The notes beneath the pieces are model-generated. The model was not told where the DNA came from, did no database searches, and saw only the letters and a program-made list of their open reading frames with translations. The translations under genes and the position numbers were made by a program. 64,000 bases of DNA from Erodium maritimum (Eukaryota; Streptophyta; Magnoliopsida; Geraniales; Geraniaceae). The stretch covers positions 72,371,020 to 72,435,019 of the forward strand of contig OY997588.1 in the NCBI GenBank assembly GCA_963921825.1, written 5' to 3'. The stretch's first letter is position 1. Every line of letters begins with the position of its first letter. This document shows, piece by piece, positions 1 to 64,000 of this stretch.

Positions 1-1027
1 CCTGGTCATTGGAACCGGGATTACAGGAAGTTCACGGCTGATCTGAAGAAGGGCAGTGGGACTGCGCCTTCATCAAATAGCCTGGATGATATGAAGAAGG
101 GCAGTAGGACTGCGCCTTCATCAGGAAACCTGGATGATCTAAGGAAGGGCGGTGGGACCGTGCCTTCATCCGGTATTAACTCTATAGAGCTACATCTCTC
201 TACTTCCAAAGATTCATGGGTATTATATACCAGGACTGGATATCACACATGCCCTAATATATGGTGGCTGGAAGTAGGAGAGGTTTGGAAAGCACGAAGT
301 GGACCTCAGAGTTGTGGCAAATAATGTAGGATCCATGAGTCTTGCTTTGCCAAGTGGCCTTGTCTTAGTATTGTATAATGTATATTGCATACCTACTTTT
401 AGTAGGAATATTATATCTATATCCGTGTTTGACAAGGAAGGATATAATGTTACTATTATAAATGGAGTTTTCAATGTTCTATGCAATGATATGTTTTATA
501 CTAGTACTGACTTGGTTGGAGGATTGTACATATTAGATATGGGTAACAATGACTTGTTATGGTATTGTCATTTGGGCCGCATAAACAAGAAGCGCCTATA
601 AGCACTTCAAAAGTGCGGGCTTTCAGGTTCATTCGAATTCCATTCGATCGATAGGTGCAAGGTTTGTTTGATGGGCAAAATGACTAAAGTTCCCTTTATC
701 AATCGCGATGAAATTGCGGGTGAATTATTGGGGCTACTACACTCGAATGTGTGTAGACCAATAAGTTCACTTGTCAGGAGGGGTTTTAGCTACTTTATCA
801 CATTTACTGATGATTACAGTAAATATGGTTATGTCTATTAGGTGAGACATAAGTCTGAAGCTTTTGATAAATTCAATGAGTTTAAGACTAAAGTAGAAAA
901 CCAACTCGACAAAGGTATTAAGGCACTTCGATGGGATCGAGGTGGAAAATACTTGACCATAGAGTTATTAGATCATCTAAAAGAGAATGGGATCCTTTTG
1001 GAATGGACTCCTCCTGGGACACTGTAG
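1..1027 (+). pseudogene. gag zinc knuckle, protease and integrase remnant of copia A
   Basis: The window opens inside a CCHC knuckle (PGHWNRDYRKF), where the last ligand is Tyr instead of Cys, as in the other copies. A serine-rich linker of three 48-bp repeats follows, then a protease start read as WVLYTRT, where even the catalytic Asp is lost in this copy. After a frameshift shared with the other copies, the integrase zinc region reads LLWYCHLGRINKKR and CKVCLMGK. The core shows IHSNV-type Asn (codon 745-747) at the first catalytic Asp, a retained Asp pair in FTDDYSK (about 800-820), and Lys (947-949) at the catalytic Glu in DRGGKY. A private stop lies near 838. The domain ends at the stop after TPPGTL. 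It cannot encode an active integrase. Confidence 0.85.
37..180 (+). repeat. 48-bp tandem repeat in the gag linker, three units (copia A)
   Basis: Units start at 37, 85 and 133. Each encodes a 16-residue module of the form D-D-L-K-K-G-S-x-T-A-P-S-S-x-x-L. The period is a multiple of three, so copy-number change keeps frame. The same array has three units in B, C and D, but only two in E (58702-58797). It lies between the zinc knuckle and the protease. Confidence 0.9.
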
Positions 1028-3110
1028 TTGAAAGGTGTAGCCAAACGGAGAAATCGGACATTGTTAGACAATGGTCCGTTCGATGATTAGTTGGACTGAT
1101 CTCCCAATCCCTTTCTGGGGTTATGCTCTAGAGACGACCGCATTCATAGTGAATCGGGCTTCGACGAAGGGTCTGGAAGGGACACCATTTTAAAAATGGT
1201 ACGGGATGATGCCCGCTTTGTCCTTCCTAAAGATTTGTGGTTGCGAGGCTTATATGAAACATTTGGTTTCGACTAAACTCGAACCAAGATCTGAGATATG
1301 CACCTTCGTGTAGTATCCCAAAGCAACAAGGGGATACTACTTCTGCAATCCCAGTGAGAACATGGTGTTTGTCGCTTTGGTGGGGTCTTTATGGAAAATG
1401 AGTTTTGTTTCCAAATACGTCATTGGGAGGACTGTGCATCTCGAAGAAATTCAGGATGGTACAGATCTGTCTAAACCAATTGACAACCCGATAGAAAGGA
1501 GCCAGAGATTGTCGTAGAGTAAGAACCAATTATGTTGCAATTCTGGAAGGTCCAAGGAGATTTGAAAGGATCAATCTTCCACCTCCAAGATATGGTATCC
1601 GGAGGTGACAAAGAATTCATGGTGGATCACAATGATCCATCCACCTTTCAGGAAGTCGTGGATGGGCCCGACTACGAGTTATGGTTGGGAGCCATGAGGG
1701 AGGAAATGCAATCCATGTCGGACAACCAAGTTTGGGAACTGGTTGACCCCATAAATGGTGTGAAGACCATCGGATGCACATGGATCTTCAAGGTGAAGAT
1801 GGACATGGACGGCAACCCTCTGACCTACAAAGCTCGAGTTGTGGCGAAAGGTTATAGGCAGATCCAATAGATTGACTATGAGGAAACCTTCTACCTAGTG
1901 GCTATGGTCAAAATCGATCCAAATTATTCTTGACATAATTGCGTATCATAATTACGAGATATGGCAAGTGGATGTCAAAACCGTTTTCCTAAATAGAAAT
2001 TTGACTGAATACATTTATATGTCTCGACCCAAAGGTTTTGATGATCTGAAGAATAAGGGAAAGATTTATAAGTTGTTGAAATCCATTTATGGATTGAAAC
2101 GAAATTCTCGGAGTTGGATCCTTCGTTTTGATGAAACTGTAATTGGATTTGGCTTAATCAAGAATGAGGATGAATCTTGCGTTTATAAGAAGGCTAGTGG
2201 GAGAAAGATTACCTTTTTGGTTCTCATTGAAAACGACATCCCAACCTTGCACGAGACTAAAGCTTGGTTGAGGAAGTGTTTTTCAATAAAGGACTTAGGC
2301 GATGCTTCTTATATCTTAAGGATTAAGATATGTAGAGATCGCACCAAGAGGGTCTTGGATTTAAGTCAGGGAATCTATGTGAACAAGGCATTGCGTAGGT
2401 TCTCAATGCTCGATTCAAAGAAAGGACTCTTACCTACTAGCCATGGCATTCTTCTCAGCAAGACTCAGTGTCCTAAGAAACCTGATGAGTTGAAAAGGAT
2501 GATGCAAATCTTATGTGCCTGGGGGCAGGATCGATCATATATGCCATGACATGTACGAGAGCGGACATCTCGTAAGACTTATGTTGTACCAGTAGGTATC
2601 AGTCTAACCCGGAGGAAAGATGATGTTGAACTAGTCGTCGATGGATAAGTAGGCGCTAGTTTTCCAAGACAAATCCAGATGACTTTAGAAGTTAGTCGAG
2701 ATATGTGTTTGCGCTGAATAGCGGACCTTTAGCTGGGAGAGCGTAAAGCAAGATACAAAAGCAAGATAGAGGCCAAGTACATGGATGATGCAAAAGCAGC
2801 TAAGGAGGCTATGTGGATTTGGAAATTCACGGCAGGGTTGGGTGTAATTAAAAACCCATTTAGCCCGGGGAATCCATTTTGCGACAACACAAGGGCCATT
2901 GCGCAAGCTAAAAGCCCTTGTGTAATAAATCCAAACATGTACTACGTCGTATTCGCCTCATCAGAAAAATACTGAACCGAAGTGAAGTGAAGATAACCTA
3001 TATTGCAACAGATGATAACATAGCCAACCCTTTGACTAAGGCACTGTCGCTGCCTAAACATGTTAGACATGTAAATTCGATGGGGACATATTGGAGTTTA
3101 GATTGGGATT
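1028..3110 (+). pseudogene. Integrase C-terminus, reverse transcriptase and RNase H remnant of copia A
   Basis: Frameshifted integrase C-terminal sequence occupies about 1030-1450 (LSFLKI-like, then GYYFYNPSENMV in other copies). Reverse transcriptase follows: MREEMQSMSDN and W-I-F-K-V-K-M at 1690-1800, then MDVKTVFLN and KLLKSIYGLKR at 1968-2100. At 2218-2245 the frame reads FLVLIENDIP, so the YVDD catalytic box and its flank are missing without a frame change. Several stops follow, then RNase H-like sequence (CDNTRAIAQAKSP at 2880-2920) and a terminal DDNIANPLTKAL (about 3010-3050). The open block 1968-2549 is therefore not a functional polymerase. Confidence 0.85.
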
Positions 3111-3126
3111 AGGGCAAGTGGGAGAT
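3111..3126 (+). other. Polypurine tract of copia A
   Basis: AGGGCAAGTGGGAGAT lies immediately before the TGTTAG start of the 3' LTR. It is the usual copia position and composition for plus-strand priming. The same tract occurs in reverse complement next to the left LTRs of B, C and D. Confidence 0.8.
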
Positions 3127-4514
3127 TGTTAGTCTTAGTGCCCGTAGTTCAATCCTAAATGTCCAAATGTGTATATCATCCTTAGCAATAAAATTAAAGC
3201 GGCTTTATATTACTTATGTGTTGAAGTAATATATCGATGTGTGATCTGATCTATGCCCACAATGCGAATAGAACCATAGATCGAGATAGATCACACTCGA
3301 TGGGTCCCTAGTCAACAAAGCTTCACTATAAGCGACTAGTATGAAAGATGGCTCTTTATGGCTTACGTTCTGTTAGTCATTGGAATGGGATTCCGGAGTC
3401 TGATCATAGATATCATGTGGGACATGATATTGGACGACCCGCCCTGAATATGTGCCATAGATTAAGTCATGAACATATTCAGTGTCATAGCTTGTCATGT
3501 ATCCTTAGACCAAGGAGTCTTTGTGATCGCTATGTAGTCAACAACTGAGTTTGACCTGAGCCTAACGTTGTCCGCAACAGGGCTTCCATAACGGCCAGGA
3601 TTGGCTTGGGGATGGGCTGCATGAGTGACACGAAATATGGATAAGGGATTTATCCCTCATACAAAGGTATGAGAAAGATATCGGTTCTCGGCCGCTTGAT
3701 CGAGAGTGACTGAAAGAATAACATGACCATGCACATGATACTAGGTATCATATATTCAGTCATCTCACATATCAAGGAACAGTGATTGAGAATAATAAGG
3801 ATGACGGCTCTATGCCTTATCTCAATCAGGATATCGGAGATAAAAGGATAGTGACATAGACGACGGAAAGGTTAGAATCGACAGGGTCGATTCGTTATAT
3901 AGTGTCAGGGAATACTAAAGTCTCGTTAGTGGCCACTTATATAGGATCAAGTAAAATGGGATTTTACGTTGACCTATTGACATGCATAAACCTAAGGGTC
4001 ACACCGGAGGGTGAAACTAATTGACACATTTATGGAGAATGGCCAAAAAGGAGTTGTCTCGTGACATGACCAAAACTTGGTTTTGGGTCATGTTCCTGTA
4101 AGTGAATATAACTTTACGGATCGATACAAGGCTTGGAGTCTTGTTATTTATCGCGTCGGATAATTTTGGACATTTTCGATATGGCAAGCTTTGAGGCGAT
4201 GAGCGAATCACGGGACCTCGTTGGAAATTGCCACTGGCCATGTTCCAAGAGGCGCATGAAAGGCTCATGAAACCAAGGCCCATGGAAATATTTAATCAAG
4301 TCTTGATTAATTAGTACTAAGTAAGCATGACAAAGATTAAGGTGTTGATGAATCACCACCTAACTCCATCTTATCTAGCCATACTTTGTCCTATTTACAC
4401 CTTACTTGTCACTATGCTTGTGCCATGCCTTTAGTTGGACAAGTATGGGGTTTGTTATGTTTAAGTCATCTTTTTTCAACATAAAAAACACAGGACAAGA
4501 ATAGAAAACACAAG
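3127..4514 (+). repeat. 3' LTR of copia A, first part
   Basis: Begins TGTTAGTCTTAGTGCC directly after the polypurine tract and aligns along its length with the intact solo LTR at 44137-45816. It is broken at 4514 by a gypsy insertion and resumes at 11156. It carries the family's 29-bp near-perfect hairpin built on TTAATCAAG / CTTGATTAA at about 4292-4317. Confidence 0.9.
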
Positions 4515-7482
4515 TGTAAGAACCACTCCCGGTCAACGCCAGTCAAATCGGTGAAAAACAGGAATTTTAAAAAATTTGGAGAAACACCTAAATGAACCTA
4601 AATTTGACCCCGAGGGTCATATCGGACTTAAGTTGACCACGATATCGACCAAAGTGAGTTCTGGGGGACTCAGGGCAACTTTCTGACCAATTTGGGAAAG
4701 GTTGACTTTTTTCTGGAAAAGTCAACCGAGCGACGTTTTGGTCCGTTCGAGACCCGTTTTGGATCCAAAAAGCTTAGCCGTTGTTACAGCGGTCTTAGTT
4801 GAGCCGTTTCCTTGTAGCCTGTGAAGTTTAGTAATTTCTTGGAAAATGGGCCCGTTCGGGGCCCGAGACGGCCGAATTTCGCGAATCTGACTGAAAAATA
4901 TCTAGAAGATATTTTCCAAGAGGGGTGGGACCCACTTCCCACATGTCACACAAGTGGTGGTGTTAGGTAATTTTGAACAAAACAAAAGGAAGACCACAAG
5001 GTAGGTTCGGCCACTTTGAAAAAAAAAAGAGATAAAAAGAGAGAGAAAAGGAGAGAAGGAGAGAAAAAGAGAAGAAGGAGTTAGGGTTTAGGGTTTTCCC
5101 GACGATCCAACCAACGGATCGTCTCAACGATCGAAGAATCGAGCTCCAGTCGTCATTCCCTACGGTGAGAACCTATTCGATTTTCGTTTTGATACGTTTA
5201 AAAGTTAGGGTTTGGGCTTAAACGGGTTAAATATGGATGAGTCGTGGTGTAGGGTTCGTTGGGAACGTTTTGGAGCGAAAAGGATCGGTTTCCGGTGATC
5301 GGAGGCTTGGGGGAGCTCCGGCCACCGTGGGTGGTGGGTGGGCGGAGCTGGGTGGTGGCTGGACGGAACTAGGACCGGCCACCATGGTGGTAAACCGGTC
5401 CAAAACCGGTCCAGCCACCCACGGGTCTTGATGGCCGGGTGAGGCCCACGTGTTCGGGTCTCGGGTTTTCGTGTTCGGGTGGTTTAGGACGATCCCCAAG
5501 TCGTTAATCTACACCCGGAACAAATTTTGGAATTAAAGTGTAAAAGTTGGAAATGACGGGTTTAGAAACTTTAAAAGCGAATTAAATCGCTCGGAAGTCG
5601 GAAATTGATTCCGTCGATTGTGTTGGAACCCTTGAATTATTCTAAGATCGTAGAAACGAAAACGGGAATTTTCGGATCCCCGGAAGGGCGTTTTCCAATC
5701 CCGGGCAGATTCGCCGAGCCGGGCAAATCGGGCCTTTCCGGGCCCGTTGTTGACAATGTCGAGTAATTGGGAAGTTTGGGAGTGATTGACATTACCGGGG
5801 TTGCATTTGGGCGTCTAATTCTTTAAATTCAGTTTTTGCCTGCGAACTTAAAAAGTGTTTTAATTGTGATCTTGTTAGATCGTGCCGAGGACCGCGGAAA
5901 GGGAAAGCTAGGCGAGTGATCGTGAGCACGCCGGAGCTTGGTTGTGAACTTTTGGGAAAGCGTACGAGGTTGGGAAAAGTAGCCGGATCTCGGCCTTGAC
6001 TAGGTAAAGTTAACAGTAGAAATGCATGAGACACTTAGTAGCGTCGTAGGATAAGTAAGTTACCGAACACTAGAAATGCAGGCGACACCTAGTGGTGTCG
6101 TATGATACGAGAACATATCGAACAATAGAAAGGCATGTGACACTTAGTAGTGTCGTAGGATAAGTGAACTTATCGAACAATAGAAATACTGGTGGCCTTT
6201 GGTTGTGCACGGAGGTTGATTGAATTGTTTATGTGTCTTAGGTGGCCATGAGTGCCCGTGGGGAGTTGAACCCGTATTTTACTGTTTGTGTGTCTTGGGT
6301 GGCCATGAGTGCCCGTGGGGAGTTGAACCCGTATTTTACTGTTTGTGTGTCTTGGGTGGCCATGAGTGCCCGTGGGGAGTTGAACCCGTATTTTACTATT
6401 TGTGTGTCTTGGGTGGCCATGAGTGCCCACGGGGAGTTGAAACCCTATTTTACTGTTTGTGTGTCTTGGGTGGCCATGAGTGCCCGTGGGTAGTTGAACC
6501 CGTAATTTTACTGTTTGTGTGTCGTGGGTGGCTAGGTGTGCCTTTGGGGTGTTGAACCCGTGTGTTACTGTTTTGTGTGTCGTGGGTGACCATGTGTGCC
6601 TACGGGGTGTTAAACCTGTGTTGTCGCTTGTTGTTGAACTTTGGTTGTGATTGTGATTGCCTGAGGTTGGGGGCCCACCTGACAATATAGGGGTCCTGTG
6701 GTCGCGCGCGTGGGAGTTGGCTAGCCTTCCGGCTAACCACCGGTAAAGTTGTGCATTCTTCTGCGATGAAGGGCGGTTCCCCTTCCGACTAGCTATCAGA
6801 AAAGTATTGTGGTATATGTCGCGAACAGGTCGACCGCCTGGCCCGACTGAGTGTCGGGTAAAGTTGTGTGGGGCAGGCTCAAGCCCAGCCGGTTAGCAAC
6901 CGGCACTGAGCAGCTAGAGTGCGATCCTTTGTGATCTTGTTTGTCGTGTGCGATCCTTTGTGATCTTGGGTGTTGCGTGGTTATTATTCGCGTTTTGGGT
7001 TGAGGTCGTAACCGTTGTGTCGGGTCTACATTACGTGTCCGGGTGTTGAGTTGGTTGGGGAAAGTAACGGTTTTCGTGTGATAGTCGGGTTACTTGAGTT
7101 TGGGGATAGTAGTCCCCGGTGTTTGGTTTGTTGTGGGTGTTTCCGGCATTTTTTGCTAGTATGTCATAGTCAGTCTGGTATACGTGGTCGTGAGCGAACG
7201 CTCACCCCTAGCTGCTTTTCCTACAGGTACTAGTCGCGAGACGGACTAGGGGAGCTCTCGAAGCTTGAAGAGCTGGGAACGGGAGTCCGGGTTTTTGGGA
7301 GTTTAGCGATGTACGCTCTAGTTTTTGTCCGCTTGTTTTGGACGTGTTTTCAGTTGTAAAATATTATTTTGATTAACTTAAGTGGTGATTTTAAGTGGTT
7401 TACTAAAATGTTTTAAAAAAATTGTTTTACTGTTTCATCGTTCGCGTTCCGGGTCTGGTTATACCGAATTCGGGGCGTGACA
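4515..7482 (+). repeat. 5' LTR of the Tekay-like element, 2968 bp
   Basis: The boundary is set by TG...CA ends, the primer site three bases after its end, and alignment with the second copy at 8543-11155. Contents in order: a purine-rich tract (about 5020-5080), a telobox-like TTAGGGTTTAGGG (about 5080-5095), and a 57-bp minisatellite (about 6231-6620). The open frames called across the minisatellite are by-products of a period divisible by three. Confidence 0.9.
6231..6625 (+). repeat. 57-bp minisatellite in the 5' LTR, about seven units
   Basis: Units share a GGTGGCCATGAGTGCC core, with cores at about 6241, 6298, 6355, 6412, 6469, 6527 and 6584. The first five are close copies. The last two are diverged (GGTGGCTAGG, GGTGACCATG). 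The other LTR has about six units. Confidence 0.9.
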
Positions 7483-7485
7483 GTT

Positions 7486-7497
7486 TGGTATCAGAGC
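7486..7497 (+). other. Primer-binding site, tRNA-iMet type (Tekay-like element)
   Basis: TGGTATCAGAGC lies three bases after the end of the 5' LTR. It matches the complement of the 3' end of plant initiator methionine tRNA, used by most plant LTR retrotransposons. Confidence 0.9.
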
Positions 7498-8205
7498 TCG
7501 AGGTTTCACACCTCAAACTGTATGTGAATTAGGTGGGGAGAGTCGAGTCATTAAAAGTCCCGTCGTGCGTTGGGTGCGCAAGTCGGAAACCGTGTGTATA
7601 CCCGTAGTGACTTGAGTCCTGTTTATTGTTGTGTGTTTGTGCAGTACTGTGGTTACTGGCATAATGATTGTGTGTTGCTGTGTGAAACGTTTTTAAGCTG
7701 TCGCGACTCGACTCAGGAGCGCTCCTGTTGTCGAACGTGACGGTTCTGATATCAAGTGGGTACAATGTAGTTCGGGGACGCCTGGACCGTGTTGTAACTA
7801 CATGATGTCAAAAATGAGGTTTTATAATGAAAAGGAGAATGTTTTAAAATTGGTTCGCCCGGTGGGCGTGTTTTGATTTTTGTTGGCTCGGTGGGCGTGT
7901 TTTGATGTTGGTTGGCCTTGTCGGCTTGTGATTGAGGTTGGGGGACTTGAATTTGATTGTGAGTCGTGTGCAGTTTGTGTGTTGTTATTGAGTGACGTTG
8001 TTCACGATTGTGTCGGGTCGTGTTGAGGTCTCCCTTACGTGAGCGAGTAATTGAGGTGTTAATAGCGTGAGCAGTGTGGCGTTTTAGTAACGAGTACGCT
8101 AGAGTAGGCATAGGTGGTGTGAACGCTAGTATTTTGAGCACGTCGTCGTTGTATAAGTTCGCAAACTAAGCGTTTGCGTGTATCCGTGCAGAGGATACCG
8201 ACTAC
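7498..8205 (+). other. Untranslated leader of the Tekay-like element
   Basis: About 700 bp between the primer site and the gag start. It is GT-rich with no long plus-strand frame. I see nothing else in it. Confidence 0.6.
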
Positions 8206-8519
8206 ATGGCACATGGCAGGAGAGGACGATCAGCTGTGACATCGGGACGGGCGCCCACACGTGGTAGGAGGGGACGGTCAGCTAGGGCACTAGGACGGAT
8301 GCCCACCGTCGAACCCGCTGAGTACACGGAAGCCCAAGGTACTCCCGTCGGGGAGGACAGGAGGAGCGATGCAGAACCATCTGCGGGCACGCCCAACATC
8401 CCGCCGGTCGCAGGCCAGCCCACTACGACCGCTTTGGACGAGCTGACCTGGACGGTGCAGAGCTTGGTGGCGGCAGCTTCGGAGACGGCAACCGTTCCCT
8501 CCTACCACGTGTGGGCGGA
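8206..8519 (+). pseudogene. gag N-terminus, truncated (Tekay-like element)
   Basis: An ATG at 8206 opens a basic, Arg/Gly-rich start (MAHGRRGRSAV, repeated as RGRRGRSAR), then an acidic Pro-rich stretch and LDELTWTVQSLV. This matches the layout of Del/Tekay gag N-termini as I know them. At about 8520 the sequence switches into LTR sequence, so the open frame to 8610 is partly LTR. Only about 105 gag residues remain. No zinc knuckle is present. Confidence 0.65.
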
Positions 8520-8542
8520 GAATGGGCCCGTTCGGGGCCCGA

Positions 8543-11155
8543 GAAGTTTCTTAATTTCTTGGAAAATGGGCCCGTTCGGGGCCCGAGACGGCCGAATTTC
8601 GCGAATCTGACTAAAAAATATCTAGAAGATATCTTGCAAAAGGGGTGGGACCCACTTGGCACATGTCACACAAGTGGTGGTGTTAGGTAATTTTGAACAA
8701 AACAAAAGGAAGACCATAAGGTAGGTTCGGCAACTTTGAAAAAAAAAGAGAAAAATAGAGAGACAAAGGAGATTGAAAGAAGAGAGAAGGAGAGAAAAAG
8801 AGAAGAAGGAGTTAGGGTTTAGGTTTTTCCCGACGATCCAACCAACGGATCGTCTCAACAATCGAAGAATCGAGCTCCCGTCATCATTCCCTACGGTGAG
8901 AACCTATTCGATTTTCGTTTTGATACGTTTAAAAGTTAGGGTTTGGACTTAAACGGGTTAAATATGGACGAGTCGAGGTGTAGGGTTCGTTGGGAACGTT
9001 TTGGAGCGAAAAGGATCGGTTTCCGGTGACCGGAGGCTCGGGGGAACTCCGACCACCGTGGGTGGTGTCTGGCCGGAGCTGGGTGGTGGCTGGCCAGAAC
9101 TAGGACCGGCCACCATGGTGGTGAACCGGTCCAAAACCGGTCCAGCCACCCACGGGCTTGATGGCCGGGTGGGGCCCACGTGTTCGGGTCTCGGGTTTTC
9201 ATGTTCGGGTGGTTTAGGACGATCCCTAAGTCGTTAATCCACACCCAGAACGAATTTTGGAATTAAATTGTAAAAGTTGGAAATGACGGGTTTAGAAACT
9301 TTAAACGCGAATTAAATCGCTCGGAAGTCGGAAATTGATTCCGTCGATTGCGTTGGAACCCTTGAATTATTCTAAGATCGTAGAAACGAAAACGGGAATT
9401 TTCGGATCCCCGGAAGGGCGTTTTCCAATCCCGGGCAGATTCGCCGAGCCGGGCAAATCGGGCCTTTCCGGGCCCGTTGTTGACAATGTCGAGTAATTGG
9501 GAAGTTTGGGAGTGATCGACATTACCGGGGTTGCATTTGGGCATCTAATTCTTTAAATTCAGTTTTTGCCTGCGAACTTAAAAAGTGTTTTAATTGTGGT
9601 CTTGTTAGATCGTGCCGAGGACCACGGAAAGGGAAAGCTAGGCGAGTGATCGTGAGCACGCTGGAGCTTGGTTGTGAACTTTTGGGAAAGCGTACGAGGT
9701 AGGGAAAAGTAGCCGGATCTCGGCCTTGACTAGGGAAAGTTAACAGTAGAAATGCATGAGACACTTAGTAGTGTCGTAGGATAAGTAAGTTATCGAACAC
9801 TAGAAATGAAGGCGACACCTAGTGGGGTTGTATGATACGAGAACGTATCGAACAATAGAAAGGCATGTGACACTTAGTAGTGTCGTGGGATAAGTGAACT
9901 TATCGAACAATAGAAATACTGGTGGCATTTGGTTGTGCCCCGAGGTTGATTGAATTGTTTGTGTGTCTTGGGTGGCCATGAGTGCCCGTGGGGAGTTGAA
10001 CCCGTATTTTACTATTTGTGTGTCTTGGGTGGCCATGGGTGCCTGTGGGGTGTTGAACCCGTATTTTACTATATGTGTGTCTTGGGTGGCCATGAGTGCC
10101 CGTGGGGAGTTGAAACCCTATTTTACTGTTTGTGTGTCTTGGGTGGCCATGAGTGCTCGTCTGGAGTTGAACCCGTAATTTTACTGTTTGTGTGTCGTGG
10201 GTGGCTAGGTGTGCCTTTGGGGTGTTGAACCCGTGTGTTACTGTTTTGTTTGTCGTGGGTGTCCATGTGTGCCTGTGGGGTGTTAAACCTGTGTTGTCGC
10301 TTATTGTTGAACTTTGGTTGTGATTGTGATTGCCTGAGGTTGGTGGCCCACCTGACAATAAAGGGGTTCTGTGGTCGCGCGCGTGGGGGTTGGCTAGCCT
10401 TCCGGCTAACCACCGGTAAACTTGTGCATTCTTCTGCGATGAAGGGAGGCTCCCCTTCTGACTAGCTATCGGAAAAGTATTGCGGTATATGTCTTGAATT
10501 GGTCGACCGCCTGGCCCGACTAAGTGTCGGGGAAAGTTGCATGGGGCAGTCTCGAGCCCAGCCGGTTAGCAACCGGCACTGAGCAGCTGGAGTGCGATCC
10601 TTTGTGATCTTTTTTGCCGTGTGCGATCCGTTGTTATCTTTGGTGTTGCGTGGTTATTATTCGCGTTTTGGGTTGAGGTCGTAACCGTTGTGTCGGGTCT
10701 ACATTACGTGTCCGGGTGTTGAGTTGGTTGGGGAAAGTAACGGTTTTCGTGTGACAGTCGGGTTACTTGAGTTTGTGGATAGTAGTCTCCAGTGTTTGGT
10801 TTGTTGTGGGTGTTTCCGGCATTTTCTGCTAGTATGCCGTAGTCAGTCTGGTATCCGTGGTGGTGGGCGAACGCTCACCCCTAGCTGCTTTTCCTATAGG
10901 TACTAGTCGCGAGACGGACTAGGGGAGCTCTCGAAGCTTGAAGAGCTGGGAGCGGGAGTCCGAGTTTTTGGGAGTTTAGCGACGTACGCTCTAGTTTTTG
11001 TCTGCTTGTTTTGGACGTGTTTTAAGTTGTAAAATATTATTTTGATTAACTTAAGTGGTGATTTTAAGTGGTTTACTAAAATGTTTTAAAAAAATTGTTT
11101 TACTGTTTCATCGTTCGCGTTCCGGGTCCGGTTATACCGAATTCGGGGCGTGACA
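8543..11155 (+). repeat. 3' LTR of the Tekay-like element, 5'-truncated
   Basis: Aligns with 4823-7482 of the first LTR and lacks its first 308 bp. At the junction the motif GGGCCCGTTCGGGGCCC occurs at about 8523 and again at about 8569. This is consistent with end joining or a template switch that duplicated a short palindromic patch. It ends GGGGCGTGACA at 11155. Confidence 0.9.
9958..10300 (+). repeat. 57-bp minisatellite in the 3' LTR, about six units
   Basis: Same unit as in the 5' LTR, with one fewer close copy (cores near 9972, 10029, 10088, 10145, 10203, 10260). The difference means the array changed length after insertion or during reverse transcription. Confidence 0.85.
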
Positions 11156-11460
11156 ACAACTTCTCTCCCTCTCTCCCTAAAATTTCGGGTTTGTCAAGCT
11201 CCCACCTCCATTTTTGTGTTCTTTAGTCCTCAAAGAGAAGAACTACGTGTCTTTGATTCCCATGTGGATACGTAGGCGTCTTGGAGACTCAAGTCAATCA
11301 TTCGTTAACCGGTGTTCTTGTTTTGGTAAGAAATAGTGCTGAATTTTTCACTTATGAATTCATTCTTTGTTAGTTGTTCTATGGTTTTAATCGTCTCTTG
11401 GTTTTCATTGATTTTCCGCTTCGAGTTGGTTCATCTCAAACCCTACCTAGAGACACAACA
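11156..11460 (+). repeat. 3' LTR of copia A, second part
   Basis: Continues the LTR broken at 4514 and ends AGACACAACA at 11460, the slightly decayed form of the family end GAGACCCAACA. Confidence 0.9.
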
Positions 11461-12298
11461 GTAAATAGGACAAGTATGGTGCTATGTAAGTAGGACACCA
11501 TCCAATCACATCCAATGTGACTCTTTGCTAGGGTATGTACTTATGTACACGGCTTACCCTATCTGTTACCCTAGCTCAACCTCAGGCTGAGAATCGTAGT
11601 CGGGTCCACCAATTTTCAACTATGGCCCGTCACTATGTAGGTGCTCCGCTAATGCGCACGACACCCATAGAACGGGGAGGTAGTAAGTTGTTTATAATTG
11701 GGAGGTATCGGACATGACCCGTTTTTACTTGTCCGGTTATGTTTAAAACTTTGGCACATCCTATTTGCGATGAGCACATCAACTACATTCCAAATGCAAT
11801 GATGCCTCAAATTACATCCAATGTAATTCTTCCTTTGAACCTGTCAACTAAATCCAATGCAATGTCAGTTCTAAGGGCTCACATACAATGATCAAAAACG
11901 AATTTTACCTTTGCATGTGAGGTGATATGCTTGGTAAATAAATTTAAGCATGCAATTCTAATCCAACACAAAGAGTTAATCATGCATAAACTAAACCAAG
12001 TATAAAGCGATAAATGTACACAAAATATCTCCTTAAACTAACTCCCACTAGCTTCTTGAGCTCCATCGACTCCAAGCCGATGCCAACACCGGAAAAGCCA
12101 CCAAATGACCTTTTGGCCCTTTCTTTGTCTTGAGTAAAACATTACAATTTAATACACGACTCGCAGGTCGGGAATAAATAAATATTACAAATAAGTGGTT
12201 CGACGACCACACCTTGAAAGAATAATTACACGATAACTTTAACGACTCGCAAGCCGTGAAAAGCAATAAATAATTAAAACGAGCTCGGGGCTATTATG
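11461..12298 (-). mobile_element. Copia leader fragment, reverse orientation
   Basis: About 11490-12298 aligns with the untranslated leader of element B (17571-18455), inverted relative to the LTR it abuts. It lacks one unit of an internal duplication: the CTCCGCTAATGCGCACGAC motif occurs once here and twice in B and C. It stops at GGCTATTATG, where element B begins. No gag precedes it on the left, so both sides are broken junctions. No gene is seen. Confidence 0.8.
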
Positions 12299-13889
12299 TG
12301 TTGGGTCTCGAGGTAGGGTTGGAGATGAACCAACTCGCAGCGGAAAATCAATGAAAACCAAGAGACGATTAAACCATGAAACAACTAACAAAGAATGGAT
12401 TCACAAGAGAAAAATTCAGCACTATTTCTTACCAAAACAAGAACACCGGTTAACGAATGATTGGCTTGAGTCTCCAAGATGCCTACGTATCCACATGGGA
12501 ATCAAAGCCACGTAGTTCTTCTCTTTAAGGACTCAAGAACACAAAAAGATGACTTAAACATAACAAAACCCATACTTGTCCAACTAAAGGCATGGGACAA
12601 GTATGGTGTCAAGTAAGGTGTAAATAGGACAAAGTATGGCAAGACAAGATTGGGTTAGGTGGTGAATCACCAACACCTTAATCCTTGTCTTGCATACTTA
12701 GTACTAATTAATCAAGACTTGATTAATTAGTTCAATGGGCCTTGGTTGCATGGGCCTTTCATGGGCCTCTTGGAACATGGCCCGTGGCCATTTCCAACGA
12801 GGTCCCGTGATTCGCTCATCGCCTCCATGCCTTCCATACCGGAAATGTCCAACATTATCCGACGCGATCAATCCCAAGACTCCAAGCCTTGTCTCGATCC
12901 GTAAAGTCCTATTCACTTACGGGCACATGACCCAAAACCCAGTTTTGGTCATGTCCCGAGACAACTCCCTTTTGGCCATTCTCCATAAATGTGTCAATGA
13001 GTTTCATCCTCCGGTGTGACCCTTGGTTATGCATGTCAATAGATCAACGTAAAATATCATTTTACTTGATCCTATTTAAGTGGCAACTAACGAGACTTTA
13101 GTATTGCCTGACACTGCATAGCGAATCGACCCTGTCGATTCTAACCTTTCCGTCGTCCCTGTCATTATCCTTTTATCTCCGATATCCTGATTGAGATAAG
13201 GCATAGAGCTGTCATCCTTATTATTCTCAATCACCGTTCCTTGATATGTGAGATGACTGAAGATATGATACCCAGTATCATGTGCATGGCCATGCTATTC
13301 TTCCAGTCACTCTCGATCAAGCGGCCGAGAACCGATATCTTTCTCATACCTTAGTACGAGGGATAAATCCCTTAGCCGTCTTTCGTGTCACTCATGTAGC
13401 CCGTCCCCAAGCCAATCCTGGCCGTTATGGAAGCCATGTTACGGACAACGTTAGGCTCAGGTCAAACTGAGTTGTTGACTACATAGCGATCACAAAGACT
13501 CCTTGGTCTAAGGATACATCACAAGCTACAACACTGAATATGTTCATGACTTAATCTATGGCACATATTCAGGGCGGGTCGTCCAATATCATGTCCCATA
13601 TGATATCTATGATCAGACTCCGGAATCCCATTCCAATGACTAACAGAACGTAAGCCATAAAGAGCCATCTTTCATACTAGTCGCTTCTAGTGAAGCTTTG
13701 TTGACTAGGGACCCATCGAGTGTGATCTATCTCGATCTATGGTTCTATTCGCATGGTGGGCATAGATCAGAGCACACATCGATATATTACTCCAACACAT
13801 AAGTAATATAAAGCCGCTTTAATTTTATTGCTAACGATGATATGTACATTTGGACATTTAGGATTGAACTACGGGCACTAAGACTAACA
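12299..13889 (-). repeat. 3' LTR of copia B, 1591 bp
   Basis: Runs TGTTGGGTCTCG to AGACTAACA. It is about 97 bp shorter than the 1688-bp LTRs of C because of one deletion near 12550, inside the segment that in C follows CAAGAACACAAA. Confidence 0.92.
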
Positions 13890-15818
13890 ATCTCCCACTT
13901 TCCCTAGTTCCAATCTAAACTCCAATATGTCCCCATCGACTTTACATGTCTAACATGTTCAGGCAGTGACACTGCCTTAGTCAAATGGTTGGCTATGTTA
14001 TCATCTGTTGTAATATCGGTTATCTTCACTTCACCTCTGTTCAGTATTTATCTGATGAGGTGGATACGCCGCAGTACATGTTTGGATTTGTTATACGATC
14101 TAGGCTTTTAGCTTGCGCAATGGCCCTTGTGTTGTCGCAAGATGGATTCACCAGGCTGGATGGGTTTTTAATTACACCCAGCCCTGCCATGAATTTCCAA
14201 ATCCACATAGCCTCCTTAGCTGCCTCTGCAGCATCCATGTACTTGGCCTCTATCGTAGATTCGGCAATGATATCTTGCTTTACGCTCTCCCAGCTAAAGC
14301 TCTACCATTCAGCGTAAACACATATCCTGATTGACTTCTAAAGTCATCTGGATTTGTCTTGGAAAACTAGCGTCTACTCATCCTTCGACGACTAGTTCAA
14401 CATCATCTTTCCCCCGGGTTAGAATGATGTCTACTGGTACAACATAAGGCTTACGAGACGTCTGATCTCATACATGTCATGGCATATATGATCGATCATA
14501 CCCCCAGGCGCATAGGATTCTCATCATCCTTTTCAGCTCATCAGGTTAGGACACTAAGTCTTGCTGAGATGAATGTCATGACTAGTGGGTAAGAGTCCTT
14601 TCTTTGAATCGAGCATTAAGAACCTACTCAATGCCTTGTTCACATAGGTTCCCTGACTTAAATCCAAGACCCTCTTGGTGCGATCTCTACATATCTTAAT
14701 CCTTAAGATATAAGAAGCATCGCCTAAGTCCTTTATTGAAAAACACTTCCTCAACCAAGCTTTAGTCTCGTGTAAGGTTGGGATGTCGTTTTCAATGAGA
14801 ACCAGAAAGGTAATCTTGCTCCCACTAGCCTTCTTATAAACGCAAGATTCATCCTCGTTCTTGATTAAGCCAAATCCAATTACAGCTTCATCAAAACGAA
14901 AGATCCAACTCCGAGAAGTTCGTTTCAATCCATAAATGGATTTCAACAACTTATAAATCTTTCCTTTATTCTTCAGATCGTCAAAACCTTTGGGCCGAGA
15001 CATACAAACGTACTCAATCAAATTTCCATTTAGGAAAGCGGTTTTGACATCCACTTGCCATATCTCGTAATTATAATACGCAGTTATGTCAAGAAGAATT
15101 TGGATCGATTTTGACCATAGCCACTAGGGAGAAGGTTTCCTCATAGTCAATCCATTGGATCTGCCTATAACCTTTCACCACCAGTTGAGCTTTGTAGGTC
15201 AGAGGGTTGCCATCCATGTCCATCTTCACCTTGAAGATCCATTTGCATCCGATGGTCCTCACACCATTGATGGGATCAACCGGTTCCCAGACTCGGTTGT
15301 CCGACATGGATTGCATTTCCTCCCTCATGGCTCCCAGCCATAACTCGGAGTCGGGCCCATCCACGACTTCTTGAAAGGTGGCTGGATCATCGTGATCCAC
15401 CATGACTTCATTGTCACCTCCGGATACCATATATTGGAGGTGGAAGAATGATCCTTTCAAATCGCCTTGGACCTTCCGGAATTGTAACAAGAATTGCTTC
15501 TTACTCTACGACAATCTCTGGCTCCTTTCTACTGGGTTGCCAATTGGTTTAGACAGATCTGTACCATCCTGAATTTCTTCGAGATGCACAGTCCTCCCAA
15601 TGACGTCTTTGGAAACAAAACTCCTTTTCCATAAAGACCCTACCCCATGCGACGAACACCATGTTCTCACTGGGATTGTAGAAGTAGTATCCCCTTGTTG
15701 CTTTGGTATACCACACGAAGGTGCATATCTCAGATCTTGGTTCGAGCTTAGTCGAAACCAAATGTTTCACATAAGCCTCGCAACCACAAATCTTTAAGAA
15801 GGACAAAGCGGGCATCAT
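13890..15818 (-). pseudogene. RNase H, reverse transcriptase and integrase C-terminus of copia B
   Basis: Reading leftward on the minus strand: integrase C-terminal block 15549-15818 (LSFLKICGCEAYVKH, YNPSENMVFV), RT palm N-terminus 15089-15490 (MREEMQSMSDNRVWEPVD), RT C-terminal block 14554-15054 (MDVKTAFLNGN, KSIYGLKRTSRSW), then frameshifted RNase H to about 13905 (EAAKEAMWIWKF at 14041-14238). At about 14779-14812 the frame reads FLVLIENDIP, with the YVDD box missing. The inverted polypurine tract follows at 13890-13905. Confidence 0.85.
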
Positions 15819-15995
15819 CCCGTACCATTTAAAAATAGTATCCCTTCCACACCATTCGTCGAAGCCCGATTCACTATGAATGCGGTCGTCTCTAGAGCAT
15901 AATCCCAGAAAGAGATTGGGAGATCAGTCCAACTAATAATGGAACGGATCATTGTCTAACAATGTCCGATTTCTCCGTTTGGCTACACCTTTCAA

Positions 15996-16783
15996 CTACA
16001 GTGACCTAGGAGGAGTCCATTCCAAAAGGATCCCATTCTCTTTTAGATGATCTAATAACTCTGTGGTCAAGTATTTTCCACCTCGATCCAATCGAAGTGC
16101 CTTAATACCTTTGTCGAGCTGGTTTTCTACTATAGTCTTAAACTCTTTGAATTTATCAAAAGCTTCAGACTTATGTCTCACCGAATAGACATAACCATAT
16201 TTACTGTAATCATCAGTAAATGTGATAAAGTAGCTAAAACCCCTCCTGGCAAGTGAACTTATTGGTCTACACACATTCGAGTGTATCAGCCCCAATAATT
16301 CACCCGCCCTTTCATCGCGATCGATAAAGGGCACTTTAGTCATTTTGCCCATCAAACAAACCTTGCACCTATCGATCGAATGGAATTCGAATGAACCTGA
16401 AAGCCCGCACTTCTGAAGTGCTGATAGGCGCTTCTTGTTTATGCGACCCAAATGATAGTACCATAACAGAGTTAGGTTTAAATCGTTGGATTTAGACCTC
16501 TTGGTATTAACGGAATATATAGAACTTGAGGCATTGTTACCCATATCTAATATGTACAATCCTCCAACCATGTCAGTACTGGTATAAAACATATCATTGC
16601 ATAGAACATTGAAAACTCCATTTCCAATATTAACATTATATCCTTCCTTGTCAAACACGGATACAGATATAATATTCCTGCTAAAGTAGGTATGCAATAT
16701 ACATTATACAATACTAAGACAAGGCCTCTTGGCAAAGCAAGACTCATGGATCCTACAGCAGTTGCCACAACTCTGAGGTCCAT
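15996..16783 (-). pseudogene. Integrase remnant of copia B
   Basis: The open frame carries LLWYYHLGRINKKR and CKVCLMGK (zinc histidines changed, cysteines kept). The core has IHSNVCRP (Asn for the first catalytic Asp), FTDDYSKYG (kept) and DRGGKYL (Lys for the catalytic Glu). It stops right after TPPRSL, before the conserved C-terminal part. A 1-bp loss near 16685 breaks the frame relative to element C. Confidence 0.85.
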
Positions 16784-17412
16784 TTCGTGCTTTCCAAATC
16801 TCGCCTACTTTCAGCCACCATATATTAGTGCATGTGTGAGATTCAGTCATGGTATCTAATACCCATGAATCTTTGGAAGTAGAGAGATGTAGCTCTATAG
16901 AGTTAATACCGAATGAAGGCACGATCCCACCGCCCTTCCTTAGATCATCCAGGTTTCCTGATGAAGGCGCAGTCCTACTGCCCTTCTTCAGATCATCCAG
17001 GCTATTTGATGAAGGCGCAGTCCCACTGCCCTTCTTCAGATCAGCCGTGAACTTCCTGTAATCCCGGTTCCAATGACCAGGCTGTTGGCAGTAGAAGCAG
17101 ACATTCTCAGGTGTCTCATCTTTCCTGCCAAGTGCGCATGGGCCCAGCCCTTGCCACTTCCAATTCCCTTGTTGACCATCAGAATATCCTTGGATCCCAG
17201 ATCCCTGAGATATTCTTCTCAGCAGCTGATGACACTTCATGTAACTCTGATATGGTCTTAGAGACAGCCTTGTCAAGGACATATTCTTTGCGTTCAGACT
17301 TGAGGACTATCCTCAAAATTCTGTACCAGTCCAAATAGTTTGTCCCATTTAGCTTGACCCTGTCAAGAATGGTTTTTAATGACAAACTATTAATGTTCGC
17401 TGAATTTGCCAT
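16704..17412 (-). pseudogene. gag and protease start of copia B
   Basis: ATG at 17412 (MANSANINSLSLKTIL, KLNGTNYLDWYRILRI, then YVLDK) is the usual copia gag start. After about 45 residues it passes straight to the KTISELH/AEKNI segment that normally lies about 150 residues later, so the gag core is deleted. After a frame change near 17180 it continues as CFYCQQPGHWNRDYRKF (last Cys replaced by Tyr), three 16-residue linker repeats and WVLDTMTESHTC at the protease site, where the Asp is kept and the Gly lost. Confidence 0.85.
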
Positions 17413-18969
17413 TTGATCTACAACAGATAAAATTCAATCAGTAAACTGAATAAATTTTATGAAGATCAAGCTTAAACACCAACAATCGATTCTAAACCTT
17501 TAGAATCTGAAACCAAGATCCTTGATTCACTCGATTAAGCTGAACTAATGCTCACCACTTAATCGAGCTATGTAGGTAGGACTCCATCCAATCACATCCA
17601 ATGTGACTCTTGGCTAGGGTATGTACTTATGTACACGACTTACCCTATCTGTTACCCTAGCTCAACCTCAGGCCGAGAATCGTAGTCGGGTCCACCAATT
17701 TTCAACTATGGCTCGTCACTATGTAGGTGCTCCGCTAATGCGCACGACACCCACATATGTCGTCCAAACCTACTACCCCGCTTCCCCATGGATGCTCCGC
17801 TAATGCGCACGACAACCATAGGACGGGGAGGTAGTAAGGTGTTGATGATTGGGAGGTATCGGACATGACCCGCTTTTACTTGTCCAGTTGTGTTCAAAAC
17901 TTTGGCACATCCTAGATGCGATGAGCACATCAACTACATTCCAAATGCAATGATGCCTCAAATTACATCCAATGTAATTCTTCCTTTGAACCCGTCAACT
18001 ACATCCAATGCAATGACGGTTCTAAGGGTTCACACACAAGGATTAAAAGTCCAATTTTGTCTTTGCATGTGAGGTGATATGCTCGGTAAATAAAGTTAAG
18101 CATGCAATTCTAAAACACATAGAATTAATCATGCATAAACTAAACCAAGCATAAAGCGATAAATGTGCACATAATAGCCCCCTAAACTAACTCCCACTAG
18201 CTTCTTGAGCTCCACCGACTCCAAGCCGATGCCAACACCCGAAAAGCCACCAAATGACCTTTTCGCCCTTTCTTCGTCTTGAGTAAAATATTACAATTTA
18301 ATACACGACTCGCAGGTCGGGAATAAATAAATATTACAAACAAGTGGTTCGACGACCACACCTTGAAAGAATAATTACACGTTAACTCTAACGGCTCGCA
18401 GGCCGTGAAAAGCGATAAATAATTAAATTGAGCTCGGGGCTATTATGTACACCATGACAACATCACATCACACATCGTGTTATCAAACAAGCATGTTATC
18501 AAACATCATGTGATTTTCCGGTTTTAATTAATAGCCAAGTTTCGAAATTTTTTTGATGCTCGGTTTATCGAAACCGTTCAAAAATGAAACTTTTGAACAT
18601 TTGATCTTCGAGTTCATCATGAAGGTTCCAAACTCGTCATAACTAACAAAACGGTTTAGCCTTGGCATATCAACCATCCAATGGTCATGCTTGGCCTAGC
18701 TCCGTCCAACGGAGCCCCGTTCGGTCCCGGTTTCGGCTCCCCGAGAGTCCCGCTCCCGAGACCCGAAAAATCAAATTTTTTTCAAAATTTCCAGATTTGA
18801 AATAATTTTCAAAAATTCATTTTACATGCATTAAATCCATAAACAATAATTTAAAACATGTTATCAAACAATTTAGCAAAACAACATGCCAAAAACAAAA
18901 CTTTCAAGCAAAACCGAAACTTTGAACACCGTCTTGTGAATCCCGAAGGTAGCACGGCTCTGATACCAC
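17413..18969 (-). other. Long untranslated leader and primer site of copia B
   Basis: About 1.55 kb separates the gag ATG from the 5' LTR, long for a copia leader. The iMet primer site is CTCTGATACCA at 18958-18968 on the plus strand. The leader contains a duplicated CTCCGCTAATGCGCACGAC (near 17731 and 17791) and a perfect hairpin (18699-18715) also present in C and F. No coding frame is credible. Confidence 0.8.
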
Positions 18970-20658
18970 TGTTGGGTCTCGAGGTAGGGTTGGAGATGAA
19001 CCAACTCGCAGCGGAAAATCAATGAAAACCAAGAGACAATTAAAACCATGAAACAACTAACAAAGAATGGATTAACAAGAGAAAAATTCAGCACTAATTC
19101 TTACCAAAACAAGAACACCGGTTAACGAATGATTGGCTTGAGTCTCCAAGACGCCTACGTATCCACATGGGAATCAAAGCCACGTAGTTCTTCTCTTTGA
19201 GGACTCAAGAACACAAACATGGAGGTGGAAACTAGCCAAACCCGAAATGGCCATGGAAGAGGGAGAGAAAATGTGTTTCCTATTCTTGTCTTGTGTTTGT
19301 TATGTTGAAAAAAGATGACTTAAACATAACAAAACCCATACTTGTCCAACTAAAGGCATGGGACAAGTATGGTGTCAAGTAAGGTGTAAATAGGACAAAG
19401 TATGGCAAGACAAGATTGGGTTAGGCGGTGAATCACCAACACCTTAATCCTTGTCTTGCTTACTTAGTACTAATTAATCAAGACTTGATTAATTAGTTCA
19501 ATGGGCCTTGGTTGCATGGGCCTTTCATGGGCCTCTTGGAACATGGCCCATGGCCATTTCCAATGAGGTCCCGTGATTCGCTCATCGCCTCCATGCCTTC
19601 CATACCGGAAATGTCCAACATTATCCGACGCGATCAATCCCAAGACTCCAAGCCTTGTCTCGATCTGTGAAGTCCTATTCACTTACGGGCACATGACCCA
19701 AAACCCAGTTTTGGTCATGTCCCGAGACAACTCCCTTTTGGCCATTCTCCATAAATGTGTCAATGAGTTTCATCCTCAGGTGTGACCCTTAGGTTTATGC
19801 ATGTCAATAGATCAACGTAAAATCCCATTTTACTTGATCCTATTTAAGTGGCAACTAACGAGACTTTAGTATTGTCTGACACTACATAACGAATCGACCC
19901 TGTCGATTCTAACCTTTCCGTTGTCCCTGTCATTATCCTTTTATCTCCGATATCCTGATTGAGATAAGGCATAGAGCCGTCATCCTTATTATTCTCAATC
20001 ACCGTTCCTTGATATGTGAGATGACTGAAGATATGATACCCAGTATCATGTGCAGGGCCATGCTATTCTTCCAGTCACTCTCGATCAAGTGGCCTAGAAC
20101 CGATATCTTTCCCATACCGTAGTATGAGGGATAAATCCCTTAGCCGTCTTTCGTATCACTCATGCAGTCCGTCCCCAAGCCAATCCTGGCCGTTATGGAA
20201 GCCCTGTTACGGACAACGTTAGGCTCAGGAAAAACTCAGTTGTTTAGTGCATAGCGATCACAAAGACTCCTTGGTCTAAGGATACATGATAACCTATGAC
20301 AATGAATATGTTTATGACTTAATCTATGGCATATATTCATGTCGGGTCATCCAATATCATGTCCCACATGATATCTATGATCATACTTTGGAATCCATTC
20401 CAATGACTAACAGAACGTAAGCCATAAAGAGTCATCTTTCATACTAGTCGCTTCTAGTGAAGCATTGTTGACTAGGGACCCATCGAGTGTGATCTATCTC
20501 GATCTATGGTTCTATTCGCATGGTGGTCATAGATCAGAGCACGTATCGATATATTACACCAACACATAAGTAATATAAAGTTGCTTTAATTTTATTGCTA
20601 ACGATGATATATATATATCTGGACAGTTAGAATTGAACTACGGGCAGTAAGACTAACA
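18970..20658 (-). repeat. 5' LTR of copia B, 1689 bp
   Basis: TGTTGGGTCTCG to AGACTAACA. Its first half is close to the LTRs of C and D. Its last 500 bp (about 20090-20658) is more diverged, for example ATGTTTATGACTT in place of ATGTTCATGACTT, which suggests gene conversion or recombination. Confidence 0.92.
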
Positions 20659-21077
20659 GAACATACACTACTCCTTGTATGTACTCATAATTAGGTAATG
20701 CTTCAGGATATAAAGTCAATTTCCTCACAATGCCTTCCATTTCTTATCACACATATAACTCTGAACCACCTCAGTGATCCATGTAGGAACTAGATTTGAT
20801 ATCTCATTACACTCATCATATGGAAGCCAAGTTTTCCTTCCCATTTTTTGTATTCAATAGTATAGTTGAGGCCCATTAGCTTATCCAGCCACTTGTGCTA
20901 GAAGGAGGTTGTAAGCTTGGCCCAATGATTATCTCTCAGCCTTTGCAGCACCAACTGAACATGCTCTAAGTGTTGCTCCCAGCTACTGCTATAAATAAGG
21001 ATATCATAAAAGAACACAAGGAAAATATTCCTTTAAAACAATCCTACAGAACTTGAGGCATAAGTGCCTGGAAAACT
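20659..21077 (-). pseudogene. Ty3-gypsy reverse transcriptase and RNase H scrap
   Basis: On the minus strand the sequence reads VFFYDILIYSSSWEQHLEH and VQLVLQRL, the end of the gypsy RT palm. The first Asp of the catalytic pair is Tyr here. It then jumps to HKWLDKLMGLNYTIEYKKW, the end of gypsy RNase H, so the part between is deleted. Stops follow. It could come from the same lineage as the chromovirus at 22386, but it lies outside that element's target duplication. Confidence 0.75.
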
Positions 21078-22349
21078 TGTATTACTTATGTGTTGGAATA
21101 ATATATCGATGTGTACTCTGATCTACGCCCACAATGAAAATAGAACCATAGATCAAGATAGATGACACTCGATGGGTACCTAGTCAACAAAGCTTCTCAA
21201 GAAGCGACTAGTATGAAAGATGGCTCTTTACGGCTTACGAAAGTAGGAGAGGTTTGGAAAGCACGAAGTGGACCTCAGAGTTGTGGCAACTGCTGTAGGA
21301 TCCATGAGTCTTGCTTTGCCAAGAGGCCTTGTCTTAGTACTGTATAATGTATATTGCATACCTACTTTTAGTAGGAATATTATATCTGTATCCGTGTTTG
21401 ACAAGGAAGGATATAATGTTAATATTGGAAATGGAGTTTTCAATGTTCTATGCAATGATATGTTTTATACCAGTACTGACTTTGCCACTTTAATTTTATT
21501 GCTAACGATGATATATACATTTGGACATTTAGGATTGAACTACGGGCACTAAGACTAACAACTCCTTGACACATTTATGGAGAATGGCCAAAAGGGAGTT
21601 GTCTCGGGACATGACCAAAACTGGGTTTTGGGTCAAGTGCTCGTAAGTGAATAGGACTTTACGGATCGAGACAAGGCTTGGTGTCCTGGGATTGGTCGCG
21701 TCGGATAATGTTGGACATTTCCAGTACGGAAGGCTTGAAGGCGATGAGCGAATCAGGGACCTCGTTGGAAATGGCCACGGGTCATGTTCCAAGAGGCCCG
21801 TGAAAGGCGCATGCAACCAAGGCCCATGGAACTAATTAATCAAATCTTGATTAATTAGTACTAAGTAAGCATGACAAGGATTAAGGTGTTGGTGATTCAC
21901 CACCTAACCCCATCTTATCTATCCATACTTTGTCCTATTTACACCTTACTTGTCACCATGCTTATCTCATGCCTTTAGTTTGACAAGTATGGGGTTGGTT
22001 ATGTTTAAGTCATCTTTTTTCAACATAACAAACACAAGACACAAATGGGAAGCAACTTTTTCCTCTCCCTCCTCCTACAATTTCGGGTTTGGCTTGTTTC
22101 TCTCCATTTTTTGGTGTTCTTGAGTCCTCATGTGAAGAACTACGTGGATTTGATTCCCAAGTGGATACGTAGGCATCTTGGAGACTCAAGTCGATCATCC
22201 TTTTCTTGGTGTTCTCTTGAACATTTGTTAGAAATGATGATTTCATTTTGTTTTGTGAATCTAATCTTGGTAGTTTTTCCTTGCATGGTCTCGGGTTTTA
22301 TTTGCTTCCGCTGCGAGTATGCGTTCATACCCTCCATCGAGACCCAACA
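21078..22349. mobile_element. Patchwork of copia fragments in alternating orientation
   Basis: Four pieces are joined: plus-strand LTR interior (about 21078-21239), plus-strand protease-to-integrase start (about 21240-21481), the minus-strand terminal 78 bp of an LTR ending AGACTAACA (about 21483-21560), and plus-strand LTR from its middle to its end CGAGACCCAACA (about 21566-22349). The last piece ends in the ATGCGTTCATACCCTCC variant also seen in E, so at least two LTR subfamilies contribute. No gene is intact. Confidence 0.8.
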
Positions 22350-22385
22350 GTAGTTGGGTTGAAGAACACAAACCCAAATTTCATT

Positions 22386-22787
22386 TGTTACAATAGTTGT
22401 AATTTGAGCTAAGAATCAAGTAATGAGACTGGGAAAACGAAGGATATGGGATTGAATTCTTAGGAAACGGTTTTACATAGGCAATACAAGATGAACCTGA
22501 AAATGATGAAACCTTACTCCTAAGAAAACAACAAACAATTCCCAAATCATGGACAAAGGACGAGAAAGGACACCACAGTCTCTTAATAGAGATGGAACTC
22601 CTTAGTTATCGCTGCAGAGCCGAGACCACAATAATACGTGCCCCCATGCAACGTAATAGACAACGAAGGAAGAAGGAGGAGGTACGCGCCTAGCACGCGG
22701 CTGCTTTGCTTACTCAGAACGCATTGTTTTGGTTATTTGAATAGAAATGTAAAAGTATGTTACCTTGAGAGCCAAGGTAACGTGACA
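22386..22787 (-). repeat. 3' LTR of the chromovirus, 402 bp
   Basis: Matches the 5' LTR at 33778-34574 over its whole length, apart from an insertion in the latter. Its left edge has a small duplication around TGTTACAATAGTTGTAA. Confidence 0.88.
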
Positions 22788-22821
22788 AATGACTTCCTCT
22801 TAAGAAAGGCTTATCCTCAAC

Positions 22822-22977
22822 CTAGGGTTTAGCCACCCGATCTAGAAATTGGTGGCGGATCAGTGTTGCATCCTCCCATGTAGCATCCTCAGGGGTAGAT
22901 CTATCCCATTGAATCAAGTATTGAACTGTTGTTCCATTGTTTCTCTTGACAATTCGAGTCTGTAGAAGAGCTAGTGG
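22822..22977 (-). pseudogene. Chromodomain, C-terminus of chromovirus integrase
   Basis: On the minus strand: QTRIVKRNNGTTVQYLIQW, then STPEDATWEDATLIRHQF, ending VAKP and stop at 22822-22824. The pattern V-x-Y-L-I-Q-W followed by T-W-E is the chromodomain signature of chromoviral integrases, which in this group targets integration to chromatin. The upstream junction at about 22978 goes straight into RT sequence, so the integrase catalytic core is gone. Confidence 0.8.
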
Positions 22978-23900
22978 CAATAACTTAAGATGTGTCGGTC
23001 AGATCATCAAGTAACTCCTCTATTGTGGGAATGGGTAATTTATCGTTGATTTTTTGGTCATTAATCTATATGAAATCCAAACACATGCGCCAAGAGCCAT
23101 CCTTCTTTTTCACTAGTAAGACATGTAAAGAATAAGGACTGGTTCTATGTTGAATTACCCCAGAATTTAGCATGTCTTGCAACAGGGATTCAAGTACATT
23201 CTTTTGTTCAAAGAAGCGTTTATAGGGTCTGATTGATGGTGGTTTGCTTCCAGGCACGAAGTGAATTTTATGATCAAGAATCTCCTTGGTGGTAGAGTGG
23301 TAGGAGTTTTAAATACAACCTTAAACTGGTTAAGAACAATCTGCAAATCAGGATGAATGTTTGGGGTATCCTTATGCTCTTCTTGAAGGAAGGAGAAAAT
23401 TTGTTCAATATATATGGATTCTCCCCATTGCACATCATGTTTCAAAACATAGAAAGAAGAGGGGATTCAACTATCAGTTGATGTAGCTTCATTAAGAGTG
23501 ATCTTGTTGTGATTCATAGAAATAGTTATAGCCCTCTTAGTATAATCTAGCTCGATAGGACTAACAGTTTGGAGCCAATCAACCCCTAAAACCATGTTGA
23601 AGTCACCCAATGGCATGCCCAAGAATTCCCAAGAGAGTTTAGTACCCTTGATCACCCAAGTAACAACAACAATAGTGCTGCAAAACTATCTCTGACCATT
23701 TCCCATCTTGACACATATCTTAGGGCCATGTGTGAGCCATAATCCCAGCCTAGTTGTAGTTGCATGATCCATAAATGATCTGGATGCCCTAGTGTCCACC
23801 AAAATAGAGATTGGATGGTCTTGTTCTTGCCCTTGAATCCTGACAGATTTTGATCTATTGATGTGGAACATATGACCAAAAGACTCGTGAGCCAAAACAC
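22978..23900 (-). pseudogene. Protease and RT N-terminus of the chromovirus
   Basis: The protease reads ILVDTRASRSFMDHAT (about 23770-23815), with Arg in place of Gly in the active-site triad, then LGVDWLQTVSPIELDY (23467-23655). The RT start reads HFVPGSKPPSIRPYKRF, then LVKKKDGSWRMCLDF (23066-23257) and, after a stop, DKLPIPTIEELLDDL (about 22990-23035). RT ends there by deletion. The frame breaks are between 23257 and 23290 and at 23060. Confidence 0.8.
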
Positions 23901-25280
23901 AGTCCAGTCTCTAAACACTCTTCAGCAGGGTTGATTTTTTTCCAAGCATCCAATGGTTCAGGATCAATGGGATTAGTAGTAATCATGAACAATTTGTGCT
24001 TGTTAGGGCAGACAAAGTCCTTAAAATACCTTGTTGAACAAGTATAGCATAGACCCTTTCTGAATTTCTCTTCCATGCTCATAGGGTGCACCTTTGTTAA
24101 TGGTGTAAGAGTATAATTTGCTTGTGTGCTTGACATTGCATATGTTGTGGAGCCATTTGTGGTTTTGGTCTAAAAATTGAGGGGCCTGTGAGGAGCTAGT
24201 TGGATTTGAGGACTTGTTTTGAATTCTACGCTCCTTCATTATTGCTAAGTGCATAGCATAGGATAGGGTGTTAGGATCAAACATCAGTACTACAATCTCC
24301 AATTTATGATCCATTCCAGCTATACTGAGGACAAGGAATTTCAGCTCCTCAAATTTATCCTCATAGTTCTCTAGGATCCAGTCTGCTTGAGCTTCTTAAA
24401 TTCACTATCAATGTCAGCATGCCCAAAGGATTCATACTTTCAAGAGAGGTCTTGACATAATCAAACCTTTTCCCTAGTCATATTCAGCAAACCAATATTT
24501 TGGGGATCTTGTTAAATGCAAAGAAGCTACCATGACCTTGTGTTCCTCTGGAATAGCATAGTAATAGAAATAAACATTACATTTTCGAAGTAAACCTCTA
24601 ACACCTTTGCCATCAAACACACAAGAAAGACTAGATTGGAGGTTTTGAAGGTAAGCTCAAATATGAGGTTATGTGTGGGTGGGTAATATGGTGGGTATGG
24701 TGGGTATGGTGGTGGATAATGTGATGCAAATGGAGCTAAGTATGGTGGGTATGGGAGATGATACTATAAACCATACATATGCTACACTGGATCTAGGAAT
24801 TGGGAGGGGGAAAATTTTGTGGTGTTGTGGAAGGAAGTTGTATAGGTATGGGTATGCCCTGTGGGATTGTAGTGGGTAACATGGTCATGGGGATGGTAGT
24901 ATTGGTAGGTAGAAATGGAAGTTCTGAAACCAAGTTCCTCGCAACTGTGTGTTGCGTTTGTGAAACCCAAGAAAAAGGCTCTGTGAGAGGGTGTGTTCTT
25001 TGAGTTGAGGTGAAATACAGGTTTGGAGGCGTAATCGGAATACTTGGGTGAGGATTACCTGGTCCAGGCATGTGAGAACTCGAGGCCTCCAAAAATTGAG
25101 CTGGAAGACCCTTTTCTTAATTAAGCAAAGCCATCCCTCGTCTAATGTCTTCCATACCATCAAGGCGACCATGAAGGGACTCATTATCCATATGAGCACG
25201 GCGATGTCCCGATTTGAGCTCTGAAAACTCGACGAACTCAAATCTCTCTCTTTGTCGCTTTCTACTGCAACATCTGTCAT
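23901..25280 (-). pseudogene. gag of the chromovirus
   Basis: N-terminal part (about 25115-25280): RQRERFEFVEFSELKSGHRR and HGRLDGMEDIRRGM, the coiled start typical of chromoviral gag. A Pro-rich segment follows (about 24790-25092). Further in, LSYAMHLAIMKERRIQNK (about 24240-24290) precedes a knuckle-like KGLCYTCSTRYFKDFVCP (about 24040), where the His ligand is Phe. There are several stops. The 5' end is cut by copia C at 25285. A GGTGGGTAT-type simple repeat lies at about 24685-24755. Confidence 0.7.
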
Positions 25281-25285
25281 CACAG

Positions 25286-26973
25286 TGTTGGGTCTCGAGG
25301 TAGGGTTGGAGATGAACCAACTCGCAGCGGAAAATCAATGAAAACCAAGAGACAATTAAAACCATGAAACAACTAACAAAGAATGGATTAACAAGAGAAA
25401 AATTCAGCACTAGTTCTTACCAAAACAAGAACACCGGTTAACGAATGATTGGCTTGAGTCTCCAAGATGCCTACGTATCCACATGGGAATCAAAGCCACG
25501 TAGTTCTTCTCTTTGAGGACTCAAGAACACAAACATGGAGGTGGAAACTAGCCAAACCCGAAATGGCCATGGAAGAGGGAGAGAAAATGTGTTTCCTATT
25601 CTTCTCTTGTGTTTGTTATGTTGAAAAAAGATGACTTAAACATAACAAAACCCATACTTGTCTAACTAAAGGCATGGGACAAGTATGGTGTCAAGTAAGG
25701 TGTAAATAGGACAAAGTATGGCAAGACAAGATTGGGTTAGGTGGTGAATCACCAACACCTTAATCCTTGTCTTGCTTACTTAGTACTAATTAATCAAGAC
25801 TTGATTAATTAGTTCCATGGGCCTTGGTTGCATGGGCCTTTCATGGGCCTCTTGGAACATGGCCCGTGACCATTTCCAACGAGGTCCCGTGATTCGCTCA
25901 TTGCCTCCATGCCTTCCATACCGGAAATGTCCAACATTATCCGACGCGATCAATCCCAAGACTCCAAGCCTTGTCTCGATCCGTAAAGTCCTATTCACTT
26001 ACGGGCACATGACCCAAAACCCAGTTTTGGTCATGTCCCGAGACAACTCCCTTTTGGCCATTCTCCATAAATGTGTCAATGAGTTTCATCCTCCGGTGTG
26101 ACCCTTAGGTTTATGCATGTTAATAGATCAACGTAAAATCCCATTTTACTTGATCCTATTTAAGTGGCAACTAACGAGACTTTAGTATTGCCTGACACTA
26201 CATAACGAATCGACCCTGTCGATTCTAACCTTTCCGTCGTCCCTGTCATTATCCTTTTATCTCCGATATCCTGATTGAGATAAGGCATAGAGCCGTCATC
26301 CTTATTATTCTCAATCACCGTTCCTTGATATGTGAGATGACTGAAGATATGATACCCAGTATCATGTGCATGGCCATGCTATTCTTCCAGTCACTCTCGA
26401 TCAAGTGGCCGAGAACCGATATCTTTCCCATACCTTAGTATGAGGGATAAATCCCTTAGCCGTCTTTCGTGTCACTCATGTAGCCCGTCCCCAAGCCAAT
26501 CCTGGCCGTTATGGAAGCCCTGTTACGGACAACGTTAGGCTCAGGTCAAACTCAGTTGTTGACTACATAGCGATCACAAAGACTCCATGGTCTAAGGATA
26601 CATGACAAGCTACAACACTGAATATGTTCATGACTTAATCTATGGCACATATTCAGGGCGGGTCGTCCAATATCATGTCCCACATGATATCTATGATCAG
26701 ACTCCGGAATCCCATTCCAATGACTAACAGAACGTAAGCCATAAAGAGCCATCTTTCATACTAGTCGCTTCTAGTGAAGCTTTGTTGACTAGGGACCCAT
26801 CGAGTGTGATCTATCTCGATCTATGGTTCTATTCGCATGGTGGGCATAGATCAGAGCACACATCGATATATTACTCCAACACATAAGTAATATAAAGCCG
26901 CTTTAATTTTATTGCTAACGATGATATATACATTTGGACATTTAGGATTGAACTACGGGCACTAAGACTAACA
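25286..26973 (-). repeat. 3' LTR of copia C, 1688 bp
   Basis: TGTTGGGTCTCG to AGACTAACA, next to the inverted polypurine tract ATCTCCCACTTGCCC. It contains a hairpin with 14-bp perfect arms, ACTAATTAATCAAG and its complement, around one base (25785-25813). Confidence 0.95.
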
Positions 26974-28906
26974 ATCTCCCACTTGCCCTAGTTCCAATCT
27001 AAACTCCAATATGTCCCCATCGACTTTACATGTCTAACATGTTCAGGCAGTGACACTGCCTTAGTCAAAGGGTTGGCTATGTTATCATCTGTTGCAATAT
27101 CGGTTATCTTCACTTCACCTCAGTTCAGTATTTATCTGATGAGGTGGATATGCCGCAGTACATGTTTGGATTTGTTATGCGATCTAGGCTTTTAGCTTGC
27201 GCAATGGCCCTTGTGTTGTCGCAAAATGGATTCACCGGACTGGATGGGTTTTTAATTACACCCAGCCCTGCCATGAATTTCCAAATCCACATAGCCTCCT
27301 TAGCTGCCTCTGCAGCATCCATGTACTTGGCCTCTGTCGTAGATTCGGCAATGGTATCTTGCTTTACGCTTTCCCAGCTAAAGCTCTGCCATTCAGCGTA
27401 AACACATATCCTGATTGACTTCTAAAGTCATCTGGATTTGTCTTGGAAAACTAGCGTCTACTAATCCTTCGACGACTAGTTAAACATCATCTTTCCCCCG
27501 GGTTAGAATGATGTCTACTGGTACAACATAAGGCTTACGAGACGTCTGGTCTCATACATGTCATGGCATATATGATCGATCCTGCCCCCAGGCGCATAGG
27601 ATTCTCATCATCCTTTTCAGCTCATCAGGTGTCTTAGGACACTGAGTCTTGCTGAGATGAATGCCATGACTAGTGGGTAAGAGTCCTTTCTTTGAATCGA
27701 GCATTAAGAACCTACTCAATGCCTTGTTCACATAGGTTCCCTGACTTAAATCCAAGACCCTCTTGGTGCGATCTCTACATATCTTAATCCTTAAGATATG
27801 AGAAGCGTCGCCTAAGTCCTTTATTGAAAAACACTTCCTCAACCAAGCTTTAGTCTCGTGCAAGGTTGGGATGTCGTTTTCAATGAGAACCAGAAAGGTA
27901 ATATTGCTCCCACTAGCCTTCTTATAAACGCAAGATTCATCCTCGTTCTTGATTAAGCCAAATCCAATTACAGCTTCATCAAAACGAAGGATCCAACTCC
28001 GAGAAGTTCGTTTCAATCCATAAATGGATTTCAACAACTTATAAATCTTTCCTTTATTCTTCGGATCGTCAAAACCTTTGGGCCGAGACATACAAACGTA
28101 CTCAGTCAAATTTCCATTTAGGAAAGCGGTTTTGACATCCACTTGCCATATCTCGTAATTATGATACGCAGTTATGTCAAGAAGAATTTGGATCGATTTT
28201 GACCATAGCCACTAAGGAGAAGGTTTCCTCATAGTCAATCCATTGGATCTGCCTATAACCTTTCGCCACCAGTTGAGCTTTGTAGGTCAGAGGGTTGCCG
28301 TCCATGTCCATCTTCACCTTGAAGATCCATTTACATCCTATGGTCCTCACACCATTGATGGGATCAACCGGTTCCCAGACTCGGTTGTCCGACATGGATT
28401 GCATTTCCTCCCTCATGGCTCCCAGCCATAACTCGGAGTTGGGCCCATCCACGACTTCCTGAAAGGTGGCTGGATCATCGTGATCCACCATGACTTCATT
28501 GTCACCTCCGGATACCATATCTTGGAGGTGGAAGATTGATCCTTTCAAATCGCCTTGGACCTTCCGGAATTGTAACAGGAATTGGTTCTTACTCTACGAC
28601 AATCTCTGGCTCCTTTCTACTGGGTTGCCAATTGGTTTAGACAGATCTGTACCATCCTGAATTTCTTCGAGATGCACAGTCCTCCCAATGACGTCTTTGG
28701 AAACAAAACTTCTTTTCCATAAAGACCCCACCCCAAGCGATGAACACCATGTTCTCACTGGGATTGTAGAAATAGTATCCCCTTGTTGCTTTGGGATACC
28801 ACACGAAGGTGCATATCTCAGATCTTGGTTCGAGCTTAGTCGAAACCAAATGTTTCACATAAACCTCGCAACCACAAATCTTTAGGAAGGACAAAGCGGG
28901 CATCAT
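26974..28906 (-). pseudogene. RNase H, reverse transcriptase and integrase C-terminus of copia C
   Basis: Integrase C-terminal block 28637-28906, RT N-terminal block 28177-28548 and RT C-terminal block 27561-28142 are open but in separate frames. At 27861-27895 the RT frame reads FLVLIENDIPTLHETK: the YVDD box and its hydrophobic flank are missing, with frame kept. RNase H is broken by stops and lacks a stretch after SRYQSNP. EAAKEAMWIWKF and CDNTRAIAQAKS remain (27125-27322). No active polymerase can come from it. Confidence 0.88.
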
Positions 28907-29084
28907 CCCGTACCATTTTTAAAATGGTGTCCCTTCTACACCATTCGTCGAAGCCCGATTCACTATGAATGCGGTCGTCTCTAGAGCAAAACCTCTAAAA
29001 GAGATTGGGAGATCAGTCCAACTAATCATGGAACAAACCATTGTCTAACAATGTCCGATTTCTCCGTTTGGCTACACCTTTCAA

Positions 29085-29873
29085 CTACAGTGACCTAGGA
29101 GGAGTCCATTCCAAAAGGATCCCATTCTCTTTTAGGTGATCTAATAACTCTGTGGTCAAGTATTTTCCACCTCGATCCAATCGAAGTGCCTTAATACCTT
29201 TGTCGAGCTGGTTTTCTACTATAGTCTTAAACTCTTTGAATTTATCAAAAGCTTCAGACTTATGTCTCACCGAATAGACATAACCATATTTACTGTAATC
29301 ATCAGTAAATGTGATAAAGTAGCTAAAACCCCTCATGGCAAGTGAACTTATTGGTCTACACACATTCGAGTGTATCAGCCCCAATAATTCACCCGCCCTT
29401 TCATCGCGATCGATAAAGGGCACTTTAGTCATTTTGCCCATCAAACAAACCTTGCACCTATCGATCGAATGGAATTCGAATGAACCTGAAAGCCGGCACT
29501 TGTGAAGTGCTGATAGGCGCTTCTTGTTTATGCGACCCAAATGACAGTACCATAACAGAGTTAGGTTTAAATCGTTGGATTTAGACCTCTTGGTATTAAC
29601 GGAATATATAGAACTTGAGGCATTGTTACCCATATCTAATATGTACAATCCTCCAACCATGTCAGTACTGGTATAAAACATATCATTGCATAGAACATTG
29701 AAAACTCCATTTCCAATATTAACATTATATCCTTCCTTGTCAAACACGGATACAGATATAATATTCCTACTAAAAGTAGGTATGCAATATACATTATACA
29801 ATACTAAGACAAGGCCTCTTGGCAAAGCAAGACTCATGGATCCTACAGCAGTTGCCACAACTCTGAGGTCCAT
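29085..29873 (-). pseudogene. Integrase remnant of copia C, 262 codons open
   Basis: The longest open frame of the family. It starts in protease C-terminal sequence (MDLRVVATAVGSMSLALP) and passes through the integrase zinc region LLWYCHLGRINKKR (both His changed) and CKVCLMGK. The core has IHSNVCRP (Asn for Asp), FTDDYSKYG and DRGGKYLTT (Lys for Glu), and it stops after TPPRSL. Two of three catalytic acidic residues and both zinc histidines are replaced. An open but catalytically dead frame in a young copy shows the lesions predate insertion. Confidence 0.88.
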
Positions 29874-30502
29874 TTCGTGCTTTCCAAATCTCTCCTACTT
29901 TCAGCCACCATATATTAGTGCATGTGTGAGATTCAGTCATGGTATCTAATACCCATGAATCTTTGGAAGTAGAGAGATGTAGCTCTATAGAGTTAATACC
30001 GAATGAAGGCACGATCCCACCGCCCTTCCTTAGATCATCCAGGTTTCCTGATGAAGGCGCAGTCCTACTGCCCTTCTTCAGATCATCCAGGCTATTTGAT
30101 GAAGGCGCAGTCCCACTGCCCTTCTTCAGATCAGCCGTGAACTTCCTGTAATCCCTGTTCCAATGACCAGGCTGTTGGCAGTAGAAGCAGACATTCTCAG
30201 GTGTCTCATCTTTCCTGCCAAGTGCGCATGGGCCCAGCCCTTGCCACTTCCAATTCCCTTGTTGACCATCAGAATATCCTTGGATCCCAGATCCCTGAGA
30301 TATTCTTCTCAGCAGCTGATGACACTTCATGTAACTCTGATATGGTCTTAGAGACAGCCTTGTCAAGGACATATTCTTTGCGTTCAGACTTGAGGACTAT
30401 CCTCAAAATTCTGTACCAGTCCAAATAGTTTGTCCCATTTAGCTTGACCCTGTCAAGAATGGTTTTTAATGACAAACTATTAATGTTCGCTGAATTTGCC
30501 AT
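29794..30502 (-). pseudogene. gag and protease start of copia C
   Basis: Near-identical to the matching part of B. ATG at 30502 (MANSANINSLSLKTIL), then a shortened gag with the core deleted. The second frame carries CFYCQQPGHWNRDYRKF (Tyr at the last ligand), three 16-residue repeats (about 29995-30140) and WVLDTMTESHTC. The frame change to the integrase part near 29870 is shared with A and B. Confidence 0.88.
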
Positions 30503-32056
30503 TTGATCTACAACAGATAAAATTCAATCAGTAAACTGAATAAATTTTATGAAGATCAAGCTTAAACACCAACAATCAATTCTAAACCTTTAGAATCTGA
30601 AACCAAGATCCTTGATTCACTCGATTAAGCTGAACTAATGCTCACCACTTAATCGAGCTATGTAGGTAGGACTCCATCCAATCACATCCAATGTGACTCT
30701 TGGCTAGGGTATGTACTTATGTACACGACTTACCCTATCTGTTACCCTAGCTCAACCTCAGGCCGAGAATCGTAGTCGGGTCCACCAATTTTCAACTATG
30801 GCTCGTCAATATGTAGGTGCTCCGCTAATGCGCACGACACCCACATATGTCGTCCAAACCTACTACCCCGCTTCCCCATGGATGCTCCGCTAATGCGCAC
30901 GACAACCATAGGACGGGGAGGTAGTAAGGTGTTGATGATTGGGAGGTATCGGACATGACCCGATTTTACTTGTCCAGTTGTGTTCAAAACTTTGGCACAT
31001 CCTAGATGCGATGAGCACATCAACTACATTCCAATGCAATGATGCCTCAAATTACATCCAATGTAATTCTTCCTTTGAACCCGTCAACTACATCCAATGC
31101 AATGACGGTTCTAAGGGTTCACACACAAGGATTAAAATTCCAATTTTATCTTTGCATGTGAGGTGATATGCTCGGTAAATAAAGTTAAGCATGCAATTCT
31201 AAAACACATAGAATTAATCATGCATAAACTAAACCAAGCATAAAGCGATAAATGTGCACATAATAGCCCCCTAAACTAACTCCCACTAGCTTCTTGAGCT
31301 CCACGGACTCCAAGCCGATGCCAACACCCGAAAAGCCACCAAATGACCTTTTCGCCCTTTCTTCGTCTTGAGTAAAATATTACAATTTAATACACGACTC
31401 GCAGGTCGGGAATAAATAAATATTACAAACAAGTGGTTCGACGACCACACCTTGAAAGAATAATTACACGTTAACTCTAACGGCTCGCAGGCCGTGAAAA
31501 GCGATAAATAATTAAATCGAGCTCGGGGCTATTATGTACACCATGCCAACATCACATCACACATCGTGTTATCAAACAAGCATGTTATCAAACATCATGT
31601 GATTTTCCGGTTTTAATTAATAGCCAAGTTTCGAAAAATTTTGATGCTCGGTTTATCGAAACCGTTCAAAAATGAAACTTTTGAACATTTGATCTTCGAG
31701 TTCGTCATGACGGTTCCAAACTCGTCATACTAACAAAACGGTTTAACCTTGGCATATCAACCATCCAATGGTCATGCTTGGCCTAGCTCCGTCCAACGGA
31801 GCCCCGTTCGGTCCCGGTTTCGGCTCCCCGAGAGTCCCGCTCCCGAGACCCGAAAAATCAAAAAAATTTCAAAATTTCCAGATTTGAAATAATTTTCAAA
31901 AATTCATTATACATGCATTAAATCCATAAACAAGAATTTAAAACATGTTATCAAACAATTTAGCAAAACAACATGCCAAAAACGAAACTTTCAAGCAAAA
32001 CCGAAACTTTGAACACCGTCTTGTGAATCCCAAAGGTAGCAAGGCTCTGATACCAC
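30503..32056 (-). other. Leader and primer site of copia C
   Basis: A 1.55-kb untranslated leader with the iMet primer site CTCTGATACCA at 32045-32055 (plus strand). The leader hairpin GCTCCGTCCAACGGAGC is at 31786-31802. No plausible coding frame. Confidence 0.85.
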
Positions 32057-33744
32057 TGTTGGGTCTCGAGGTAGGGTTGGAGATGAACCAACTCGCAGCG
32101 GAAAATCAATGAAAACCAAGAGACAATTAAAACCATGAAACAACTAACAAAGAATGGATTAACAAGAGAAAAATTCAGCACTAGTTCTTACCAAAACAAG
32201 AACACCGGTTAACGAATGATTGGCTTGAGTCTCCAAGACGCCTACGTATCCACATGGGAATCAAAGCCACGTAGTTCTTCTCTTTGAGGACTCAAGAACA
32301 CAAACATGGAGGTGGAAACTAGCCAAACCCGAAATGGCCATGGAAGAGGGAGAGAAAATGTGTTTCCTATTCTTGTCTTGTGTTTGTTATGTTGAAAAAA
32401 GATGACTTAAACATAACAAAACCCATACTTGTCTAACTAAAGGCATGGGACAAGTATGGTGTCAAGTAAGGTGTAAATAGGACAAAGTATGGCAAGACAA
32501 GATTGGGTTAGGTGGTGAATCACCAACACCTTAATCCTTGTCTTGCTTACTTAGTACTAATTAATCAAGACTTGATTAATTAGTTCCATGGGCCTTGGTT
32601 GCATGGGCCTTTCATGGGCCTCTTGGAACATGGCCCGTGACCATTTCCAACGAGGTCCCGTGATTCGCTCATTGCCTCCATGCCTTCCATACCGGAAATG
32701 TCCAACATTATCCGACGCGATCAATCCCAAGACTCCAAGCCTTGTCTCGATCCGTAAAGTCCTATTCACTTACGGGCACATGACCCAAAACCCAGTTTTG
32801 GTCATGTCCCGAGACAACTCCCTTTTGGCCATTCTCCATAAATGTGTCAATGAGTTTCATCCTCCGGTGTGACCCTTAGGTTTATGCATGTTAATAGATC
32901 AACGTAAAATCCCATTTTACTTGATCCTATTTAAGTGGCAACTAACGAGACTTTAGTATTGCCTGACACTACATAACGAATCGACCCTGTCGATTCTAAC
33001 CTTTCCGTCGTCCCTGTCATTATCCTTTTATCTCCGATATCCTGATTGAGATAAGGCATAGAGCCGTCATCCTTATTATTCTCAATCACCGTTCCTTGAT
33101 ATGTGAGATGACTGAAGATATGATACCCAGTATCATGTGCATGGCCATGCTATTCTTCCAGTCACTCTCGATCAAGTGGCCGAGAACCGATATCTTTCCC
33201 ATACCTTAGTATGAGGGATAAATCCCTTAGCCGTCTTTCGTGTCACTCATGTAGCCCGTCCCCAAGCCAATCCTGGCCGTTATGGAAGCCCTGTTACGGA
33301 CAACGTTAGGCTCAGGTCAAACTCAGTTGTTGACTACATAGCGATCACAAAGACTCCATGGTCTAAGGATACATGACAAGCTACAACACTGAATATGTTC
33401 ATGACTTAATCTATGGCACATATTCAGGGCGGGTCGTCCAATATCATGTCCCACATGATATCTATGATCAGACTCCGGAATCCCATTCCAATGACTAACA
33501 GAACGTAAGCCATAAAGAGCCATCTTTCATACTAGTCGCTTCTAGTGAAGCTTTGTTGACTAGGGACCCATCGAGTGTGATCTATCTCGATCTATGGTTC
33601 TATTCGCATGGTGGGCATAGATCAGAGCACACATCGATATATTACTCCAACACATAAGTAATATAAAGCCGCTTTAATTTTATTGCTAACGATGATATAT
33701 ACATTTGGACATTTAGGATTGAACTACGGGCACTAAGACTAACA
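32057..33744 (-). repeat. 5' LTR of copia C, 1688 bp
   Basis: Same length as the 3' LTR and almost identical to it. The target duplication CACAG follows at 33745-33749, after which the chromovirus leader resumes. Confidence 0.95.
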
Positions 33745-33749
33745 CACAG

Positions 33750-33777
33750 GTCATAGAATGAAGGCTCTGATACAACT
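33750..33777 (-). other. Leader and primer site of the chromovirus
   Basis: The resumed host element shows CTCTGATACAA at 33765-33775 (plus strand), two bases from its 5' LTR. This is an iMet-type primer site with one change from the usual TGGTATCAGAG. Confidence 0.75.
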
Positions 33778-34574
33778 TGTTACAATTTGAGCTAAGAATC
33801 AAGTAATGAGACCAAGAAACCAAAGGATTTGGGATTGAATTCTTAAGAAATGGTTTTACAGAGGCAATACAAGATGAACCTGAAAATGATGAAACCCTAC
33901 TCCTTATGGAGTTCTTTCAAAAAAGGGGTTACTCCATGTCCGCACATACACCTTTCGTTTATTGCTAAATCTTAACTAAGCGAACGTAAATTGTCAGGTA
34001 GTAACGTTGACCAGCAACTATTGTATTTTCCGTCCGTAAGTCTAACGGTCGTTAAGTGAGTAACAGGAAAAGTTGATAGTTCATGGTTATGATTTGGCAA
34101 TAAACAAAAAGTTGAAGTTATGATTTGAGAATAAACGAAAAGTTAAAGTTTCCATTTGAGAATAAACGAAAAGTTAAAGTTTTAAAGTACATGACAAGCA
34201 TGTGACTGGTATTTTACGGCATTAGTCACACTTAACAGATTTTGATACATTTTGAGAATTAATAAGGTGAAACCTGTTGTTATATGATACTTTTGACTTT
34301 AGTACAACAAGGTGACATGAAGTTCTTTTAAAAAACAATTCACAAATCATAGACAAAGGACGAGCAAGTACACCATAGAGTTGTACCTCCTCAATTGTCG
34401 CTGCAGAGCCGGGACCACAATGATGCATGCCCCGCACGTAATGCAGCGGACAACGAAGGAAGAAGAAAGAGACACTCACCTCGCACGTTGCTATTTACTT
34501 ACTCGAAACACACCGTTTCGATTATTTGAACAGAAATGTAAGTCTTGTTACCTAGAGAGTAAGGTAACGTGACA
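33778..34574 (-). repeat. 5' LTR of the chromovirus, 797 bp including an insertion
   Basis: Aligns with the 402-bp 3' LTR on both sides of an insertion of about 400 bp (33918-34320). It ends at GTAACGTGACA, followed by the target duplication TCATT. Confidence 0.88.
33918..34320. mobile_element. Unclassified 0.4-kb insertion in the chromovirus 5' LTR
   Basis: Absent from the 3' LTR. It is bounded by imperfect direct repeats (TGGAGTTCTTTCAAAAAA and TGAAGTTCTTTTAAAAAA), of which AGTTCTTT is exact. It contains about three copies of a GAATAAACGAAAAGTTAAAG unit (34095-34185). I see no terminal inverted repeats and no coding frame, so the class is open. Confidence 0.55.
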
Positions 34575-34579
34575 TCATT

Positions 34580-34898
34580 TGATTTTATTCTTGCATTTAC
34601 TGGCTGTTCAAATGGTATTACAGTAGAACAATGGCGTGGGGATAAAAGAATTGAACCATTTATCTAATAGCGTGGGGTTAAATAAAGTCAGTTGAACCTT
34701 GGCAGGAATAGGATAGTTTCTCATCTGGCATTGTAAAGTAGGTAAACGTGGAATGGATTAAAAGCGCACATGTAGGACGGAATGAAGGAGGTTAGATCTT
34801 AACCAAATTAACAAGTAAAGTTGAAGCCTGTTACTTTTATGTACAAGTTGGAAGTCCTCTCCAGTGGACAGTAACAGTACTCCATAACAGCATTTACA
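34580..34898 (-). other. 3' flank of the PHD gene
   Basis: Non-coding sequence downstream of the stop codon at 34899. An AATAAA on the minus strand (34584-34589) could serve as poly(A) signal. The chromovirus begins just beyond it, so the transposon sits at the gene's likely 3' end. Confidence 0.45.
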
Positions 34899-37800
34899 TT
34901 ATGTGGCAAGGTTCCCAACATCGAGCAACCTATTATTTCCACCAGCTTTCTTCGCCGTGCATCTCCGGCAGACATACCTCGCCGGGACCGACTCCAAATC
35001 GAGTATCCCGGAGCACCTAGTGTGCTGCCATGCACCACACACATCACAAGCCAGCATTCTCTCCCCGTCGTCGTCCTTGGCTCCACACCCACAATCCACC
35101 GTCCACCTCTCCGTTCCCCTCTCCATCCTGAACCTGCTCTTCCCCATGCATTTCCCCCGCACCTTAACCACCTCCGTCAGCCCTAACAAGAGCTTCACCG
35201 GGGTCGACCCATCCATATCGCCGTGCCCAACCACTTCCTCCACTTGAAGTTTTCTGAACATCAGATACACGTCTTGAAACGCCCGAGCCGCTGCCAGCTT
35301 CAGCTCGGATATGGTGGCGTTAGGGGATACAACCACTAGTTCCGGCGGTGGATTTGTACCGTACTCATCTTCTGGCAGATCGACCTCGCACGACAGCCAT
35401 AACTCTACTGGATTTTTATTCGTTGGTTTGTAATCTTTCATGAATTGTTTGCAATCAAGGAGCTTTTTCGCAGCGTCTCTAGTTTCCTGAGTCCCGCCGT
35501 TCCACATGGTTTGTGGGTGGAGCAGTTTTTCGTACAAGTATCTCAAGTCCTGTAGGAGTTTCCCTTCGGAAGGGCAGCTCACTGTGGACGAGCTTTCCTG
35601 CTCGAGTCTGTACAGGTAAAAATACAAATGAATAAAGCTACTACATAAATAGTTATAGGGATAATTGCAAAAAAAAAGTGCCCTGAGGTATTCACTTATG
35701 GCAATTTGTAGCATTCTTCTTTGATAATTGCAAAGAAGTGCCCTGAACTTATCTTATTTTGCACTATGCATAAATTTGTCTCAAAATGACAACTTTACCC
35801 TTATACCTTTAATTTTTTAAAATAACAATTTAAGAACAAAAACCCAAAATTTTTAGACCTTAAATTTCGTACTCTTTGTATGGTACAAAGAGAGAAAATT
35901 AAAGGAAATGGAAGTCTTGATTTTTGTTTTTATTTATTATTTTTAAAATATAGATTGTAAGGGTAATATGTCATTTTTATACAAATTGTAACAAAAAGAG
36001 AACTTCATGGTATTTTTTTGCAATTATCAAAGAAGAGGGCTACAAATTGCAAAAAGTTAATACATCAAGGTATTTTTTTGCAACTATCCCTTTGTATTGT
36101 ATCAGGGGTGTTTGTAGTAGATGGTCCCACAGTTAGGATAGTTATTCATGACAACAAAAATGGATGCAAATCTCAATTGCTAACCTGAATTCGAAAGAAC
36201 CTGAATCAGGATTGTGTCGTATGCTGACAACCATACCATCAGCAGCTGATTTCCCTCCAAGTTCCTTGAGGCAATAATCCAGGAGATCTGGAGGAGCCAC
36301 TTTGTAGACAGCACCTCTGAGCGTGCGCCAACTTACCCAGTTGGATCCAGTCACTGCTCGTAGCACTCTAAACATTGCTTCTTCAACTCGCCTGATGTCA
36401 CTCATGCTCCATGAACACTTGTAACCTGAGCCACAAGGGGAATGTTTCTTGCCAGAGGAGTCATTAACCTTTGAAGTGGAATTGTGTATATCATGGATCA
36501 AATTCATCAGAAAAGAGAAGAGGTCTCTGATATTTACAAGCTCAGAATCCGATAAGGACTGATAGAAAGAAATCACGTCCCGCAGGAGGGTGTTCGATAT
36601 CCAAATTTGAGAGAAGAATACTGACAGTGGTAAATCTGAGAGGTTTTTGACAGCCGTCAGATACGCATCCCGTGTAACAGCATAACTGCCGGCCCCAAAT
36701 TCATAGCCCCAATCCCCATACCATGTATGGCCTCTGGTAATAGCATGGAGAAGCCGATATTCCAAACCGTATTTTTTCGACACATCCATCACACTAACCT
36801 TTCTGTTCATGTAGAGGAAAGACAAAAGTTGCTAGAGTTTAACTCTCAGCTATTAATCAGATGAATCCACATAGGGGTCATTACACACAATGCACATCTA
36901 TGTGCATAAAGTTTAAGAATAAAGTGAGGAGAAGGTGAAAGAATACCCACAAAGGTTTAGCTGAAAATTGTAAAACGTTAGGGGTGCAAATTGGGTTGTT
37001 TCAAAAGCACTTTAAATCAAGAGAAATATACATCCAAATATCAATAAACCAATCAAAAGGGGAGGATATACGTATCAATAGGTTTGTTGATACCAAAATT
37101 GTTGATAAGCAGCAAAAGGGGGAGGATATATGTATCAATAGGTTTATTAGTTATCCAGAGTTACATTAAAACATATGAGGTTCTTCAAGCTCTTGTCATG
37201 TAATAGTGCCAACCTATGATGTTTCAAAACTCAAGACTCCGATTCATTTTCTTCTAAAACATCTTGTAGTTAAAAGCTTTGAGCTGAAGATGGCCACTTA
37301 TAAAATGGAGCTTCTTGCCATGGAAATGAGCCAAAACAAAAGGAAAGGCAGAAGCAAGAAGTTAAAGAACAGAGTAAAACCGGGCACACAAAAAGTGGGA
37401 GCAAGCAGAAATCATTGTCTCTATGAGCATGATAGAATCTTTTTTTGAAAACGGAAGAAAGATGTGAGTGAAATTATGAATCCTAACCTGACTCCAAGAG
37501 CATAACAAAGCCGATCCCAGAAGTCCATGATATGACATCCTGAAAGTACGGTAGAGCCGCCTTCTCTACCATTGACCCTAAGAAGGTGTCCATAACCATT
37601 TGAATGAACGACACCATGTAAGAGATGAGTAGTGTTTTCTAACTGGTTATACACCCAATCTTCAACATCATTCGAAGTTGTCACATGGTCACATGTCTTG
37701 CATCTGAAATGAAGGATGCATAACTGGTTAGAACAACTCCAGTCAATATTTAGTAAGCATAGAAATCATCCATCTTAAACATGCTAGTTATTTAAAGTGC

Positions 37801-40800
37801 TCATGTAAAGTAATGGCAATTATCGTAGTATCCACTTAAAACCAATCCCTTCGTTATATGCACTGATGCACACACACACACGCACACACATCATAAACAC
37901 AGTTTACAGTTTTTATTTCCATTCCGAACGAAATAATTGTCACTTTCATATATCCATTGTGTTGGTCTTGTGCACTAAAGTTACCGATCGGAAGTAAATA
38001 GCAACAAGGTTATCATTCGGGATACCATTATAAAATACTGCTAATAGGGAGTAACCATGTAAGGCAAGAAATATATTCATGCCTACTTGCCAATGCTTCT
38101 CAAATTTCAATGTATAAGAAACTGTTGAGTTTCAAAATATAAAATATTATTGATATTCTTATTGATTAACTCACAGTGAGGGATCCCTATATGTAGGGGA
38201 GAAACCTACATGAATTAGGAAATATACTAACTAACCAATGCAATAGGTATAGAAAATTGCCTAAAATGGTATCACTGATAATTTTTATACTTGCTAGTAA
38301 AATGAGTAAGTTTTATGAATGAAATACATGGCACTTGGTGTACCATTCATATAATATGGGGTACTATCATTGACACAAGGCACAAGCAAAGACATTTAAC
38401 TGGCCCAGAAAGTCTTCATCAGATGAAAAGTGAAGGTATTACCTAGATTCTGACAAAAGCAACAGATCTCCGCAGCAAGTACATGGTTTGTGATACCCAC
38501 CAATGGAATTACCATCAGCTTTAATGATAAAATGGTATCGTTTCCCACACACAGGATGGCCACTCCAACCTGATTAAATAAACAGGAAAGATGAGAAGTT
38601 GTGTGTGTGTACCCAGTAGTAGTCTTTACAATTTTGCAATTGGAGACATAATACATGTAGAAACTAACCTTCTCAAAAACCTATAGATTTTAAAATGAAA
38701 ATACGGGCCAATAAAATGAACTGCTTAAGCACATTGTAAGAGAACAAATTTGTAATTCCATTTCTTTGCAGACAATACTCCTAATCTTCCAATGAGCATA
38801 GCATAGAGTGATAAACCACTACATTGCATTCAAATTCTTAAGTGTATGAAAATTTGTGCATACCATGAATGAACACAAAAAATAAATTTTCGATAGCAAG
38901 ATCAATTCATTTTTCAAATACAATTCAATTTCACAAAAATGAATTAAAATGTGTTTAGAACTATCTGATTTTACTAATCCATTGCTACTTTTTGTCTTCA
39001 ATATATGTATTATATATATATATATATATATTAATTAATTAATACAGCGCATAATCATGTATGTCATTAATTCCATCTCATTATACATTAATCTCCCCGT
39101 GTGATAACTTAATTAAACAATTCTGCAAAAATACTTGATTAAACAATTTTTAACTTAAAATACTCAAAAAAAATATGAACAGTTATCACAAACTCAATTC
39201 TCTATTTTACTACCAAAAATATAAATTATCAGTGATAGTATCATCGTAATCTGTAGGGATAGCTCCACAAATCTACGGTCTATTTAAGTCTATTGCATTA
39301 GGCTACATAAAATTAAATTTAAGGTTCACCGTTACTAACTGTGTTAATTTTATTGTAAAACGTTAAAATTACCCTACACTAAAGGACAAAAGTACAATAA
39401 AAAATTTAAAAATATATTTTTTCAAATAAGATTTCATTTTGAAATTACAAAAAAAAATCATTGGTTGAAATATACAATAAAAATATGAAGTACAAATATT
39501 CAAAAACTCCAAAATCACATTGAATATATCTGATGGGTGACAACATTAAGACATCACTCCATCTTCCCCAGTTCCCTTGCTCTTCTCTAATTGCTCGAGT
39601 CCAATCGAAACTACATCTAGAACCTGTCTTCTCAGGTGCTAGTCAGGAGGCTTCAATTTGACTGCAAGCATGGGCTCTCTGAAGTTTTATAAAGTACTTC
39701 GACAGTAACAAGAAATGGTACTCAACGTCTTTATAAGGTTCTTGACAAGCACTTGCTCTCCAACATCTCCCTTCATCTCCCACAGTTGAGACACCAGATT
39801 TAGAACCTGTCTAGTAGATTTCGCTTCTACGAATCTAGAACGCAATAACCAACCATGCCCGAACCCACCTGACCCCTTCCATCCATCCTCCTCAACCGTA
39901 GAGGGCTCACAAGCATCCCTTCTCCATCCTCTATTTTTGTGCAAAAAGTTCCTACCTTCCCTCCTCTTCATGCTCCTTTGGACCTTGCCTGATCCAAATA
40001 CTCTTTTGTCCAATGTTTTGAGTATGTGATGAAAAAAATGCGGAGAAGGTCCTCTTTGAATCTCATCAGAGCTCTTGCAAATCCCGATCCACCATTATTT
40101 GAGGTGTCGATATTGTATCATGAACACCGACTGTGATGGAATGAGATCGGGGAGAAGTGGTCTTCACCACGTGTTGTTCTAGCCTGGACAAAAAGACGAA
40201 GTAGTAAGATATGTTCAACGTTCTGGTGGTCCATGAGGTCAATTGAGGTTTTGATTTGATTCTGGTACATCATCGTGAACACATCTCCAAGGTCAAGGGT
40301 TGGAATCAACCCAAGGCAAGAAGAACATGCTTGCTGCCATTCATCATCGGAGTTGTCCTGGATCTGGGTCTTTATGTCCCAAGAGCTTTCATTGAAATCA
40401 AACACACTATGGTCGATTCAATTCAGACTCAACGACCCATCCAGATTTGGCTTCCAACGAAGCCATTTGTAGTTCATAATTGTAAATATCAACCAACAAT
40501 ATCGAGGAGATGAAGGATCTATTTTGCAGTGAAGAGGTTTGGTCCAGCTTTGATTCACGACGACAAACACGGCTCAAGTAGGCAAGCAGCATCAGGGTGG
40601 GAGGGACGAAGGAAGATGAAGAGGAGGTAGTGTCGACTGAGACTCTGAGCTCTGTCCCCGCCCCATCCTTGATTAAATCATCCTTGATACCCCGTGTTCC
40701 GCCCCAAACAATAAAAAATTCCTGTTACATGAGACGTAGGTCCCCATAATGGTTGAGCTGACACCCCTGAGTTTGAATTGTCTCCGGGAGAATGTACAGA

Positions 40801-41446
40801 TTTTCCTTTTTTAACTTATTTTGCTGTTATATTTACTTTAAAAATGAGGTTGCGGTAGTTTTGACTTTTTGCCATTTCGGAATTTTTGAAGACTGACTTG
40901 CACATGCCTAAATTCTTTAGATTTTAACATTAAGGTGAAATTAAACTAAGAACTTTTTGTTGGGTTTTAACAGACATTAAGGTAGTATTAAACCCAGCAT
41001 TTAATTTTCTGTAACTAAACTTAATAAGATAAACTTAAACATAATCATACAGTAAGTTTGTGGAGTTATCCTTAATAATCTGCACATACAGAAAAGAAAA
41101 AAGAAAAAAAAGGTAGTTGAGTCAACTCACCAACAACTCGGCACTGATCGCAGTAGACAGATCTGGATCTGGACACGTCCTCCTCGATCACGTCGAGGCA
41201 GACGACGGAAGGGTCGTCGGAGAGATCTCCGACGCGGAACAACAGCTGCCACGTGAGCAGCTGAGGGAAGAGCGAGGACGGAGGGGGCAAGAGGCCGTGT
41301 TTGGAGAGGAACGATCGCACGCGCGTCCGAAACGGGCCGGCAGGGGAAGCATCGTCGCCGGAGCGGGACGGGAAGGCGAGAAAGTCGAAGAGATCGGCGG
41401 TGACCCGGCTCTTCATGCGCTTGAGAGGCCTACCGTTCACGACCAT
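34899..41446 (-). CDS. PHD-finger protein of the MS1/MMD1 plant family, 661 residues, five exons
   Basis: Exons (minus strand): 41131-41446, 38443-38569, 37488-37703, 36185-36802, 34899-35607. All introns are GT-AG, the phases join, and the sum is 1986 bp with no internal stop. The ATG at 41446 has an ACCACCACCATGG context. Exon 1 encodes MVVNGRPLKRMKSRV and ends YCDQCRVVG. Exon 2 holds GWSGHPVCGKRYHF and CTCCGDLLLLSESR. Exon 3 holds THLLHGVVHSNGYGHLL. Exon 4 begins KVSVMDVSKKYGLEYRLLHA. Exon 5 ends with a C4HC3 PHD finger (about residues 598-642) whose ligands CGC, CDVC, H, C and CRRC are all present. PHD fingers of this plant family read histone H3 tails in the nucleus, and MS1 and MMD1 act in anther and male meiosis. 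From memory, the sequence resembles the Arabidopsis At1g33420 type more than MMD1 itself, so a reproductive role is not assured. It is the only intact cellular gene here. Confidence 0.93.
35658..36090. repeat. Foldback (MITE-like) element inside intron 4
   Basis: The left end GGGATAATTGCAAAAAA is mirrored by TTTTTTTGCAACTATCCC at the right. Inner parts such as GCAATTTGTAGC and CTTCTTTGATAATTGCAAA are also inverted over about 140 bp per side. The middle is AT-rich. I see no clear target duplication. It fills most of the 577-bp intron between exons 4 and 5. Confidence 0.7.
37869..37890. repeat. (CA)n microsatellite in intron 2
   Basis: CACACACACACACGCACACACA, split by one G. Other intron 2 sequence (37704-38442) shows nothing recognisable. 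Confidence 0.85.
39009..39032. repeat. (TA)n microsatellite in intron 1
   Basis: About ten uninterrupted TA units followed by TTAATTAATTAAT. It lies in an AT-rich part of the 2.56-kb first intron. Confidence 0.9.
39540..40700. other. Unclassified, more GC-rich block in intron 1
   Basis: Its composition differs from the AT-rich intron around it. Short minus-strand frames exist (39687-40013, a basic 108-residue frame starting MDKRVFGSGKV; 40118-40405) but I recognise no domain, and they lie inside the PHD gene's intron on the same strand. A decayed transposon or captured exon is possible. I assign no function. Confidence 0.35.
40918..41038. repeat. Direct repeat flanking exon 1, copy 1
   Basis: About 120 bp (ATTAAGGTGAAATTAAACTA through TTAATAAGATAAACTTA), similar to 41618-41740 in the same orientation. 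Exon 1 and its 5' UTR lie between the two copies. It is probably a short dispersed element. Confidence 0.65.
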
Positions 41447-41617
41447 GGTGGTGGTGGCTATGTTTGTGGCGCGTGGATCACAAGTAAAATTTAGAGAAGG
41501 AGAGAGATGATGCAGGGAATATCAAGAGCAGCGGTAATTAGGGTTACCAAGAGGAGAATGGTGAAGGGATAGAGAGAATTGAGGGAGAGAGAAGAAGGGA
41601 TAGAGGGGAAATCGTTG
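41447..41617 (-). promoter_or_regulatory. Likely 5' UTR and proximal promoter of the PHD gene
   Basis: On the sense (minus) strand this is strongly CT-rich (TCTCTCCCTCAATTCTCTC type), as in many plant 5' UTRs and pyrimidine-patch core promoters. It ends ACCACCACCATGG at the start codon. I see no clear TATA box. The transcription start is not determined. Confidence 0.45.
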
Positions 41618-41740
41618 GATTTTAAGATTAAGGTGAAATTAAACTAAGAAGTTCTCGTTAGTTTTTAACGGACATGAAGGTAGTACTAAACGTACCATTT
41701 AGTTTTCTGTAAACTTAATACGATAAACTCAAGGGGTTTC
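41618..41740. repeat. Direct repeat flanking exon 1, copy 2
   Basis: Second copy of the 120-bp repeat at 40918-41038, just upstream of the CT-rich leader. Confidence 0.65.
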
Positions 41741-42964
41741 TTCGTAAAACAACTCTCCAATGATTATGTTTTAGGTATAATAGCGTGAAACTTTGAGTTG
41801 GTTCACAACGTAATAAAAGAATAACGAAAATTGTTGAAAATTAACAAATTTTGTTAGTTTTAATAGAAACCGTGAGAAGTAAACCACGTGAACTGCACAT
41901 ACATATTCAAACAATTCTAAATAACCAAAACACATTTACATGTTATAAGTTTCATTATAAGATCATAACTACTTAACTTTACATTTTATTAATATTTTCT
42001 TTTCATATATTAATTAATATTTTTTAATTTAATATTTCAAAAAATAAATATTTATAAGTAGATAAAAAAAAATTAAAATTTCATAAAATGTGTTATTATA
42101 TATTTATAGTTTCAAAAAAATTAATTTATAAATAAATAAATCTAATTATTTAATAAAATCATATTTAATTACTTTATATCATATTTTAATTATTATTTTT
42201 TTGAATTAAGATTTTAATATCTTACATATCCACCTTCAACCATCAACAACATACAAGTAGTGTGACTCCTCTCTCCCTCTTCCCCTCCTAATCCTCTATT
42301 TTCTTCATTCTCTCTTGCTCGCTTTCTTCAAAATTGCATCGGAAGCTTTCGCGTTCTCAATCCCTCCTAGCTGATCTTATTCTTCCGTTTTTAGATCTGG
42401 CGTGGTCAGGTCCACTGGCCTTCATCCGAACTAGGTCGTGCTGGAGTTCATCCTAGTCGGAGGTGGTTGGGTACCTTCACTCGTCGTTGAGACGCCGGAT
42501 TCTTCTGTTTGAGCCTCCAGTCAACTCGTTGGAGCTACATCACCAAATGGTCATCAATAATCCTTATTGCTCCATATTGAACATCTCTAGAATTAAAATA
42601 ACTAAAAAAATAAGATTTTAAAAAGAGTGACTAAAAATTAATGAACAATTCAATAGTTAATGAAAATTATAATAATTATAAACTATAAAAAAGAATTATT
42701 GAAAACAAAAATTATTATATCAGTATTTTTATAAACTGAAACAATAGTATTGTCTATGGATATAATCTGAGAAAATTGAAGTGTAGTTTGGAGAGCAAAA
42801 AAGTCTTTTTGTAAACTCCGTTAACGCTCCGTCCAATTTTTTACGGATTCTGTTAGTTATTAACATTTTCCGTTAGTCTTCAGATGACACTTAAAAAAGG
42901 TATACTCTATAAGTGATGATGTAGGATTGAAAGTAAAAAAACAGGTGTCTAATGACGTTTCCCC
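41741..42964. other. Gene-free upstream region
   Basis: Very AT-rich from about 41960 to 42230, then a more balanced CT-rich block (42240-42560) with no conserved frame, then AT-rich again. Around 42820-42880 a CCGTTAACGCTCCGTCC / TTTCCGTTAG stretch resembles short-TIR elements but has no partner that I can define. I recognise no gene. Confidence 0.5.
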
Positions 42965-43052
42965 TAAACTTAAACATAAACATACAGTGAGTTTGTGAAA
43001 TAACAGTAAGCAGATACAGAAAAGAAAAAGAAGAGGTAGTTAAGTCAACTCA

Positions 43053-43346
43053 CTAACAACTCGACATTAATCGTAGTAGACAGATATGGATCTGGACACG
43101 TCCTCCTCGATCACGTCGAGGCACACGACCGAAAGGCTGTCGGAGAAACAACTGCCACGTGAGCAGTTGAGGGAAGAGAGAGGAAGGAGGGGGCAAGAGG
43201 TCGTGTTTGGGGAGGAACGATCGCACGCGCGTCCAGAAGGGGCTGGTAGGGGAAGCATCGTCGTTGGAGCAGGACGGGAAGGCGAGAAAGTCGAAGAGAT
43301 CGGCGTTGACTCGGCTCTTCATGCGCTTGACAGGCCTACCGTTCAC
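43053..43346 (-). pseudogene. Duplicated exon 1 of the PHD gene, frameshifted
   Basis: A copy of exon 1 and its flanks (42965-43399 against 41030-41487). ATG at about 43346 gives MIVNGRPVKRMKSRV, then LFDFLAFPS, PPPSSLFPQLLTWQL. A 17-bp deletion (the GATCTCCGACGCGGAAC part of the parent, near 43160) shifts the frame. The remaining VVCLDVIEEDVSRS is in another frame. The splice donor GTGAGT is kept but no further exon follows before the parent gene. An upstream in-frame extension to 43478 has no counterpart in the parent. It could still seed an antisense-free decoy transcript, but there is no evidence of function. Confidence 0.88.
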
Positions 43347-43399
43347 AATCATGGTGCTGGTGGCTACGGTTGTGGTGTGTGGATCACAAGTAAAAGTTA

Positions 43400-43832
43400 A
43401 AAGGAGATAAGGTTCGAGATCTAACGGTTTAGAGTTTGGATCTGTTGACGAAGAAGGGTGAGGAGGAGCGTGAGACACGGCGACGGAGAAGATCGATCTT
43501 TGCGGATTAGGGTTTAGAGTTTGAGTTTCGGATCAGAATCATATGATTATTGTTTTCAGTTCTCTTCTCTTTCTCTCTGCGATTTTTCAACACATTTTTT
43601 TAAAAATTTATTTTCTATTTCTTTATTTTGAAAATCGTGAGAAAAGCAAAATCAGTGTTGGTATTGGGTTGGTTGGAGAGTAGGCGCCCTTGCTGGATTA
43701 AGGACTCATTGAAACATATGAACCACTTCCAATTTTGAAGCTTTTGAGATGAAACTCATCCTTTTGCAGAGATTCCAAGCATTTTGAGCCTCGAGCAGTC
43801 CCTTAATAAATACTTTTGTGGGATGATGAATC
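43400..43832. other. Gene-free spacer
   Basis: Contains GATTAGGGTTTAGAG (telobox-like, about 43506) and CT-rich sequence resembling a 5' leader for the duplicated exon on the minus strand. No gene is seen between it and the LTR starting at 43833. Confidence 0.4.
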
Positions 43833-46800
43833 TGTTAGTTTTAGTGCTCGTAGTTCAATCATAAATGTCCAAATGTATATATCATCATTAGCAATAAGAT
43901 TAAAGCGGCTTTATATTACTTATGTGTTGGAGTAATATATCGATGTGTGTTCTGATCTATGTCCACCATGCAAATAGAACCATAGATCGAGATGGATCAC
44001 ACTCGATGGGTCCCTAGTCAACAAAGCTTCACTAGAAGCGACTAGTATGAAAGATGCCTCTCCATGGCTTACGTTATGTTGGTCATTGGAATGGGATTCC
44101 GGAGTCTGATCATAGATATCATGTGGGACATGATATTGTTAGTCTTAGTGCCCGTAGTTCAATCCTAAATGTCCAAATGTATATATCATCGTTAGCAATA
44201 AAATTAAAGCGGTTTTATATTACTTATGTGTTGGAGTAATATATCGATGTGTGCTCTGATCTATGCCCACCATGCGAATAGAACCATAGATCGAGATAGA
44301 TCACACTCGATGGGTCCCTAGTCAACAAAGCTTCACTAGAAGCGACTAGTATGAAAGATGGCTCTTTATGGCTTACGTTCTGTTAGTCATTGGAATGGGA
44401 TTCCGGAGTCTGATCATAGATATCATGTGGGACATGATATTGGACGACCCGCCCTGAATATGTGCCATAGATTAAGTCATGAACATATTCAGTGTTGTAG
44501 CTTGTCATGTATCCTTAGACCAAGGAGTCTTTGTGATCGCTATGTAGTCAACAACTGAGTTTGACCTGAGCCTAACGTTGTCCGTAACAGGGCTTCCATA
44601 ACGGCCAGGATTTGCTTGGGGATGGGCTACATGAGTGACACGAAAGACGGCTAAGGGATTTATCCCTCTTACTAAGGTATGGGAAAGATATCGGTTCTCG
44701 GCCGCTTGATCGAGAGTGACTGGAAGAATAGCATGGCCATGCACATGATACTGGGTATCATATCTTCAGTCATCTCACATATCAAGGAACGGTGATTGAG
44801 AATAATAAGGATGACGGCTCTATGCCTTATCTCAATCAGGATATCGGAGATAAAAGGATAATGACAGGGACGACGGAAAGGTTAGAATCGACAGGGTCGA
44901 TTCGTTATGTAGTGTCAGGCAATACTAAAGTCTCGTTAGTTGCCACTTAAATATGATCAAGTAAAATGGTATTTTACGTTGATCTATTGACATGCATAAA
45001 CCTAAGGGTCACACCGGAGGATGAAACTCATTGACACATTTATGGAGAATGGCCAAAAGGGATTGTCTCGGGACATGACCAAAACTGGGTTTTGGGTCAT
45101 GTGCCCGTTAGGACTTTACGGATCGAGACAAGGCTTGGAGTCTTGGGATTGATCGCGTCGGATAATGTTGGACATTTCCGGTATGGAAGGTTTGGAGGCG
45201 ATGAGCGAATCACGGGACCTCGTTGGAAATGGCCACGGGCCATGTTCCAAGAGGCCCATGAAAGGCCCATGCAACCAAGGCCCATGGAACTAATTAGTCA
45301 AGTCTTGATTAATTAGTACTAAGTAAGCAAGACAAGGATTAAGGTGTTGGTGATTCACCACCTAACCCAATCTTGTCTTGCCATACTTTGTCCTATTTAC
45401 ACCTTACTTGACACCATACTTGTCCCATGCCTTTAGTTGGACAAGTATGGGTTTTGTTATGTTTAAGTCATCTTTTTTCAACATAACAAAGACAAGACAA
45501 GAATAGGAAATACAACTTCTCTCTCCCTTCCCTTGCAATTTCGGGTTTGGCAAGCTCCCACCTCCATTTTTGTGTTCTTGAGTCCTCAAAGAGAAGAACT
45601 ACGTGACTTTGATTCCCATGTGGATACGTAGGCATCTTGGAGACTCAAGCCAATCATTCGTTACCCGGTGTTCTTGTTTTGGTAAGAACTAGTGCTGAAT
45701 TTTTCTCTTGTGAATCCATTCTTTGTTAGTTGTTTCATGGTTTTAATCGTCTCTTGGTTTTCCTTGATTTTCCGCTGCGAGTTGGTTCATCTCCAACCCT
45801 ACCTCGAGACCCAACAGATATTGGATGACCCAACATGAATATGTGCCATAGATCAAGTCATGAGCATATTCAGTGTCGTAGCTTGTCATGTATCCTTAGA
45901 CCAAGGAGTCTTTGTGATCGCTATGTAGTCAACAACTGAGTTTGACCTGAGCCTAACGTTGTCCGTAACAGGGCTTCCATAACGGGCAGGATTGGCTTGG
46001 GGACGGGCTACATGAGTGACACGAAATACGGCTAAGGGATTTATCCCTCATACTGAGGTATGGGAAAGATATCGGTTCTCGGCCGCTTGATCGAGAGTGA
46101 CTGAAAGAATAGCATGGCCATGCACATGATACTGGGTATCATATCTTCAGTCATCTCACATATCAAGGAACAGTGATTGAGAATAATAAGGATGACGGCT
46201 CTATGCCTTATCTCAATCAACATATCGGAGATAAAAGGATAATGACAGGGATGACAGAACGGTAAGAATCGACAGGGTCGATTCGTTTTGCAGTGTCAGG
46301 AAATACTAAAGTCTCGTTAGTCGCCACTTAAATAGGATCAAGTAAAATGGGATTTTACGTTGATCTATTGACATGCATAAACTTAGGGTCACACCGGAGG
46401 ATGAAACTCATTGACACATTTATGGAGAATGGCCAAAAGGGAGTTGTCTCGGGAAATGACCAAAACTGGGTTTTGGGTCATGTGTCCGTAAGTGAATAGG
46501 ACTTTACGGATCGATACGAGGCTTGGAGTATTGGGATTGATCGCGTCGGATAATGTTGGACATTTCTGGTATGGAAGGCTTGGAGGCGATGAGCGAATCA
46601 CGGGACCTCGTTGGAAATGGCCACGGGCCATGTTCCAAGAGGCCCATGAAAGGCCCATGCAACCAAGGCCCATGGAACTAATTAATCAAGTCTTGATTAA
46701 TTAGTACTAAGTAAGAAACACAAGGATTAAGGTGTTGGTGATTCACCACCTAACCCAATCTTGCCTTGCCATACTTTGTCCTATTTACACCTTACTTGTC

Positions 46801-47203
46801 ACCATGCTTGTCTCATGCCTTTAGTTGGACAAGTACGGGGTTTGTTATGTTTAAGTCATCTTTTTTCAACAAAACAAACACAAGACAAGAATAGGAAACA
46901 CATTTTCTCTCCCTCTTCCATGACCATTTCGGGTTTTGCTAGTTTTCACCTCCATTTTTGTGTTCTTGAGTCATCAAAGAGAAGAACTACGTGGCTTTGA
47001 TTCCCATGTGGATATGTAGGCGTCTTGGAGACTCAAGCCAATCATTCGTTAACCGGTGTTCTTGTTTTGGTATGAAATAGTGCTGAATTTTTCTCTTGTG
47101 AATCCATTCTTTGTTAGTTGTTTCATGGTTTAATCGTCTCTTGGTTTTCATTGATTTTCCGCTGCGAGTTGGTTCATCTCCAACCATACCTCGAGACCCA
47201 ACA
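43833..47203 (+). repeat. Copia LTR (outer), split by a nested solo LTR
   Basis: TGTTAGTTTTAGTGCTCG at 43833 to CGAGACCCAACA at 47203, interrupted at 44136 by a complete LTR and resuming at 45817 with GATATTGG. No internal region follows: 47204 enters an RRM retroposon. Flanking 5-mers GAATC and ATGCA do not match, because the right side is replaced. Confidence 0.88.
44137..45816 (+). repeat. Solo copia LTR, complete, 1680 bp
   Basis: TGTTAGTCTTAGTGCC to CGAGACCCAACA, with a perfect 5-bp target duplication GATAT (44132-44136 and 45817-45821). A lone LTR with intact target duplication is the product of recombination between the two LTRs of an inserted element. Confidence 0.95.
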
Positions 47204-48722
47204 ATGCAGACGTTCCAAATCCGGACAGTGAGACTCGGGCTGCAGACTCTGTTCCGGCAATGGAAAACAGAGCACCTCAAGCTCGATGCTCTGTCCGGGT
47301 GGATGATGGCGTCGACCTGAGCAACACACAACACCGTGCTGAGGACGAGGCTGTGGTCTCACTTACCGCGGTTACTGAAACGCTTGTGGATCAAGAGGAA
47401 GATGGTGATGTCCGTAGAGATAGTGAGGCTGTTCACCGGCGACGAACCCGAGCTCGTTTTGTGGAGAGTGAAACGGAGATCTACGTGCGAAGTCTACCAT
47501 TTGCTGCAACAGAAGACTCTTTCAAGGGCATGTTTCTACCCTTTGGTGACATTGAAGCTTTCTCCTTGCTGAAGAGACCAAATAAGAAAGGTTTTTTCTT
47601 TGGCTTCATCCGTTTCTCTTCTCATTCTACTGCAGTACAGGCAATAGATGCGTTTAATGGGTTTACTCTAAACGGACATGTCCTGTTCCTGGCTTTCTCA
47701 CGACGTCCCTTGAGGTCTCCGGCGATTGACCCTGGTGGAGACGCAAAACAAAGCACTTGCTCTGTTTCACGAGTTGTTCCAGAAGCTCGCTCCAGGGAGC
47801 TTCTTCTGACGACTGGAGAAGGACAGGAGCTCCTGGGTGAGGATACCAATCAGATCTTTTGTTCGCCGGCGACCATTTCGCCGTCGCTGTCCAAGGAAGC
47901 CGATTTCCTGCTTCTCTCGTCTCCCGAATTTTCTGGCGCCGAGATTCATGGGATTACGATCACAGAGATTCCTCTTTTGAAAGAGCTTCCTTTTTCAACT
48001 TGTGGTGATTCTGGAGTGATTTCGGGAGTGGTTTCGCCGATGATTACGGCGTCACCAGACTCGGTTCCGTGTGATGTGCAGGTCGCGTCTGTAGCTCAAT
48101 CGTTTCATGGGCTGGCAAGTGGGATTAATGAGGCCCATGCCGATCCGGTTCAGGCTCTTATGTTTGGGCCTGACATGGACAGGTCTTTTTCTTGGATGAG
48201 TTGGTACTTAAAGGGGATCTTTTAGATGGGCTTCCTTTAAAACCACCCATCAAGGCCCAAGTCCGTGAAGATCCAAGTTTGGAGACCGTTTTTAATCGTA
48301 TTGGAAATGATCTTGGTCCGCTACCATTTCTGGAAGTCGGGTTACAAGGAAGTTCATGGAAGGAAGCCTTGGAAAAACCGGTTTCTGGAGCCGAGCCAAA
48401 GAAACGTGGACGTCCAAAGAAGGGTCATTCGAAGGTGATTGTTCCACCAAATGTGCTCTATCAGACAAGAGCCAGGATTTCTGCTGATAGAGGGGATAAG
48501 ATGGGACGTTTTATTGTGGACGTTGCTAAAAGAGATAGCTCGGGCAAGTGGAGCTACAACTCGAAAGTTGGCCATAAACCAGTTGATCTTTGTGCTTTGG
48601 CATTTGAGAAGGATGTCGAGGGCAGGAAGAACACGGAGTCCTTGGAACCGACTGTAGAACCTGCTTTATCCCCTATTCCGGTTTCTAACCGGTTCACTTG
48701 TTCGAATCCGGATAGGAAGTAG
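47204..48722 (+). pseudogene. RRM and AT-hook ORF1-like protein, one frameshift (retroposon 1)
   Basis: Open from the 5' junction; first ATG at 47260. An RRM lies at about 47475-47705 with RNP2 IYVRSLPF and RNP1 KGFFFGFIRF. A long acidic, low-complexity middle follows. Near 48185-48195, in a T-rich run, the frame shifts. The second frame carries DPSLETVFNRIGNDLGPL, an AT-hook-like KKRGRPKKG (about 48400), PPNVLYQTRAR and the end PVSNRFTCSNPDRK, with stop at 48720. RRMs bind single-stranded RNA. In plant L1 elements such an ORF1 protein packages the element RNA. This call is by motif and element context, not by alignment. A cellular RRM gene is unlikely given the second copy with the same tail. 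Confidence 0.75.
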
Positions 48723-48885
48723 GAATGCTGTTTTTTTTCTTGTATTTCTTTTTTCTGTTTGCTTTCTGCTCTTTGGAGCTGGTAATGGTCTGTGGTAAGA
48801 ATCTTTTTGGATCCTCTCCTGCTTTGTTCTATATTCTTATAGAACATTTGCTTTAATAAAAAAATTTAGCCTATCAAAAAAAAAG
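48723..48885 (+). other. 3' UTR and tail of RRM retroposon 1
   Basis: T-rich sequence, then CTTTAATAAAAAAATTTAGC and a poly(A)-like run. Reverse-complement similarity to 59300-59345 marks the conserved 3' end. Confidence 0.7.
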
Positions 48886-50464
48886 AAAAAAATTCAGCAC
48901 TAGTTCTTACCAAAACAAGAACACCGGTTAACGAATGATTGGCTTGAGTCTCCAAGACGCCTACGTATCCACATGGGAATCAAAGCCACGTAGTTCTTCT
49001 CTTTGAGGACTCAAGAACACAAACATGGAGGTGGAAACTAGCCAAACCCGAAATGGCCATGGAAGAGGGAGAGAAAATGTGTTTCTTATTCTTGTCTTGT
49101 GTTTGTTATGTTGAAAAAAGATGACTTAAACATAACAAAACCCATACTTGTCCAACTAAAGGCATGGGACAAGTATGGTGTCAAGTAAGGTGTAAATAGG
49201 ACAAAGTATGGCAAGACAAGATTGGGTTAGGCGGTGAATCACCAACACCTTAATCCTTGTCTTGCTTACTTAGTACTAATTAATCAAGACTTGATTAATT
49301 AGTTCAATGGGCCTTGGTTGCATGGGCCTTTCATGGGCCTCTTGGAACATGGCCCATGGCCATTTCCAATGAGGTCCCGTGATTCGCTCATCGCCTCCAT
49401 GCCTTCCATACCGGAAATGTCCAACATTATCCGACGCGATCAATCCCAAGACTCCAAGCCTTGTCTCGATCTGTAAAGTCCTATTCACTTACGGGCACAT
49501 GAACCAAAACCCAGTTTTGGTCATGTCCCGAGACAACTCCCTTTTGGCCATTCTCCATAAATGTGTCAATGAGTTTCATCCTCCGGTGCGACCCTTAGGT
49601 TTATGCATGTCAATAGATCAACGTAAAATATCATTTTACTTGATCGTATTTAAGTGGAAACTAACGAGACTTTAGTATTGCCTGACACTGCATAACGAAT
49701 CGACCCTGTCGATTCTAACCTTTCTGTCGTCCCTGTCATTATCCTTTTATCTCCGATATCCTGATTGAGATAAGGCATAGAGCCGTCATCCTTATTATTC
49801 TCAATCACTGTTCCTCGATATGTGAGATGACTGAATATATGATACCCAGTATCATGTGCATGGCCATACTATTCTTTCAGTCACTCTCGATCAAGCGGCC
49901 GAGAAACGATATCTTTCTCATACCTTAGTATGAGGGATAAATCCCTTAGCCGTCTTTCATGTCACTCATGTAGCCCGTCCCCAAGCCAATCTTGGCCGTT
50001 ATGGAAGCCCTGTTACGGACAACGTTAGGCTCAGGTCAAACTAAGTTGTTGACTACATAGCGATCATAAAGACTCCTTGGTCTAAGGATACATGACAAGC
50101 TACGACACTGAATATGTTCGTGACTTAATCTATGGCACATATTCAGGGCGGGTCGTCCAATATCATGTCTCACATGATATCTATGATCAGACTCCAGAAT
50201 CTCATTCCAATGACTAACAGAACGTAAGCCATAAAAAGCCATCTTTCATACTAGTCGCTTCTAGTGAAGCTTTGTTGACTAGGGACCCTATCGAGTGTGA
50301 TCTATCTCGATCTATGGTTCTATTTGCATTGTGGGCATAGATCAGAGCACACATCGATATATCACTCCAACACATAAGTAATATAAAGCCGCTTTAATTT
50401 TATTGCTAACGGTGATATATACATTTGGACATTTAGGATTGAACTACGGGCACTAAGACTAACA
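48886..50464 (-). repeat. 3' LTR of copia D, truncated
   Basis: Matches C's LTR from its position 117 to its end AGACTAACA at 50464. It shares CCCATGGCCATTTCCAATGA with the 5' LTR of B, so it belongs to the same sublineage. Confidence 0.9.
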
Positions 50465-52396
50465 ATCTCCCACTTGCCCTAGTTCCAATCTAAACTCCAA
50501 TATGTCCCCGTCGACTTTAAATGTCTAACATGTTTAGGCAGCGACAGTGCCTTAGTCAAAGGGTTGGCTATGTTATCATCCGTTGCAATATAAGTTATCT
50601 TCACTTCACCTCGGTTTAATATTTCTCTGATGAGGTGGATACGCTATAGTACATGTTTGGATTTGTTATGCGATCTGGGCTTTTAGCTTGCGCAATGGCC
50701 CTTGTGTTGTCGCAAAATGGATTCACCTGGCTGGATGGGTTTTTAATTACACCCAACCCTGACGTGAATTTCCAAATCCACATAGCCTCTTTAGCTGCTT
50801 CTATAGCATCCATGTACTTGGCCTCTATTGTAGATTCAGCGACGGTATCTTGCTTTACGCTTTCCCAGCTAAAGCTCCGTCATTCAGCGTAAACACATAT
50901 CCTGACCGACTTCTAATGTCATCTGGATTTGTCTTGGAAAACTAGCGTCTACTCATCCTTCGACGACTAGTTCAACATCATCTTTCCCCTGGATTAGACT
51001 GATGTCTACTGGTACAACATAAGGCTTACGAGACGTGCGGTCTCGTACATGTCATGTCATATATGATCAATCATGCCCTCAGGCGCATGGGATTCGCATC
51101 ATCCTTTTCAGCTCAACAAGTGTCTGAAGACACTTAGTCTTGTTGAGATGAATGCCATGACTAGTGGGTAAGAGTCCTTTCTTTGAATCTAGCATTGAGA
51201 ACGTACTCAATGCCTTGTTCACATAGGTTCCATGACTTAAAACCAAGACCCTCTTGGTGCGATCTCTACATATCTTAATCCCTAAGATGTAAGCAGCATC
51301 GCTTAAGTCCTTTATTGAGAAACACTTCCTCAGCTAAGCTTTAGTCTCGTGCAAGGTTGGGATGTCATTTTCAATGAGAACCAGAATGGTAATCTTGCTC
51401 CCACTAGCCTTCTATAAACGCAAGATTCATCCTCGTTCTTGATTAAGCCAAATCCAATTACAGCTTCATCAAAACGAAGGTTCCAACTCCGAGAAGTTCG
51501 TTTCAATCCATAAATGGATTTCAACAACTTATAAATCTTTCCCTTATTCTTCGGATCGTCAAAACCTTTGGGCCGAGACACACAAATGTACTCAGTCAAA
51601 TTTCCGTTTAGGAAAGCGGTTTGACATCCACTTTCCATATCTCGTAATTTTGATACGCAGTTATGTCAAGAAGAATTTGGATCGATTTAGACCATAGCCA
51701 CTAGGGAGAAGGTTTCCTAATAGTCAATCCATTGGATTTGCCTATAACCTTTCGCCAACAGTTGAGCTTTGTAGGTCAGAGGGTTATCGTCCATGTCCAT
51801 CTTCACCTTGAAGATTCATTTGCATCCGATGGTCCTCACACCATTGTTGGGATCAACCGGTTCCCAGACTCGGTTGTCCGACATGGATTGCATTTCCTCC
51901 CTCATGGCTCCCAGCCATAACTCGGAGTCGGGCCCATCCACGACTTCCTGGAAGGTTGTTGGATCATTGTGATCCACCATGACTTCATTGTCACCTCCAG
52001 ATACCATATCTTGGAGGTGGAAGATTGATCCTTTCAAATCGCCTTGGACCTTCCGAAACTGTAACAAGAATTGGTTCTTACTCTACGACAATCTCTGGCT
52101 CCATTCTACTGGGTTGTCAATTGGTTTAGACAGATCTGTACCATCCTGAATTTCTTCGAGATGCACAGTCCTCCCAATGACGTCTTTGGAAACAAAACTC
52201 ATTTTTCCATAAAGACCCCACCCCAAGCGACGAACACCATGTTCTCACTGGGATTGTAGAAGTAGTATCCCCTTGTTGCTTTGGGATACCACACGAAGGT
52301 GCATATCTCAGATCCTGGTTCGAGCTTAGTCGAAACCAAATGTTTCACATAAGCCTCGCAACCACAAATCTTTAGGAAAGACAAAGCGGGTATCAT
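50465..52396 (-). pseudogene. RNase H, reverse transcriptase and integrase C-terminus of copia D
   Basis: Integrase C-terminal block 52199-52396, RT N-terminal block 51816-52067 and an RT middle block 51330-51638 that is frameshifted near 51410 (one base lost in the KKAS region). At about 51361-51395 the shared YVDD deletion is present (LIENDIP equivalent). RNase H remnants read EAAKEAMWIWKF and CDNTRAIAQAKSP (50616-50813). Confidence 0.82.
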
Positions 52397-52573
52397 CCCG
52401 TACCATTTTAAAATGCTGTCCCTTCCACACCCTTCGTCGAAGCCCGATTCACTATGAATGCGGTCGTCTCTAGAGTATAACCCCTGAAAGAGATTGGGAG
52501 ATCAGTCCAACTAATCATGGAACGGACCATTGTTTAACAATGTCCGATTTTTACGTTTGGCTACACATTTCAA

Positions 52574-53291
52574 CTATAGTGTCCCAGGAGGAGTCCATTC
52601 CAAAAGGATCCCATTCTCTTTTAGATGATCTAATAACTCTGTGGTCAAGTATTTACCACCTCGATCCAATCGAAGTGCCTTAATACCTTTGTCGAGCTGG
52701 TTTTCTACTTTAGTCTTAAACTCTTTGAATTTATAAAAAGCTTCAGAATTATGTCTCACCGAATAGACATAACCATATTTACTGTAATCATCAGTAAATG
52801 TGATAAAGTAGCTAAAACCCCTCCTGGCAAGTGAACTTATTGGTCTACACACATTCGAGTGTATCAGCTCCAATAACTCACCCGCCCTTTCATCGCGATC
52901 GATAAAAGGGCACTTTAGTCATTTTTCTCATCAAACAAACCTTGCACCTATCGATCGAATGGAATTCGAATGAACCTGAAAGTCCGCACTTCTGAAGTGC
53001 TGATAGGCGCTTCTTTTTTATGCGGCCCAAATGACAGTGCCATAACAGAGTTAGGTTTAAATCGTTGGATTTAGACCTCTTGGTATTAACGTAATATATA
53101 GAACTTGAGGCATTGTTACTCATATCTAATATGTACAATCCTCCAACCAAGTCAGTACTTGTATAAAACATATCATTGCATAGAACATTGAAAACTCCAT
53201 TTCCAATATTAACATTATATCCTTCCTTGTCAAACACAGATACAGATATAATATTCCTACTAAAAGTAGGTATGCAATATACATTATACAA
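52574..53291 (-). pseudogene. Integrase remnant of copia D
   Basis: LLWHCHLGRIKKKR keeps the first zinc histidine that A, B and C have lost, but has Arg at the second. CKVCLMRKM follows, then a frameshift near 52890. The core has IHSNVCRP and DRGGKYLTT, the same two catalytic substitutions as the other copies, ending TPPGTL and stop. The retained His means D branched before that one lesion was fixed, while the catalytic lesions are older. Confidence 0.82.
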
Positions 53292-53993
53292 TGCTTAAGA
53301 CAAGGCCACTTGGCAAAGCAAGACTCATGGATCCTACAGCACTTGCCACAACTCTGAGGTCCACTTCGTGCTTTCCAATCCTCTCCTACTTTCAGCCACC
53401 ATATATTAGTGCATGTGTGAGATTCAGTCCTGGTATCTAATACCCATGAATCTTTGGAAGTAGAGAGATGTAGCTCTATAGAGTTAATACCGGATGAAGG
53501 CACGGTCCCACCGCCCTTCCTTAGATCATCCAGATTTCTTGATGAAGGCGCAGTCCTACTGCCCTTCTTCAGATCATCCAGGCTATTTGATGAAGGCGCA
53601 GTCCCACTGCCCTTCTTCAGATCAGCCGTGAACTTCCTGTAATCCTGGTTCCAATGACCAGGCTGTTGGCAGTAGAAGCAGACATTCTCAAGTGTCTCAT
53701 CTTTCCTGCCAAGTGCGCATGGGCCCCGCCCTTGCCACTTCCAATTCCCTTGTTGACCATCAGAATATCCTTGGATCCCAGATCCCTGATATATTCTTCT
53801 CAGCAGTTAATGACACTTCATGTAACTCTGATATGGTCTTAGAGACAGCCTTGTCAAGGACATATTCTTTGCGTTCAGACTTGAGGACTATCCTCAAAAT
53901 TCTGTACCAGTCCAAATAGTTTGTCCCATTTGGCTTGACCCTGTCAAGAATGGTTTTTAATGACAAACTATTAATGTTCGCAGAATTTGCCAT
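53292..53993 (-). pseudogene. gag and protease start of copia D
   Basis: ATG at 53993 (MANSANINSLSLKTIL, VKPNGTNYLDWYRIL), the shared gag core deletion, a zinc knuckle ending NQDYRKF (Tyr at the last ligand), three linker repeats and WVLDTRTESHTC at the protease site. Confidence 0.82.
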
Positions 53994-55935
53994 TTGATCT
54001 ACAATAGATAAAATTCAATCTAGTAAACTGAATAAATTTTAGGGAAAATTTCATTTTACCACCCTGTCAAACATTTAACTTCAGTTTGATACCCTGGCAT
54101 AAATTTTTATCAGTTTCATACCCTAACCAAACTTTTAATTTCACTTTCATACCCAGCCGGGTAAAATGTCCAAAATACCCCTAACTATTACTCAAATTTT
54201 CATCTCATGCCACTGACTAAGAATTTGAAAAGAAGTGAAATGACAATAATACCCTTCATTGTTTAGGGTGTTAAACTAAAAATTTCAATAATTTTAAAAC
54301 AAAATCAGTTTTTTTTTATAAATTCAATTTTTAATTTCAAAAAATCAGATTTTAATTTTAAAAATACATAAAAAAAAGTTTTTTATATAAAAATATTTTT
54401 TTTATTAAAAACAGTTTTTATATAAAAAAATTATTTTTATTAAAAAAAAAGTCAGACTCGACTGCGTCTTTTCCGGCTGGTCTCCGGCCACCCCTCCTCC
54501 GTCGGCGTCGTCCCCGACCCCTCCCACCTCGCCGGCGTCGTCCCCGACCTCCTCCCTCAAACCACGCCGACCATTTTACAATATTTCAGATCTGAACTGG
54601 TTCAGATCGCCGGCGTGGTTTGAGGGAGGAGGTCGGGGACGACGCCGACGAGGTGGGAGGGGTCGGGGACGACGCCGGCAGAGGAGGGGTGGCCGGAGAC
54701 CAGCCGGAGACAAGCCGGAGAAGACGCAGTCGCGTATGAATTTTTTTTTAATAAAAATAATTTTTTATATAAAAACTTTTTTCAATAAAAAAAATATTTT
54801 TATATAAAAAAACTTTTTTTATGTATTTTTAAAATTAAAATCTGATTTTTTGAAATTAAAAATTGAATTTATAAAAAAAACTGATTTTGTTTTAAAATTA
54901 TTGAAATTTTCAGTTTAACACCCTAAACAATGAAGGGTATTATTGTCATTTCACTTCTTTTCAAATTCTGAGTCAGTGGCATGAGATGAAAATTTGAGTA
55001 ATAGTTAGGGGTATTTTGGACATTTTACCCGGCTGGGTATGAAAGTGAAATTAGAAGTTTGGTTAGGGTATGAAACTGATAAAAATTTATGCCAGGGTAT
55101 CAAACTGAAGTTAAATGTTTGACAGGGTGGTAAAATGAAATTTTCCCTAAATTTTATGAAGATCAAGCTTAAACACCAACAATCGATTCTAAACCTTTAG
55201 AATCTGAAACCAAGATCCTTGATTCACTAGATTAAGCTGAACGAATGCTCACCACTCAATCGAGCTATGTAGGTAGGACCCCGTCCAATCACATCCAATG
55301 TGACTCTTGGCTAGGGTATGTACTTAAGTACACGGCTTACCCTATCTGATACCCTAACTCAACCCTAGCTGAGAATCGTAGTTGGGTCCACCAATTTTCA
55401 ATTATGACCCGCCATTATGTAGGTGCTCCGCTAAGGCGCACGAAACCCACATATGTCGTCCAAACCTACTACCCCGCCTTCCCATGGATGCTCCGCTAAG
55501 GCGCACGACACCCATAGGACGGGAGGTAGTAAGGTGTTGAGAATTGGGAGGTATCGGACATGACCCATTTTCACTTGTCCGGTTGTGTTTAAAACTTTTG
55601 GCACATCCTACATGCGATGAGCACATCAACTACATTCCAAATGTAATGATGCCTCCAATTACATCCAATATAATTCTTCCTTCGAACCCGTCAACTACAT
55701 CTAATGTAATGACGGTTCTAAGGGCTCACACACAAGGATTAAAATTCCAATTTTATCTTTGCATGTGAGGTGATATGCTCGGTAAATAAAGTTAAGCATG
55801 CAATTCTAAAACACATAGAATTAGTCATGCATAAACTAAACTAAGCATAAAGCGATAAATGTGCACATAATAGCCCCCTAAACTAACTCCCACTAGCTTC
55901 TTGAGCTCCACCGACTCCAAGGCGATGCCAACACC
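53994..55935 (-). other. Leader of copia D, split by a MULE
   Basis: Leader sequence at 53994-54041 and 55148-55935, aligning with 17413-18230 of B. It stops at GCGATGCCAACACC. It carries both CTCCGCTAA-type units (55426 and 55489). Confidence 0.8.
54042..55147. mobile_element. Foldback Mutator-like element (MULE), 1106 bp
   Basis: GGGAAAATTTCATTTTACC at 54042 mirrors GGTAAAATGAAATTTTCCC at 55129-55147. The inversion continues nearly the whole length: arms 54042-54570 and 54611-55147 around a 40-bp loop. A perfect 9-bp target duplication TAAATTTTA (54033-54041 and 55148-55156) marks a Mutator-superfamily insertion. The uninterrupted sequence is seen at 17452 in B. A GC-rich block in each arm (54452-54570 and its mirror) contrasts with the AT-rich rest and contains a repeated GTCGTCCCCGACC motif. 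No transposase is encoded, so it moves in trans. Confidence 0.93.
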
Positions 55936-56910
55936 TTACGTTAGTTTTCACTTATAAAGGATCGACAGAAAGGTTAGAATCGACAGGGTCGATTCGTTAT
56001 GCAGTGTTAGGCAATACTAAAATCTCGTTAGTTTTCACTTATAAAGGATCAAGTAAAATGAGATTTTACGTTGACCTATTGACATTCATAAACTTAAGGG
56101 TCACACCGGAGGGTGAAACTCATTGGCACATTTATGGAGAATGGCCAAAAAGGAGTTTTCTCGGGACATGACCAAAACTAGCTTTTGGGTCATGTGTCCG
56201 TAAGTGAATAGGACTTTACGGATCAAGACAAGGCTTGGAGTCTTGGGATTGATCGCGTCAGATAATGTTGGACATTTAAGGTATGGAAGGGTTGGTGGCG
56301 ATGAGCCCGTCACGGGACCTCATTGGGAATGGCCACGGTCCATGTTCCAAGAGGCCCATGAGAGGCCCATGCAAACAAGGCCTATGGAACTAATTAATCA
56401 AGTCTTCACTAATTAGTACTAAGCAAGCAAGACAAGGATTAAGGTGTTAATTGTTCACCACCTAACCCCATCTTGCCTAGCCATACTTTGTCCTATTTAC
56501 ACCTTACTTGTCATCATGCTTGTCTCATGCGTTTAGTTGGACAAGTTTATGTGGTTTGTTATGTAAGTCATCTTTTTTCAACATAACAAACACAAGACAC
56601 AAATAGGAAACAACATTTTCTCTCCCTTCTCCCTATAATTTAGGCCAAGGAGTGTTCTTCCTCCATATTTGGTGTTCTTGAGTCCTCTTTAGAAGAACTA
56701 CGTGGCTTTGATTCCCAAGTGGATACATAGGCGTCTTGGAGACTCAAGCCAAATCATTCTTTACCCGGTGTTCTTGTTATGGTATGAAAATGTTGATTTT
56801 ATTCTTGTGATTCTAATCTATGGTAGTTGATTCATGGTTTTATAGGTCTCTTGATTTTATTTTTCATTCCGCTGCGAGTATGCGTTCATACCCTCCATCG
56901 AGACCCAATA
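55936..56910 (+). repeat. 5' LTR of copia E, left-truncated
   Basis: LTR sequence from its middle to its end CGAGACCCAATA (final C to T change). It belongs to the subfamily with the ATGCGTTCATACCCTCC end. At its broken left edge a 28-bp stretch (CGTTAGTTTTCACTTATAAA plus 8 bases) occurs twice, near 55938 and 56026. Confidence 0.85.
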
Positions 56911-58345
56911 GTGGTATCAGAGTCGTGCTACCTTCGGGATTCACAAGACGGTGCTGAAAGGATCGGTTTTGACATGTTAATTTGCCAAATTGTTTGATAA
57001 CAAGTTTTATATTCTTGTGTTATGGATTTAATGCATGTAAAATGAATTTTTGAAAGTTATTTCAAATCTGGAAATTTTGAAAAAAATGGATTTTTCGGGT
57101 CTTGGGGTACCAAACGGGGCTCCGTTGGACGGAGTTAGGCCAAACATGACCATTGGATGGTTGATATGCCAAGGCTAAACCGTTTTATTAGTTATGACGA
57201 GTTCGGAACCATCATGACGAACTCGAAGATCAAATGTTCAAAAGTTTCATTTTTGAACGGTTTCGATAAACCGAGCATCAAAAAATTTCGGAACTTGTCT
57301 ATTAATTAAAACCGGAAAATCATATGATATTTGATAACATGCTTGTTTAATAACACGATGTGTGATCTGATGTTGGCATGATGTACATAATAGCCCCGAG
57401 CTCGATTTAATTATTTATCGCTTTTCACGGCCTGCAAGCCGTTAAAGTTAGCGTGTAATTATTCTTTTAAGGTGTGGTCGTCGAACCACTTTTTTGTAAT
57501 ATTTATTTCTTCTCGACCTGCGAATCGTGTATTAAATTGTAATATTTTTCTCAAGACGAAAAAAGGGCAAAAAGGTCTTTTGGTGACTTCTCGGATATTG
57601 ACATCGGTTTGGAGTCGATGGAGCTCGAGAAGCTAGTGGGAGTTGGTTTAGGGGGCTATTATGTGCACATTTATTGCTTTATGCTTGGTTTAGTTTTTGT
57701 ATGATTAATTCTATGTGTTTTAGAATTGCATAATGAACTTTATTTACTGAGCTTATATCACCTCACATGCAAAGATAAAATTAGATTTTAATCCTTGTTT
57801 TTGAGCCCTTAGAACCGTCATTATATTGAATGTAGTTGACGGGTTCGAAGGAAGAATTACATTGGATGTAATTGGAGGTGTCATTACATTTGGAATGTAG
57901 TTTATGTGCTCATCGCATCTAGGATATGCCAAAAGTTTTAAACACAACCGGACAAGTAAAAACGGGTCATGTCCGATACCTCCCAATTATCAACACATTA
58001 CTACCTCCCCATCCTATGGGTGTCGTGCGCCTCAGCGGAGCAACTACATAATGACAGGTCATAGTTGAAAATTGGTGGACTCGACTATGATTCTCAGCTA
58101 GGGTATCAGATAGGGTAAGCCGTGTACTTAAGTACATACCTTATCAATGAGTCACGTTGGATGTGATTCGACGGGGTCTTACCTACATAGCCCGATTGAG
58201 TGGTGAGCCTTCGTTCAGCTTGATCGATTGAATTAAGGATCTTTGTTTTAGATTCTAAAGGTATATAATCAATTGTTGGTGTTTAACCTTGATCTTCATA
58301 AAATTTATTCAGTTTATTGATTGAATTTTATCTGTTGTAGATTAA
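56911..58345 (+). other. Primer site and leader of copia E
   Basis: TGGTATCAGAG at 56912-56922 follows the LTR by one base. The leader aligns with those of B and C in reverse complement, including the GCTCCGTTGGACGGAG hairpin (57119-57134). No coding frame. Confidence 0.85.
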
Positions 58346-58843
58346 ATGGCAAATTCAGCAAACATTAATAGTTTGTCATTAAAAACCATTCTTGACAGGG
58401 TCAAGCTAAATGGGACAAACTATTTGGACTGGTATAAAATTTAGAGGATAGTCCTCAAGTCTGAACGCAAAAAACATGGCCTTGACAAGGCCGTCTCTAA
58501 GACCATATCAGAGTTACACAAAATGTCATTAACTGCTGAGAAGAATATCAGGGATCTGGGATCTAAGGATATTCTTATGGAATTGGAATTGGCAAGGGCA
58601 GGGTGCATGCTAACTTGGTAGGAGAGATGAGACACTTGAGAATGTCTGCTTCTACTGCCAACAGTCTGGTCATTGGAACCGGGATTATAGGAAGTTCACG
58701 TCTGATCTGAAGAAGGGCAGTAAAACTGCGCCTTCATCACGAAACCTGGATGATCTAAGGAAGGGCGGTGGGACCGTGCTTTCATCCGGTATTAACTCTA
58801 TACAGCTACATCTCCCTACTTCCAAAGATTCATGAGTATTAGA
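58346..58843 (+). pseudogene. gag of copia E, truncated
   Basis: ATG at 58346 (MANSANINSLSLKTIL), stop after LDWYKI at about 58440, the shared gag core deletion, zinc knuckle with NRDYRKF, and only two linker repeats. It is cut in the protease region, just after TCATGAGTATTAGA, by a reverse LTR starting at 58844. Confidence 0.85.
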
Positions 58844-59299
58844 TGTTGGGTCTCGATGGATGGTATGAACACATACTTGCAACAGAAATAACTCGAGACC
58901 ATGCCATAGAACACTACCAAATATTAGATACACAAGAGAATAAACAATATGGATGTCTCCTTACCAATTAGTTTAAGAACACAAAAGAAACGATGATTGG
59001 CTTGAGTCTCCAAGACGCCTATGTATCCAATTGGAATCAAAGCCACATAGTTCTTTTTAGATGGCTCAAGAACACAACAAGATGGAGAAAAAATACCAAA
59101 CCCGAAATTGTAGGGAGACAGGGAGATAAGTTGTGTTCCTATTCTTGTCTTTTGTTTTGTTGTAGGAAAAAGATGACTTAAACCATCAACAACCATCAAG
59201 GACAAGTAAGGTGTGAAGCATGGTGTGAAGTAAGACAAGTATGGTGCTAAGTATGGGAAGACAAGATGGGTTAGGTGGTGAATCACAAACACCTTAATC

Positions 59300-61124
59300 T
59301 TTTTTTTTTGATAAGCGAAAAGTTTTATTAAGCAAACGTTCTACGAAAAGTACAACGATGCGGGAAAAACAATCCCAAAAAGGACCTTTTTCCCCTACCG
59401 AAACAAAGACCAGCAACAATACTAAACCCATACTGGAACAGAAAAGTGAAAACAGAACAGAGAGCAAGCGAAACAGCACCTACTTCCCCTCCGGATTCAA
59501 ACAGAGAAATCGGTTAGAAACCGGAACAGCTGATGCTTCCGGAGTAACCTCAAACTCGTTATCCTCACCGTTCTCTTCCACCCCGACAGGCTGTGGGGAT
59601 CCAAAGCCCGTGGAATGGGAAACATCCTTTTTCTTCTTCACGAATCTCTTGCTAAAACTCCACGATCCGTCTTTACCTTGTTTAGCAATATCGATAGTGA
59701 TACCCCCATCATAGCCTCTTTTTTTGGCTCTTGTCTGGTAAAAAACAATTGGAGGAACCGTCTTTTTTGGCTGTCCCTTTTTTGGGCGACCACGCTTCCT
59801 TGGGACCTCAACGGGGGGTTTACTCAGAAGAATGTCTTTCCATGGACTGCACTAACACTCGAATTCCTTTAATGGTTCTTCACCTCGAATAACATCCGGA
59901 TCCGATCCCACAACCAACGAATTCAAATCCGTGTCAATGCGTTTAAAAATGTCAAACAAACTCGGATCGTAGCCCGACTTTTGAGCAACTAGGCCCGGGC
60001 CACCACTTGACCCGTTGGCTTCCCCTTGTTTACTTGAAAACTGGCATGTACTAGACCCAAGGCCCAAACAAGCCGGCCCCAAACCCACTCCTCCATGCAG
60101 CTTGTCACGGGAAATCACCAAACGCGGTTGCTCGTCCAACTCTACATCTCGGGCCTCAGAATTGGCAAGCCCAAACCCCGGCTCACCAGCGCCCACGTCT
60201 TCTCCACAATCAACGCCCTGATCCGAAGCCTTGACCGAATCAATCCCCTCCTGAAATTCAGCTGCGTGACTCGGGATTGAGATCAATTCCGCAGATCTCT
60301 CAAGCTGATTTGGGGCTTCCTCGCCGATTTCGACGGGAGCCTGCTCACCGGAAACGCGACCATCCGTGGCCGGACTCTTGACGTGGGACTCAACAGCCTC
60401 GACCCCCATATTCACCGACAAAAACTCCCCATGCTTGCTCTGTTTTTGGACTGATAAAACAGAGGACGTCACCGGAGAAGAAGCACTGAGTCGGGGCCGA
60501 GCGAAGGCGATGAACAGCCTGTACCCGTTTAAGATAAACCCATTGAAAGTATCAATGACCTTTTGCGCCGATTCCTTACAGCTGAACGTGATGAAACCAA
60601 AATATAGCCCGTGTCTATTTGCTCTTCTCGGCAACGAAACGGAATCGATTTCACCGAATGGACCAAGAGCATTGCGTACCCACTCATCGGACGTACCGAA
60701 AGGCAGATTATAGAGGAAGAGCCTACCCTCGTCCCTACCGTCTGAACCAACCTTCTCCATCCCTGAACCAACCTTCTCCAACCCTGTAACAACGCCGGCC
60801 TGCTCCGCCGATCTCCCAGCAGAAACGACCGGCTCAGGTACTTGAGCAGGTGCGACCCGAGACCCTTGCCTTTGCTTCTCTGCTCCACCGCTGGCTTTGA
60901 CCGGATCCTTGCCCACCTGCACATGGCGCCCTTTTTTGGCCGTCCTCTTGGTCGGCAGCGGCTCTGCCGGCAACTTGGTGAAGACCGAAACAGGGCCCGA
61001 TTATGTAATCGTAGTACTAGGACTGCAGATTAAATAGTACTCACGATACAGATTCAATAGGTTTGAGCAAAAGGAGAAGAAGGGGACAACCCCCTCACTG
61101 TCGCCGGCGACTTTCCGGCCAACT
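59300..61124 (-). mobile_element. RRM retroposon 2 (non-LTR, ORF1-type only)
   Basis: On the minus strand: a 5' region beginning near 61124 (GC-rich, CCGGAAAGTCGCCGGCG), one long ORF, a short 3' UTR and a poly(A) tail seen as a T run at 59300-59309. It splits an LTR between CACCTTAATC and TTGTCTTGC, which are contiguous in other copies. The 3' end (TTTGCTTAATAAAAC, CGCTTATCAAAAAAAA) matches retroposon 1. No endonuclease or RT is present. I do not see a clear target duplication. Confidence 0.75.
59480..60973 (-). pseudogene. RRM and AT-hook ORF1-like protein with one internal stop (retroposon 2)
   Basis: 373 open codons, TAG at 59852-59854, then 123 codons in the same frame to the stop at 59480-59482, about 497 codons in all. 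The first codon at 60973 is TTG. The first in-frame ATG lies just before the RRM, and an ATA further upstream may be a lost start. RRM: RNP2 LFLYNLPF, RNP1 HGLYFGFITF, then AQKVIDTFNGFILNG (about 60490-60730). The C-terminal part has an AT-hook-like PRKRGRPKKG (about 59775-59805), PPIVFYQTRAK and the end PVSNRFLCLNPEGK, collinear with retroposon 1. The stop is the main lesion. It is a candidate nucleic-acid-binding packaging protein of a LINE-derived element. Confidence 0.78.
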
Positions 61125-61650
61125 TTTGTCTTGCTTACTTAGTACTAAATAATCAAGACTTGATTAATTAGTTCCATGGGCCTTGGTTGCATGGGCCTTT
61201 CATGGGCCTCTTAGAACATGGCCCATTGTCATTCCCAACGAGGTCCCGTGACGTGCTTATCGCCTCCAAGCCCTCCATACCGGAAATGTACAACATTATC
61301 CGACGTGATTAATTCAAGACTCCAAGCCTTGTCTCGATCTGCAAACTCCTATTCACTTAGGGGCACATGACCCAAAACCCAGTTTTGGTCATGTCCCGAG
61401 ACAACTCTCTTTTGGCCATTCTCCATAAATATGTCAATGAGTTTCATCCTTCGGTGTGACCCTTAGGTTTATGCATGTCGATAGATCAACGTAAAATCTC
61501 ATTTTACTTGATCCTATATAAGTGGCAACTAACGAGACTTTAGTATTGTCAGCCATTACGTAGCAAATCGACCCAATCGATTCTAACCTTTCCGTCGACA
61601 CTTTCATTATCCTTTTATCACTGATATCCTAATTGAGATAAGGCATAGAG

Positions 61651-61796
61651 TGTTAGTCTTAGTGCCCGTAGTTCAATCCTAAATGTCTAGATGTATATAT
61701 CATTGTTAGCAATAAAATTAAAGCGGCTTTATATAACTTATGTGTTGGTGTAATATATCGTTGTGTGCTCTAATCTATGCCCACAATGCGAATAGT
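61651..61796 (+). repeat. Copia LTR 5' fragment, 146 bp
   Basis: TGTTAGTCTTAGTGCC through CACAATGCGAATAG, then cut by the start of element F. It aligns with the first 146 bp of the A LTR. Its remainder should lie past the right end of F. Confidence 0.85.
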
Positions 61797-63566
61797 GTTA
61801 GCATTTATGCCCGTAGCCCAATCGTAAATGTCCAAATGTAAATATCATCGTTGGCAATATAACAAAGCGGCTTTTGATATTACTTAAGTGTTGGAGTAAT
61901 ATGTTGTGTGTGTTTCCGATCTATGCCCACGATGTGAATAGAACCATAGATCAGGATGGATCACACTCTACGGGGTCCCTCGTCAATAGTCTTCGCTAGA
62001 AGCGACTAGTAGGAAGATGACTCTTGATAGCTTACGTTCTATTGGTCATTGGAAAGGTTTCCGGAGTCTGATCATAGACATCATGTGTGAGACATGATGT
62101 TGGACGAGCCGACCTGAATATGTTCCATAGATTGAGTCATGAACATGTTCAGAGTCGTTGCTTGTCAGGTATCCTTAGACCGAGGAGTCTATATGATTGC
62201 TATGTAGTAAACAACCAAGTTTGACCTGAAAGCCCAACGTTGCACCGTGACTGGGCTTCCCTAACGGCCAGGATTGGCTTGGGGAATGACTGCATGAGTG
62301 ACATGATAGGCGGCTAAGGGATGTATCCATCATACTGCGGTATGGGAAAGATATATAGTTCACGGCCGCTTGATCGAGAGTGACTGACGGGAAAAGCATG
62401 GCCATGCGCATGATATGGGATATCATAAGAGTCAGTCATCTCACATATCAAGGAACAGTGATTGAGGATAAGAAGGATGACGGCTCTATGCCTTATCTCA
62501 ATCAGGATATCAGTGATAAGGGATAATGACAAGGACGGCTGAAAGGTCAGAATCGACAGGGGGCGATTCGTTATGTAGGGTCGGGCGATACTGAGTCTCG
62601 TCAGTCGCCACATTAGTAAGATCAAGTAAAATGGGATTTTACGTTGATCTTACCGACATGCATAGACCTAAGGGTCACACCATAAGTTTGTAACTCGATA
62701 AGAACGCAAGTGGATTGGCTTGGAGGGAGCCGTGTCGGGAATTGCCATAGTGGACGGGCTAGCATGGTAGGCTCGGTATGGGCTCTCTTGGAGAGGCCCA
62801 TGACCGGCCACATGGGCCAGGCCCAATAAGAACCAAAGGTCAAAGGTTGACTAAGTGGTCTTGTTAAACTAAGTGGGTTGGACACACTTTCCACTAGTTA
62901 ATAAACTAGCTTAGTTTATTAAGTCTATCATGCAAAGTAGCGTGGACACTTGGCAACTTGATGTAGATTAAGCGAAATGACCACTTCCACTTAAGTCTAC
63001 ATGCAAGGGGTGTTGGCAAGACACAACATGCAAATAAGAGAAGAAAATTTCAGCACAAGTTGCACATCTCTCTCATCTTTGCAAACTCCTCCAAGAAGCT
63101 CCAAGCTCCATTGTTGCATGTTCTTGAGTTCACAAACTCAAGAACTACGTTGGCTTTGATTCCTTTAAGGATACGTAGGCAACCAAGGGGCTCAAGCCAT
63201 TCAAAGTTTGGTGTTATTGAACCAATTTCGGACAAGTAGAGGGTGCTGATTTTCAGCACAGTTTTGTCCGACCAGTCACTTTCAAGAGCTCGATCGGAGG
63301 TTCATCCGATCTCCGATGAAGCTGATTTTTTTAGTGCACGTTCTCCACATATGGGTCTTCAATCTGACCAAAGGTATTTGAATTTCAACGGTTCGTTTGC
63401 GAGATAAACGATCTTAAAGATGAAGCACTTGCAAAGGTGATGTACACAAACCTTTGCTGAATTTTCAGACTTGTTCTTCATATTTGGTAGATACATCACG
63501 ATTGTTTCGTGGTTAATCTTCCGCTGCATTTAGTGTTTAACATGTCCACGACATCGAGACCCAACA
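61797..63566 (+). repeat. 5' LTR of copia F, 1770 bp
   Basis: TGTTAGCATTTATGCCCG to CGAGACCCAACA. Collinear with the A-type LTR in its first two thirds (the TCATAGACATCATGTGTGAG and GCCAGGATTGGCTTGGGG blocks) but clearly diverged. It has its own 3' part from about 62880. Confidence 0.9.
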
Positions 63567-63567
63567 G

Positions 63568-63579
63568 TGGTATCAGAGC
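63568..63579 (+). other. Primer-binding site of copia F, tRNA-iMet type
   Basis: TGGTATCAGAGC, one base after the LTR end. Confidence 0.9.
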
Positions 63580-64000
63580 ATGGCTACCAACGGGAAAAAC
63601 AAGAGCTGAAATTTTCAGTTTTGGTGCTGAAAATTTTGAGGTGCTTGCTGGTTTTTTATTTAAAGTGCTTAAAAATGCATGTTAGCTTCATAATTTCATG
63701 TTTTGCATATATGGGTGTATGCTTGATTGATAACATGATTTAATTTCTTGCATGTGGGTTTTATGCATGAAATTGGTGATTTTCGAAATAAAATCAAATC
63801 TGATTTTTTTGGACAAAGTTTAATTTTCGGGGCCACGAGACCGGGACTCTCGGGGAGCCGATCACGTGACCGGATGGGGCTCCGTTGGACGGAGCTAGGC
63901 CGAGTCGTGACTATTGAATATTCAGAACGCCGGGGCTAAACCAGTTGGGGAATTGCGACGAGTTTGGAACCATCGTGATGAACCACAAAATTAAACGTTC

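What the first reader, a model, noticed from the sequence alone, without database searches (positions are those of the whole stretch)
25286..33744. A catalytically dead copia family that is still being mobilised
Element C has a perfect CACAG target duplication and two 1688-bp LTRs that differ, by eye, at about two sites. Yet its polyprotein lacks the RT YVDD box, has Asn and Lys at two integrase catalytic positions, has lost both integrase zinc histidines and the last gag zinc ligand, and has a shortened gag. The same lesions occur in A, B and D wherever covered, so they were inherited from a defective master, not acquired after insertion. Recent insertion must have used RT and integrase from another element. 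Few plant non-autonomous families keep most of a full-length, dead coding region, rather than losing it as LARDs and TRIMs do.
Basis: partly seen in the sequence, partly recalled or inferred. Interest (0 to 1): 0.88.

Follow-up and report, generated by a model that had tools for sequence, protein, structure and literature searches.

The report
Young copy of a dead retrotransposon
A plant jumping-gene family whose protein-coding part was broken long ago has still put a fresh copy into the genome, probably with enzymes borrowed from a working relative; this is a good new example of something already known in wheat and grapevine.

Summary
Element C (25286-33744, minus sense) is a complete Ty1/copia-type LTR retrotransposon: 1688-bp LTRs with 2 mismatches, a perfect CACAG target duplication, primer site and polypurine tract. 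Its gag, protease, integrase and RT parts are broken: short gag, a Cys lost from the zinc knuckle, protease DTG now DTM, both integrase zinc histidines and the first Asp and the Glu lost, 7 codons with the RT YVDD box deleted, several frameshifts and stops. These lesions recur at or near the same place in A, B and D wherever covered, except that D keeps one zinc histidine. A more distant relative, F, shares the two gag lesions. So the lesions were inherited, and C inserted long after the line died; RT, integrase and probably Gag must have come from elsewhere. The donor was not found: the host genome could not be searched. The claim of rarity fails: wheat RLC_Angela has non-autonomous copia subfamilies with a full-size, degenerate coding region, and grapevine has four copia families with interrupted ORFs and near-identical LTRs. 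New member of a known kind. One loose end: the gag-integrase part diverges more slowly than the RT-RNase H part in all six comparisons of A-D.

The parts
25281..25285 (.). Target site duplication CACAG, low side of C
33745..33749 (.). Target site duplication CACAG, high side of C
32057..33744 (-). C, 5' LTR (1688 bp)
   Evidence: 2 of 1688 sites differ from the other LTR
25286..26973 (-). C, 3' LTR (1688 bp)
32044..32055 (-). C, primer binding site TGGTATCAGAGC (fit to the 3' end of initiator Met tRNA is recalled), one base inside the 5' LTR
   Evidence: sequence; F has it with its last base changed
26974..26984 (-). C, polypurine tract AAGTGGGAGAT, next to the 3' LTR; the same 11 bases in A, B and D
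30148..30502 (-). C, shortened gag: ATG at 30502, zinc knuckle with last Cys changed to Tyr (codon 30150-30148); the two parts lie in different frames
   Evidence: Retrotran_gag_3 and zf-CCHC matches below the curated cut-off
29890..29946 (-). C, protease: DTG reads DTM (codon for G 29940-29938), then frameshifts near 29910 and 29890
29042..29894 (-). C, integrase: zinc His to Tyr (29549) and to Arg (29534), Asp to Asn (29366), Glu to Lys (29069), stop at 29087, frameshift at 29042
   Evidence: (rve, gag_pre-integrs)
27493..28593 (-). C, reverse transcriptase remnant: frameshift near 28200, 7 codons with the YVDD box missing at 27887, frameshift near 27602, stop at 27537
   Evidence: (RVT_2)
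12299..20658 (-). B, nearly complete relative, mosaic, no target duplication
48880..55935 (-). D, one LTR cut at its outer end, internal part with the lesions and a 1.1-kb insert, match ends at 55935
1..4512 (+). A, part of an element cut by the window edge, same lesions where covered
55963..58844 (+). F, more distant relative cut at 58844, shares the short gag and the zinc-knuckle Cys to Tyr
44137..45816 (+). E1, solo LTR with GATAT duplication, inserted in another LTR of the family (43833-47203)

Best explanation
C is a recent insertion of a non-autonomous Ty1/copia subfamily. An ancestor lost its coding capacity (gag capsid part, protease glycine, integrase Asp and Glu and a zinc ligand, RT YVDD box) but kept promoter LTRs, primer site, polypurine tract and LTR ends. 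Its RNA is packaged and reverse-transcribed, and the cDNA integrated, by Gag, RT and integrase of another copia element, which copies the dead coding region passively. Shown: lesions shared between copies, near-identical LTRs, clean target duplication, cis sites present. Inferred: the helper, packaging in trans, and that Gag too came from outside.
For: C's LTRs differ at 2 of 1688 sites and it has a perfect 5-bp duplication. Shared by all four of A-D: zinc-knuckle Cys to Tyr, protease Gly lost, second zinc His to Arg, Asp to Asn, Glu to Lys, the stop at reference codon 281, the frameshifts at reference codons 25 and 296 and near codons 231-238, the stop at codon 253, and the 7-codon YVDD gap. 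F shares the two gag lesions that it covers, at 7-11% divergence from C. The protease Gly codon is Arg in A and D but Met in B and C, an ordered second hit inside the dead line. Against a mutation spectrum from non-coding columns, coding changes are near neutral (synonymous share 0.342 against 0.245 expected in B, p 0.19; D 0.343/0.256, p 0.046; A 0.301/0.222, p 0.054). Relatives elsewhere keep the residues: P0002, 60% identical, both zinc His and the Asp; P0121, 65% identical, YVDD. The 11-base polypurine tract is unchanged in A-D.
Against: No intact partner was seen: the genome search did not complete. D keeps the first zinc His. Simple counting gives a synonymous excess (D p 0.001, A 0.015, B 0.031); with the spectrum it shrinks, and by domain two of 16 tests in the true frame stay below 0.05 (D before RT 0.006, A RT 0.019) against three in the shifted control frames, so weak coding constraint in part of the history is not excluded. 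Only C is shown to be young.
Confidence: 0.86

Rival explanations
1. C is old and its two LTRs were made alike by gene conversion.
For: Exchange between copies does occur here: divergence along B, D, A, F and E1 against C is overdispersed (variance/mean 1.77-5.46), and B and C differ by 0.6% in gag-INT but 2.8% in RT-RH.
Against: The CACAG duplication is perfect, and the LTRs match over all 1688 bp with two scattered mismatches and no mosaic break. One LTR would have to be converted end to end.
Confidence: 0.06
2. Each copy died on its own or on arrival from an intact master, and the lesions only look shared.
For: One lesion is not universal (first zinc His kept in D) and copies carry private stops and frameshifts. 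Asn at the first Asp occurs in 5 of the 120 listed relatives.
Against: Same deletion ends, stops and frameshifts in four copies; the 7-codon gap is in none of the 120 listed RT relatives. F shares the gag lesions.
Confidence: 0.03
3. The copies spread by segmental duplication, not by transposition.
For: B lacks a target duplication, and the copies are clustered in 64 kb.
Against: C and E1 have perfect, different duplications (CACAG, GATAT), and the flanks of C and B differ. E1 sits as a solo LTR inside another LTR.
Confidence: 0.02
4. The dead coding region does something at protein level, so the family is semi-autonomous.
For: The integrase frame of C is open for 269 codons. Protease Asp, integrase second Asp and first RT Asp remain in C. 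The piece before RT has simple nonsynonymous/synonymous ratios of 0.21 (B), 0.21 (D) and 0.43 (A), and in D p 0.006 against the spectrum.
Against: Protease Gly, integrase Asp and Glu, zinc ligands and YVDD are lost. Gag start and zinc knuckle are in different frames. Integrase ratios are 0.55-0.92, none significant against the spectrum (p 0.30-0.84). Shifted control frames give about as many low p values.
Confidence: 0.03

Closest known systems
Non-autonomous RLC_Angela subfamilies of wheat (PMC9744471)
   Same: Copia; full-size elements with highly degenerate coding regions full of frameshifts and stops, amplified over long times by autonomous partners
   Different: There whole populations and matched autonomous subfamilies are described; here one window, no partner found, and specific catalytic lesions listed
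Grapevine Gans, Gentil, Huben, Wintz (PMC2576258)
   Same: Copia families with interrupted ORFs, canonical copies with 99.3-100% LTR identity; the authors suggest trans complementation as one possibility
   Different: Whether their lesions are shared between copies was not seen in the passages read
Non-autonomous Athila families (PMC2410132)
   Same: Whole families without pol, inserting up to recently, by inference with enzymes of others
   Different: Not copia (Gypsy group: recalled); pol absent outright, gag and env under purifying selection
BARE2 of barley and Tos17 of rice (PMC9744471 section 3.2; PMC3977881 abstract)
   Same: Elements lacking a working gag that still move
   Different: BARE2's other genes are reported intact, and Tos17 is reported to lack gag; here gag, protease, integrase and RT are all broken
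LARDs and TRIMs (recalled)
   Same: Non-autonomous LTR elements moved in trans
   Different: They have lost the coding region; C keeps much of it as a pseudogene

Membership tests
Ty1/copia superfamily | Domain order gag, protease, integrase, RT | tested here: met
   in element sense integrase (29042-29894) precedes RT (27493-28593); RVT_2, gag_pre-integrs and SH3_retrovirus match
Ty1/copia superfamily | LTRs with TG..CA ends, tRNA primer site, polypurine tract, 5-bp target duplication | tested here: met
   the tRNA fit is recalled, not computed
Non-autonomous copia with degenerate coding region (RLC_Angela type) | Full-size element with broken coding region shared between copies | tested here: met
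   four of four copies, where covered
Non-autonomous copia with degenerate coding region (RLC_Angela type) | Insertion later than the lesions | tested here: met
   LTR divergence 0.0012 against 3.0-6.6% divergence of gag-INT and RT-RH between C and D or A, which bear the same lesions
Non-autonomous copia with degenerate coding region (RLC_Angela type) | Autonomous partner with matching LTR and cis sites | not tested
   host genome search did not complete (11 tries); no protein of 80% or more identity over most of a piece among the 240 listed
LARD | Large internal region without coding sequence | tested here: not met
   recognisable integrase, SH3 and RT domains remain
TRIM | Short element, short LTRs | tested here: not met
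   8459 bp, LTRs 1688 bp

The most novel reading that the evidence does not exclude
The 5' (gag to integrase) part of the dead coding region is kept because its RNA, not its protein, is needed, for example for packaging or dimerisation by the helper's Gag; that would explain why this family keeps a long pseudogene instead of shrinking to a LARD. In all six pairs of A-D this part diverges at 0.2-0.65 times the rate of RT-RNase H, also outside CG and CHG sites (5 of 6 pairs p < 0.05, pairs not independent), and the integrase frame shows no significant synonymous excess. Against it: counted by transversions alone the C-A pair goes the other way (25/1017 against 47/2088), exchange between copies is evident, and folding gave no support.
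Probability: 0.1. Interest if true: 0.6.

Novelty: new member of a known kind. Interest (0 to 1): 0.3.

Why it matters
It is a clear natural case for trans-mobilisation: gag, protease, integrase and RT are all broken, some lesions can be ordered, and a very young copy exists. If the partner is found, one can ask which cis sequences suffice and why the dead coding region is retained. It does not change the view of LTR retrotransposon biology.

Tried and rejected
Intact members or partner: viral contigs with the integrase piece gave no relative; exact patterns gave nothing in viral contigs and genome contigs; one LTR against plasmids and the integrase piece against E. coli genomes gave nothing. 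These collections are not plant genomes, so the misses mean little. A third protein search with the zinc-knuckle/protease piece scored none of 409 candidates. Protein searches skip full-length polyproteins, because candidate lengths are tied to the piece.

Protein-level selection: simple counting suggested constraint; with the mutation spectrum of non-coding columns most of it fades. Shifted frames as control are noisy too: B with frame shift 1 gave p 0.008. By domain two of 16 true-frame tests and three of the shifted-frame tests fall below 0.05.

RNA structure in the slow 5' part: the gag start folds with z -3.0 and the leader with z -3.6, but an RT piece taken as control folds with z -4.7, so folding gives no support.

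TARE1 of tomato (PMC3701649, abstract and passages) looked like a precedent by its title, but its authors call it autonomous. Rfam found nothing at gathering thresholds. One search also shows a +1 shift at reference codon 361 of P0002 in all four copies; P0002 itself seems shifted there, so I did not count it. RNase H was not scored.
Full report
What is there. Element C occupies 25286-33744 on the minus strand. Its LTRs (32057-33744 and 25286-26973) differ at 2 of 1688 sites, CACAG flanks it on both sides, and a 12-nt primer site (TGGTATCAGAGC) and a polypurine tract (AAGTGGGAGAT) lie where they should. The DNA on its two sides shares a stretch 89% alike (22386-22521 and 33768-33904), so it probably sits in an older LTR element (inference). 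Around it lie relatives: B (12299-20658, internal part 98% identical), D (48880-55935, internal part 94-95%), A (1-4512, internal part 93-96%), F (55963-58844, internal part 84-88%), a solo LTR E1 with a GATAT duplication inside another LTR of the family, and smaller pieces.

Is the coding region dead? Gag, protease, integrase and RT are broken; RNase H was not scored. Pfam still recognises integrase, SH3 and RT pieces. Aligned with frameshifts allowed to relatives from other sources (P0001, P0002, P0121), C shows: zinc-knuckle last Cys to Tyr; protease DTG to DTM; frameshifts in the protease-integrase region; zinc His to Tyr and to Arg; first Asp to Asn (a position also matched to the Asp of Ty1 integrase in 7z0h); stop at reference codon 281; Glu to Lys; frameshift at 296; frameshift at the start of the RT core; 7 codons with YVDD missing; frameshift and stop in the RT end. 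Still present are the protease Asp, the integrase zinc Cys pair and second Asp, and the first RT Asp. Among the best 120 of 515 integrase relatives the two zinc His are kept in 118 and 114 and the Asp in 115. Among the best 120 of 610 RT relatives 108 have [YF][VMLIA]DD; none of the other 12 has this 7-codon gap, P0229 has a larger one. The 119 residues before the zinc knuckle in P0011 find nothing significant in the window (best E 5.7), while the knuckle is found in C, B, D, F and A.

Are the lesions inherited? Yes, with one exception. In one search the lesions named above recur at or near the same place in B, D and A wherever covered, except that D has His at the first zinc position. The aligner places the protease-region shift of A differently (one +1 shift in place of two -1 shifts, the same net frame), and the RT-end shift varies between codons 231 and 238, with an extra private shift in B. 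The protease Gly is Arg in A and D and Met in B and C, so the line took a further hit after it was dead. F reaches only gag and the first protease codons and has both gag lesions. Distances: C-D 3.0% and 6.0%, C-A 4.3% and 6.6% (gag-INT and RT-RH), C-F 7.4-11.3%. C's own LTRs differ by 0.12%. At 1.3e-8 changes per site and year (a rice rate, recalled; the host is unknown) that is about 46,000 years for C (Poisson range about 5,000-165,000) against about two million years for the C-A split and three to five million for C-F (my arithmetic). The ratio, some 35- to 95-fold, does not depend on the rate.

How it works. Shown: a dead line, a later insertion with the marks of reverse transcription and integration, and cis sites in place. 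Inferred: Gag, RT and integrase from another copia element. Coding changes among copies are near neutral once the mutation spectrum is allowed for (B p 0.19, D 0.046, A 0.054), though simple counting gave a synonymous excess (D p 0.001, A 0.015, B 0.031). By domain, D before RT (p 0.006) and A RT (p 0.019) stand out among 16 tests in the true frame, and three tests in shifted control frames are also below 0.05. I read this as little or no protein constraint, not as proof of none.

Complications. B is not a clean insertion: LTR distance 0.042, no target duplication, and near-identity with C in gag-INT (8 of 1409) but not in RT-RH (59 of 2095). Divergence along B, D, A, F and E1 is more uneven than chance. 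Template switching or conversion therefore probably happened. Beyond that, gag-INT is slower than RT-RH in all six pairs of A-D (0.2-0.65 times), also outside CG and CHG sites, where 5 of 6 pairs have p < 0.05. The pairs share history and are not independent, and by transversions alone C-A goes the other way. Recombination, uneven mutation or an RNA role remain open; folding did not help.

Known or new. In wheat only about half of RLC_Angela copies have coding capacity; the others have highly degenerate coding regions, are similar in size, and co-evolved with autonomous partners (PMC9744471, abstract and sections 2.2, 2.6 and 3.2 read). In grapevine the canonical copies of four copia families have interrupted ORFs with 99.3-100% LTR identity, and trans complementation is offered as one possibility (PMC2576258, passages). 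Athila has whole families without pol (PMC2410132, abstract and two sections), and Tos17 is reported to lack gag (PMC3977881, abstract). So this is a new member of a known kind. That this very family is undescribed I cannot say: the host is unknown, and four literature searches were for the kind, not the family.

Limits. The host genome could not be searched, so the partner and the count of young copies are untested. Statements on sharing rest on four copies, two of them partial, plus a piece of F.

Noticed in passing
54042-55147: A 1.1-kb insert in D with perfect terminal inverted repeats of at least 25 bp, an AT-rich body with inverted parts and what looks like a 9-bp target duplication (TAAATTTTA); resembles a Mutator-type non-autonomous DNA transposon (type recalled).
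   Followed up: partly
43833-47203: A solo LTR (44137-45816, GATAT duplication) lies inside another LTR of the same family.
   Followed up: yes
12299-20658: B is a mosaic: LTRs 4.2% apart, no target duplication, on its low side next to a piece of another family member; gag-INT nearly identical to C, RT-RH not.
   Followed up: partly
26995-30504 in C (element positions 3241-6750): The gag-INT part diverges at 0.2-0.65 times the rate of the RT-RH part in all six comparisons of A-D, also outside CG and CHG sites; unexplained.
   Followed up: partly
6012-6600 and 9742-10289: The same pair of 55-bp and 57-bp minisatellite arrays occurs twice, 3.7 kb apart, perhaps in the two LTRs of another element.
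   Followed up: no
30003-30133, 16913-17043, 53493-53624, 39-170: A 48-bp tandem repeat (2.7-2.8 units) between zinc knuckle and protease in A-D; F seems to have fewer units.
   Followed up: no
6861-6939: ARAGORN reports a tRNA-Ala (AGC) gene in this repeat-rich window.
   Followed up: no
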